A DNA stretch of 64,000 nt from the NCBI RefSeq assembly GCF_037975245.1, contig NC_092562.1, forward strand, positions 30,640,054-30,704,053, in the 5' to 3' direction. The notes under the pieces were generated by a model, which searched no databases, was not told the DNA's origin, and worked only from the letters and a program-made list of their open reading frames with translations. The stretch comes from Apostichopus japonicus. Taxonomy: Eukaryota; Echinodermata; Holothuroidea; Aspidochirotida; Stichopodidae. This document shows, one piece after another, positions 1-64,000 of the stretch (position 1 is the first letter of the stretch; each line of letters begins with the position of its first letter). A program made the translations under genes and the position numbers.

Positions 1-480
1 AAACTGTGTACGGTATGTAAGGCGGATGCGGTGTTGCCTACTATAATGCTGAAAATAGAATGATGTGAAAAGAAATAAGTGTGAATATCCCTTTACCATG
101 AAACCCTCCTCATGTGTGGTCAAGGAGGAATGTTATCACCAACTCTTCCATCCTGACTTGCCCCCTGCTGACCTTTCATAACCAGAGCTGTGCTATAAAG
201 TTGCAGTTAGCTCAAACTGATCTGACCACAGAGCAGGCAGCAGAGAGAAAGATAAGAAGAGTCACAGATGGCTTGCTTAATGAAGTATAAACAATAACAT
301 GCGTAGTACAGTGTAAACTGAATCCTTCTGAAAATGAATAAGTACCGAAAACAGGACTACCTGCCCGATAGGCGATAAGAAATAACATTTACGTGAATGG
401 CAGAACACGCCCCTAACCGCGTGCGGCCATCTGAAAAAGTTAACTTTCTGTTGCTTGCAAGTGACGTTTTGTTCATGTCG
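1..480. other. Gene-free stretch, nothing recognised
   Basis: No coding region, RNA gene or clear repeat is visible before the tandem array that begins near 530. Confidence 0.4.
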
Positions 481-529
481 GTAAAAAATGCAGACAGTAA
501 TGAAACGTGATAACCGGGGGGGGGGTGCA

Positions 530-1010
530 TTTTGGGGGTCTACGGGCAGTGGTACCCCACTAATAGAAATTTGTGGAAATGCCCATCCCTTACATATGAA
601 GTGATAACTATCATTTTCCAGTAGGTTTCAACTGGTTAACTCATGAGCTGACTTAGGTCAATGAGGGGGATGGGCATATTGGGGGTCAACTGGCAGGGGT
701 ACCCCACTAATAAAAATTACTGGAAATGTACAAAGAGTACTGCCAATCATTTTCCAGTAGTTTTCAACTGTTTACCTCATGAGCTGACCTAGGTCAATGA
801 GGGGAGGGGCATTTTGACACTGACAGCTACTGACAGGGATACCCCACCAATTAAAACTACTGGAAATGCCCCTCCCTTGTATCTGAAGTACTAACCATCA
901 TTTTCCAGTAGGTTTCAAGTGGTTACCTCATAAGCTGACCTAGGCCATCCGTGAGGGGTCAATTATTGATGACTGGCAAAGCTACCCCCACCAATTACTG
1001 GCGATGGCCA
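530..1010. repeat. Degenerate tandem repeat, period about 143-146 bp
   Basis: Three to four diverged copies follow one another. The landmark word ACCCCACTAA or ACCCCACCAA recurs near 553, 699, 841 and 984. Between landmarks each copy carries CATTTTCCAGTAG, then a GAGCTGACCTAGGTCAATGAG-like stretch with small changes. Nothing coding is seen in it. Confidence 0.7.
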
Positions 1011-2392
1011 TTTGTTGCTCTTTGGGCCATACCTGACACATTGTACTTACTTTGATGAGGTTACCATGAAAGCTGATCTAGTTTAGCTTTTAGGTGACTT
1101 TAAAATTGCTCTCCCAGCCACACCCATCACATCCGGTTTGCCAGTCGTCTGGTTTCATATACAGGAATGCACTGTGAACATTGTGATGTACAAGGCAATT
1201 GGTTACCTTCCCAGCTAACCAAACCCTCCGTTGTTACAGGAGGGTTCATGTACAATCTAGGCCTTACCATCGTCTGTTTACAGAAGTTCAGACAATTAAT
1301 AGAAACTCTTCAAGTCTTTGTTCATTTTTGACAACCATTGTAAGTAGTTATGCTACAATCTGCCATAAGAATACAACACATTAAAAGCCTCATTCAGCTT
1401 CAACCCAACTTCTTGTCAAGAAGTGTTACAGTAATGGGATTCATACACTGGCGTCCACGAAGGATTGGGCGAGCAAGTGGGACACTTTCCCGCTAGAAAA
1501 TCAAAGTACTACAACAACAAAAAGCAAGTATTTTTTCAAAATGCTACGTCTTTCGTGGACTTTTCGCGGTGGAGCCATTATGCCTAGAAATTGAACATTA
1601 TCTTTATTGCCAATCGTTGAAGAGAAGCTAAACAGAAATAATAGAAACACGATTTAAGTCCCGGTAAGCAAGGTGGTTCTTCCACCTCCATGCACACTGC
1701 TAGCCATGTTATTAACAATATAAGATATATCACAGCCTTTATTTCACCAGGTAGTTCCTTGTTGTCACTCTACGGGTCAGTGGTTAGCAGGTTGGTGTGT
1801 TATTTTATTACTTCTAAACGAATTCAAAGGGTCTGAAGAAATGCAAATAGTGTCGTGCTTGGACAGTATATTGGACTATCGATGTACAATCGCCCATTAC
1901 GTGGTTAGACTGTCGTAGAGTTCAGGATATATCGTTACTTACTAGTGAAATGTCATTGGCTGGAACGTTTGGAATAAACCATTATTACCTATGGGGAATA
2001 AGACTATGTGAAATAAAGAAACAGGCCTTGTATTTCATACACGTACGAGGGTTGTACCGAAAACTCTTGCCTTCTGGTAGGCTACTTTCAAACATGCAAA
2101 TCAGTGGGGGAAATTGTCCCATCAATTTATCTGCCAGCCCTCTTCCCCCCTCTCCGACAAAGAAAATGCCAGAAATTCGTTCATTTTTATCACCAAAAAA
2201 GGTCATTCCCCATGGAAAAGCAATTCCCATTAACCCTCCCCTAAAAGCAAACGTCTAGCAAATTCAGATTAATAACGTCCTGATAGAAAGCAACTATTTT
2301 ACAATGCTAAGCAGCTGCATGAGGCGAACAATAGTTGCATACACTGTTCAGAACAAGATACCTGCAGGGCAGTCCACACTGCATATTTCATA
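1011..2392. other. Gene-free stretch, nothing recognised
   Basis: Only short open frames with no recognisable domain or splice context occur. A small inverted pair (TCCACGAAGG near 1455 and CTTTCGTGGA near 1550) is the only structure seen. Confidence 0.4.
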
Positions 2393-2396
2393 GCGA

Positions 2397-3794
2397 GTAT
2401 AGCGGGCCATCAGGCTCAAATCGTGGGGAATCGATATATACCGATATAAATCGTCATATCGGTCGACTTATACCAGTTTCTTGCAGCTTAAATTGACTTC
2501 TACCGATTTAAATCGACATATACCAGTTTAGAGCGCATTAACATATTCCAAATCCCAAATTCGATGATGATTGACATGTGAAAATACATCATGTGAAGTC
2601 ACCTGACAAGGGGGGCGAATAAGTAAATAGTTCCTTAATTACCAAGAGAGTAAGAGTGTTTATCGTGATTATGTAAATGGTTATTTTGGACAATTACTTG
2701 CAAACAGATTTCGGTGTAATAATAAGGCTGAAAAAACTGATATGTCAATGTCAATATGTCAATTATCTCAATGCAAACTGGGCTTGTTTAGTCAAACCAG
2801 GGAGCTGCTACTCTTAGCAGCTCCCTGGTCAAACACGTGGAGCTATAGTATAGGAATACTCTTAGCCAAATACACACAGGTCTGCAGGACGTACACAGAT
2901 GCAATTACCTACTCCAGTTACACCATAAACAAAGATTACATTGTTCTGCTGTGAGGCCTACTGTAAGGTTCTGGTTTACTGTAGCAATTAATTCTCAGGG
3001 GGTTAACAATTACAGTATTCAAGCTCAAATCATGCATTCCACTGCGCTCGTGTTTATTTTCAATTAATCGCCCGCCTTGTCAGGTGACTTCAAGTGATGT
3101 ATTTTCACATGTCAATCATCACCGAAATCGGGATTTGGAATATGAGCAAAATCGATGATATGTCAATTTAAATAATATGTATATGTCAATTTGAGTTGCT
3201 AAAAACTGGTATAAGTCCAAAAAAATGACTTACACCGATTTAATTCGACATATCATCGATTTACACTGGAAGATGTCGATTTAAATTGACATATACCGAT
3301 TTATTTTACATATCATCGATTTAAATTGGTATATGTTGAATTAGATCGGTATATATCGATTTAAACTGGTATAAGTTGAATTAAATTGACATATACCGAT
3401 TTATTTGACATATCATCGATTTAAATTGGTATATGTTGAATTAGATCGGTAAATGTCGATTTAAACTGGTATAAGTTGAATTAAATTGACATATACCGAT
3501 TTATTTGACATATCATCGATTTAAATTGGTATATGTCGATTTAGATCGGTATATGTCGATGTACACTGGTATAAGTCGAATTAAATTGGTATATGTCGAT
3601 TAAAAATAGCATATACCTATTTAATTTGACATATCATCGATTTAAACTGGTATATGTCGATTTAAATTGCTATATGTCGATTTAAATCGGTAGTAGTCAA
3701 TTTAAGCTGCTGGGTATAAGTCGAAGGAATTTGGTATATGTCGATTTAAATATAGGGCGATTCCCCGCTATTTGAGACTGATGGCCCGCCATAC
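2397..3794. mobile_element. Fold-back type DNA element, non-autonomous, with satellite-like interior
   Basis: The outer 37 bases are inverted copies with about four mismatches: the left end begins GTATAGCGGGCCATCAG and the right end, on the other strand, begins GTATGGCGGGCCATCAG. A 4-bp GCGA lies just outside each end (2393-2396 and 3795-3798), as expected of a target-site duplication. A second inverted pair is internal: the left copy (about 2560-2620, CACATGTGA...GTCACCTGACAAGG) recurs inverted at about 3070-3125. The right half (3160-3760) is filled with tandem variants of ATATGTCGATTTAAATTGGT. No transposase is encoded. The superfamily is unknown; a 4-bp duplication would fit several. Confidence 0.7.
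3160..3760. repeat. AT-rich tandem repeat of TCGATTTAAA-type units
   Basis: Short units alternating ATATGTCGATTTAAA, TTGGTATA and GACATATACCGATTTA run for about 600 bases. A shorter, mostly opposite-strand version lies at 2435-2535 near the other end of the same fold-back element. Because the unit is nearly self-complementary (TTTAAA, TCGA), the array could form extended hairpins. Confidence 0.75.
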
Positions 3795-4143
3795 GCGAGC
3801 ACCCTTCATGAATCAATTGATAATGGAGTACATTCACCGTCTTTATTCGTGAACTCTGGAATGAATGGAAGAGCAATTGGTCTTTAAAAGGTATCATATA
3901 TTTGCCCAAAATGTCGGCATGCTAGAAATTGTTTTCAAAGACAAGGCCTGATTATCTAGAGGGGTTCTGTCCCTTCAAATAATTCCCAGACAAAATGGAA
4001 AATTAAATATTTCCGGTCCGTAACTGATGACCTTTGACCCTTGAGATTTTACTCGTGGCTATTGTAACTGTGACAGGGTTGATTCATCACCCTCCTATAG
4101 AATTTAACTGTCAAGTATTTGTTATTAGAGGGAGCGCGACAAC

Positions 4144-4208
4144 AATAAATTTGTTGCTGTACACCTCAAGGCAAATCTATTCGTTATCGCTCTCTCCAAC
4201 TTTACAGG
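4144..4208 (+). repeat. Duplicated segment of about 65 bp, copy 1 (copy 2 at 5223-5290)
   Basis: The stretch from AATAAATTTGTTGCTGT to CTCCAACTTTACAGG is nearly identical to 5223-5290. The first copy is followed directly by the target duplication of the MITE at 4217-4585. Similarity between the copies stops at that point. Confidence 0.7.
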
Positions 4209-4216
4209 TAGGTTGA

Positions 4217-4585
4217 CAAGGGCGTAGGAACCGGGGGGCGGGGGGGGGGGGCGCCAGCCCCCCAGTGAAAAATGTGGAGGGGCGGAAGTATCATTCCGCC
4301 CCCACTTCGCAAGTCGAAAAACCCCTTTTTCATTTCCAAATGAGAAAAAAAAATCTCATTTGGAGCACCAACTTGCATCTAAGGCCAGGTGAAAATACAA
4401 AATTAAGTTTACAAAATGGAGTGGGTGTTGAAGTGTGCTATATTGCACCAAATTGCATCTGAGGCCACCTGGAAATGCAAAAAAAAAATCCAAAGGGGAG
4501 GGGGACACCCCCTCCCATTAGACCCTCCCCCAGGCCGGCCATCAGTCTTCAGCCCCCCACTCAAAAGTAACTTCCTACGCCACTG
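4217..4585. mobile_element. hAT-type MITE, 369 bp, with 8-bp target duplication
   Basis: TAGGTTGA stands immediately left (4209-4216) and right (4586-4593) of the element: a perfect 8-bp duplication, the length typical of hAT elements. The left end reads CAAGGGCGTAGGAA and the right end, inverted, CAGTGGCGTAGGAAG. Each end is followed inside by a long G-run. The interior holds no open frame of note. Intact duplications suggest a fairly recent insertion. Confidence 0.8.
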
Positions 4586-4593
4586 TAGGTTGA

Positions 4594-6699
4594 TGAATAT
4601 TTTTTGTCATTTAACAAACAATAAACTAATCATTAAATGTAAAACATGTTACTATCCTAAATAATGGTAAATCAGAGTCAATGCCTCTCAACGGTAGTAA
4701 ATACCAGGATAGAAGTAAATCGTCACTATTAGCAGGCCTAAGGCTATAAGTGTGTATGTTAGTATGGTCCACGAGGCGACGACCGCCTGCACATGTAGCC
4801 ACTAAGACGTATTGTTTGTTATATTTCATTATTAATGCAGACTTTTCATTAATTATTCTTATGATAATCCAGTGCTAGGGTGCTTCGGGGTTAATTTATG
4901 ACATGTGTGATTTACCTGGATACAAAATTGCGTGTAAAACCAGTGCAACCACTATCAAAGTCATTACAATTGTGAATGAACATGGAAGTACATACGGTTG
5001 CTGTACATTGTTCTGCGCATGCGCAGTGCGTATTAACTAGGGGAATCCCATTATAATTAGCGTCTACTGCGGAATTCCTCATTCAGGGACCGTCTGAACA
5101 GTTGTGTCATTAGTTTGTACTGTTTGGGACTAGGTTTACTATGAGGGTAAAGTGTATTTTATTTAAGAAGTTTTACCATTGTGATTGTATGCGAAATAGA
5201 GAACGATGTAAGAATGAGTTAGACTGATAAATTTGTTGCTGTGCACCTAAAGGCAAATCTATTCGTTATCGCTCTCTCCAACTTTACAGGATCCTGACCA
5301 CCTTATTACATTACTAAGGTGTGTACAATGATTATTTGTGTTATTGACATACACACGCAATTGGTCACGGCTTGGACTCGCATGAAACATTTAATCCAGC
5401 GGCCATAACCGTTTCAATGTTTAGCAACAAGTTAAGCAAAGTAGCCTACTTCCTACTCAAATTGCCAGCTCTCGTTGCAAACTCTCCATGTTTCACCAGC
5501 GAATTTTTTAAAATGCCTGAACACATGCTACATGTACCCCCTTCCCCGATATTTACACCATCAGTAGCTTATTCCATCCTCTTGGCTCTTCAATTTCAAA
5601 TTATCAAAATTATTGATTTATAACTGAAAAGATACTGAATATCTTATTACTTTGCGTTGCAGAAATGCTGGTTATTGCACAGAGTTAGGCAGAAGATCGC
5701 GTTTTTCTGTTTTGGCGATAAAATTATTGCTCGCGGGCAAGTCGAATACCTACGGTACTACAGTAGCCTAATCTTAAGACATTCGCCCATGTATGAAGAC
5801 ATCGAGACGTTTCAAGAATGGACCTGACACCCCCACCTGCCACCCCCATCAGGAAGAGTTCCAATCATATCGCCTTATATTTCTATTCTGGTCTAATGTT
5901 AAATTTGTGGAAAACATTTCTTGGAGTATTTACTAACGGGAGTGGATTGTGCTCTAGAGCAAGCACAGAGTTATCTAACTTCCAAGTACCGTGATTGATA
6001 TTATGGTCAATTTTGTTTTGTACATTTTATTTTCTTTCTTACTTTGTTCTCTTTTTTTCTTTTCTTTAGGGTTACTAGCTTGATAAACATATTTTTTTTT
6101 GTAGTATCCTGTATAAACCATTACTGCACTGTTTTTGTATGTCTATGTTATATTAACTGAACTGAACTGAGTAATCTCTCTACATCTGCATGAGATGCCC
6201 TAATATACGAGTGAAAGAAATTTGGCTTTTTTCATGCTAGTCGGAAATTCATTAACACTTTAATGAAAAGGAGATTTAGTCTTTCAGTTCCTCAACGTTT
6301 TAATTACAATAAAGTTTTTTTTTCACAGTAAGTTAAGTCATCGGAACCAATTTTACTTTAGCACTCTAAACAATTGCTAGCTGTTTTGATAAGTACTGGC
6401 CTGGAATATCTGAGCCTCCCAAGTAGTCTGAGCCAACAGGGTCTTGTGTGAGTGTAACCACATTATCATATATACAACCATGGTTCCACAAATATACTAA
6501 CTTGATCAGTGCAATGTTACTAAAAGAACTTCTGTCACAACAGTTTGGTGATATAATTTGATATCTAACTTCACCTTCTTCAAGAGATCATATGTGGTGT
6601 TTTTCACATGCAAAATTGAAAGTGCAGGTCAAACCATACGGTTTGTTAGATGTATGTAAGCTTCATGAAAGTCCCTTGAGTACCTAGCCAAACATTGGG
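4594..6699. other. Gene-free stretch with a duplicated 65-bp segment and a possible LINE 3' tail
   Basis: Copy 2 of the 65-bp segment is at 5223-5290. Around 5990-6170 a T/C-rich stretch is followed by AACTGAACTGAACTGA, which resembles the short tandem repeat at the 3' end of some CR1/L2-type LINEs; no reverse transcriptase is visible. Nothing else is recognised. Confidence 0.3.
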
Positions 6700-6703
6700 G
6701 CTC

Positions 6704-6743
<40 letters not shown>

Positions 6744-6860
6744 ACCGTAATGAGTTGGAAAATCAAGAACAGTGAAAAAACTTCCAGCCTCCACCGGGAT
6801 TCGAACCCGGGCCTCCCGCTTTGTACGCGGACACCCTTAACCAACTAGGCCATGGACGCT
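6700..6860 (-). mobile_element. tRNA-derived SINE with (TA)n tail
   Basis: The head at 6786-6859 on the minus strand folds as a tRNA: 7-bp acceptor stem with one G-G mismatch, D arm containing TGGCCTAGTTGGTTAAGG (A-box-like), anticodon stem TCCGC/GCGGG, and a T arm with a perfect CCGGG stem around TTCGAAT (B box). It is followed by about 45 unrelated bases and then (TA)n at 6709-6739, the usual order for a tRNA-derived SINE. The anticodon would be ACA (Cys), rare in animal tRNA sets, which favours a SINE over a working tRNA gene. Confidence 0.6.
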
Positions 6861-7086
6861 GATTGTATATTCAGAGGTTCAAAACCGGAAAAGAAGGTCG
6901 TAATTCCACTGTAGGCGTTTGTTACCTGTATCGAACAATACTGGTTCTGTTTTTGGTGACATACTTTGCCTTACTCTAGAGATCAAAAATGATGCTAACC
7001 AACTCATTTGTGAATCCTAAAGCCGGATCTCGAAAGAGATACTTTGAACAGACTTTATGTTAATGAAATGAAGGTAAGCGACAAGG

Positions 7087-7088
<2 letters not shown>

Positions 7089-7165
<77 letters not shown>
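7089..7165. repeat. (TA)n microsatellite
   Basis: A pure TA dinucleotide run of nearly 80 bases, directly followed by the left arm of the palindrome at 7169-7342. Confidence 0.95.
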
Positions 7166-7167
<2 letters not shown>

Positions 7168-7168
7168 T

Positions 7169-7342
<174 letters not shown>

Positions 7343-8748
7343 TGTAGTGATGTCTTGCTTGAAAGAACACAACAAACACAATATACACAAAATATACAGA
7401 TTATATGTTTATCTATTTATATTCATCAAAGGGCTAAATTTATTTTTATAGTTGTAATAACAACAGTGACGGTCATATGTTTTAATTTCCTCGTGATTAT
7501 AAATACCTTTAAATTTGAACAAAGGAAGATGGAAAAACTTGGGAAATGATAAACATGAAATATATGAACACAACATATCCTGGTCTACAAATATAAGCTT
7601 AAACACGTGTAGTAGATTACATAGGTTTAGTTAATATGTGGCTAGTTTATAAAATAATAACAGAAAATGCATACAGCTTTTGATTTTAAAGACACTATCT
7701 AATCAGTTTACATCATATTATTATAAAACATTGAACATTAAGCAAACAATGAATCATAATTTAAAACATGAAAGAAGCTTGATGAATGAGAAAGCCGCAA
7801 TAAACCAGAAAGCCAGTCTTTTCAATTCCTTGCCATAAAATGTCTCACTCAACAACCTGATGATGCAGAGCCACTAAATATTAAAAAAAAAAAAAACATT
7901 GTCGAATAATTTAGTGAGAATCATAATATCAGAGACTCTCTGAACCATTACATTCTAATACTAAATACATTCTATACATGATAAAGGCATCAAGCAATTA
8001 AGTCACTGATATGGTTATATTGGTGAATGATTTATTTATATAAAACAGCGAAAAACATGTGTAATGCGAAAGACAATGACTTAATATATCGTTTTGTTAA
8101 GAAAAAGTTGGGCTTGCTAGTAGCCTACATATGGACGGTGAAATAAAAAGTTGTTGAATCAATATATTTATATAAAACAACATGTAACTTTGGCTAAGTG
8201 ATAGTTTGGCTTATATGTGGCATGGTGGAATCAATACGTCCCCCGAGTTGTGACCCTCTCGGTGGTGTGGTTACTTGCTATCACACGGATATATGTGTCC
8301 AAAAAGCCACGTATGGCAGCTTCCTATCCATTTGGGATCAAACTATATACAGTTATATTGCTGAATGATTTTTTAATACAAAAACATACCATTACCCTAG
8401 GCCTATACAGTTCAATAGAAAATATAAAGTTGCCGTTACCAAATTCAGACTGACACCAAGAAAATAAAACAATGGATTACACAATAGCTCGCATTACTTT
8501 CAAATATGACCTCACCCCAACTTGCTGTTGTTGAGTTACCATGTTTAAAAGCTATTTTCAGCGAAATGAATTTGAGCCCCACCCTCATACCACCACATAC
8601 CTGATAATTATACCTACACCTTCTACTCACTACGGCACTCCTATGTATGTATGTTTAGCTGAAAGCAACTTAAGCCCTGCCCCCTCGTAGATATGCATTA
8701 TAACACATTCATAAATACCATTAATGGAATACTGGCTGCTGATTGGCG
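7343..8748. other. Gene-free stretch, nothing recognised
   Basis: AT-rich sequence with no coding signal, splice-site pairs or clear repeats. Confidence 0.4.
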
Positions 8749-8807
8749 GAAAGTCATTCGAGACCAGTCATGACTAATGCTTTAGTGACTGGTCTCGAAT
8801 GACTTTC
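8749..8807. repeat. Perfect 22-bp hairpin with 15-base loop
   Basis: The arms 8749-8770 (GAAAGTCATTCGAGACCAG...) and 8786-8807 are exact reverse complements around a loop of 15 bases. No other element feature (tail, target duplication) is evident. It could be a MITE remnant or a transcribed hairpin. Confidence 0.85.
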
Positions 8808-9625
8808 AGTATAGAGAATTTAATGACACTAGATCAGCTGCACAGTTACCATTTGGTAGTTCTCCTTAGTTGTGTGACACAATTAACAATGTAGGATTTG
8901 TTTCTTAGGTTGCTATAGTGATATCTGATGTATGCTACATATAGTAATCATTGGTAAGTATTCATGGTGGTGTTACATAACAATGGATTTGTCAATCTGG
9001 TTGCTATAGAGATCTACTTTTAGGTATGCTAATGGGATTGTTAGCTGAAAATGTCCTAAAATACTAAATACATGTATATATGTTGTGTTCACTGTACGTA
9101 CTGCTGTGTTGTGTGTCAGTATTGATACTTCATTGCTCAATAGTCTATACACAACGTAGCCTAGCCTAACGATGTGTATAACGTTATAGCCAGTACTATC
9201 CTGAGCAGGGTTCCGAAGCAGTATTGCATCGCAGTTTGCGATTCAATATACATACAAATGCGGTGCAACACAATATTTGTATCGCACCTGTGCGAACCAA
9301 AAGTTATTACAAAATCTTTTAAGATCAAATTATTTTATTTTGATTGGAATACAGAGAAAACAGTATAAAAATACTGAGAATACTTCCCCATTGAATTTAG
9401 AAGGTACTTATCACAATGTTACCACTGCTAATCAATCATGAACTTTGATGATCTGCTAATCAAGATCAATTCTAATCCGACCCCTGATCATGAGCACTGT
9501 TAATTCGAAGCTGCTCTGGGTTTAAACAGATAACCAGATCATAATGCAAATGGAACGATACCTTCGTATATTTACATAATCCATTAATTGGGTAATTCCA
9601 TGGGTTGCCTCGCTGATTTCACTAG

Positions 9626-9634
9626 TATATAAAG
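9626..9634 (+). promoter_or_regulatory. TATA box candidate
   Basis: TATATAAAG lies 134 bases upstream of the ATG at 9768, a sensible distance for a short leader. There is no independent support for transcription. Confidence 0.35.
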
Positions 9635-9767
9635 ACTAGCATTGCAGGTATGGTACGTACTATATGTAAAATATACACATGCACTATGCATAAATGTTAA
9701 CGAATCACACCAATCAACAAGGTGTTGTTTTCGGTGAAACTACCGTCATTTTATCACGAATACTTAT

Positions 9768-9962
9768 ATGCGAATCCAGTTTTTCACTGTCTTCGTGTTC
9801 CATCGGCTAGTATCTAGCCAGTCTAAGCTGCTAAATGCTAGCGCATATCGCAATATAATTGTGGTGGATACGGCTACAGAGTGGTCATGTTCTATAGATT
9901 GTTTTGAATCAATCAACTATGACGTGTCAACCACTGTTACGTCACGAAAAAAGGAGAGATGA
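9768..9962 (+). CDS. Possible small secreted peptide, 64 aa, unrecognised
   Basis: I do not recognise this protein. It starts MRIQFFTVFVFHRLVSSQS, which reads like a short signal peptide (basic residue, hydrophobic core, small residues near the likely cut). The mature part would hold a WSCSIDC motif and end in a basic KKER. A TATAAA-like box lies 134 bases upstream. AATAAA words lie at the stop codon and about 40 bases beyond (near 10001), so the whole could be one compact transcription unit. The CSIDCFES stretch loosely recalls the start of PAN/apple-like domains, so it could instead be a first exon, although no strong donor site is seen. Chance occurrence is possible. Confidence 0.3.
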   Translation: MRIQFFTVFVFHRLVSSQSKLLNASAYRNIIVVDTATEWSCSIDCFESINYDVSTTVTSRKKER

Positions 9963-9997
9963 ATAAACCTGGAGAACAGTTCCTTGATCTTTGAAAA

Positions 9998-10006
9998 ATG
10001 CAATAA
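9998..10006 (+). terminator. Polyadenylation signal candidate
   Basis: CAATAAAATC follows the 64-aa frame ending at 9962 by about 40 bases. A further AATAAA overlaps the stop codon. Both are weak evidence by themselves. Confidence 0.25.
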
Positions 10007-10186
10007 AATCTTCCTTTTTAGACACTTTTTTTAGTTGTATTTATGACATCATCACAGTGACCTTCGCCTCGGCCCGCTCAGCCTCTGCGACGACGTCATC
10101 ATCGGTCCACATATGTGACCGGCTACCCTCGTATTTATTCCCTAATTGAACACACATTATATACCCACTTTCTACCAACACCTAAT

Positions 10187-10548
10187 TTGGGCTCCATAAA
10201 AACCTTGATTCTCATCACCGAAAAGTTTATTTCTGACATTGTTTTTATGGTTTCGGCGTTAATATATTGCCCGAAAGCACTCTGACCAAATCCCACAATC
10301 AAACAGTTCTCTCGTACTCGAGATCATGTTGTATTAATATCACTGAGTGAATGTCGGACTAATTGATGCTCCGGATGGAAATTCAACTTGACAAGAACAA
10401 CAAGAACATTCTGGATATACGATTTATAGTACCAAATTGGGCCCAGTGAGACCACATCAAAAGTTGATTTGAGATAAAAAAAAAATACCTGGCGACTGGG
10501 TTTTCAGAAGTCAGTGATGAGAATCAAGTTTTTTTTTTATGGAGCCAA
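10187..10548. mobile_element. MITE-like inverted-repeat element, about 360 bp
   Basis: The left end (GGCTCCATAAAAACC, then TTGATTCTCATCACC) recurs inverted at the right end (10515-10548: GTGATGAGAATCAAG, then T-run and ATGGAGCC). The interior has no open frame. Termini are imprecise and no target duplication was found. Confidence 0.5.
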
Positions 10549-10830
10549 GTATGGCTGTACAAGAAACCAATGGCAAGAAACCAAAAACAAGCCTGTAACA
10601 GTTCTAATTAATCTTATCTGTTATATGCTCTCCTCTCATCCTTAGTTTTTCTGTCATCTTCATCCGGATGATTGCCTTTATAGTGGCAGGATACTTTTTC
10701 ATTACCAGCTCTGAAAAATAAATGAAAATATGGATCAATTCATGCAGGGGTGTCGATTTGCTTTTGAAAGTGTGTGTGTGTGTGGGGGAGGGGGGGCATT
10801 TGCTTGACATGTACTATCTAAGACACTATC

Positions 10831-10990
10831 GGAGCGCCACCATTGGCGGGTTTGGCCAAAAATGCCTCCCATATATCCGGAAATGGCACTTCCCAGGCCT
10901 TAGAAGTCATCTAAACATTCCTTATTTGAGATCTCATGTTTTATTGAGAAATTAACATTTCCCCCAAATAAATTAACTCGGTAAAATCAC
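10831..10990 (+). repeat. Diverged interspersed repeat, copy 1 (copy 2 at 11682-11880)
   Basis: Both copies begin GGAGCGCCAC and share the same order of words: a CAAAAATG block, a GGAAATG(G/A)CACTT block, and GAGAT(C/T)(T/C)CATGTTT. The second copy lies just inside the left end of the element at 11626-14004. Confidence 0.5.
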
Positions 10991-13031
10991 TTTAAAGGGC
11001 CGGAAAAAATGACTTATGATACTTTATAACCTCTGCTTTATTCATTGTTTTACACAGGTAGTTGAAGGTAATCATATTTTGATAAGGAGAAGCCCTGTAG
11101 GGAATTTAGGTGTATATTAATTGTTAGATTTGTGTTATCATTATTTGTTTTACATGCCAAAAATGGACCTTCTGTGAGGGGGGGGGGGATGAGCTGAGTG
11201 GGTTGGCTGTGTAAGGGACTGAGGCCCATGGCCCCATTATGTATGTTAAAAAAGGCCCTGAAGGAGTGTCCCCTCCCCTTTAGAAAATTTTCAGAAAAAC
11301 TCTTGGTGATAATTAGTGTGAAAATATTAATATTACTTATATAATTATTATATAATTAATATTAATATTACTTTCGAAAATTTAGGTTACCGGTACTATA
11401 ATTGTCTAAACGACAATCAAGGTTTGAGTGCCAGGGGCATACTGTCTAAAACACTATTATTTTAGGGTTTAGGCCACAATAAGTGTGGTGGGACAACAAA
11501 CATTAGTTTCCCCTCCCCAATCGACACACCTGAATTCATGAACTTTATCACAATTTGTAACATTATTTTGATTTTTGAAAACTAGTTTTAGTTACGTCAT
11601 GATCTCATTTTCATAATAATAGGTGCAGTGTTCTCCGCTTGTCACTTTTTTGTCCGGGTGCTGCTGTCAGTACTAACTAAGCGGAGCGCCACTATTGGTT
11701 GGCGCGTAGCGTACAAAAAAATTTAGTCAAAAATGTCGCCCAGATTGCAGGAAATGACACTTTTCAGGCATTTATAAATTGCATAAATTTTGTTATATTG
11801 AGATTCCATGTTTCACAAGTTTACACTTTTTACAATTTTTTTTCAGTAAAAACACTTTGTAGGAGAAAGCTGCCAACACCTGACATTACTTTATTAAATC
11901 TGATGTATTAATTTTGAACAGGTTTAGGCCTAATGTGACCTTTGAAATAGCCCCTGGAATGCTGGAAACCATGGATCCCTTTACTTGTCAAAATTAATGG
12001 TTGTTCACAGGTTGGCAGATGTTGTTTGTCTTTCAATTATATAATATATTTCTGCTTAAAATTTAATCAATTACGTGATTGGCCAGGATAATACTGATAA
12101 TGACGTCATAAGTTATGACACACGTGGCTGAAATCATATGTAAATAATGCCATCCAGTCAGTGATCAGTTTACAATTTACGATAAATTTAGTGTTTGATT
12201 ATTTGGCATCATTTAAGATCTTAGATAGGGTAAAATGTCAAAAGCATTTCATCGTTTGAATTTCTGCTTTACTGCATGTAATGTTAGATGCTCAAATTCT
12301 GTAGCCTACGTGTGCCACTGTAATATGTTTTTTTTTTTTAAATTTTAGTTTAAGCGTTGAATGTTTGTTAACTTATAATAACATTGTTAGAAAAATGCAC
12401 ACTTATCTTACAATCGGAAAGATCATACTCTAAACAACTTGTTTGTTAAATTGAATATACAATGGCTTTTTTAGAGAATGTTGAACAGGATTTAAATGGC
12501 GATGTTTTCATGTGTAACGTCAAGTAACGTTAAGAGTTAAAACAGAACATATAGTGTATCTGCATATAGCGAGTGATTTAAGCCAACAAACATTTAACGT
12601 TCCACATAAAATGTTGGTCTCTGCGTGTGATTGTATTCCTAGAACGAGATTACACGAAGCCATGAGGAGCATATAACCCTTAACCGCCGAAAAAATGCAT
12701 ATCTCCTTCCGTTTTGGAGTTATAGGTGTTTTTGTCCAACAATTCTCTGTTAATACTTTCCTTTATGTTCACATTCATGTAGCAGAAAATTATAATCGCG
12801 GAACTGGTATTTACATTGCGGACCGCGGAAAATCACGGATTTGGAAATTCGTGCACATAATTCGTGAAGAAAAAATCGGAATCGGGCCGATGATGAAAAA
12901 AATAATCGGTATTATCCGATATTGCATAATCGTTTGACCACTACATAAGTGCATGCCATAGATCAACCATTCTGATTCGTTACTTACCGCGATTCTCTAT
13001 CACGTCCGAAAGTATTGCGCTAAAATTGAAC

Positions 13032-13037
<6 letters not shown>

Positions 13038-13124
<87 letters not shown>
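13038..13124. repeat. (TA)n microsatellite
   Basis: A pure TA run of about 85 bases inside the element at 11626-14004. Confidence 0.95.
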
Positions 13125-13130
<6 letters not shown>

Positions 13131-13404
13131 TGCTATACACAATTTCGCGAACGATGATATTTGGTCTCGCTAAGCGTTAACAGCCATTGTTTGTTGTTAT
13201 ACATAATTTAGCACGCGATATGTGGTTCACAAATCGTTACAACACATCACTACCACGTGCATTTATAAGAATAACGTTAATGCACAAAGTAGGGGGCGCT
13301 GCTATATGCAGTGTGAATATATTTTGATTGCTGTCGATGTTGATCCAAAATTTTGTAATGTATCATTCCTTTTTTCAAACGGAGTTACCACTTGATAAGA
13401 GTGA

Positions 13405-13465
13405 GCTTGCCCGGTCGTTTTTTAACTTGCCCGGGCAATCGGGCAGTCGTTAATGTCGAGCCCTG
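13405..13465. mobile_element. hAT-like right terminus, solo fragment
   Basis: Read inwards from 13465 on the minus strand the sequence is CAGGGCTCGACATTAACG, followed by GCCCG(A)TTGCCCGGGC. The CAGGGCTCGACATTAACG start is a common hAT terminal sequence in animals (recalled, not searched). No matching left end is visible, so this is probably a truncated copy nested in a larger element. Confidence 0.4.
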
Positions 13466-14352
13466 CAAAATGCCGTACCGTACGACAACATCAATATAAC
13501 ACCTGACGCAAATGAGTTTTTGACGTCATAAGTTTGCTGGCCAATCACGCAATTTGTCATCAATTTGTAAAATATGTACCTTCAAAATGTAGATTGCAAA
13601 GTATATCCATTCAATTAATTATTTTTATGTTATTACTTTTTTAAATGTGTTTTAAATGTTACTAGTAACAAGTAAAAGAAGACTTAACAGAACTGTATAA
13701 GAACACTTAAAATATGGAAAATGTATACACTTGTATTTGAAAGTGATTTATACAGGTGAGCTGGACGGGGCTGATATCGGATGGTCTGGATCGGCAAGTT
13801 TGGATAATTTTGCCGATACCGATATTCCGCCGTTAACGGCAATATATTTTGCAACACTTTGGAAAATTTTCCCAAATAGTAAATGCAATGGTTTCGTACG
13901 GGCGGCCGAATAATTTGTCCGGGCGGTAACTTTTTGTCCGGGCGCTGACGCACCTTTTCAGATTGTGTCCGGGCGCGGCGCCCGGATACTAGTGGAGAAC
14001 ACTGCAGGTGTAATGGCCCGTGTCATTGTTTATCAAAAACATGGGAATACAAATGTAGTTTTTGTCGGACCCCAGCAATCACCTGTAAAAAAACATTAAC
14101 TAATCTGAATATTTTTGCCTCAATTATATGTTAATTGAAATTAATATGACTTTCAGTGATTACTAATAAAATTAGAGCCACCTAGCCATAAATCCCTTCC
14201 ATGTAATCATGGATAAACAACACAAATCAAACTCACTTGTTATGGCATCTATCTTCCCATTGTGCAACTACTGTACTTCTTATTATCACTGTGGGGTGAT
14301 TTGCCAGTTAAGGAGGATATCGCCATGTCCTCCCTGGTAAAAAGTGTTCTCA

Positions 14353-14433
14353 TCAAGTTGCAAATGAGTTTTTTTCATTTTTGGCCTGCAGAGCTCTGTG
14401 TCGGATCTCCTGTGGAATTTTGAAGGCTTCTAG
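14353..14433 (-). CDS. Candidate last exon of an unrecognised gene
   Basis: A strong acceptor (pyrimidine tract TTTATCATTTGTCTTTGCAG) precedes 26 codons that end in a stop, with LEAFKIPQEIRH and HRALQAKNEKNSF visible. It enters in phase 0, which is the phase in which the candidate exon at 15459-15592 ends, so the two join without a stop. The product is not recognised and homology was not testable. It could be a chance frame. Confidence 0.3.
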   Translation of the reverse strand, partial: LEAFKIPQEIRHRALQAKNEKNSFAT

Positions 14434-15458
14434 CTGCAAAGACAAATGATAAATGTGTTTAGAGCAGCTCTGAAACCAGGAAGCCAAAAAAGGCAGATAT
14501 TGATGGCCCATTTCCAAGTTTAGTAACAACTTTTTTTTACTGGCAAAGCATTTATATTCATGAGAAACAGCACTAAAAGCAATAAGGATCATCTACCCAA
14601 TATATGCACAACCTATATGTACCAGGTATGAATGCAATGTGGCACTGTTGAGAAAAAGTGGTAACATTAAGCTTGGCATCATACACACATACATGTTGTG
14701 ACAGCATAGATTTCTTGAACCTTCGGCAAGGAATCTAAAATCTGTTTCCGCCTATCAGTTTTCCTGCCAGAAAAGTTGTAAAAAGGGGAGGGGGATTGGC
14801 TACCACCGAGATATGATGCTGAAATCATCATCAATGATACATCATTAGTGAGGTATGACTTTAACAGCATGGGTGGGAGGAGGGGGGGGGGACCTATACT
14901 AGCTAGTACCATTGTGGCTTATACAGTCTACGTTATGTTCATACCGTCAACGTATCGTCACAGGAAGGTAAAGATGTACTATGTCCAAAATTGCCATTTT
15001 GAGATAATTGCATTTAATAATTTTAATCGTGTATAAAATATGCTCAACTTGCTAAAATATTTAATTTAAGGTTGCATTATTGTCAAAATTGTAGATTTTG
15101 ACCGCTATATGAGAAAATTAAGGGGGGCCTGAAATGAACGTTTATATTCCACAAATATGACATACATTTGTTTTTGGAAATAAAATAAAAAACCTATGTC
15201 CAGGACATAGGACAGTTTATCTTTCCCTAACATGGACATACTAACTAGAACAGTTTATCATTCCACATAGGAAAATATTTGGAAAATATAAGGTACCTTA
15301 TCATGTTGAAGAACGTTTTCCCATCAAAAAGTCAATTTAGCCAAAAATGGATTTAGGACACCTTTACTTTTCCTGCAATAATATGTACCAAGTATGAACC
15401 TAATCGAACAGGAGGGGGGGGGGGGGGTTACCACCGAGAATGATACATTAGTACACAC

Positions 15459-15592
15459 CTCATTGCCCTCAAATAAGTCAGCATTAAAACTGTTTTCAGT
15501 TGTTGGGCTGTCTGGGGTTGGAAATGCTTCCCTGCTTGGTATTGAGGGCGAAACTGGACACCCGTCTAACCTTGCAATGGCTGCAGGGAATC
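15459..15592 (-). CDS. Candidate internal exon of an unrecognised gene
   Basis: Between an acceptor (TTATTAG at 15593-15599) and a donor (GAG then GTGTGTAC at 15458) lie 44 open codons rich in Ser and Pro, including PSIPSREAFPTPDSPTTENS and ending DLFEGNE. It is entered in phase 1 and left in phase 0, compatible with the exon at 14353-14433. It is Ser/Pro-rich and probably disordered. No family is recognised, and no upstream exon ending in phase 1 fits without making a stop. Confidence 0.28.
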
Positions 15593-15730
15593 CTAATAAG
15601 TGAAGAATGATAAAATAATTCAAATTAAATAAATATGAACAGTCCTTTATATCTTTAATCATTGTTAAAGAAGTAGTGTGTTCCTTTGAATGAGACACGT
15701 ACAAACCTACAGAACCCATGAAATGACCAA

Positions 15731-15732
<2 letters not shown>

Positions 15733-15802
<70 letters not shown>
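15733..15802. repeat. (TA)n microsatellite
   Basis: A pure TA run of about 70 bases. It is adjacent to the left arm of the inverted pair noted at 15803-17250. Confidence 0.95.
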
Positions 15803-15811
<9 letters not shown>

Positions 15812-17250
15812 ATTAAATAATACACTAATTGGTCCAACTCCCATCGCCATATCTTTACATCAGAAACCAGTGATAAATAAAAGAGGAGACATCCAGGTTG
15901 AGCTGACCTAGACCCATTAAAAATTCTAAGCCATCGCTACTATAACAATCCATGGGTTTGGAATGTCAGGCTACCTGCATGGGTTCTTTGTATTAGAAGA
16001 GTAGTAGTACTTGAATATCATTGAATCTATACAAACTGATCACAGAAATGATTTTTTTTACTAGAATAGACCCAAAATTGAGAAACAGACAAGATATGGA
16101 GAGTTTAAAAGTAAAAAAAATATAATTCCGAAATATACTGTCCATAATCCATACAGTGCACTTACTCCCCGCTGCCTACTGTGTGTATAGTATGACAGAC
16201 GAACCATGTGAACAGATACGAGAGTGTGATATAGATCCTAACCATCGTCACTATATATTATTTGATTGTAGAATGATTTTGATTGAGTTTCAATGCGAGT
16301 ATTAAATTACGTCTTACTAAAGACTAAGGTTAAACAATTTCAACTGATTTGCACGAGCTCTTCTAAGAAATGTTCATAATATAACCAATTTACGTGGCAA
16401 CCTCATTTCTGTGCGGGTTGTATATATAGTGAACCTACTGTACACGAAAGTATACATACATTAAACATATCTACATATTGCGAGTACCTTATGTTCGGTG
16501 TTACGCTAAATATATTTGACTGTTGCGCTGTCTGTCAGGGGCCAGGGAGTATTAATTGCGACAGCCTAACAGCGATCGTGGGAAGTTGAACTGATTTCGC
16601 CCAGCTAGCAATTTTGTCTTTTTGGCGTCGTCCATTTATTTGAGCTAAATATTGACAGGGTCAAACATGAAACATATTTTTTATCTACGTGTGCAGCGGA
16701 CTTCAATGACATTGATATTTGAAACAAATTGAAACGCATTTATACATTTTCTTTGTGGAAATTCAACCCCAGTTACTAACTGAAAACACAAGAATGCCAC
16801 ATAGGTCACTGTGGGGCCCCAAGGGATATGATGTTTAGCGATGTTTTCTCATGATCCGTTGCTGAGATATGGGAATATTTAAATTAATTGGTTATTTATT
16901 CAGCAGGAAAACTCACTAAATTGCCTGTTTTCTTTTATAATTGGAAGCCTTGTAGTTTTATTTTAGAAAATAATGTAGGTCAACTGTAGCAACACACGCT
17001 GTTGTTGGTATACTTATACACGGATGGTCACATCACTTTACTATAAAGACTGCCAAAAATAATTATAAACAATAATGAAAAACAAAGGTAATTTAATTAA
17101 TGAGTGTTCCTTTTGTTACATCATAGTCGATTGTGCTGCGATAATCTTTTCTTTTTTCAACTAATAAAATATTTCTCAACAATGGATAAAAAAATATTAT
17201 GATAGGAGTTGGACCAATGACTATATTTTATCATTCTCTATCACATATAT
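15803..17250. other. Gene-free stretch bounded by an inverted repeat of about 45 bp
   Basis: The left arm (about 15803-15846, containing ATTGGTCCAACTCCCATC) is matched inverted at about 17203-17250 (GATAGGAGTTGGACCAATG). Each arm abuts AT-rich repeat. The interior has no open frame of note. It may be a degraded DNA element, with its ends defined only by the arms. Confidence 0.35.
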
Positions 17251-17466
17251 TTTTGGAATTGGTTATTTCATGAGCTCTTTAACATCAGCTAATATGAAAC
17301 TGGATACAAATATATACTATCATTACTGAAAACCCCTATTAAATAGGAACTAACAATAATCATTCTTGCATTGTCTCCAGAAGATTTTCGGTAGCTAGAG
17401 TGAAATGACATCACAAATATTACCAAAAGCACCAGACTATTTTCAATGAAAATATTCAAAATCTGA

Positions 17467-17935
17467 CTATAACATGATTGCTGCTAACTGAGCATAAACC
17501 CTGATCAATTCATCTGGCTGCAGTCTGGCTGGTGGTCGCTGTTGTGGCGAGGCCTGTGCTGCTGGTTGGTGTTGTGGTGGTTTATCTGCTGGGGCTGGTG
17601 GCTTCTGGGATGGGGTTGGTGGTTTTTGTGCTGGAGCTGGTGAACCATGTGCTGGGGCTGATGGCTTCTTGTGAAGAACTGGTAGTTTATGTTGTGGTGA
17701 AGCCTGTTTTGGGGTTGGAAGTTTGTGTGCTGGTGGTGGGGATGGTGGCTTCTGTGGTGGGGTCTGTGCCTGGGCTGGTGGTTGGTGGTTGGTGGATAAC
17801 TTCATCCTCTACAAAGTTAACCAGCTCAAACTCGTCATCCTGACCCAAATCCAGGGTGTTGTCCCTCTGCTGCAGAAGCTGGGCAATGATGTCATGTCCT
17901 GCAGCAGACTTTGCTTTCTTTGTTGCATCATTTTT
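17467..17935 (-). pseudogene. Pro-rich exon with an apparent frameshift, unrecognised gene
   Basis: A good acceptor (TTGTACCTTGCAG) opens a frame beginning KNDATKKAKSAAGHD, then an acidic LDLGQDDEFELVNFVEDE stretch. At about 17790 the natural continuation lies in a different frame: a long run of Pro/Gln/Lys repeats of the KPPAPADKPP type ending QPDELIRVYAQLAAIML and a stop at 17467. Either frame alone breaks the protein, so I read one indel in the CCACCAACCACCA-type low-complexity stretch, a real mutation or a sequencing error. The function is unknown. The upstream candidate exon at 18476-18594 ends in phase 1, which does not join this exon in frame. Confidence 0.35.
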
Positions 17936-18475
17936 CTGCAAGGTACAATAATAATTGAAATAATAAATGGTTGATCCCTTTGAATTGAATGCCATGTCCT
18001 CTTAGAGTTTGATGGCAATGCTAAAATTAAACTACATTGACCAAAAATCGTCGCGTAGATTACAGGTACACCGCCATTAAATACTTTTGCATTAAATACG
18101 GCTTTTCCTTTTAGTATTACATACTGCCTGACAGTTTAATCAGGCGCATTGCAAGCAGCGGTCATTCGCTGCCAAATTTAGCTTTCAGCTAGGGCAGGCA
18201 ATTCGCCCTATTTGTATAAACGTAATATAGAGTATTTTATGATATAGAATTAATTAGGGACCAGTTAGTGACGGGACGACAGGAGATCGAAGGAAATTTA
18301 TTTTAGGAAGTAATTAGTACTGTGTACCTACCACTACAATTCCTATAGGCCTAACTCCTGTTATGTATTTTAACCTATATAAATATCTCATCATCTTGGT
18401 AATACCAACAAGCAAACCTTGCTTGTTTGCAAAAGGCACAGCCAAACAAGTATTCTACAACAATTGTTTACTTAC

Positions 18476-18594
18476 AGGCTTTTTTGAGGAAGAGGCCGAT
18501 TGGGATGAGAGCATTGTCTGATCGGTCTGAATTAAGCTCCTCAAGGAAGTCGGGATTTCCTCTTATGAACTCTATGACCTCTTCCTTGCAAGGA
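18476..18594 (-). pseudogene. Candidate exon upstream of the Pro-rich exon, phase problem
   Basis: A GTAAGT donor at 18475 closes an open stretch reading CKEEVIEFIRGNPDFLEELN and then NALIPIGLFLKKA. Upstream, a better acceptor (18660s, after a T-run) leads into FEEMEVKLKEIHPVPDASIN in another frame, so a second frameshift may lie near 18590. The A6 run before the donor is a likely indel site. Family unknown. Confidence 0.28.
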
Positions 18595-19269
18595 CTGAGA
18601 GTTTATTGAGGCATCTGGTACTGGATGTATCTCCTTTAATTTCACTTCCATCTCTTCGAAAGCTAGAGATTTTTTTTGAAAAGAAAAAGCAGGATTGTGA
18701 GCGGATTATATTACCAACATATCTTACATCCCTATACACACATTTACATTACAAGGACTACAATTAAGAGAATTATTGTCTTATATTGACAGTCTTGTCA
18801 TTCATTCAGTATTTCACGAAACCAAAGATACTTGTCACTTGATCGCGTGAAAGCGCTGCTGACAAACAGAGTGATCGACTCAAGGTACAACTCGTTACAG
18901 TTCTGCCTAACAAGGGAAACATTTTTAGAAAATGCTATTTAGGCTAGGCCCTATATTACTATAGTAAGGTGCTTAAAATATCAGGTTTGACTTGAAAATT
19001 TTAGCATATGTTAGAAAAGATCCATTGAATTATTACAAGCCAGTTCATGAGAAAAATGGGAAAACATTAAGTGATCAACCCAAGCCCACGGTACCCCACA
19101 TGTAGGCCTGGCTAGTAGTAGGCTAGTACTACTATAGGCTATAATTGGTCGTTTCGCCCCATTGTCGTTTCGCCCCAAAGTACCTACAAGTTCGACCCAA
19201 AATTTTAACAAAGGAAAACACATTTTGATGGTTTTCGCCAACCACAGTAATTGCATTGCCCCAAACAAA

Positions 19270-19810
19270 TGAAAATTTACGTAGCCTAGGCTAGGTTAGG
19301 CCCCCCCCCCAAAAAAAAAATTCAGGTCCGAGCTATTTGGTAAAAAGGAACTTGGAGGCGGGGCGTTTTTATTCACAGTGATTTGTATTGGGGCGAGTTT
19401 GTCATTAATTTGTTGAGGCTTATAGGCCCTATGTAAGACTAAGACAATGTTCAATATCAGTGCAAGGACAGTTACTGTAAATACTGTAGACTATAGGCCT
19501 AGGGTTACTGTTAGTGTTAGATCTATATAGGCTAGGCCTTAGCCTAGCCTGGGCCTGAGAAGAAGTCATTGTTTTTGCGTAGGCTAGGCCTATTCAAACA
19601 TAGGCTAAGTTATAGTAGAACCTATAAGTACAGTAACTAGTCTGTAGGGTAAGCCTCGCCTACGTTGGACAAAGGAAGAGCCTAACTTAATAAACAAGGA
19701 AATAATTAGCACATAGGCCTAGTCTAGGACTTGGCCTTTCATTGCATCGCTGTCCGAGAAATCCCTAGGCCTAGACCCTAGGCCCGTACTGGCTACGCAG
19801 AGACAATTAT
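19270..19810. other. GGCCTAG-rich stretch
   Basis: TAGGCCTA, TAGGCTAGGCC and CCTAGGC variants occur more than fifteen times in about 550 bases, far above chance for an AT-rich region. Such words are common in some deuterostome invertebrate genomes. No gene is seen. Confidence 0.5.
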
Positions 19811-19921
19811 ATACTTGACTACCTAGCCTATACCGTAATAAACTAATATTAACAACAACATATAAACATCAAATTATGAAAGCCATAGTTATGAACATTA
19901 TCTGATCATTATACGTACTAC

Positions 19922-20014
19922 CGATATGAATAATTGTAGCGGGCAGTAATTGGTGTTGTATCTCCCAGACACTTTGCTTCCCACGACGTTGTCGTCAGTA
20001 GTTCCCAAGACATC
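19922..20014 (-). CDS. Possible first exon of the gene at 17.4-18.6 kb
   Basis: An ATG at 20014 opens MSWELLTTTSWEAKCLGD and continues in frame to TAG near 19922. A possible donor (GTAGTACG) falls just before the stop. It sits about 260 bases left of the CACTA element, on the strand of the fragmentary exons at 17.4-18.6 kb. Nothing ties it to them beyond position. Confidence 0.15.
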
Positions 20015-20274
20015 TTTCTGCGATAAGATTGAGATTCCTCGGCACTTTCCCCACTGCACGAGAACATGTGTCATTCTTAACTCGTCTTAATTGATGTACA
20101 TGTATTTAAAATAATGAAAACATAGGTTATTTAGGGCCAATTTTATCGAGCTAGAATAGTTACGCGTGATCCACAATACGGATGCTAAATTCGTAGTGAC
20201 CGTACGTACGTAGTGCGGTTGCCTAATTAACGGAATTGAAAACGGCGCCAAATTTTGAGATACCACTTTTTTAG

Positions 20275-20665
20275 CACTGAAAACTTAAATTGGTCTACCG
20301 ACTAACCTAACGTTAGTCCATTTGGTGCCTCTACCGACTAACATAGCTCTAGTCAGTTGCTACCGACTAATTTATTCCTTTGTCGGTTGGATTTCGTAGT
20401 CGGTCATCTTAGTCCGTCAGCTTAGTCGATCAACAATATCTTAGTCGGTAAATGTATAGTAGTCATTTACATTAGTTGGTGACATTAGTCGGTGTTTACC
20501 GACTAATTTATATAAGCCACCGACTAGTTTATAGCAGGTTTTACATTAGTCAGGATGGTGCCTCTCCCGACTAACCTTTCTTAGTCTGTATCGATTGACA
20601 AGTTGCACTGACTAGAGTCACTGAAAGAATTAAACCCGACTAGTTTCACTGACTAGAACCACTGA
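20275..20665. repeat. Left terminus and subterminal repeats of the CACTA element
   Basis: After CACTGAAAA come about fifteen variants of ACCGACTAA or its complement TTAGTCGGT, in both orientations (for example near 20297, 20331, 20361, 20397, 20441, 20486, 20499, 20519). Several have one base changed (TTAGTCCGT, CCGACTAGT). The run fades at about 20665. In plant En/Spm such motifs bind the element-encoded TnpA protein. Confidence 0.8.
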
Positions 20666-20710
20666 GAGAAAAGATAGTAGAAAAAACACAAATAATGTGT
20701 ACGTTGGCAA

Positions 20711-20716
20711 TGTTTA
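20711..20716 (-). terminator. Polyadenylation signal candidate for the element's minus-strand transcripts
   Basis: AATAAA on the minus strand lies about 1.3 kb beyond the SAMD3-like stop and just inside the left subterminal repeats, a natural place for the element's transcript to end. Other AATAAA words exist in this AT-rich tract, so the choice is tentative. Confidence 0.25.
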
Positions 20717-21381
20717 TTTCTGATACAACTTTTGATTTCTACAAAAGCTGGCGATCATAGAGGTTGAAAACGATACAGTAGTAAGGCAGGCAAGGCAGCA
20801 TTAATCACTAACTTTAATTACTTTATTTGACTTAAGAAATACTTATGTTTGGCAAGGCTGTGTTTAGCATGTTTGTATGTATGTATATGACAATGAATAT
20901 AAGGAGAAAACAATATGTGTATTAACATTTGAAAGAATTGGTAGGAATACCTTGGTTTAAATATCTTCACTTCAATAAATAAAAAAATAATAAAATGAAT
21001 GACTTATAATGTATTTGGCTTAAGAAACACTTATGTTTGGCAAGGCAGCACCGACAGCATCAATGACTATGACAAAGAATGTAAGAAAGGACTTGCTTCG
21101 AATATCTTGGTTCAAATATCTACATAAGGAAAAAAAAGAATGTCTGTCTAACAAATATAAAAAAAAAAGTTAACATAATAAACAAGTTCTCAACAATGCT
21201 ACTAATAAATAGAAAAATGTGAGGGTGGAAAAAAATGTTTGTTTCAAAACTATTAGGAACTTTGATGCAAGGATTAAATTTTGGAAGCAAGCCCATAGCT
21301 GGCTACGTAATCACAACCTCGGAAACTGAAAATAGGAAACTGAAGTTGCCTATGTTTCCATAATATTATCACTTATCAACA

Positions 21382-21592
21382 AGGGTGTAACAAAAGAGTT
21401 TGGGGGGGGGGGGGATTTCCAGACAGAGTCCCAACAATTTAATGAAAGATGGCAAAAATAAGGGGCAGGACCATCCATTTTCCTTTTTACCATTATCCAT
21501 TCCCTTATCCATTTGCCGACATATGTCAAACTTGCCAACAAACACAGTTGGGGAGTATGGCACCCCCCCCCCTCCACCCTGGCTATGCTCCT
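21382..21592. mobile_element. Possible hAT-type MITE inside the CACTA element
   Basis: The left end CAAGGGTGTAAC with a following G-run and the right end (inverted) CAGGAGCATAGCCAGGGTGG with a G-run resemble the MITE at 4217-4585. The flanking bases are only roughly alike (TTATCAA, TTCATAA), so the assignment is weak. Confidence 0.3.
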
Positions 21593-22047
21593 GTTCATAA
21601 CTTGACTGACTGCCAACTGAACATAAACTGATGCAAACAAACTCTTATCCTAAACCTAATCGATTGAAAATTATGTTTTGAAGGATATATGGAATATTAA
21701 ATTGAGTATCTGACAGCTGATATGAAAAGGACCGTATCAGCTTCGTAAAGTAAAGTTAGGTATGTTAACATTACAATAGAGAATGACCAGTTCCACCAAC
21801 AATTTTCATTTTGTCAATTTTCTCAGACCTTTCTTGTGACATTTGCAAGGAATTTTTTTTATGGAATTGTGAACATGTTACCCAAGAAATTACTAACTTT
21901 TTTTCCACCACTGGCTAATGGCAACCAGAAATAGAACTACCCCTTTGATAGTAGAAAAAGCAAAACACTCTTATTGGAATCTTCACTTAAGATGTCACAT
22001 CAGGAAGGTTGTGCTAGGGTGTAAGGACATGCACAGGTATATTGAAG

Positions 22048-22338
22048 TCACTTACATTGTTGGGAAAAGTTGGCCAGTTTATTTGTTAAAGAAATGATAG
22101 ATCTAGGTACTGGCACTCCATCATAAATATTAAGGATTACCCTCTGTATGAAACACAGACTTTTGGAGATGGAGGAAGGGTAAAAAAAGTTGAAAACATA
22201 AAAAGAGGAAATCCAGCATGCGATGGCCTTCATAACATTGTCAGTAGAGTTGATCACCATACCGTCTGCCATCAACTTAAAGGATGTGGTTATCCCAGGA
22301 GTGTCTCCATCCATCTTGATGTATACTGGATTACTAGT
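22048..22338 (-). CDS. SAMD3-like exon 8: C-terminal block
   Basis: Acceptor AAATTTGCAG. It encodes TSNPVYIKMDGDTPGITT, MADGMVINSTDNVMKAIACW, FFYPSSISKSLCFIQRVILN and ISLTNKLANFSQQCK, then TGA. The last codons overlap a perfect GTAAGT, so a transcript could splice onward here to an unseen last exon and change the C-terminus. Confidence 0.68.
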   Translation of the reverse strand, partial: TSNPVYIKMDGDTPGITTSFKLMADGMVINSTDNVMKAIACWISSFYVFNFFYPSSISKSLCFIQRVILNIYDGVPVPRSIISLTNKLANFSQQCK

Positions 22339-25300
22339 CTGCAAATTTAGAGCAAAACAATCACATGTAAGTAAACATGTTAAAGACTTGAAATTTGGGA
22401 GGAGAGAGACTGTTGAATATTTTATCTTTGAAAACATGCCAAATGGGTACATTTAAAAAAAACTTTATGTTGTCATCACTTAACAGATCAACTCAGTAGT
22501 AAAAGTAAACCAAGAGTACGGGGAGACTCTAAATTCCAACAAAGGGGGCCCAGCTATTGATATCATCAATTATTTTGCGTATTTATTCTATTTTAGAAGG
22601 GGGCTCAACCCCCTGAAAAACAAAGCCTCCTTTTATGCAGCACTGTTCAATTTGACATTTTGGTGTCATGTACAAGAATTGCTTTAATCAAAGGACTGAT
22701 GGCAAAAGGGTAACTTTAAAAGAAAAACAGGAAATTTTAGTTGATTCTGTCTGCATATGTACAGTACATTATGAATGGACATTTTGTGATTTTATTTTTT
22801 GTATTAATTTTATTTTCCACCATGATCTGATGAATGATTGCATTGGTGCCATAGTACCTAAATTCATTTAATAATTTTTGATTTTCAACATGTGTTATGT
22901 AACATGTAATCACTGTAAGTATTCTTTACAAGTGGATGCGTCCGTGTTCGGAGTAATTGGTAATTGAAATAATAGGCACTCTGATGGCAAAACCTAAGCT
23001 ATACCTAAACCATTGATAGATAAAATTATCTGGTAAAGTGCACTTGTAGGTACTACACATTTTAAATGCAGATATGTCTCTTAAAATGTTTGCTCATGAC
23101 TCATATATTTGAGCTGTTTGTCAACTACTGCAAAAAGAACTCTTAAAGAAGCTCCGAGACAGTATTGCTACTTATCAGGATAATCAGTTCCTTGCTTTTT
23201 CTTCTTCACAGTTTGATTCTTTAACGCTTTTCCCTCATCCAGTTTTAAAAGTCATATAATTTTACAAAAAGGTGAAGCTGTGCAAGTTTAATATACATCA
23301 AATTGGTTAACTAATAGTAACCAAAGAAATAAGGGGTGGTATTAAGAAGCACACACTTGCAAAAGAAACTGAAAAATTTCTTGCCTCTGAGCATGCTGGA
23401 ACCAGAATTAGAGAAATATCCTCTTGCAGGAGACCAGGGATTGCCAGGAAAGCAGCTTTGTTTGATGTGTCTGCAATAGTAAAAGAGAAAAGTGATTGGA
23501 AAAGAAAAGTGATTGTTGAAACCTGGCTTTAAAAAATCATATGTTAAATCTATCAATTATAACAGAATAACCAGTTATACCAACACCAAATATCATAACA
23601 ATGCCACAAACCTGATTATCACTTTGTTTTGGAAGAGATTTTGTAATTCATTTTGTAGAGCTGTGAACATTTAGTAGAGTTACTAAATGTTTACACTCAA
23701 GAAAAAATCAGAAATTCAGCGTGTTACACTGCGTTTAGTAACCAAGTATTCCATACAATCAGTCACTGGAACGATTACTAGGCCCATTGTCATCCAGGGG
23801 GCGCCGGGAGCTTTCCGAGAAGGCAGGAGGGGGGCAGCTGTTTCAAATGGGCACTTACTTTCTGAAACTGCAAATAACAAAAATGAAACTACCCAATTGT
23901 CTCTTCCTCTATTTACCCTTTTAATTCTACTGTGCTAATTACTTTGAGGCGTAGAACCCTTTGTTCTGTGGATCTCCTTTGTCTCTTCAGGAATCTCATT
24001 AACAAGCATTTGTGACCATAGGCGGAGGTATGCGCTCTACCGAGTGCCCATTGTCTTTATATATATTTATTTAGTGCAGTTACAAACGTTTCAGATGAAC
24101 ACTAATCTGCTACAGCTCTATTTTACCCTGAATATTTTCAGATACTGTTTTTTTTTTTTAATTCACTGTTAGACTTCAACTGTACAAGAGAACTATGAAA
24201 TGTTTTTCCTTTTTTTTTATATATATAACCAAGCCATCCAAATTTAATTAAGCATTGTTGATCTTGTTCCCTTAATGTTAATATATCATCACCGCAAACA
24301 TGGACATGGACATCAACACCAAAACAGGCCTTACAGACAGGTCACTGCAGCAAAGGGGAAAATGAACAGAGCAAAGTGTCATGTAACTGTTAAAGGAAGA
24401 ATTTATTGTTTATTTACAATACCTTTTATCTTCTGCTCTTCACGATATCCTTCCATTTCAGTGGTAGCCTCCATGAAAAAAGCATGTGGTGCTCTCTTTC
24501 CTTTGCAGGCCTTGATGAGTCCAGACGCATATCTTCCCAGGCCAGCACGGAGCGAATTAAAAAAAGTAACCTCTCCATCCTGTATGCGATTCATCTCTGT
24601 CAAAAGCTAAAAGAAAATGGTTGATTTTAAGATACAGCAACATACTAAAATTGCAACACTTCCTAAATGTTCCCCCCAATTGGTATTGATACATGAACAA
24701 AATATAGCTAACCCCTCTGGTACCCATTTCAGTTGAGTGGACTGAAGCAATGAATGTTGATGCAATGGTTGGAAATGATGGCCTTCTTGATTATAACATG
24801 TTGCTGTGCAGGAAATGTAAACACCCACTGGCACTCGAAAAATAACACAGATAACACCAATTTTTTCCATCTTTTGCGGAGTTGGTTGTTTTTTTAAGTA
24901 ACACTAACAAGAAATGGTTTACCCTACATTCCTGCAGTTTCCAATATTTGTCCCAATACTTGGCAAACAATCCCAACCATTTCCATTAATTTGCATATCA
25001 AATAATACACTCAATTTTAACAAAAGATATTTTTTGGAAATATTTTAAGTGAAGTACTGCATTATTTAGACAGGGCCAGAAATCTATTGGCAAGTTAGAA
25101 CCAACACACTTAACAGACAATTTTTTTTGTAAGAAAGCTATCTTTCCGCACGGTCTAAGACCCAGGCTCCCATTTAGATAGTGTGTAACAATGTTCCCAC
25201 ATAACACTTTTCACTCACTAGTTGGCTACTTATGCAAATGAATATAACACAGTGCATATGCATCAAAAAATGGATGTGTTAATTGGCATGATTAAGACCT

Positions 25301-28300
25301 CTTAATAAAAGGAATATTCCTATTTATTTTCATAAATTTAAATTTAAGACAGGGAACATTTAAAAAGAAACTGTGTCAATATCTTATTCTGTTTAAAATT
25401 TACAAACTTTTTAGGACTTTTCATTTAGGAAAACCACAAGGTAGATTGGCAACATCTGTGATGTCATGTTAGCACTTTCAGGAAATTTCTTTGAAACACA
25501 AATTGACATTTATCCTTACTAAACTAACTAAACAAGATATATTCACTTGGATGTCATCAAATAACCATGGGTACTTGCTCTTGATATCTGCGAGGGATGG
25601 AGTCTGGGGGGAAGAAATAATCCACGTCCTTCTGTCAGCCAACGTCAGTGCCATTGACTGACTTACTCCTCGAAAGTCTGGCTGCCTTTTACGTTTTTCA
25701 TCCTGAAGCCAACAAATGTGTCCATCAATGGATGCATCGTCTTCTGTTTCAGGGCGGTTCGGGAGATAGTTTTTCATACCCCATTGAGGTGGTGCTGCTG
25801 GTGATTCTGGTGCGGACTTTGGTTTCCTTGCTACTTTTAATTTCTTTTTTTGCACAGCCGCAATTTCAAATGCCACCCGCTTTCTGAAGTTCTGAAACTT
25901 ATATTGCAGCCTATGCTTCCACAGCATCTGGAAGAAAGAATTGTAAAAGGAATATTGTGAGGATTAGGATAGAAAAAAATAAAGGTTACACGGACAATGT
26001 ACAAACTAACAGTAAAATATCTCTTAGCTTACGCAATGTTGAACAGTAAAACTTATATAGATTCAAAAACTAAGAGGATTAAGAAATGTTTCAAGCAACC
26101 TAATCAACTCTGCAGTTTATGTTGTGAGTTAAGTTCAAACTTCACTGCAGTATATCATTCTGCTTCTGATAAGTTTTGTCCATGTTGACATTAATTTAAA
26201 GAGTAGTTATTTTTCTACTTCAATCCAAACAGTTTTGTTAAACACAATATTTCACACACTCAATACACATTACCCTCGGCCATGCAAAAAAAAATTGTTT
26301 CCTGTAAAATTCTTAGATTGAAAAATCTCATGAGTGAGAGAGGAAAATTTGTTTTCCCTTTTTTTTTTAACATGACAGCCAAAGAAAGTACAGTAAAACA
26401 AGAGCCCAAGGGCATTGTGGTTCCTTGCATAGGGGTCTATGACAATACACATAATATTATCAAGCAAGATTGGGCTCAAATAGTCTATATACTCAATAAG
26501 TAATTGTGGTCCTACATGTACCCATAAAGTAACCAACACTATAGCCAACACTTTTGTGATCACAAATTGTGATCAGATTTTTGATCGGAAAGCACTTTTG
26601 AGATCTGAATATGGCATCGAAAATCTAAGAAATATAGGGTCACCTACAAGCTGGTCAACAGATATGATAACATTGGTGACCTCAAATCACATGACTGTTA
26701 AGTTTGAAATTGTTCCACCACCCATTCACAACTTGTCCCAAAATATCAACCATGTCACACCTTGGCATTGGGAGTTTATTGCATTGTATTTCAAAAAATT
26801 AACTGTGAACTTGTATACATAACTTCACACACAAAGGTCACCCGGGGGTCAACCAATGGACATTTTTTATTGGTGACACGTGAATATACCATCAAAACTA
26901 TAAAAATTCAAACAATTTTTTCTTTGCCCAAATAGCAGTTTCTTAAAATGAATTGACCTTTGGTGACCTTGGATCACATGACCATCAATTTTGAAAATAT
27001 ACCCCTATACCATTTCCAACTTGTCCCAAAATATCAACCCTGACACACCTTGGCACTGGGAGTTATTGCATTAAATGTCTGAAAATTTACTTTGACCTTG
27101 TATAACTTCGCACACCAAGGTCACACAGGGTTCAACCAATTGACATTTATGATCACAAGGTACTTTTTATGATCACAAGGTACTTAAAGGTCACCAGCGG
27201 TCAAATTGAGGTCAAGGGTCACCCAGATGCGGGTTGACAATTGGATTACATTGAAGCAACTCCCAAACCCTAACAGACAATTCGTTCTCAAGTGATCGCA
27301 AAAATACTAGTTTTTTATCATTAATTGACCTTTGGTGACCTTGGATCACATGAATGTTAAGTTTCCAAATGTTCCTCTAACCAGTTCACAACTTGTCCCA
27401 AAATATCAACCTTGTCGCACATTGGCACTGGGCGTCATTGCAGTTTTAATATTTTTGTTTTTTGGACCATAACTGACCTTTGTGGGCACCAAAAACAATA
27501 GGGCACACCTTCTCCATATGACAGATCTATAGTCCAAGTTTGGCCTTACTCCAATTTTCCCTTATTGAGATAGAGCGTACCCAAGCAAGTGTCACAGATG
27601 CACACACACATACACACACCCAGACACACGCCAACCTGACTGCATAGGTTCCTTTTGCTAAAGCAAGGAACCAAAAATTGATATATGGATACTCAGGTAT
27701 AATACAGTATTTCCAGCCACAAAATAGTATGTATTGATAACAATGCCAAAATCTACATTTTTGAATGAATGCTTTCCAAATCATAGAAAAAAATATTCCT
27801 TCATTCTTAAATATTATATGTAAAATGTTTATAGAGATAAGGTTCAGAAGTAACAAAACTCTTTACTTTAATTACATTTAATCCAAATTAATTGCAACTT
27901 CAAGGACTAGTGAGAGTATAAATGATCTCATTCAGTATGCCTTATGTGCAAGCACTGTGACTGCCATATATCAATGATATGATATGAATGATATGCTTGT
28001 TGTATTTAAGACTAAGCTGCAAAACATTATTTCATTGGACAAAATTGTTGCTGGCCCTGACACAACTTGTCTTATGGTTGTCCAGATCAGTAACAAGATT
28101 TGTTGAACACTCCCTAAGGCTTTTAATATTGCTTTGTCAGAAAAATGGAAATATTACCTTCAGATTACCAACTGGCATATTGTCTTGTGGAGTCTTCATG
28201 GAAGGGTACTTCACAAACAATTTGGTGATAATTTCATCGTACTGTGCCTTGGACGGATAGCTATGAAAAAAATATAAACTGTAGTCATGCATCAAGTTCA

Positions 28301-31300
28301 CATACGGATAAATTGCATACTCCTACAAATGAAGGTTATATAATGTAGTTTCGTCCTTTAATAGCCAACAGCATATCAACAGCACACCTTGGAGGAAGAG
28401 TTAGAGATGGTGTATATTTGTTGCATGTTTGCTACACAGGGCTCTAGTGGGTAAATCAGGGGGCTGAGCCTTGAAGGTCCCTGTTTTCCGGAGTATAGTC
28501 TGACTTGCTTGACTCCACTGGCAGCACATCGGGATCATGCTGCATATATTTCTGAGTTTGGACAATTTCTGAGGATTAACCATTTAACAACAAGCACATC
28601 TGGGAGGCATATTTGCTACAGAGGGCATTAGAGGGTTAACACCAAACAATCGGACCTTTGGCATGTATTTGTATAAAACCAATTTGCTTTAATTAGCAGG
28701 AAATTTACCCATATTTTTTAACATGTGAAAAATATACATGTACTGTACTACTGTAGGAGATAAATGTGTGCAGAAATAGTCATGAATTTGAAGGGTACCA
28801 TAAAGGAACAAAAGGAATGCAGTGTACTTACTAGATACCATACTTTTCTGTAACCTCTTTATAAATGCTGTCCAAAAAGAGGCTCCTCTCTGCTACGTTC
28901 ATGGTGTATCCACCACTTTTGAGCTTAGATTCTATTGTTGGAGGTTGTACTGGGATCTGAAATTTAGTTATCCATCCAGAATGAAATGACACAGGTGAAG
29001 TAGGATGGGGAGACACAAGGGAAGAAGTTAAGGGTGCAGCAGGTAAGGATGGTGGGTCATCAGCACTGGAAGAAGTGGAAGGCTGTTCGATTGAGACTGG
29101 GGTTGAATATGCATTTGGTGTTGGTGGTGGAGATGGCGAGTTCGGCGTTAACAGCGAAAAGTCAGAATTGTCACGTAAGAAGTCACTGCCGGCTGTATAG
29201 TCAAGTTGAGATACTGTGGATCTGTGAAATGATAGAGCAGTAATACTGTAAGGTTGAGATGGCTAACAGCTAAAAAGTGTTACTTACCATACACATCTTT
29301 TCAACGATTGGACTTTTGACCAAACAGATGCTTCTATTTGGAAATGTGATAACTTTGTGTACATACAGACAATATCAACTACATACATCTTAATTACATT
29401 TTGCCCCATTTTTCATTGATATACAAATGTAATTGCATTGGGAGTCAATGTAGAAACAAGTAGTGTGTGGGAAGAGATTTTCTGTCATAGGAAGCTTCAT
29501 TGCATTATTTAGGATGTTAAAAGTGAGGTTAATGGAAATCTGAACATCTGCCATGTTTGAATCCTATATGGCATATAGATGTGCAATGTCTCATGGATCA
29601 TTTTCACGTTTGCCCATGCCCTCCACTCACACATCACACCCAGCCCAAAAAATTAAATCAGCTCAAAGTATGCAGTTGGTGGGCCATCTCCATATAAGAT
29701 ACAATGATGTTGAAAATTAAATAGTGCTTCACTGCCTTCATACAGTAGGCTGTTACACATCAAAAATAACTGAATGTGTAACCTTTGGAGCGGTCACTTC
29801 AAAAGGGATATGTCTCAACTGTACCTTTTCTACTGTAGATACATGTAAATTATGAGATGATATTAACAAATACAAATACATAATTAACAAAGTATGTAGA
29901 ATCTATTGTCGACAGTAAAAGCTAAATATTACAGAAAGAAAGTAAATTTATTGCACAAATATTGACAATAATTGAATAAGATGTTACCAAAAACAATCAT
30001 TGTTGTTTATTCTACATAAACACAAAAGGTATATCAAAATGAACTTACCCACTGTCACTAATTTCTGCATTTATACTGTCTTCTGCATTATTAATTGTAA
30101 CTGGAAAAGTGGCAGGTTGCTCTTGTCCTTTAACAACTCTCAGTTTGGCAGGCCCATAGAACAACTCACCATCTTCAATGTCAACATAGTCACTGAAATC
30201 TCTATCATAGAGTTGAAGAATCAATTCTGATCCACCCAAACCAAAAGTTTTCACTGCAGCAGCATGAAGTTCTGACTTTGATGCCCCTACGTCATTGGAT
30301 TCAATCTCAACTTTTTTGTTATTTGGTCCAAATATGAGTAGAAATTTGTGACTGAAAATTAAACAAGTCCAAAATAAAGTTATCATCTCTAAAAAAGCGA
30401 CAAAGTAGCAATTGTCTTTTTAACGCCACTTACACCAGTATCAAACATGTTTGAGCATAGTCTCAAAGTCACAAGTGCATTTCACATATTTTTCCATTCA
30501 AATGAAGTTGATGAAAAGGAAATTACTGTCTATACTACTGTATTTTACTTTTCAGTAGACACATAACGATTTTACTTATGTTATGCTTGCAATAAAATTG
30601 ATGTTACAGTACATTTGCTGTGTAAGAACAGTCAACACACTTGAACTTCAAAGTTAAACAAATGCCAATGATATGTACTGCACAAAAAAATACAAGGACC
30701 TCTTTTTACGTGGTAGTACTAACAACACGGCACTGAATGCGAAATCAAATACTAACTGACCAAGATTCGATCCAACCCGCTTGCAAAAGTATGTCTGTAT
30801 GTTCTGCACACTGTGCAATAAAATACAAGGACTACTACAGAACATCTGCATAGGCAGAGTTGGAAAAAGTTTAAACAATTCTTGCATTTCAAATTCACAA
30901 TCGCATAAAAATTACCAAAAAGATCATAAGGGCAAATTTTTATGGAACTAGCATTGATGTTCTCGAACAGAATACCTTCACAAAATTGACTAAACTTTTT
31001 AAGGAAATTGTCAGATTCTTTCTGTCATTCAATTGAAATATGGCATAAATCGGACAGCACCAAACAAATTGTAAAATTATTGCAGCGCAGAAATGTTGCA
31101 TTTATCATAACACACATGCTTCACACAAACGCATGTGTGCCCTTTTTTTTAAAAAGCTGAAGAGACTACCTTTTCAATTATATAATCTAAATATAATCTA
31201 AATAAAATATGCAAAACTTGTTAGCATGAACTTAGAACTGTCTGGTTATTGAAATTCGGGGCTGTATAATTGGATAAATCTTTTAGCTACCATCCATTTG

Positions 31301-34300
31301 TTGAATGATAATTAGATAGTAGGGATATGATGTTAGGTCTTGTTAACAATCAGGATGCTTACAACCAAAAATTGGATACTAGGTGTGGTAGAATCTTCCA
31401 TCTATACAGATTATATCACTAAGAACCTCAGCAATACAAAATTAGCAAAAACATTTTAATACTAAATGCGTAAACAAATTAAAACTGTAGTACTTCAGTT
31501 TAAGCAAAGTGCAATCATACACACTCAACTAATAGAGCTTTAGTTTGCAGTTTTGCTCAGGTCTATGTTTAGAAACACTAAAGTACAAAATTATGCCTCA
31601 GTGTTATAAGCTCCATGTTTCTAGTCTGATATACCCCAAGTGGGTAAGAATCAAAAAGATCTGAACATTTCTTAAACACAAACTTGCAGCCAAAACATAC
31701 ATTAAAAGCATGAACATGAGAAATATACTGTACTCTTTCACTCATGCGGCACAATAAAAACACCTCATCAGTTATAAGGAAACACATGTCAATTTTTCCG
31801 AAACTCCCTTCTTCAACAGCAACGGCTAAGCCTTTGGAATAGAATGAACCATTGTAACAAACTTTACCAACAGAATACACAGATTCATTACCACCAACTA
31901 AAAGCAATACTTGCGCTTGTATTGTTTGTGGCAAAAGCCGGACAGGGTACAGATCACCCTTGGAGTGAGTTAGAGCATCTTCTGTGAGGAAGTTTTGGGA
32001 TCCATGATAGGTGGCTTGCATATACTCATGACGGGTAGCAAGAGTTTTGCACACATTTTTTCGATTCTTTGAAGTTCTAGCTATTTCTTTAAAGTAATTG
32101 TGCTTCCCTTCAAACCTCAATGTCCATGTGTTGATGAGTGGGCCATATTGCAACAGCATTTCAGGGTAATGAACCAAGTAGTGTGCTTTGGGTTTCATTG
32201 ATACATGTGGAAACGCTTCAAAATACATTGTCAAAAATTCCTCAATTAGATCAGCTAAAAATATTGTCAATGCCCTAGTCACTTTCTTTGACATGCAATA
32301 CTGTACGACATCTAACAATTTCAATAATACTTGCCATTCCTTACTATCTTGGGGAATGAAAGAACCGACCATTAAAGGTAACAAACGACAGAGACACAGA
32401 GCTTGACAGGCAGTTTGCTTAACTTTAAAAGTTTGAATCTTGTCAGACATCAAAGAAGGTTTATTAGTGCAATCAGAACCTTCATAAGGAAATTTTTTTA
32501 TCTGTTCATTAAGATCACTTAATGTAAAAAATTGTTGAGTAACACAATACTTGACAACCTCTGCAATGACTTCAGGGATTACCCCTTCAAATAGATCATG
32601 GGCAATGTCTGGTGGACTGCCTTCCACAACATGAAAAAACTGTAATTCATTGAGGCAAGAAGACTGCTTGATTCCATATAGTGTAAAGAGGGCAGGGTTG
32701 GTCTGTACTGCAACTGCTTGCAGTTCATATGCTTCTTTGGTTCTCATTTGCAAATTATCAGATCGAAAATGATTCTTCTGATCAGCTTTAATTACATTAC
32801 AAAATCTACATATCCTCCCATGATTGAAATGTGTTTGAAATCCACCTAAATCATGAGCGGCCAAGTTATCTGCCACTAAGAAAGAAACAGTTCCATGAAA
32901 AGTATATTCAATTCCATCTTTCAAAATTTGAATACCATTTTGCTCAAGAATCTTGAGATCGGAAATAAGTGGCTGGAGTATACTTTCATAACCATATTTT
33001 TTGACATAAATGGTAGGGCACAAAATCACTGACTGAATAGTTCTTAATTTAGAGCGATGCATGGGTGGTAAATTCCCCAGAACAAAGTACAGCACACAAA
33101 ATTTCAGTAAATGAACATGTGTCCCTAATGGATTTGCAACAGTGAAATCGTCACAGTACAGTTGAATTTGAAGGCTATTTGGCTGCTTTGAGAATAGCTC
33201 GTTATCATGAAACCTTACACCATCACAGAAGTCCCCCAGAATATCTCCATCTGGAGAGGAATGCCCATTAATTACTTCACTGAATACATCATCAAATTTC
33301 AACAAGGCCTTTAAAGTTTGAAGAATAGGAATATATTGCATAGTATGCACCTTGGCAGTTACATTATCTCTGCCTAATTCATATTCACAAGGTTTAACTA
33401 CACCAAACTCATTTGCTACATATTTCTGTAGGTTAAGGGCAGTTGAGAAATTATGTAGTGCATGTTCAAATTCACTCTCTTGTAAGACATTGTCTAAACC
33501 AGACTGCTTCAAGACATCAATATTAGTATTTGTTCTTTGTAACACATTATGCAAGTCCTCTGTCATCTTTTCCCTACACATTTTAAGAATGTCGACACAT
33601 TCATTTGCAACAAATGTACAAGCAGCTTGTGGTATCTTATGAATTTCTCTAAGCTTCAACAAAAACATTGAAACTTCCCTATTAACATCAATATCTACAG
33701 CGTCGTCTGCATTAGCATGATTTTCTTCGATTGGCAATTGGTCATCATTTTCAACACCATTATCATTTATCACATCAGCATTTGTTACTTCAAGCCAAAA
33801 TAGTTCATGTTTGAGGCGTATATGGCGACGATATGTTCTAACATTGGAATAATTCTTTGCACAACCATTAATTCCACATACAATTCTAAAATTTGGATTA
33901 TTTCCATGAACAAACCTATAATGTTTCATTAAAGTTTCAAACTTCACAGTGTTAAAAATACAGTAACAACAATTAAATCGCATTTCTGTAGCAAATAGTT
34001 TCACTAAATACAGGAAATTTGTGATTTAATGCACATGTGACTTTGAGAAAATGTATGTAATTTGTTCAAAACCTGATAATTTTGGAACCAATGCAGGCAT
34101 GAGTAACCCTGTTAAGAAATAAGTAAAAAACAAATTTAAATGCAATGGATGGGTAAATACCTGGCTGTATAGTCCACACTTGAATTAGCAACCATAGGGG
34201 TGCCACGTGTTAAGCTGCATAGGAAAAACCTCAAATTTTGCCCACTTTTGCTTTTAACTAAAAAAATTGTTGCATCACTGGTCATAATCATAAAGTTATT

Positions 34301-37300
34301 ACAAATAGTATGATAAATTCCTTTTAAACATATTCCCTGCCAAAACAGTTCAAAAATTTAAATCTTCATGAGCTAGCCTTGTGCGGGATCCCGGTAGTCA
34401 AGTGAATCCCGGTATCCCGATATTGACTATTCCCGATCACAGTACAATGTGTAACTACTACTGGTATTGGGAAGACAACCGGTTATTACATTCGTTTCGG
34501 TATCATTCACAGGAATCCAAGACATAATACAAATATCTAAGTGTTACTATTTGAATTAAAGAAAAGATTACACATATATTTCTGGTTTCTGTATTCTTAG
34601 TTTGAATAATATCTGATCAATTTACATACTGACCTAGACCTATATATTAACGAATCAACTGTTCACGTAGTAATTTGGACCTAAGCTATCAAACGTTACT
34701 TGCGCTCAGCATGTTACGTGACCTCAAAGTTATTCTGAAATTGTTGTTATTTATTCTGCCTTCAATTGATGATTGTCAAGGTTCCCATGAACAAAATCTC
34801 ACCTTTATGCATTTCACCTCATTTTGGTATAATAATTATAACGATTTAATAAATGTTGAGCCAAAACCGCACGTAATATTAAATCCATCTTCGCACGGGA
34901 CTGTATATTATTATAGCCTAGGGTACTGTACTGGTACTCACACACAGTGTAATGCAGTACTTGAGATTTGATGCTGTAATGAAACGGATTCGTTTATTAA
35001 TACGGAGGGTTCAACGATGTCAATAAAAGTTATCTTTTGCTATTTTTTCAATATTTCAGAACTTTTGTACAAAATATGGATATTGTACGTTTCGAAAGTA
35101 TATTTTCTAGAGTAAAAACAGCTGATTAACGATATAAATAAATCTGTACTATTCTTATGTATGTAGTTTAAAAATCCCGTATTTACGTAGCCCCTGTGTT
35201 ACATTCTTATTGTCTGAAGTTCCAAACACGTGGTGACTTGTTGACAGTTAAAAACTTTTCATTGTGAACTTTTGAACTTAAAGGGAAGGCGTTGAAAAGG
35301 CCCTAATATAGCCTGTTATTTTTTTTTATAACCGTGCGTGTAAGAGTATGTACATAACCTATAGGCTATGCATATTGAATGTATGACATCCCGGTTGTAG
35401 TTACGATACCAGGACTCATGTTGCAGCACTATCGGTTGTGTGAAATCAGACTACCGCACAGCGCTAGCATGAGCAAATACGAGGAAAATCTGAGACAGTT
35501 TTGGAAAACTCTCAAGGGACTTGAAAATGATGTTCCAAACATCTTGAGTAGCAAAATCAACTTAAATTCATTCCTCTGTATTTTATGATAGGCAAATCTG
35601 TTATTAAGGTTAAAGTAAGACTTATATAGTTGTTTCCCCTGCTTTTCAACCAAGAACATCAGGAACTTCATATTTAAGTCCCTTGGGAGTCTTCAAAAAG
35701 TGTCAGAAATTTTCCTCTTTTTTGCTTAAATCGATGAAAGTTTTTTAACATTATAATTTGAAAGGAATATGCTTAAAGGGAATTTATCTTGTTATTTTAA
35801 ATAGTTTCATGACCAGTGGTGGGATACTGTAGTTCTTAGGAAAAGGTGCAAAAATCAGCAAAATTTGAGGTTTTTCCTATGCAGCCCCTAAGGCTATGGT
35901 TTCATTTCAAGTGTGGCCTATAATGTAGAGCCAAATAGTAAGAAGTCAAATTACAGTGAATATACTGTACACATCATTCACTGTTCCTGAACTAATTAGT
36001 TATTAAGAGTATAAATTCTTTCAAAATCATACAAAATTCTCTATGCAATCTACGTCTATGGACAGGTAAGGATTTAATATGCACCAGAAACAGCAGTAAA
36101 TTATGAACACTGTAGTCTTTAAATCACAAGTGAAGGATTTATAGTTTTTTAAGGTATGGTTGAACAAAGTTTTTAAGAATGTTTAATATATGCACAAGTC
36201 GTGATATACAATCAAGAAAGCCACTCAGAAAAGTTAATGTAATTCGTTTAATTTCTTTCCAAAATTTCACCCCTTGATATTTAATTGAATCCTTTTTATT
36301 GCTGAAATTTGATAGGGGTATGATGAACATTATAAATCTCTTGTTCATATTCAGTTTCTTCTTCTCATAAATCTTTGTGTGAGGTTTGAAAAACAATACA
36401 TGGTAACATAAGAAAATGTACGGTTGACTTGATGCCATGTCACACAATTAAAATAAAATTGGCATAATTTATTATAATGAGTCCTCAAAATGCAAAAGTG
36501 CTGTAAAATGGTAAATATTAACTGATTTTGATGATTTTTTGCTGTGTTCATGGGTTTATTGCATACCTTCTTTAAAATATTAAGCACCAGTCATTGCTAC
36601 CTGTTCATGGATTTTAAAATGTAATGATATTTCTTTTCATTTCTTGTATGCATATAGGGCTCAGTACAGTTTGAAGGGGTCAGTTACTGTATCATTACAT
36701 TTACACTAACAGTCAATGGAGAAATTTTACTAGATTATTCAATTCTTTTGTGGTTTAAAAAAAGGACTGTAAATAATTTCTTTCTTTAAATGTTTTAGAT
36801 CAATGCCTAACACATCAAATTAGTAACAAACAAAAAATAATAACACATTTCCTTACCAAAATAAAACAGGTGTTTTGGACCAAAAATTTGGCAAAATGGT
36901 AGCCATTTTGAATGATTTTGACAACAACAAAGGCTTTAAACTTCGTTATAAAGTATCACTTTAAATTAGTTTTGATGTGAATGGAGAGCTGAAATTTAAC
37001 TAAAATAATAGCATATGAAGAATTCATGCTCTTTCTGTTAGTTATCTTAAATTAGAGTCAAATTATCGCAAAAATTTGAGAATTTCCCATTGGCTTCAAT
37101 GATAAATATCCTATCATTTTTTTAACAAAAAAAATCATTTCTTCATAACTAAAGCTTATTTCCAGCCGGTTTTTCGCAGGAATATTGTGTTTGGTGACCA
37201 TGTTCAACATACTTGAGTTTCAGAAATTTTTCTCCACCAAATAAAAAAATATTTCGAACAAACTGTAAAAAGCTAGTTTTTTTACCCCATTGACTGTAAT

Positions 37301-37677
37301 GATAAGCGACCCCTCCAACTGGAGAAAACGTGCTGAGCCCTGAAGCCTATAGGCTACACTCAAAGTTTGAACCTAGGCTACATTCTTTTCTAAAACTGCC
37401 CAATTGCGAGTGTGGCCATTACCGTAAGCCTGTTGGAATTTATGCATCTTTACGATATTAGCCCTACTAGTACTGTTACTTGTTAGTGTTACTATAGCCT
37501 AATTAATATACGATATGCAGGAATTCTAGCCTAACGTGTGACCAAAGGCTAAAATTCATGGATGTTAGCTTAGTGTAGAGCCTAGTGTTATGTCTTATCG
37601 TGGACGAAACTATGAATAAAGACTTACAATTGGCGTGAACATAAGGATGAATCCAGTTGCGTGTCGAGGTCAGACAT
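22048..37677 (-). CDS. SAMD3-like protein gene, eight exons, 605 aa, carried by the CACTA element
   Basis: Spliced coding segments: 37677-37628, 30351-30049, 29221-28832, 28260-28158, 25927-25547, 24606-24423, 23470-23355, 22338-22048. The total is 1818 bases, one frame, with every phase matched. Exon 2 gives a PB1/ubiquitin-like fold (KFLLIFGPNNKKVEI ... ELILQLYDRDFSDYV). Exon 3 is a Ser/Pro linker, then a GWITKFQIPVQPP block. Exons 4-5 give YPSKAQYDEIITKLFVKYPS, HRLQYKFQNFRKRV and RPETEDDASIDGHICWL. Exons 7-8 give AFLAIPGLLQED and a C-terminal FIQRVILNI block. This domain order matches proteins annotated in fish and invertebrates as 'sterile alpha motif domain-containing protein 3-like' (recalled). 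No SAM domain is obvious. Function unknown. Its place in the transposon suggests an accessory, perhaps DNA-binding, role. Confidence 0.75.
23355..23470 (-). CDS. SAMD3-like exon 7
   Basis: Acceptor CTTTTACTATTGCAG. It encodes TSNKAAFLAIPGLLQEDISL and VPACSEARNFSVSFAS. The donor is ambiguous: three GT dinucleotides overlap (GTGTGTGC). I chose the one at 23354 because it alone keeps phase 0 for the next exon. Confidence 0.65.
24423..24606 (-). CDS. SAMD3-like exon 6
   Basis: Acceptor ATTTTCTTTTAG; donor GTATTG. It encodes LLTEMNRIQDGEVTFFNSL, RAGLGRYASGLIKAC and MEATTEMEGYREEQKIK. Phase 0 in, phase 1 out, joining exon 7 to make an Asp codon. Confidence 0.7.
25547..25927 (-). CDS. SAMD3-like exon 5: conserved core
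   Basis: Acceptor TTCTTTCTTCCAG; donor GTGAAT (weak but in phase). It encodes LWKHRLQYKFQNFRKRV, a Lys/Ala-rich stretch, YLPNRPETEDDASIDGHICW, MALTLADRRTWI and SLADIKSKYPWLFDDIQ. The EDDASI...H block is the most recognisable hallmark of the family. Phase 0 on both sides. Confidence 0.75.
26560..27660. repeat. Degenerate repeat block built on TGACCTTTGGTGACCTTGG
   Basis: Three copies, starting near 26650, 26950 and 27310, share CAACTTGTCCCAAAATATCAAC, a CACACCTTGGCA(T/C)TGGG word, and TGACC-rich segments. The block ends in a CA-rich tail (27600-27630). A related block is at 54668-55330 in the PTP region. It lies in intron 4 of the SAMD3-like gene. Confidence 0.6.
28158..28260 (-). CDS. SAMD3-like exon 4
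   Basis: Acceptor TTTTTCATAG; donor GTAATA. It encodes YPSKAQYDEIITKLFVKYPS and MKTPQDNMPVGNLK, the conserved 'YPxKxQxxxxxxxLxxKYPxL' element of SAMD3-like proteins (recalled). Phase 2 in, phase 0 out. Confidence 0.72.
28832..29221 (-). CDS. SAMD3-like exon 3: Ser/Pro linker and WxxxFxIP block
   Basis: Acceptor ATTTCACAG; GTAAGT donor at 28831-28826. It starts STVSQLDYTAGSDFLRD, runs through a Pro/Ser/Thr-rich segment (NSPSPPPTPNAYSTPVS) and ends with GWITKFQIPVQPPTIESKL and RSLFLDSIYKEVTEKYG. Exit phase 2 joins exon 4 to complete a Tyr codon. Confidence 0.7.
30049..30351 (-). CDS. SAMD3-like exon 2: PB1/ubiquitin-like domain
   Basis: Acceptor AATTTTCAG; donor GTAAGT. It encodes residues 17-118: a KFLLIFGPNNKKVEIES beta-hairpin, a helix KSELHAAAVKTFGL, then ELILQLYDRDFSDYVDIEDG and AKLRVV, the strand-helix-strand pattern of PB1 or CIDE-N domains. 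The acidic DRDF...DIEDGE segment resembles an OPCA-type motif. Confidence 0.7.
31578..33983 (-). CDS. CACTA/EnSpm-like transposase, single exon, 801 aa, N-terminal C2H2 fingers
   Basis: The first ATG with a good context (CAGAAATGC) is at 33983; seven open codons precede it without an ATG. Two C2H2 fingers open the protein: C-x2-C-x12-H-x4-H, then C-x4-C-x12-H-x4-H (residues about 3-55). Further on come LYCDDFTVANPLGTH (about 279), LVADNLAAHDLGGF (about 374), a CRFC zinc knuckle (about 390), PPDIAHDLFEGVIP (about 461) and LRFEGKHNYFKE (about 624). These blocks match multicopy transposase-like proteins of fish and invertebrates related to plant Tnp2 (recalled). The Asp, Asp and Glu of the DDF, ADN and FEG blocks are my candidates for a DDE triad. 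There is no frameshift or premature stop, so the gene may be functional. It lies inside intron 1 of the SAMD3-like gene on the same strand. Confidence 0.8.
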   Translation of the reverse strand: MRFNCCYCIFNTVKFETLMKHYRFVHGNNPNFRIVCGINGCAKNYSNVRTYRRHIRLKHELFWLEVTNADVINDNGVENDDQLPIEENHANADDAVDIDVNREVSMFLLKLREIHKIPQAACTFVANECVDILKMCREKMTEDLHNVLQRTNTNIDVLKQSGLDNVLQESEFEHALHNFSTALNLQKYVANEFGVVKPCEYELGRDNVTAKVHTMQYIPILQTLKALLKFDDVFSEVINGHSSPDGDILGDFCDGVRFHDNELFSKQPNSLQIQLYCDDFTVANPLGTHVHLLKFCVLYFVLGNLPPMHRSKLRTIQSVILCPTIYVKKYGYESILQPLISDLKILEQNGIQILKDGIEYTFHGTVSFLVADNLAAHDLGGFQTHFNHGRICRFCNVIKADQKNHFRSDNLQMRTKEAYELQAVAVQTNPALFTLYGIKQSSCLNELQFFHVVEGSPPDIAHDLFEGVIPEVIAEVVKYCVTQQFFTLSDLNEQIKKFPYEGSDCTNKPSLMSDKIQTFKVKQTACQALCLCRLLPLMVGSFIPQDSKEWQVLLKLLDVVQYCMSKKVTRALTIFLADLIEEFLTMYFEAFPHVSMKPKAHYLVHYPEMLLQYGPLINTWTLRFEGKHNYFKEIARTSKNRKNVCKTLATRHEYMQATYHGSQNFLTEDALTHSKGDLYPVRLLPQTIQAQVLLLVGGNESVYSVGKVCYNGSFYSKGLAVAVEEGSFGKIDMCFLITDEVFLLCRMSERVQYISHVHAFNVCFGCKFVFKKCSDLFDSYPLGVYQTRNMELITLRHNFVL
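34215..35884. repeat. Long inverted repeat nested in the CACTA element
   Basis: The 27-base arms at 34215-34241 and 35858-35884 are exact reverse complements (CTGCATAGGAAAAACCTC...). Weaker matching extends on both sides. A second, inner inverted pair lies at about 35478-35540 and 35660-35735. The segment is probably a MITE-like insertion. It sits between the transposase and exon 1 of the SAMD3-like gene. Confidence 0.6.
36656..37341. mobile_element. MITE nested in the CACTA element, 686 bp
   Basis: AGGGCTCAGTACAGTTTG opens the left end; AGGGCTCAGCACGTTTTC opens the right end on the other strand. Both continue with a GGAGGGGTC/GAAGGGGTC word, ATCATTAC and CAGTCAATGG. No open frame is inside and no clear target duplication was found. 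It lies in intron 1 of the SAMD3-like gene. Confidence 0.6.
37628..37677 (-). CDS. SAMD3-like exon 1 (start codon)
   Basis: CTGAAAATGTCTG is a good start context (A at -3). The exon encodes MSDLDTQLDSSLCSRQ plus two bases and ends at a consensus GTAAGT donor. Its phase 2 end joins exon 2 (phase 2 entry) to make ..SRQFHKFLLIF. It lies 430 bases inside the right terminus, so the promoter would be in the terminal region. Confidence 0.65.
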
Positions 37678-37859
37678 TTTCAGTTTCAACTTAAAATAAA
37701 GTACGACAGCCGGACGGAAATATTACAATGAACTTAACTACAAACTAGGATGTATTTTGAGTGGTTGGAATCGACAAGTTTCTGTTTAGGTGTCATGCAG
37801 CATGTAGACTATTCTTGCACTGTTGCAGGCGAAATGTTCACGTGGTTTCAAATACCTTA

Positions 37860-38108
37860 GTTCGTCGCCACCGACTAAGCTACAATTATGGCGCGAATCG
37901 GGTGTCCGGATCGTTTTTAGTCCGTGGGTTAAAATAGCTTAGGCCGTCGCCGCCGACTAAGCTACGATTATTTTTTCCTTAGTCGATGTAAACCGACTAA
38001 GAAGCAGTGATGAAAAGAAGATTTTTGCTAGTCTGTGTGCATTGACTAACGTTAGAGACTAATTTAACGTTAGTCCGTTGCAATATTGACTAGTTTATTT
38101 TTTCAGTG
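37860..38108. repeat. Right terminus and subterminal repeats of the CACTA element
   Basis: ACCGACTAAG, GCCGACTAAG, TTAGTCGATG, AACCGACTAAG, GACTAACG and TTAGTCCGTTG are packed into 240 bases. They end in TTTTTTCAGTG, the inverse of the left CACTGAAAA. They mirror the left-end repeats at 20275-20665 and are absent from the sequence between. Confidence 0.8.
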
Positions 38109-41100
38109 AGGGGTATATAGCTCAAACTTAAAACAAATATAACACACGTATACACTGAAATGAACACGATCGACCAGTACAAAATTAAATAAATGAATAA
38201 CTAAATTTGCCTGCAATTGATTTAGAAGCAATATAAGCAAACTACGAAAAATTGTCTATAAGAATCTTACAATTTACCTGTCGGGGGATCATAACAATAA
38301 GTAGCGAATTGAAAGCTAATAATATTAAGCATGACCCAGTGTGATTAGGAACAAAAAAAAAAAAAAATCAGCGAGACGTAGAACATGTTTGTTCAATAAA
38401 AAATCAAAAATATATATATTATTAATACCTTTTGAATGAATTTCGTTAACTTATAAGATTCGTTAAATAATATTCCAAAATAGATGAGCTTTATATGCAT
38501 AATTCCAATAATTATCATTATAAATAGTCTGGTCACATTTTCTAAAGCATACGAGTTCGACGTACCCTACACGACTCTGAGTGAAATAAATTCTTCAATT
38601 CCACGAACCTGTTGGGTTATACACTTACCTACACGTGTGCCGTTGTCTAGCCTACACACTGTTCACTACACGTATTGTGTTAGGATGTCGTAGTATATTA
38701 CCGAAGAGCATGGGTAGGAAAGTTGCACTGCATCTGCAGAAAGACATCGTCGTGTATGTGCGGGCATTTATGTAAAGTATATTTGGCGGATTAGTATGTT
38801 AAGGAGCAGGATTGTAGCTCTGCAAGTAAGATAATTACGGGAATGTGGAGGACTAGGTATGACCTTGGGGTTTACAACTTAGTTATGCTGGTAGTAGTAC
38901 TAGGATTATAGTTAATGTGCCCTTGTACTGTACTTGGCTACATTTGAAAGTGCGGGTTTACGTATTCTGTGTTGCTCAGTACAGGTTATGTTCTAGTATT
39001 TGTTTATTCAGTGACTTCCATCTAAAGTGGTATACGATTTCAACAGTTGTAATAGTTAAACCCTTGTTAAAGAAGTGGGTGTCTGTGAGTGAAACATGTA
39101 GTCATATGTTTTGTTTAGGCATTCTGTGAGGTCGGAGGTATTTAGTATGCATTGTAATTACTTCGTTTGCTTTCGTATGGGAGTGCCGTACTTGGGATAC
39201 GTTTTCAGTTTTGCCTGGAGAGGTTTCGTGTTATATTTTGATTGTTATATTTACTTGTTATTTTATCTTTCATAATTAGTTGTGCTCATAAAAGTTACGT
39301 AGTTTTAGTTGGACAATAGCGACTATGATACTTTATAGTACTTAATGGGTTGAATTACTACCTTTATAGATGCTTTGATGCCTTCCTGGTAGCTCTCGGG
39401 TGTTTCAAGGTCGGGAACTGGCCAGGAAAGTCAGCAACACCGTCATACAAACGGGGCTCGTCTATTTGGGGTTTAATAGAGGGGCGTATTTAATTAAGAG
39501 GCGTATTTAATAAAGGGGAGTATTTCATTAAGGCTAAATTTTAAATTTAAATGTATAAGATTTTTTATTTGTTTATGGTTGCTCGGTTTTCACCGAACAA
39601 CTAATTAAGTATCCTGGCTTGTGTTTTTTAATAAATAAGGAGACAGCAAAAGCATACCGTAATTTTTTGAGTCCGTTTGAATCTTTCTCTTTGAGACTTG
39701 ACCTGGGTTACACTAAAATATTAACTTTAACAGCCTGGAACCGGCCAGAAAGGTACGACCGTAGCCAGGCAAACGCATTTCCAGATCGTTTTGTCAAGTT
39801 TCTTATAGGAGTCAGTTGATCGATGGTATAAAAGTCAGCAGATTGTTCCAATAGAACTAGGATTGCGGCTTAACGTGAATCAACAGATGTCAGGTCATTT
39901 TGCACACGAACAACAGCTTTTTCGGTACCGTGTCCATGGCAATAGGCTGCCTGCATTATGTCAGCATTACCTGTAGCGTAAAGATGAGTAGAAAGTCTCT
40001 TAACCGCAACTCTCTTGGAAACTTTAGATATTAAAGACAAATTGGCAGTAGGCCTGTTATTCCCAAGGATACTGACACCGGACAGAATCAGATTCTGACT
40101 CTTTTGACTGTAGGTTGTATTGGGAGATCTTCAACAGTGCCATATTCTTTATTTTCAACCTTTAACATCGAAACACAACTATTCTGTTCCGTAACAGATC
40201 TGGCAATTAGTAAACCAAATCTAGTTCGATTTGTTTACGTCATGTTATTAAATAACTTTACAAATATTTGGTATCGTCCACCACAGCATCTCCTCCTTGT
40301 TTTCTTTAAACCATATATATCCATTGACCTCAGTAATTCAATTAAATTAAACGACTGTAATAGACAATAGAAAACACAGATGGAGAAAATTCCACAAATC
40401 ATTCTTGGTTAATATATTTCTTCAATACCCCCAATCCAGGACGAAACAAAATAAAAGGGAAATGCTTTCAATAGCCAGAAAAATGATGATATGAAACCTG
40501 CTCAATTAAGTTAACTTTACTTAAGCATTAAATGCATGAATACATCAAACTGGACTAGTCTAAGATGACAGTGGTATCTGGTGGTAAAATGTATTTGGTA
40601 TTTCAGATATAGTGGCTATGAGCGTCTTTTCGATGGATACTGCCATTTCACATGTGTAAGAAGTGACATTCCATATAATATAGACTCCAAAAGAATGTGA
40701 CCTCCAGATGACTAGGTGTCTGTTATAAATCCAGATCTGTTATGAATGAATTTCATATTCTTGAAGTGTAACTGAAAATAATAAAATATTTACATAGTGT
40801 GATATATCTAATTATAGATAGGCTATCCATATTGTTTAATGAAATCAACATTTTGTTTTGTTCTCTATTTTCTCTACATTTTATTATTTATTGGCAGCAA
40901 AATCAAAGTTTGCAGAAAGCAGCTAGAAAAGTTCATTACACCAAAGTTTATGAAAAACTAAAAGACTGGATGTGTAATATATCAATCATACCATTTATGT
41001 ACTCAATGATGAAAGTTTGAAGCCAACTTTCTTAAAAGTGAAAAATAGAAGAAAAACTTTCGAGCTCCTTATCATATATGACTTCACGTATATATTGCTG

Positions 41101-44100
41101 GATGACTATTAAAATATGGATTGAGGTATAAGTAACAGATCAATCACATATATCTTATTACATTACTTCAGAAACTGGGGAATAGGTAATAGGCCTATAC
41201 CAATGATCCCATTTACTGATCACATAAAATAGGTCATAACTAGGTAACAAAGGATCCATTTTTTTACTGTAACTATTAGAGCATAAGATATCACTCATCC
41301 CATTAAGTAATCACAGATACTGGGCAATAGATAGCAACTGATCTTATAACCTTAAATACTGCAATTACTGGCAACTGATCCTCATTGCATGTAGGTAACA
41401 TACACTCTGGAATAGATAACAGACCATTCATTGCAATTGATCACAGATACTGAGATGTAATAGTTAAATGGAAAAGTATGGCTGGATAAGTTACTATGTT
41501 TAACAATATTTTGCTATTAAATTATTAATTGCACCAGTGTTTCTCAAAGAATGTTGTTTGTGAAGCTCTGCAGGGATTCACCTACCTGCATTACCGTATA
41601 ATCTGCAGGAATGAAACCTTTGCATTATCCAATATTTTACCATTTTTATTGTTTGATGATGAAAGAACTATCCAGTATGAACAAAGACCTAGCAGAAGGG
41701 GCAAACGTGTTTATCAATTAACTATATTCTGTTTATACATGGTTGTGTAGTACTAAGCTTTTCCTTTAATACTGTGTCATTTATACTAGGAATACGAAGT
41801 TATACAAGGACATTTTTGGTAGAATTACTAATGCTGAAATCCATAGAGTAATACAAACAAGTTTCTGACAGTTACTATCCATGAAAATCTACATGGGACT
41901 TAGTTTAAGAAAGTTAACATATTGTCTGTTTAAAAGTAACATATGCTACAGTTAGGATTGTTCATTTATGGCTTTTAAAAAAATGAATTGAAGTGAACAG
42001 GAGGCAAGACTTTAACCAGCAGATCTCGGTTATTACACAGATTCAGGATAATTGTAATAAGTAGGATAATTTGAATAATTTAATTGAGTTAAATTTCATT
42101 ATAATTATGATTATATTTTGTTTGAGTCAAAACTCTAGTGTCTATCAGCTGTCTATATGCCAATGGCAGGTGTACATTTCTACTTTGGTGTAACTTCAGC
42201 TGCTGGACTAGAAAGAATATACAGGACATTTGAACATTCAATAATGAATGGCAAAAAACATACTGCATATTCCTGTTGTTTCTTATAAACAGTTTGATCA
42301 TAAATATTTTCAAACCTTAAAACTTGTATTTTTCCTGCAAGATCTGTATTTTTGCAAAATACATATAAAAGTCCTTCAAAAAATATTTTAACAATCAAAC
42401 CAAAATCAACCACGATTACAACAGAATGAATAGCTTACATAGCACTATGTCTAGTTAATACATTGTTTACAATAATCAAACCATTTAAGCACTGATAGCA
42501 GATATGTACGTTATAATTACCAGCAGGCCTTGACAAAAAGCGTTGAAATTAATCAATTTGGAGAGCATGATTAAACATTTAATTGCAAAAACAAAACACT
42601 TTAGAACAATGACTGTCTCTCTAGACTACTGTAATATAGGACTACTTACTACTAATCACGACTTATGCTGGTTTATGGTTGTTCTGTCATCCATGGTTTC
42701 TTTACCATTATTATTACTACAGGGGAACATTCACAACCCCATATTTATCATGATTCCCCGTACGAACTACAAAATAACCATACCAGCTAGTGGTCAGCTC
42801 TGAGTGAATGGAGTGTATAGCTGTATTCAACTTGATTTGTTTTTGTAGCTTATTGTTGCAATTCCTTGCAGCGGAACAATTATATTGTCGTGTGTATTCA
42901 ACATTCCATATTGAACCTAATAACAGAGGGGTTCAACATTTCAGAAGGAATATCAGCTGCCCAGAACAAGCACATAAAAATGTAGAATAAAAGTAGGAAA
43001 GGAAATTAAGACAGAAAATGGCCAAATATGGCAAGATAGATTAAAAAGGGGGAAAAGAAGGTAAATGTAGAGCAAAGTAGAATGAAATATAAAGTGCTGT
43101 AACAATGATTCATACTGATATTGGATAAAAATAATTTATGAATCTGGTAAGAATATTTTCTTTTTTTGGTGTTGGTGAACAGTTGGTACATGAGATGACA
43201 AATCTCCCCAAAATTATTAATTTTCATATAAGTACAAGGTCATGAAGTCAGCAAGCTTTCAAAGGAATTTGCTGCATTTTGAAAACACATGTTACAAAGC
43301 AAATCCAAAAATGTAAGTAAGAAAATGAAAAGACAACAAAAAAGGAAGAAAGGATTAAGGTGCGTCATGGAAATTCAAATAAAAATGTTGCATGATGCTT
43401 AATTATGTGATTCACAACACTTTCACTGTCAACCATTAAGCATATAATATACGATGCCAACCTCAGAGGCTTCAACTGAGCTTCACAAGCTATGTAGCCA
43501 AGGGTAGTTGTGTGTGTACAGATCAATTCAATGTGTCATAATGGGTTTTTATGAGACTATTAGTTGTGAAATGGAAACGATATGAATTATGAATTTGTTC
43601 TAACACCATATACTTCAAAGGGTATTTTCTTTACATGTTAAAGAGAAATTTCACTGTGGTGAAATATTTAATCAATGCTAAGAGATATTTTGAGATATGA
43701 TCATTTTAGTGCAAATCTCTTGCCCAAATGTGAACTTGAAGAAAACAATTGTTACCTTAGAGCAACACAACATATACAAAACTTTTTCTTTCTCCAAAAA
43801 TGTTGCACCCCAGATTCTACATTAAAGTGCATCAGCATATGAGTAGATTCATTTTCATATTTTTTAGTATAAAAGAATAACAACGCTTACATCGAACGTT
43901 GACGCCGTAAACCATCCAAGGTACAAAAAGAAAATAGACTGAATAGTAAAGAAAAGAAATAAACATATATATACACAAAAAGAGGAAAATAAAAAAGCTG
44001 TATACAACAGAAGGAAATGTAAAAAAAAATGATAAAAAAAGAGGGTTAACTTTGTTCACTATGCTAATGTTAGATAAGTATGCAACCAATTTCGACTGCA

Positions 44101-45423
44101 TCAAAAACTTCAGAATAATCTTTCATGAAGACCTAATCATAGGCATAATTTAAACTCGTAATATGAATACACCACAATGCACCATTTCCATTTTTTTTTA
44201 AATTTGTTTAGGTGGGTGAGGTACATTGGAACCCCCCAAATATGGGAGTCGGACTTCAAAAACCTCAGGGTAACACCCTGTTTTTTTTAAAATCTTGGAT
44301 CCAACCCGGCAAACAATTTACATACTGGAAGACCTAATGTCTACAGGCATATGAGCCTGACTATATAATTACAACAAGTGAGTGAATATCATGGGAATGA
44401 ACATAACTTGAGCAAACAATGTGATGGTAGCTATTGCAGCATTGGTTTCCTGGTTATCAAATGTCAACTAGATGATTGCATTTCCTAAATATATCCCACT
44501 TTGCATCTTATTTCTCAATGGTGGTTGTACCATGTTATATATTAATCTATGACGTTTTTCTTATTTCCTTACTAGTTAAGTTTAAATTAAACATCTAATT
44601 ACATAAAAATGAAACAGTTAACTCAAAATTATTTTATATTCGGAAAAAGAAATATAAGGAAAAGATGTATTTGCAACCAAGTCTGAATGATTTTGTTACA
44701 TAACCTATTGGACTTGCTTTTTATTTCTTATCAATATTACCTCCAATTGTAAACAGAAAAGGAAATCTACTTATGTGTGCTTGAAAGCAACCTGGGGCAG
44801 AAAGTCTGGCAGTTATAATTACTTTATCGCACTTCACCAGTTTCCTCATCCAATGTGCATTTTGTCACACGACATATGCATGGCATACTTGACTTACTAA
44901 ATACTTAAAAGACATAGATATAGTTATAATAGAAATGAATGAATTCAAAGGAAAACAAGAGCAATTAATTCTATTATTTAACTTTATCATATAACAGCAT
45001 CTACAATACTCAGAGCAGCAAATGTGAGTTTAAAATACACTCTCTACAAACTTAAAATGACTTAGAAAGGCCTGAAAAACTTCATTTCACAAATTGTGAG
45101 AAAGTTATTTCAAACTATACTGAAGATAATACTGAAGATAATATAGAAGACAAATAGAAGCAATTAATGGAACAAATATTTTGAGTGTCTCAAATGTCTA
45201 TAACTGCCTTGCAATTCTGGACTGTGAGTTGAAATTGTGTCAACACATAAGAACTTATAAATGAAATACATAATGTACCTAGCAATACATTGTAAGAATG
45301 ACATAAAATCAAACACTGAGAAAAATCATTACATCCTGTGTGTTTCTCTTCTGGTGTTTGTTAGATATTGTTACAACCACTCTAGGCCACCAATCCTTGC
45401 CAAGCTAGATTGCTCTGATCAAG
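38109..45423. other. Gene-free intergenic stretch
   Basis: No domain-bearing frame or exon with matched splice sites was found. Degenerate short repeats around CACAGATACTGGGCAATAGATAAC occur at 41140-41470. GGCGTATTTAATTAAG-type words repeat at 39480-39530. The rest is AT-rich sequence without visible structure. Confidence 0.4.
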
Positions 45424-45498
45424 TTAACAAGTTTTCGTCTTTGCCACTTCAGTCTCTAAGTGCATCAGCACTGCATCAAATATAGTCTGGTACTGCTC
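45424..45498 (-). CDS. PTP last exon
   Basis: Acceptor TTACTTTTAACAG. It encodes EQYQTIFDAVLMHLETEVAK and TKTC, then TAA. The EQY start and length fit the end of a D2 domain, so the protein has almost no C-terminal tail. Confidence 0.9.
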   Translation of the reverse strand, partial: EQYQTIFDAVLMHLETEVAKTKTC

Positions 45499-48400
45499 CT
45501 GTTAAAAGTAAAACATTGATAGAAAAATTAGTGAGACCCTTTATAACTCATAAAATGGTCATTAAACCAAGGAAGTAATAATTTCAATGACATCCTATGA
45601 AAATATGATATGACAGACAATACACAAAAGTTCCCAATTGCCATACCGGTTGCAAACATATAATCATTTGTAATTACACAAGTTAACCACACAACACATT
45701 CTGCCGGGAACAATTCGCTTCCTCTCTGATTTACACATGTTGCTAATACACTGTTTAGAATAGATTCTCAGAGTATAGTTTACTTTCTGAAAATGGGTGC
45801 AATATACAAACTGACAATTGTTCTCACTGGTGATCTTCCATAACGTCTGGATCATCATTATATTTATAAAATACCTGGTCTGGTTATCTCTTATGCAGGT
45901 GATGCAGGATTAACTGACAGTGTTGGTATTGTAAACATGCAGAGAAACTTATAATTCCCTTGAACAGGTAGCAGTAGGACCTGGGGATACAAGTGGCATC
46001 CGTAAGGCCATTTGATTACAATTATTGAAGTAGACAGATCATCAGGTACATACCTGGTTTTGGATTATGAGTGGCTGAGCTGAACGCATGTTGCTTATGA
46101 GTTGGAATATATCAACCTCCTTGACTGCTTGTGCCTGATCCAAAGCTGATACTAATCCACAAAAGACACCGGTCCTACCAACACCATTCCTGTAGGTAAG
46201 TAGGACAATGGCGGGAGTGGGCGTGAATATAAATTTGAATATGATAGTACATCAAGCATAAACAGATGAAAGGATGTTAAGGGCATCCTCAACAAGCATA
46301 ACATATTCAAAGATACACTTCCATCACCTTATAATATTTCCTCTATAAATAAAGCTATAAATTACTAGCCATTGATAATGATAGGTTTTATACTCACATC
46401 TGGCGATGGGAATAGATCATGTAGACTGCAATAAAATATCTACATAAGGCTACAAAAGTATAAGTAGGCTGTAAATAGCTCTACTCATAGGGGTATAAAC
46501 TATGCCAATTGAGCGTAATAATATATTTGATTAATGGTAGACTATATCTTACAAACACATGTAGCTAGCAGCTAGGTCTTGGTCATTATAACACAAAATG
46601 ACATTTCATCATCACCAGACCATTGTCTAAATTTGGTTAAGTAAAATCTGACATGTAAAAGAGATCATATTACCACACCTGTACTTACATGCAATGAACC
46701 AGGACACGATTAACAGCTCTTTCCTTGCGCCACTGGCTGAGCTGATGAACGCAATTCAGTAAAAGCTCAGATGAGTTACTGACTGTCTCATTATTTGGCC
46801 AACCCAAACACTGTATCTGCATCACAGTGCGTAATTTCTAACAATATTTGGAGGAAAACAAAAGAATATCAGTATGTTAATGCTCATTAATGATACATGG
46901 TATAGAAAAGGTCTTTGAAGTTAATAATGGATGAACAGAAATATATGAATAAAAGAAAAAGCAGACAAAAGTATTAACAAATGAATGAATGAAAAATGTT
47001 TCTTTCCAATGTTGTGATTTCTCTAGTTTATTCCAAATATTTTATTATTTATAGTTGTTTATGTTGGTTTTGCAAAGAACTAACCTGCAGAGCTGAGTTT
47101 GTAATCTCAATTTTGCGAACACAAATAGTACCACGATTTTCAGTAGAGAGCGATTTGATGGTGAACGGACTGAATGTGACAGAAGTAGACTCAGGCCAAT
47201 ATTGGTCACTCTAGAAGAAAAAGAATATATTATTGTTACTATTTTATAATTTTCATTTATACATTTACTTTCATAAAACAATAACAGTAGTATTAAACAC
47301 TAAATGGATAGAAATAACCTTATTAGAGTGCAACAGCGATAGTGCCACAAAAAAGGAAACAGCAAACGGTAATTTCTTAATTCTCTCACATAGTGTAATG
47401 ACAATGGGGCACAGTATCAATCTTGTGTAACAGTTTCAAAGGATCTGAACTTTATCTTTTACAGAATACTACGGTTTCTGTGTACAAAAACTGCTATACA
47501 TACTGCATGAATTATTCCCTGCATCATTTGGATGCTAGCTCTAATGTGTGATGTGATGGAGAAACAAAGAATAAATTGGCTGATAAAATACAGATCTAAG
47601 ATTTCAATTAGCAGCTGTTTAACTGCTACAAACTGTTACAAAATACTATTCATTTAGTGTAAATATTCATAGTAGATTATCTACAGGACTTAAGGTACAG
47701 TATATTAGCTAACAGTGAACAGAAATGGATGGCCCACTAGATCAGGTTTGTCAGTTTTTCTGTAGCTCAATCATCCAAATGAAACGTCCAACCAGGTGGC
47801 AAATGTCAACAACAAATTTAAGCATTATTTTATTATAATTGAACACTGAATATGGCAAGGAATTGTGTGGGTCTGCAATGCTATGCAATTGGGATCTGTT
47901 AGATGAGCTTTAGGAAGTTGAACATGGTCAAAAAAAATTCCAATGTGGCTGCCTGTTTGCAAACTTGAGTCGAACTGAGCAACATGAAATTGATGAAATC
48001 TATGTTCTCTGGGGATATTTCAAATATTCAGCAACTTTCTCTCAAATTGAAGGCCATTTAAATAAATACCAAATTTTCTGTGTGGCCAGCCCTTTCATTT
48101 CCTCCAGCCATTGAAATTTAAAGAGTAGCAATTTCTTCATGTTTGCATTTAAAATGCCAAACTGGCAGTGCTGTTCTGAATATTCAAGAAGGGTAAGGAA
48201 TATCTAAAGCTAGACATCTCTCTATTTAGAGAAATAATGCAGCTTTGCAGAACAGAGACTTATGTGGATTTGTTGTTTCTTATCTGTGGAAGGCTTTGCA
48301 CTTTGAATGGTTGAATAGTAAAATGAGAAACTTCTTTGCTCATCATAGCTGCACTGATCATTATCATCATGATTGTCATTCTTCTTCTTCTTATTATTAT

Positions 48401-51400
48401 TATTACTTGAGAAAGTGGTCAGATGCTGACATACACTCTAGTACATGAGATAGGTACACATTGAGAAACATTGAGTGGCCAGTAGCAGGAATATATGGAT
48501 GTGACAGTTGTACACCTGACCTTTAGTTCTCTGAACACTCACGGAAAAGAGATGGTTTGGTATACACCAATGTTCATTCATGATCATCCTATAGATAATT
48601 GGTTTCAAATGAGCTTTCATTAGCATTACAGTAAACTAACCACTGGCCCTACAATGCCTATAACTCAAAAAATTGAGACTCCACTTTTACCTTTTCATCC
48701 AACTCATTGAGCATGATGATAACACTGCACTCATGGTCCCAAACAAGGTTCCAAAAGTCCAGAACAGTATTCTTCAGAGGCATCTGAGTAGCTACGAAAA
48801 AGTCCATCTTCTTGTAACCCTGGAGATAGAAAGATAACCTCCTAACGTTTGTCCTAACGTTTGTCAGAATTCAGTGCTGTATGCTGGCAAACTAAACAAG
48901 ATGTCATATACAGTATATTAATGTAGATCTAAAACTAATACAGTTACACGGTAGATGTAGGGTGTGCTGCCCCACAGTAGCAGTACAAAGAAATCCAAAT
49001 ACAACTACTGACGACCACTACAGGAAAGGTACCTAGGTGATGGAAATTCAAAAATTGATAACATTACATTGTTGCCTGGAGTTGTAAATATTATGACAAT
49101 TGATGACCACTGCAGGTAGGTAGGAAAGTGAACGAATCCCAATAAAAGAAGACTGAAGACTACTTCTGGAAATGTAACTGTAATGTAATTACTGATGACC
49201 ACTACAGGAAAGTTAGCAAGGTGAATGAACTCCAATGCCACTACTGATGACCACTACAGGAAAGGTATTAAAGAAGGTGAAGGAACTCAAATACAACATG
49301 ACCACTACAGGAAAGATGACTATGGCAAGGAATATCACAAATTTGATAAGATTACATTGTTGCCTGGAGATGTATACAATATGACTATTGGTGACCACGG
49401 CAGGTACAGTAGGTAGGAATGTGAAAAAATCCAAATATAACTATTGAAGACCACTACTGGAAATGTAACAAGGTGAAGGAATTCTAATAGCACTACTGAT
49501 GACCACTACAGGAAAAGTAGCAGGGTGAAGGAATTCAGATACAACTAATGATGACCACTACAAGAAAGGTAGCAAGGTGAAGGATTCCAATGCAACTACT
49601 GATGACCACTACTGGAAACGTAACAAGGTGAAGGAGTTCAAATACAACTATTGATGTCCACTGCAGGAAAGGTAACAAGGTCAAAGCATTCAAATGCACC
49701 ACAGAAAAGGTACAAGGTGATGGAACTAAATACAAATACTGATGACCACTACAAGACAAATACTGATGACCACTACAAGATAGGTAACAATGTGAAGGAG
49801 TTCAAATACAACTAGTGATGTCCACTGCAGGAAAGGTAACAAGGTGAAAGAACTGAAATGCAACTACTGATGAACACTACAGGAAAGGTAACAAAGTGAA
49901 GGATTTCAAATACAACTATTGATGTCCACTGCAGGAAAGGTAACAAGGTGAAAGAACTGAAATGCAACTACTGATGAACACTACAGGAAAGGTAACAAAG
50001 TGAAGGATTTCAAATACAACTATTGATGTCCACTGCAGGAAAGGTAACAAGGTCAAAGCATTCAAATGCACCACAGAAAAGGTACAAGGTGATGGAACTA
50101 AATACAAATACTGATGACCACTACAAGACAAATACTGATGACCACTACAAGATAGGTAACAATGTGAAGGAGTTCAAATACAACTAGTGATGTCCACTGC
50201 AGGAAAGGTAACAAGGTGAAAGAACTGAAATGCAACTACTGATGAACACTACAGGAAAGGTAACAAAGTGAAGGATTTCAAATACAACTATTGATGTCCA
50301 CTGCAGGAAAGGTAACAAGGTGAAAGAACTGAAATGCAACTACTGATGAACACTACAGGAAAGGTAACAAAGTGAAGGATTTCAAATACAACTATTGATG
50401 TCCACTGCAGGAAAGGTAACAAGGTGAAAGAACTGAAATGCAACTACTGATGAACACTACAGGAAAGGTAACAAAGTGAAGGATTTCAAATACAACTATT
50501 GATGTCCACTGCAGGAAAGGTAACAAGGTGAAAGAACTGAAATGCAACTACTGATGAACACTACAGGAAAGGTAACAAAGTGAAGGATTTCAAATACAAC
50601 TATTGATGTCCACTGCAGGAAAGGTAACAAGGTGAAAGAACTGAAATGCAACTACTGATGAACACTACAGGAAAGGTAACAAAGTGAAGGATTTCAAATA
50701 CAACTATTGATGTCCACTGCAGGAAAGGTAACAAGGTGAAAGAACTGAAATGCAACTACTGATGAACACTACAGGAAAGGTAACAAAGTGAAGGATTTCA
50801 AATACAACTATTGATGTCCACTGCAGGAAAGGTAACAAGGTGAAAGAACTGAAATGCAACTACTGATGAACACTACAGGAAAGGTAACAAAGTGAAGGAT
50901 TTCAAATACTACTATTGATGTCCACTGCAGGAAAGGTAACAAGGTGAAAGAGTTAAAATACAAGTATTGCTGTACACTGCAGGAAAGGTAACAAGGTGAA
51001 AGAACTGAAATGCAACTACTGATGAACACAACAGGAAAGGTAACACAGTGAAGGATTTCAAATACAACTATCAATGAAATGATTTTAAAAAAATAGTTAG
51101 ACAGTCCATTTGATCATATGAGGTCCACCATATACCGATGCTGTGGCCACGTGGAAAAAGCGGTGGAATTTGAAGCAATGAGGCTTAGCAATCAGAAGTT
51201 TCGGACTTGATACCTGCCAGGTCATAGTAAGGAATTCTTTTCATCCAAGAACAATCTAAGGTTTTCCCATCTGAAATGACTTTCTAAATTGAAAAGGATC
51301 CAAATTTGAATTAAAAATGTTGAATTGGAAGCCACCCGACTTGTAAGTTGTAATTCATCAGCCCTTGAGCCGTTCTCCCACATTTGTGGTCGTTTCAAAT

Positions 51401-54400
51401 AAGCTTTGTAAAAATAATTGCTGATTATTTATATTATTATATCTTATGCAAACAAATTACAATTCATGACATACTGCATCTAAAACCTTTGAGAATACAA
51501 TAAGCCTGCTCAACGTGTTAATGATGAAACTTTTCTGTGGCATATGTCATTATTCCATGTTTATATCATAAAATGTTTACTGCAAAACTTAAACCAATTA
51601 AGTGACCAGTTACAACCTAAAGTATTAACACTTACTGTACACTACCTGCACATCTACACAAAACTTGCAGTAAACAGTAGGCCTATAGTAGGTATAGAGA
51701 TACCCACAAAATCATTGCCTGCTGAACTTTAATGCACCATGGCAAACATTTGTCAAAGCTGCTACTAAACTATAACCTAAGCTAGCCACCTTATTTAATA
51801 CCATTCAATAAAATTGTATTCCTAGTGAAACTTTCCAATAACTTACTATATATTGTCAATGTACTTTTCAGAACCTTAATGCTTCTGTTTTCAAAGGGTA
51901 ATGTTTTATATTGTACAAGCAACCAAAAACTGAAAAGGTTTTCTCACTCCATTACCAAAGAAAATGAAGATACTCACATCCATCAATGAAGCATTGATGT
52001 AACGACTGTTTCTCTCTCCAACAGGCGTCTTCAAAACTGGTGTGTGTGCTTCAACTTGTAACATATGAGAGATCATGAACAGGAATCAATAACTTTTGAA
52101 TACTTTTAAGAAATTAAACTAAAAGCATCAAGATCTCATTAAGTAATTTCAGAGTGTTGGGCAGTCAGGTGGTGGGATTATAGCAATTTAATAAAATGTA
52201 TCACTAATCATTCTGAAAAGAATTTTTTTTCAAATTTAATCAAATTTCTGGGGCATATATTATGGAATAAAATAAGGTAGCTTGATATATTTTCTAATCA
52301 GTATTGTAACGTCAGATTGAAGCAAATTAAATTCAATAACAGCTTAAAATACTATTTCATAGAGAATTATAAAGTAGACTGGATTGGATTTGCATATTTT
52401 AATTCTGTAGCTCAATATAGGAAACTATCCCCATGTGAGTAATGGAGCTACTTACGAGGGAACAACTTACCTTCTGGACAAATTACTTATGCATTTACTT
52501 GTACCATCTGCGCTCAATTCCCCCCAAAAAATAACACCAACTATACTGTAGCCTGCCAAGGTCAGCTGGTCTAGCCACTTCCATCTGGCCAGATAAAATG
52601 CCTTGGCCTAGCTGGTCTTTCAATACCACCCCAAAATCCCCCATGTGGGGAGGATGGGCAGGATCCAGAGGGTAAGTTGTTCCCTCTTAAGTAGTCCCAG
52701 TAATCCAATGGGAATGACTTATGTTCTGGACAATTACTTCTGCAGCTTCCCACTGAAACCAGTGGCGGCAGCTGGGAACTCACCTAAAACTAACTGGAGA
52801 CTAAACGATGCCAAATCAACTGGAACCTTCTGAAAAACTGCAGATAGCCCACAATGTAGTCATTGGCTCGCCCTGGGTTCTGGGTCTGAGCAGACGAATG
52901 AGACCACCCAGAGGGACCACGGAGAAAGGCTGAGGAAATACGTGCTTCCTGGTGCAGGACTTCTCGTAAATTAGAGGAGGTTAGAGGACTTCCAGGCAGC
53001 TGCCTGTAGGATCTCATCCAGCCTTTATAGAGCGCCATGGACGTAGACATTACCCTCACATCATGCACCTGCGGGCAGGGCGACGGAGTCCCCAGCACCA
53101 ACCTTGCGATAATCTTGGTGATCCAGTGTGAGATCAAGATCGTGAAGAGTATGGCTTGCACGAAATTACAATGATTGATGTACATGAATCCCACCAAGGC
53201 TGCGTCCAGTACCACTTCAAAGCCGACTGGGCGTCATACGTTATCCTCTGCAATGGAGGAGAATGAAAGCTGAGAAGAGAGGCACCGGTAAGAAGTGCAG
53301 AACCTGGGTCGTCGACAGGAAGGATGGGTCAGAGACCAGAGGCACCCTATATACGGTTCAAATATCATGTGTCCTGGCATCACCGACAGCGCATGGAGGG
53401 CGCTCTGACGTCGTGTCGATGCTGCTGTGAGAAGAAAAGCCTTCTTCATAGACAACTCAAATGGAGGACAAGAAGACATGGCTCAAAAGTGGGAGAAGCC
53501 AGGTGGTCAATGATGGGACCAGGGACATAAGCTCTGGCCGCTTAATGACATGGCATGGACCAGGAGATCCAGCCCTGGCAACTCTTTGAGGATAACACAA
53601 ATAGCGATCGGATAACCCCTAGGGGTATTGACCTGCTTCCCCTCCTCAAACATAGCCATTAAAAAGTCTACCACATCCCCAATAGCTAGTATTCGGAGGA
53701 ACTTGGCAATGGACACACCATTTTTGGTACACTCAGAGTCTCAAATCGTATGGGCAAAAAGTGGAATGTTGCCTGCAGTGGGATGCCAACAAAGTAGTAG
53801 GAGCTTGAGTCTGCTTGCAGGTTTAGAGCGCTTCCACAGTCAGCAGTGGTTGCTACCATTCTTTTGTTTGGATCACAACAGGCTTTGCTGATTTAGGCTT
53901 TTGGTTATCGAATGAGTAGTAGCGGCACGTTGAACCAGCCTTAAAAAGAATCCCACCAATCTGAATAGTACTTTAATGTACCATATGGGTGGAACCATTC
54001 AGAATGGAATAGGCTAGGCAAAGACGGATCAATGTCATAGTTACATGAGAAATCTTGGCCTAGCCTAGGCTTCAGAATCGTACATCCTTGCAACTACCAT
54101 TACCTCTGTGCATTGAACCCCATGCCACAGGTTTATAAAAAATAAAAAAAATCCACACTTTTCATTTTAAATTAATATATTTCAAATTACTAACAAAAAT
54201 TACCAATACAGAGAACACCATCACTATTGTTTTGCTTAAGTGGACAGAGTCGACCATGAGATTAAACTAGGTACAGCTTACCTTGCAAGTACTCATTGAC
54301 TTTTTTTCCCGGTTAAAATGTTACTTTTGCAGTACAAATGAATACTGATAGCATATAATAGGCTACCGTATATAGCTGTGCACAAAACATGATAAAGCCA

Positions 54401-57400
54401 GAATCTCTTTTTCAGAATGATCTCAGTCCCGTGCAAATGTTATGAACTCAGTCTATCTTTCTTGTTTTTCATAAATCGTGTGACTGGTTATACATACTAC
54501 GAGCTTACTGTACAGTACTGAATATGGGAGTTATAGGACTCCCCGTCCATGCTTATTGCATGCTTCGTTTGTTATCAAGCTTCATGGAGTTCATTCTATT
54601 AGCAAGCTGCCAGAGAGACACAAAAAAAGCACTGTTCTCTAGAACAGTTTTGATTGAATAAGCTATTAAATATGAGGTTTGCCCAAGCTTCCTTCCTGGA
54701 GCTATCGTGTTTACAAGGTTTTGACAATTTGACCCCTAGTGACCCTAATGTCCTTCGACCTCCACAGCAAACAATGTGGTACTTCTACACATTAAATATG
54801 AGGTTGCCCAAGCTTCCTTCTTGAGCTATCATGTTTACAAGGTTCCGACAATTTGACCCCTACTGACCCTAAATGACCTTTGACCTCCACAGAAACTGTA
54901 CTCAATGTGGTACTTCTACACACTACAGTAAAATGAGGTTTGCCCAAGCTCCTTTCTTGAGATATCGTGTTTACCAGGTTTTCATAATTTGACCCCAAGT
55001 GACCCTAAATGACCTTTGACCTCCCCAGAAAACTTCTTTTGCTCAATTTGGTACGTTTACCAAATATGAGGTCTGCCCAAGCTTCCCTTCTTGAGATATT
55101 GTGTTTACAAGTTTTCAACATTTTGACCCCTGGTGACCCCAAATGACCTCCACAGAAAACAATAGGCTTCTTGGACTCAATGTGGTACATCTACGCACCA
55201 AACATTAAGTTGGTCCAACTTTCCCTTCTTGAGATATCGTGTTTAAAAGCTGGGCAAAACAAACGCACACACACTTGTACACATACACCATCATGAATGC
55301 AAACGTTACGATATTCATCCAAACCAAAAATTGAAGTGTTTTAAAAGGATTGTCTGGTGGCCCAAAGAAGTCACCTTAAAAAATGATAAATAATTTTCCG
55401 AACATGTTGTCAAAGTATGAGAAGGCTAATGTTGCGTTTTACAGAGAAAAGATTTTTAATCGTTAAGGATGGACACTTTCAATATGATTTGAACAGTACA
55501 GAACAAGACGTCAACTATGCTTGTATGCAGGATTGCGACATAATCCACGCTCCGTACAGTACCTTCAGTAATCACAACAAAAACCATGTTTGAATACAGA
55601 TTAATATCTTCCTTTATTTTCGGTGAAATTTCTTATAAATTAGATATGTTTTCAAAAACTCCTTTATCTGCCATATATGTAGTAGATTGGTGGTTTCGTG
55701 GTCTTTTGGTAACACATGATATGTTTTAACAGCAAACTTTTGGTTGTTTATACATCTCGCTATCCAGCTCCAACGCGAGGAATGTTCGCATGTAGGTAAT
55801 CACAACAAAAACCGCGTTTATATACAGGTTAATTTCTTCCTTCATTTTCGGTGAAATTTCTTATAATTAGATATGCTTTCAAAAACTCCTTAATCTGCCA
55901 TATATGTAGTAGATCGGTGGTTTCGTTGTCTTTGTGTAACACAAGAAAAGTTTTAACAGCAGACTCTTCGTTGTTTATACATCTCGCTATCCAACTCCAG
56001 CGCGAAGAATGTTCGCATGTGTAGGCTACACCAAAGTTTAGAATCGGACAGTTCTGTGAAGCCTAAGCTACTACATTCTGCTCTGACATCGATTTCGCCA
56101 AGTTTCATCTTTCGGTGTTCCGAATGCTTTTCAAGTTTCTTTTTACTGTAAGTTTGATCCATGATTTTATTTCAGCGATTTCGAAGAACAGTTTATGAAC
56201 TGTGGTTTGAGTGTGAGAGTATATTTTGTGCAAGGCTATACGTATACCAACTGGGCATGGTACAGTAGGATTAACACTCGCGATATGCACGTTATTTAGG
56301 CACGTTATTTTTCACGTGAGAGTGTATTGCTGCGGAAATGGGAGTGCTAAATTCAAGTCGCCTATTTTGCCTATTTGCCAGCACTACTGTACGTCAATTA
56401 CAATATTGAAACATTCGAACAAATGGTACTTATGGTGAGAAACTGGTGAATTTGAAAACCAGATTTCTACAAGAAGAAAACGTCGAATTGGGACAATTTT
56501 TACATGGTTAGAAAGAGAAAATTAATAACTACAAGGACAATGTATCAAAATCTTTCACCAGACAATTCTTCAGGCAGATGAATTGAGCAAACAACAAAAG
56601 TTAAATACAACCGTAAACTTAGATGAAAGGAATCCGAAGGCTCCCCAAGGTTTCCGTAGTGACTAAGACCACCAGGGCAGAGCACTGGAGTGAAACAACC
56701 TAGGGTCACATGACCCAGAGCCCCAGCACCGGCATAGTGCCAAGCAGCCTAAGGCCTATGCACAACAAAGTACATATGAAACCGGAGCCTACATACAGCA
56801 AGTACAACGAAAAAAAAAAAAAAAAACACGGACTGAAGGGTCTGAAGAGGGGCCTAGAGGGGAAACAAGCCAAATCCAAGTCCTGAAAAAAGCCGGAATG
56901 GAACGGTAAATGTTCCACAGAGGGAGGGAGGCCCCTGAGGAGCTCACCTATCCGAAGGCAGGGGTCAAACAACAGCCACACCTGAGGCAAGACCGACAAA
57001 CTTCCACACAAAACAATATGGAGGGAACTCCCCGAAGCACACTATGCTATGGTCGAACATGAGGAAGGAGAAACCTTTCCCGACATACCCGGGACAGAAA
57101 GAGGGGTCCCAAAGGGACTAACAAGGAGCGAACTCACCAAATTGGGAGAAACAGGGCTTCAAAGTGAGCTGAGCGAGTGCTGATCTCACGCACAAAAAAC
57201 CTTCGATGTTCACTTGCTCTTAGCAGTGCAAGTAACAGGGAAAGAATGACCAGGCCAGTGCACCTGATCAGGCCAGACAGAGCTGGCTAGACCAGCTGCC
57301 CTTGGTAGGTTACGGTATACGTATATAGTTGGTGTTAGTTTTTTTCGTGAGTTGAGGGCCGAATGTGCAAGAAAATGCATAAGTAATTTGTCCAGAAGGT

Positions 57401-60400
57401 ATGGAGTATCCGATGTAAGTTTGAGTAATATCTAAAATGATTTCATGTAAATACCATTTACCTGGAAGAAATGTTGAACATTGATTTTGTGATTTGTTCT
57501 CCATGTTCTTTGCTGCATACATGTCAGATGCACTGGTCGTAACAGAGATTTCTTCCAATTTCTATTGCAATGAAAAAAATGAAAGGAGTGCATGTTTCTT
57601 ATTATTATTTTTAACATACGGTGCAAATTATTTCTCTCATGACATGCATAAGTTAGTGTTTAGAAATATCACATTTTTGCTCTATAGTACTACAGCTCAG
57701 CTAAAATGTCACAAAGCAGAAATTTAACTTGAAAATATCAAAGGGTAAATCAAGCAGCAAATAACATCTGTTGTTCAAACTGATCATTTTTTAATTTATT
57801 AAATGGATTTTTTCTTTGGAACATTAAACTATAAAATACCTTGAATTGCTCTGTTAAATATGTTTCGCCCGTCTCATCGTTAGTCCTTTTAAGGCTAGCA
57901 AGTGCCATTCCGAATGTCTTAACTGTCATGGTGGTCCTTCCAATGCAAAAGTTCTTCACCAAAGTATCAAATATAAATTGGTATTGCTCCTGTAATATAA
58001 CAAATAGAAAGAGAAATAAAAGGGGAATTACCATGGAGGTTTAAATCACGTATTCTACAACTCAAAACTGAAGCAGTAATTCACACACTAATTAACATAC
58101 CGGTAATTTATTCTGTGGGAAAAACATAAGTGAAATTTTTGAACCACTGGGAATGTTTAAAGCATCACAGTTTATTCAAAAGACAACCAATGTACTAGTG
58201 GTCCTTAGTATTCCAATTATGAAGGAGATGAGGGCAACTCACAATGTAAATAACTGTGCAAAAAGTACAGTATTAAGCAATTCATATGATATTTTGAAAG
58301 CAAGTTATTACAAATACTTGTGTTTTCATTTTCATTTCATCAGTGCTAGGCCATGTTAATGTTTCACTGTTTGAGAATTATACCTGGTGTTTTACATATA
58401 TCCAGGATTCTGACCAATCAGAGTTTTTTTGGTTTGTTGCATCCTTGCAGGAGCAATAACATACTTTACCCACAAGAGTAGAGTTTGCTCTTGCTTCCTT
58501 TGGGGTCTAAGTGCTACTGTACCACAAGTTCAAGTAACACAATACAGTATAATGCTTACACTACTATGAAAACCCACTCGCTATCTGTTGAGAAAAATGT
58601 TTTACTCCTTTTTGCAGTGGATGGTCTCACCCTCATTGCATCAATCAGAACATTTAAACAACAAATCTATTTTGAGGTTTCAATGATTTGGCTATTAAAT
58701 TAGATGTTAATACTTCATTTTCATTTATGTAGACCAGGAGAGCTGACATGGTGTCTATAGACCTATCTGTCCCATTAGGCTATTCTTGTTACAGATCTGA
58801 CTAATATGTTTTGGCTGAGATATTAATACAATAGACACATTTTTAACTGAGCTACATCAAGATATCCATATAAATATTTGCTATGATTTGGATACTAGTA
58901 TTTCCATAGGTTTCCTTCTTTAAACAGCTCTAGTAGCATCAAGTGAAACTTATTTTGTAGTTATTTTAACAACTGTAACATGTTCACAGAAGACATGAAT
59001 ATCATTGTTAATTTATAAATTCTGTATCCTTTCATTGTATATATAAGGTAATACTGGCAAGACATGACTACCTTGACTTGTACAGACTGTCTCCTGCGCT
59101 GTCGCATTTCTGTCACAAACTTGTAGACATTAACCTTTCCTTCAGCCTGTGCCATATCTAACATGGCGTCAAGGGTGATGTAGGTTCCTGTTCGTCCAAC
59201 TCCAGCACTAAATATGCAGAGAAAATAAATCATTCAAAAGCAGAATAATTGATCAAACTACAGAAACAGATAACATTATAATGATGGGAATCAAAACTTG
59301 CTCCCCAGTACCCATTGTATGACAGGTCGGTTCCTGGGTACTCACAAGGCCTTTACTAAGTACATACATAAGCTTACAGTTTCTATGTAAAGCTATGCAG
59401 TCCTCACTCATGTACATAGTAAGACTGTAAAAACACAGCTCGTTTACCCTGAGAACTGATTACTGAGAACTGGCTACCATGTCATATATTTATATTTATG
59501 TGCTTGCATGTGATGTTTTCGTCCAACAATAATTTATAGTGATCAATGAAAAAGTGCTGTAACTTGCAAGTGTGCATCTTTATATGGACATGAAGTCCTA
59601 CAGTGCAATGTCCCATTGTATGAATTATTCGTGAAATGTGGTTTGTGCTATTGAACAATTCCTTACAGCATTTATTGGACTATAGTTGTAGTGATTTGCT
59701 TTAATTCAGCTATGGAAGATAATTGATAATATATTTAGCAAACGAAAGGTTTCTTACAAGAATGTTACAGCACTCATATAGTAGGGCACTGCAGTATCTG
59801 GGCTAGGCCTATCCAGCCTATTCTTTCATTGTGGTGCATTAAGGCTAGTGCTACAGGTCTTTGCTACAGTATTTATAAATTGGTTGGACTATAGTCTGTG
59901 GAGACTGTCTATGAAACCTTATTGTTAAATAGAGATGTCTCAATGTGTCATCATGGGTGAATCACATGTTGCTTAATTGTTCAAAGTTTTGAACAGTTCT
60001 GCTAAACTTTTTTGGGGGGACCATTCCACTGAATTTGACCGGGGGAAGAATACATGATGCCTGACAATAATGGTAATATTCAACTGAAATATAAACTGAT
60101 ATAAAGATACTACTACTATCAATACTTTACATGGGGTTCCAGCTGTAGGCTATAACTGCAACTTACAAAGGTAAAGCAAGAATATCGTGGTCCAGTAACC
60201 TTATTTCTGCTTTTTTTTTTTACCTGCAATGGACAATGGTATTTGGGACTTTTTTCTGACTAGTTTTATGCCTCACAATTTTCAGGAAATCCAGAATTGG
60301 ATCTAAGAATTCTGGAATTTTCATATCGCCCCAATCAGTGAAGTGAAAATGCTTAACTGTCCGGGATTCTCTTCCATGTTTCTAGGCAGGAAAAAATTCA

Positions 60401-63332
60401 ATCAAAATATTAGTTTTATTGAGCTCTGAAATATAATATTAGGAATTATTGAACATGTAAAGAAATCTCAAGAAAAGGCTGAGTCAATATCAAACAATAC
60501 GGATATCTCCATATGCTAGCAGTGTCATTGTGTGAAAATGCTAAAAAGTTAATTTTCTACTCTGCTTGGCTGCAGTGATGATGCAATTAACCAAACATAT
60601 CTGTTTTTTGACCCAACATTTAACTTTTGCCTGTTTTGCACCCATCTTTAAGCTTTATATATGCTAGTATTGTATGAATTTCTGTTAAACCTATGTACAC
60701 ATGCTAATAAGCAACAGACAGTAAGAGATCCATTTTAGGAACTGATATGACCATTAACTGCAGATAGCTAAATATCAGATCACAGTATAAAGGGGAGGTT
60801 TGATGTGGAGTATAAAAGACAAACAAACTTACCAAAGCAATGGTAAATATTCTGTAATCATACTGGAAATGTTCCTCCAGTTTTTCACATTTGATGAGTA
60901 ATTCCCCATAAATTGATTCCTGGTCAGGCCAATACTTCAAACATACTTTCTGAGACGATTAAGAAGATGGGATTGAACGTTTTAGTGAAAAGGAATAATT
61001 GCTGTGAGTGGTGCAGATTCATCCACGAGAGCCTTTCTTCAACAAAAATATGATACACTTAAATGCTACAGAGTGTGACCACAACACCTCTCCCCCACCA
61101 CATCCCCTATCCCATGCAATGCACTTAGGGGTAAACATTGATCCTGATCTTAGATTTAATAATCATACTTCAAGGTTGATGGTTTATACAGGTTACCAGG
61201 TTTACCTCACTAACACCTGTTCTAATCTACAATAGACATTCAGCCCACCCACCTATTGACATAATTAGTAATAACTATGACCTTTGTGTCAGCATGGTAG
61301 TAAATCTATTGTTCAAATAGATTATACTTGCCTACAGGAAAATGTGGCGGACCTACGTTTTCATAGCTATAGATCACATTAACCATAGACACATTAACTA
61401 TAACAAGATGCTGGTATACAGACTTATAGGTTACATATAACATGGACATACATGAACCTTTTACAATATGCAGGTAGATAGAGCTATATGTCACACTAAA
61501 GATGGATATGTTAACTGTTTCAAGATTCTGGTATACAGACTTATAGGTTACATATAACATGGACATATATGAACCTTTTACAAGATGCAGGTAAATAGAG
61601 CTATAGGTTAAACAAAGGTGGATATGTTAACTGTTACAAGGTGCTGGTATACAGACTTATAGGTTACATATAACATGGACATACATGAACCTTTTACAAT
61701 ATGCAGGTAGATAGAGCTATATGTCACACTAAAGATGGATATGTTAACTGTTTCAAGATTCTGGTATACAGACTTATAGGTTACATATAACATGGACATT
61801 CATGAACATTTTACAAGATGTAGGTAGATTGTAGGTAATTTTAATTTCTAATACCTTCTTTCCGTCAATTAGCGATGTCAGCATGACAATTGTAGCAACA
61901 TTCTCTTGCCAGACCATTTGCCAGAAATCAACTAAAGAAGCTTCATTGGGACCTATTAATGTAGAACAGGTATAATTTTATCAAAATTCTAATGTTTCTG
62001 TGATTAACAAGGTCACTTAAAGACATACTTTTTTAAGACAGTTTGACTTTAGTCATTTCAAGCTTAATGCAATTAAATGCAATTAAACAATGATTTAATA
62101 ACTTCATTACTTTTCAATTAATGCAAAACATTTAGAGAATGTTTACATTTGGATTCAGAAAATCTGTGGTTAGGAATTAGTTCCTTGATGAATTTACTGT
62201 TCATTTCAGAGAATTTAATTCTTGAAAGCTACTTGTGTATTGCTGCCTGCAATCTTAGTGTTGTTTCCAACGGTTGGTACATTGCCTATAAAACCTAAGA
62301 AAGAGTGACGAGTAACTTTCTACCAGTAAGAGATTGCTAACAGTCAAAGGTGCAGGAGCTGTTACTTCTATATAGAGCTAGCTTTACCAGTTGCTTTACT
62401 TTTGTAATAAATTTTGCAGAAGTTTCTACCAGGTGCCACAGTCAATGCTACTAAAATACTGCTAGAAGGAATTTGAAGGAAAATGTTCAAGACAAAAGGT
62501 AGAGACTTGTTGACTTAATTGTTCATAGTACTTAACTAATAATAATGTAAAATGTTGTGATTTATGATACTGAATATATTTAGCTTTCCAATTGTAGCAG
62601 CTCTGACATGTTCGTATTTAGCATTGATTTTATGAAGCCATGATCACATACAAAACCATGATTTGTTTTATTCTAAATATTGCTGTAGGCTCTAGTTTCC
62701 ACCTCATCGTCATCTCCATTGTTGGCTTCAATGTCAGCTCCAGTGTCAGCTCTTAGGCTCAGCTCTGCTCATTAAAATATTTAGTTTTCTATTTAAAGCC
62801 CTTAAATAATAATGTCAGGCGCTGGTGTTAGGCTCAAATGTTGTGCCCAGTGTCAAGCAGCCCAAATGTTGTATGCTCATTGAAATATTTAGGCTCTAGA
62901 GTAAGTCCTGACACATAAAAAGATAAGTTTAGGTACAATGAAACCCTGAAATGTGGTTTAGATGTCAGGGCCAAATCAACCCAGATTATTTCGTTTAACT
63001 TCAATTCGGTGTTAGTAAACCAGAAATACCAAACTCACAGAACACTACACTCAAAAACACTGCAAAACAGCAATTTTTAATAGGACAAGAGAATAATGAT
63101 TCCATTTGTAGATTTGAGCCTGGAACCTTACAAACAACATCTTTTTTACTGAAATTTCAGCGGTCCAAATTATAATTGGGACATGGAAAAGCAGAGCTGT
63201 TTATGTGTTAGTATTTTTATCAGTGCACCCTTACAATTTTGCACAACAATTGTTAGTGACACCTTCACTACCCCAATGACCTTTTGGAAACATACCTTGT
63301 GTTGCAATGAACTTTTTTGGGGCTTTGTAACC
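45424..63332 (-). CDS. Receptor-type protein tyrosine phosphatase, 3' part: D1 and D2 domains (13 exons, 495 aa)
   Basis: Thirteen exons join in one frame (1488 bases) and encode the C-terminal cytoplasmic half of a tandem-domain receptor PTP. The extracellular part, transmembrane segment and start of D1 lie beyond the window. D1 shows GYKAPKKFIATQG, DFWQMVWQENVATIVML, KYWPDQ, FTDWGD in place of the usual WPD loop, and the catalytic VHCSAGVGRTGTYI with its Cys and Arg, then RRRQSVQVKEQY (Q-loop). D2 shows YINASLMDGYKKMDFFVATQ, DFWNLVWDHECSVIIML, DQYWPE, WPN for WPD, and VHCMNGVGRTGVF. D1 should dephosphorylate phosphotyrosine at the inner membrane face. D2 lacks the general acid and is probably regulatory. 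The orthologue within the family is not determined. Confidence 0.92.
46054..46189 (-). CDS. PTP exon: D2 active-site-like loop HCMNGVGRTG
   Basis: Acceptor CTTACCTACAG; GTATGT donor. It completes Met and encodes NGVGRTGVFCGLVSALDQAQ, then AVKEVDIFQLISNMRSAQ. The Cys and Arg are kept, but Met-Asn replaces the usual Ser-Ala of the loop. Confidence 0.92.
46689..46837 (-). CDS. PTP exon: D2 WPN loop to HC
   Basis: Acceptor ATATTGTTAG; GTAAGT donor. It encodes LRTVMQIQCLGWPNNETV and RAVNRVLVHC. The WPD-loop Asp is Asn, so the usual general acid is missing. Phase 0 in, phase 2 out. Confidence 0.92.
47085..47210 (-). CDS. PTP exon: D2 DQYWPE segment
   Basis: Acceptor TTTCTTCTAG; donor GTTAGT. It encodes SDQYWPESTSVTFSPFTIKS and ENRGTICVRKIEITNSALQ. 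Phase 0 on both sides. Confidence 0.9.
48691..48819 (-). CDS. PTP exon: D2 FVATQ and DFW helix
   Basis: Acceptor CTATCTCCAG; donor GTAAAA. It encodes GYKKMDFFVATQMPLKNTV, then LDFWNLVWDHECSVIIMLN. Phase 0 on both sides. The intron upstream carries the 52/104-bp minisatellite. Confidence 0.92.
49005..51075. repeat. Minisatellite: 52-bp unit with 104-bp higher-order period, in a PTP intron
   Basis: The basic 52-base unit contains CACTACAGGAAAGGTAAC. From about 49918 the array alternates two variants (GATGTCCACTGCAGG with CAAGGTGAAAGAACTG, and GATGAACACTACAGG with CAAAGTGAAGGATTTC). The ATTGATGTCCACTGC landmark recurs every 104 bases (50290, 50394, 50498, 50602, 50706, 50810, 50914). A larger duplication of 372 bases links 49679 and 50051. 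Copies at the left edge are more diverged. Open frames on either strand here are by-products of the repeat. Confidence 0.92.
51978..52054 (-). CDS. PTP exon: D2 YINASLMD
   Basis: Acceptor ATGTTACAAG (weak pyrimidine tract); GTGAGT donor. It encodes EAHTPVLKTPVGERN and SRYINASLMD. The intron before it (5.4 kb) contains the DIRS-like remnant. Confidence 0.88.
52790..53716 (-). pseudogene. Tyrosine recombinase of a DIRS-like element, frameshifted
   Basis: Three consecutive frames give the pieces in order. First is a core-binding part, SIAKFLRILAIGDVVDFLMA and MFEEGKQVNTPRGYPIAI (53716-53507). Then a catalytic N-part, KKAFLLTAASTRRQSALHAL (53479-53234). Then CPQVHDVRVMSTSMALYKGW (within 53215-52790), whose H-x-x-R corresponds to the second catalytic Arg. 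At least two frame changes and stops separate them, so no working enzyme is made. The family resemblance is from memory of DIRS/Ngaro recombinases. Confidence 0.55.
54668..55330. repeat. Tandem repeat of about 126-138 bp, five copies
   Basis: The start word AAATATGAGGTTTGCCCAAGC recurs, with changes, near 54668, 54794, 54930, 55064 and 55202. Each copy contains GAGATATCGTGTTTACAAGGTT and TGACCCTAAATGACCTTTGA variants. The last copy runs into a CACACACA tail. Similar wording occurs at 26560-27660. Confidence 0.75.
55569..56025. repeat. Direct duplication of about 228 bp
   Basis: The segment beginning GTAATCACAACAAAAACC at 55569 is repeated at 55797 with scattered changes. Both copies carry TTTTCGGTGAAATTTCTTAT, GCCATATATGTAGTAGAT and CATCTCGCTATCCA. 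Confidence 0.8.
57462..57561 (-). CDS. PTP exon: D1-D2 linker and start of D2
   Basis: Acceptor TTGCAATAG; donor GTAAAT. It encodes KLEEISVTTSASDMY, AAKNMENKSQNQ and CSTFLP. The AAKNMENKSQNQ stretch corresponds to the usual 'AxxxENxxKNR' start of D2. Phase 0 in, phase 1 out. Confidence 0.85.
57840..57989 (-). CDS. PTP exon: end of D1
   Basis: Acceptor after a T/A-rich tract (TTACAG); donor GTATTT. Fifty codons begin EQYQFIFDTLVKNFCIGR and end NDETGETYLTEQFK, the usual end of a first PTP domain. Phase 0 on both sides. Confidence 0.9.
59072..59207 (-). CDS. PTP exon: D1 active-site loop
   Basis: Acceptor TATTTAG; donor GTAGTC. It completes the Ser codon and encodes AGVGRTGTYITLDAMLDMAQ, then VYKFVTEMRQRRRQSVQVK. 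With the preceding HC this is a canonical catalytic loop. Confidence 0.95.
60224..60381 (-). CDS. PTP exon: D1 WPD-loop region (reads WGD) to HC
   Basis: Acceptor CCTGCCTAG; donor GTAAAA. It encodes KHGRESRTVKHFHFTDWGD, then a helix, and TIVHC before the splice. The loop keeps the Asp general acid but has Gly for Pro. Phase 0 in, phase 2 out. Confidence 0.9.
60833..60949 (-). CDS. PTP exon: D1 KYWPDQ segment
   Basis: Acceptor AATCGTCTCAG; GTAAGT donor. It encodes KVCLKYWPDQESIYGELLIK and the following CEKLEEHFQYDYRIFTIAL. Phase 0 on both sides. Confidence 0.9.
61340..61830. repeat. Dimeric tandem repeat, unit about 117 bp, in a PTP intron
   Basis: CTGGTATACAGACTTATAGG recurs near 61411, 61530, 61644 and 61762 (spacings 119, 114, 118). 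Alternate copies are more alike than neighbours (for example CAATATGCAGG versus CAAGATGCAGG), giving a higher-order period of about 233. It lies just downstream, in the gene's direction, of the D1 exon at 61855. Confidence 0.85.
61855..61952 (-). CDS. PTP exon: D1 DFWQMVW helix
   Basis: Acceptor CATTAATAG; donor GTATTA. It encodes PNEASLVDFWQMVWQENVAT and IVMLTSLIDGKK. Phase 1 in, phase 0 out. Confidence 0.9.
62690..62960. repeat. Short degenerate repeats (GTCAGCTC and CTCATTRAAATATTTAG)
   Basis: GTCAGCTC-type words cluster, and CTCATT(A/G)AAATATTTAG occurs twice (about 62768 and 62877). It lies in the first visible PTP intron. No coding signal. Confidence 0.4.
63296..63332 (-). CDS. PTP exon: GYKAPKKFIATQ (D1)
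   Basis: Acceptor CGCTTTCTCAG; donor GTATGT. Twelve codons plus one base encode the substrate-side FIATQG motif of D1. Phase 0 in, phase 1 out. The next upstream exon, expected to hold the YINA motif, is not visible up to 64000. Confidence 0.88.
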
Positions 63333-64000
63333 CTGAGAAAGCGAAATCAGAAACTTTAATCAGTAACTTGAGTTTCCCAGTTGAAGTAGTAGCGCTGCAA
63401 CATCGATCAGGTTTAACAGAGTCTAAGCTTTTATGTGTCATCATAAAGATTGGCAATTAAATTTATAGTTCATATAAAGGTCTAATGTACAACAATTCTA
63501 ACTAATATCTATTCATAAATAATTATTTTCTGTTGGCTGAAGTTGATTTCTTGACAAACAGTTGGAAAAATTCCTGCATCTTTAGGCAACAACTTCCTCC
63601 TCATAGCATTTTGTATAACAAAAGATATGAATTTTTCGACTTTTGTGAAATTTTGTTAATGCATCTGGCATCAGCTGAATGGATGATATCATCCAGGAAA
63701 TTCTGCTGAGAACTGTATCTGTCTAACATATGTGAGAGTATCCATTATTTTAACTGTTTGGCTCCCACAGCTCCTTTGGTTGAGGGTTGGACACCCTGCA
63801 AAAAGTTTCCAACCAATGTTAAACTTTTACTTATTATCGGTGCTCGTAATCACTTTCATGTGCATGATATACTTATCAATTCAGAAAACGTTTGTTTTCA
63901 CCTTTTGTTTGACGATTTAAAGCTCTATGAGGTTAATATGTATTCCATTTGTATTCTTTCTAAGATTGACTTTTAGAGCTCGCCATTGGGGAGCGTAATA

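Follow-up and report, generated by a model that had tools for sequence, protein, structure and literature searches.

A 17.8-kb CACTA-like transposon of Apostichopus japonicus with a transposase ORF nested in a SAMD3-like gene model

CACTA/EnSpm transposons are bounded by short inverted repeats in which CACT is followed by either A or G. In the maize element En/Spm, the numbers of subterminal repeats differ between the two ends and insertion generates a 3-bp target site duplication. The tnpD ORF of this element is located in the intron-1 region of a second gene, tnpA, and TNPA binds the subterminal repeats; the TNPA-type proteins of plants are described as having little similarity to each other (PMC2613891). 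According to the same source, the large soybean element Tgmt* (20.5 kb, with CACTA ends and a 3-bp duplication) contains a single large gene from which splicing produces both the transposase and a protein that putatively binds repeats, the latter not described there as SAMD3-like. Among animals, SmTRC1 and other TRC members belong to the CACTA superfamily and contain a Transposase_21 domain, have direct repeats of 2 bp flanking 7 of 14 copies, and yield alternatively spliced products (PMC1636069). No second protein of animal CACTA-like elements was identified in the openly accessible literature that was searched.

Here, we describe a 17.8-kb transposon of the sea cucumber Apostichopus japonicus that occupies positions 20275-38108 of the window, that is, the whole 64-kb stretch of DNA analysed. 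Like maize En/Spm as presented in PMC2613891, it has subterminal repeats (protein-bound in maize), a tnp2-like ORF placed in the intron-1 region of another, multi-exon gene, and non-autonomous deletion derivatives. It differs from the maize element in its ends (CACTG versus CACTA), target duplication (2 versus 3 bp), size (17.8 versus 8.3 kb) and second protein, which is SAMD3-like and is likened to TnpA on the basis of gene layout. It shares the superfamily and the 2-bp duplication with the TRC elements, and probably also the transposase domain type, its Pfam match being below the cut-off; these elements, in the description available (PMC1636069), have CCC ends, a length of 4.5 kb, other protein parts without detectable conservation, and no SAMD3-like protein. 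Taken together, the evidence makes it likely that this young, structurally complete CACTA-like cut-and-paste transposon has two core genes in one transcription unit, and that the SAMD3-like product is the functional counterpart of plant TnpA/TNP1.

Ends, target duplication and subterminal repeats

The terminal inverted repeats, CACTGAAAA at 20275-20283 and TTTTCAGTG at 38100-38108 (both on the plus strand), are perfect over 9 bp, and an AG duplication flanks them at 20273-20274 and 38109-38110, so that the inverted termini and flanking AG of the original prediction are both confirmed. Of 40 scored matches, 38 start at the first base of the left repeat, and 37 of 40 stop at the last base of the right one. 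As in CACTA/EnSpm elements, the short inverted repeats start with CACT(A/G), and subterminal repeats form arrays at both ends. The left array (20297-20589) consists of 14 copies of ACCGACTAA in both orientations and the right array (37870-38078), on the 5' side of the genes, of 6 copies, each with at most one mismatch. At this threshold, the 64-kb window contains 22 matches compared to 8.4 expected; at least 22 were obtained in none of 100 shuffles, the highest of which gave 18. The predicted packing of the repeats at both ends is borne out by 20 of the 22 matches, which fall within the two arrays. The unequal repeat numbers are another similarity to maize En/Spm, as that element is generally known. 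In three families of the sea cucumber elements, the repeats are more numerous on the 3' side of the genes; the GACTA core is common to the families, and the bases preceding it vary by family.

The termini were read in four copies of the window family, two of the C10/C17 family and two of the C22/C12 family. CACTG ends are also found on the C10, C17 and C12 copies, with alterations at the left end of the C22 copy and the right end of the C2 copy. The target duplication is 2 bp in all six copies with both ends intact, not the 3 bp typical of plant elements, and is probably 2 bp as well in the two copies with one altered end. Because 2-bp duplications are a feature of animal TRC members, we classify the element as CACTA-like, of the animal type.

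Nested genes and their predicted roles

The transposase-like ORF predicted in the element is open at 31578-33983 on the minus strand and encodes 801 amino acids. The product is tnp2/Transposase_21-like, with a match to tnp2 (PF02992) that is below the Pfam cut-off (E 0.0016; 18.1 bits, cut-off 28.6); among 10 aligned members of the transposase family, 4 match PF02992 at E values up to 0.01. The acidic residues D278, D372, D459, D463, E466 and E625 of the window transposase, which are candidates for the catalytic positions, are invariant in the 10 aligned sequences.

The predicted SAMD3-like gene is likewise intact, and its eight-exon model is identical in 590 of 590 residues to the database protein P0001 (NCBI "SAMD3-like isoform X3"). 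All exons are on the minus strand: coding exon 1 at 34161-34195 (MVANSSVDYTA plus 2 nt), exon 2 at 30049-30351, exon 3 at 28832-29221, exon 4 at 28158-28260, exon 5 at 25547-25927, exon 6 at 24423-24606, exon 7, with a GC donor, at 23385-23470, and exon 8, with the stop codon, at 22048-22338. Of the seven introns, six have GT-AG boundaries and the remaining one GC-AG. In the database gene model, exon 1 is upstream of the transposase, so that the transposase ORF lies within intron 1 and the two genes are not arranged side by side. An upstream first exon is also present in the gene model of the C10/C17 family, the transposase of which is 62% identical; thus, judging from the gene models, the En/Spm-type nesting of the transposase ORF in the second gene's first intron occurs in two families. 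This nested layout is new here.

Given that the transposase ORF sits within the first intron of the SAMD3-like gene model, we propose that both proteins are produced from one pre-mRNA by alternative splicing, comparable to the spliced products of SmTRC1/TRC (PMC1636069) and the single large gene of Tgmt* (PMC2613891). The transposase would cut and join DNA at the CACTG ends, giving rise to the 2-bp target duplications. The SAMD3-like protein most likely plays the part of TnpA in this animal element: it would bind the repeats with the GACTA core near either end and pair the two ends for the transposase, and it may also regulate a promoter at the right end.

It is possible, but rather unlikely, that the SAMD3-like protein is a core component with a role other than repeat binding, such as anti-silencing, nuclear targeting, or a partner function confined to holding the transposase together. 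Such a role would be compatible with the lack of a recognised DNA-binding domain in this protein, for which repeat binding is what we infer. Specifically, the Pfam scan found no domain, SAM included, in the window protein and no SAM domain in three relatives, and a search of solved structures with P0001 and P0003 produced four matches (E 0.5-0.88), none of which is a relative. Nevertheless, residues 276-320 of P0001, encoded in exon 5, form a very basic stretch (14 K/R and 2 D/E in 45 residues), diverged SAMD3-like proteins go together with shifted subterminal motifs across the families, and TNPA provides a plant precedent for a protein acting on subterminal repeats (PMC2613891), all of which argues for the repeat-binding role.

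Linkage, co-divergence and relatives of the SAMD3-like gene

The original prediction considered the SAMD3-like gene to be either cargo or a core element gene, and the data from this genome favour the latter. At 61 of the 67 listed transposase loci, SAMD3-like exons follow downstream on the same strand at a distance of no more than 16 kb. Many of the 67 are copies of one family and hence not independent, and the two transposase searches scored 56 of 451 candidates in one case and 51 of 496 in the other. No listed locus has such exons nearby in another arrangement, and random placement yielded at most 2 transposase loci with downstream SAMD3-like exons in 1000 runs. Two of the remaining six loci hold SAMD3-like exons detectable by profile, bringing the count to 63 of 67. 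Downstream of seven further transposase groups, SAMD3-like exons were found in all seven cases (best E 1.1e-4 in the weakest group), and in 79,636 bases of control DNA, the same search gave a best E of only 0.079. Viewed from the SAMD3-like side, the association is less complete among the loci listed: at 116 of the 177 SAMD3-like loci, the transposase candidates scored include none upstream, and these 116 may be solo copies, copies with deletions or host genes. At 17 SAMD3-like places, only the last exon matches. Two database proteins, P0001 and P0003, are encoded by element genes in the A. japonicus genome.

The two genes also diverge in the same order, with identities of 62, 44 and 32% for the transposase and 48, 35 and 24% for the SAMD3-like protein, and the pairing persists even where transposase identity falls to about 30-31%. 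Both genes are under purifying selection: pn/ps between the window element and C10 is 0.29 for the transposase and 0.27 for SAMD3-like exon 5, and the respective values for C22 are 0.49 and 0.44. Constraint is weaker in the last SAMD3-like exon (0.43 against C10), and for exon 5, comparison of the window with the copy at 5.70 Mb of C22 gives a dN/dS of 0.65, based on very few changes. The deep persistence of the pair, the matching divergence and the selection on both genes point to a gene that is core to the element and inherited along with it, not to cargo captured by it. Capture of a host gene, once, as a passenger of the element family is known in kind, given that CACTA elements capture pieces of host genes (PMC8195511), and would fit the NCBI annotation as an ordinary gene and the 116 loci without a listed transposase. 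It appears very improbable, however, and we reject it in view of the constant order and strand at 61 of 67 loci, pairing across such divergence, similar pn/ps values, and enclosure of the transposase, as by tnpA, in two families.

What gene databases present as an ordinary gene of the sea cucumber is, then, the second gene of a jumping element, belonging to a named family listed as host genes and nested like maize tnpA. In protein database searches with 8000 candidates scored, the window SAMD3-like model and a profile of four families each matched three proteins, all of them from A. japonicus. A joined transposase and SAMD3-like query matched 15 proteins of 769-891 amino acids, including one limpet and six fish proteins, over at most 64% of its length and in the transposase part only; among viral contigs, 59 stretches fit the pattern and none was related. 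Vertebrate SAMD3, the namesake that NCBI assigns to the window protein, carries a SAM domain, which the element protein lacks. A C-terminal SAMD3 sequence, approximate in its letters, scores 128.8 bits against the element-protein profile, compared to 6.3 for the best of 500 shuffles. We lean towards the broader view that, in the CACTA-like transposons of animals, the role of TnpA is filled by SAMD3-like proteins as a single conserved second component, that the 'SAMD3-like' genes present in multiple copies in fish and invertebrates belong to transposons, and that vertebrate SAMD3 arose by domestication of one such gene and its fusion to a SAM domain. If so, conservation across animals would contrast with the dissimilarity of plant TnpA-type proteins, and whether plants and animals have a two-protein mechanism in common would become testable. 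SAMD3-like genes would then serve as a marker in annotating such elements, studies counting them as host gene families would call for caution, and vertebrate SAMD3 would gain a candidate origin.

Further copies and empty sites

The search for further full-length copies sharing these ends, suggested along with the original prediction, identified three, 98.6-99.7% identical to the window element, each inserted elsewhere and flanked by a different 2-bp duplication; in one of them, the right end differs in two bases. The duplications flanking the four full copies are AG, TT, CA and TA. An empty site, the other check suggested, was found as well: the flanks of the window are duplicated about 336 kb away at 92-96% identity, and the duplicate lacks the element at the corresponding point and has a single AG at C2:30996711-30996712. 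The duplicate region contains its own element copy (C2:30997438-31014624); the window represents the unoccupied state of that insertion, which corresponds to the TA at 38854-38855 in the right flank of the window element. The empty sites in this duplicated region are thus reciprocal, with the element at two different sites. There is virtually no chance that the gene pair was multiplied by segmental duplication of one ancestral pair instead of transposition: the duplicated flanks would be in line with it, but they carry the element at different sites, and in the C9 and C15 copies, homology to the window terminates at the CACTG ends, each copy having its own 2-bp duplication, which refutes this origin for the four copies read.

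Element boundaries, copies and mobility

The CACTA/EnSpm-like transposon at 20275-38108 of the window starts with CACTGAAAA and terminates with TTTTCAGTG, with AG directly outside on both sides, which bears out the originally predicted termini; nine bases of the two ends are perfectly matched, and the match further in is weak. We searched the ends against the 671.6-Mb assembly (35 contigs; the window is C2:30640054-30704053). Of the 40 matches scored per end, 38 on the left (from 324 candidates) begin exactly where the element begins, and 37 on the right (from 318) stop exactly where it ends. Pairing the two lists yielded, among the matches listed, four full copies and, at 3.6-4.6 kb, three short elements. 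Besides the window element, the full copies are C15:27865148-27883000 (99.5% identical to it; 2-bp repeat CA), C9:31225707-31243522 (99.3-99.7% in three pieces; TT) and C2:30997438-31014624 (98.6-99.3% in four pieces; TA). All three share its ends and carry 2-bp repeats of their own, the right edge and TA of the C2 copy being placed by inference because two of the last three right-end bases differ. The short elements, C15:12322643-12327216, C4:3942941-3946532 and C9:33942983-33947612, have ends about 90-95% like those of the window element and are probably non-autonomous members of the large group represented by the 324 and 318 end candidates.

The flanks of the element (about 17572-39749) are duplicated some 336 kb away, at C2:30994001-31016000, with the larger pieces 92-96% identical. 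In the duplicate, both flanks are joined at a single AG without the element, which is the empty site anticipated by the original prediction, and the duplicate has an element copy of its own 0.7 kb beyond that junction; the corresponding target TA is present only once in the window (38854-38855). The window region and its duplicate are reciprocal empty sites, and the window element is mobile.

Allowing up to one mismatch, the 64-kb window contains 22 matches to the motif ACCGACTAA, compared with 8.4 expected, and 20 of these lie within the terminal ~320 bases at one or the other end of the element. TTAGTC/CTAGTC cores number 17+10 in the outer 600 bases of the window element, 25+13 in both the C10 and C17 elements and 11+7 in the C12 element, and 6, 12, 10 and 5, respectively, in the far longer interiors of the window, C10, C17 and C12 elements. 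The bases preceding GACTA differ by family (CCGACTA; CCGACTA with CTGACTA; GTGACTA with ATGACTA), and in each family compared the repeats are more numerous at the 3' side of the genes. Upstream of the genes, the window element also contains inverted repeats with arms of 65, 56 and 38 nt (34214-35885), possibly an older insertion.

A transposase within the first intron of the SAMD3-like gene

The transposase ORF (31578-33983, minus strand) is open over 801 codons. Its match to Pfam tnp2 is below the Pfam cut-off; its relatives include 15 database proteins, among them one from limpet and six from fish; the nine of the 15 that were aligned show 27-37% identity to it. The SAMD3-like gene, also on the minus strand, has eight coding exons (34195-34161, 30351-30049, 29221-28832, 28260-28158, 25927-25547, 24606-24423, 23470-23385 and 22338-22048), and its product is identical over 590/590 residues to the Apostichopus japonicus database protein P0001, 'sterile alpha motif domain-containing protein 3-like isoform X3'. 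These coordinates place the transposase wholly inside intron 1 of the SAMD3-like gene; in the C10/C17 family, too, the first exon of the database protein P0003 lies upstream of the transposase. Pfam detects no SAM domain in the window protein, and exon 5 encodes a strongly basic stretch. The database also contains a gene model, P0002 (BSL78_12620), in which SAMD3-like exons are fused with a portion of the transposase; it either is mispredicted or reflects a long spliced transcript. Elsewhere in the window, at 7067-7549, a long TA-type simple repeat contains an open frame without gene character.

Both genes are open in the window element. The C9 copy has an open SAMD3-like gene (587/591 positions the same, including the stop) and a shifted transposase C-terminus; both frames are interrupted in the C15 copy; and the C2 copy combines an open transposase with damage in SAMD3-like exons 2, 4 and 5. 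A fifth relative, C22:5696414-5709723, retains exons 2-8; the transposase stretch and exon 1 have been lost, and no element ends are recognisable.

Linkage and order of divergence of the two genes

Two transposase searches, which scored 56 of 451 and 51 of 496 candidates, gave 67 listed loci (55 from 74 rows and 12 more from 78; the remaining rows matched additional parts of loci already counted). Four SAMD3-like searches (73, 101, 61 and 97 rows), with neighbouring exons joined, gave 177 loci, including some fragments and weak matches. At 61 of the 67 transposase loci, a SAMD3-like match follows on the same strand no more than 16 kb downstream; no locus has one within 16 kb in any other arrangement. 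In 1000 random placements such pairings averaged 0.14, with a maximum of 2. The remaining six loci are C7:7297984, C17:16090153, C16:9169012, C8:40575263, C9:23933366 and C1:19550288; the last two were read, and SAMD3-like exons are present by profile in both. The 67 loci are not independent, 21 of them belonging to one family; at the level of transposase groups, SAMD3-like exons are present in all 11 read (window, C10, C22, C2:8082428 and seven more), the weakest best E among the seven being 1.1e-4 (C1:19550288), and 79,636 bases of control DNA gave no SAMD3-like match better than E 0.079.

The 21-locus family, C12:22083805 and 20 similar places, looks recently active: a frame of 868-872 codons is found in 17 of the 21 (one with an internal stop), and a SAMD3-like exon, at least 96% identical to one another's query, lies ~4-5 kb downstream in 20.

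Identity to the window proteins also falls in the same order, C10, C22, C2:8082428, for the transposase (62%, 44%, 32%) and the SAMD3-like protein (48%, 35%, 24%, the last two from manually spliced models). Synonymous sites are saturated (ps 0.77-0.87) and non-synonymous change is low, with pn/ps for the transposase and SAMD3-like exon 5 of 0.29 and 0.27 (window-C10), 0.49 and 0.44 (window-C22) and 0.47 and 0.47 (C10-C22). The last SAMD3-like exon is under weaker constraint (0.43, window-C10). Between the window element and the C22 deletion copy, dN/dS in exon 5 is 0.65, from few changes.

A core gene in the tnpA position

The original prediction that the SAMD3-like gene is transposon cargo or a core element gene is supported and can be extended: the evidence makes the SAMD3-like gene a core component, rather than cargo, of a CACTA-like element in which it occupies the place of tnpA. 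Against the core-gene reading count the 116 of 177 SAMD3-like loci without a listed transposase upstream, which cannot be dismissed; given the fraction of transposase candidates scored, these are not equatable with solo genes. Two of them were read, the C22 deletion copy and a damaged C10-family fragment at C16:10609278. C16:36167137, C9:15805145, C15:5043078 and 14 further places match the final SAMD3-like exon alone (about 33-37%) and have no transposase listed close by.

In maize En/Spm, according to PMC2613891, the intron-1 region of tnpA contains the tnpD ORF, the subterminal repeats are bound by TNPA, transposition needs both products, and repeat-binding proteins from different plant elements have little mutual similarity. 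Since the window element shows this same arrangement of parts, the SAMD3-like protein would most likely be its repeat-binding second protein; we infer by analogy that repeat binding and splicing occur here as well and that transposition depends on both proteins.

Schistosoma CACTA-superfamily elements have 2-bp duplications and alternatively spliced products, for which PMC1636069 reports no detectable conservation outside the transposase domain. In our literature searches, judged by titles and the opening of abstracts, no listed paper joined SAMD3 with CACTA elements. As a lead only, a provisional C-terminal sequence of vertebrate SAMD3 scored 128.8 bits against a profile of the element proteins, compared with 6.3 for the best of 500 shuffles.
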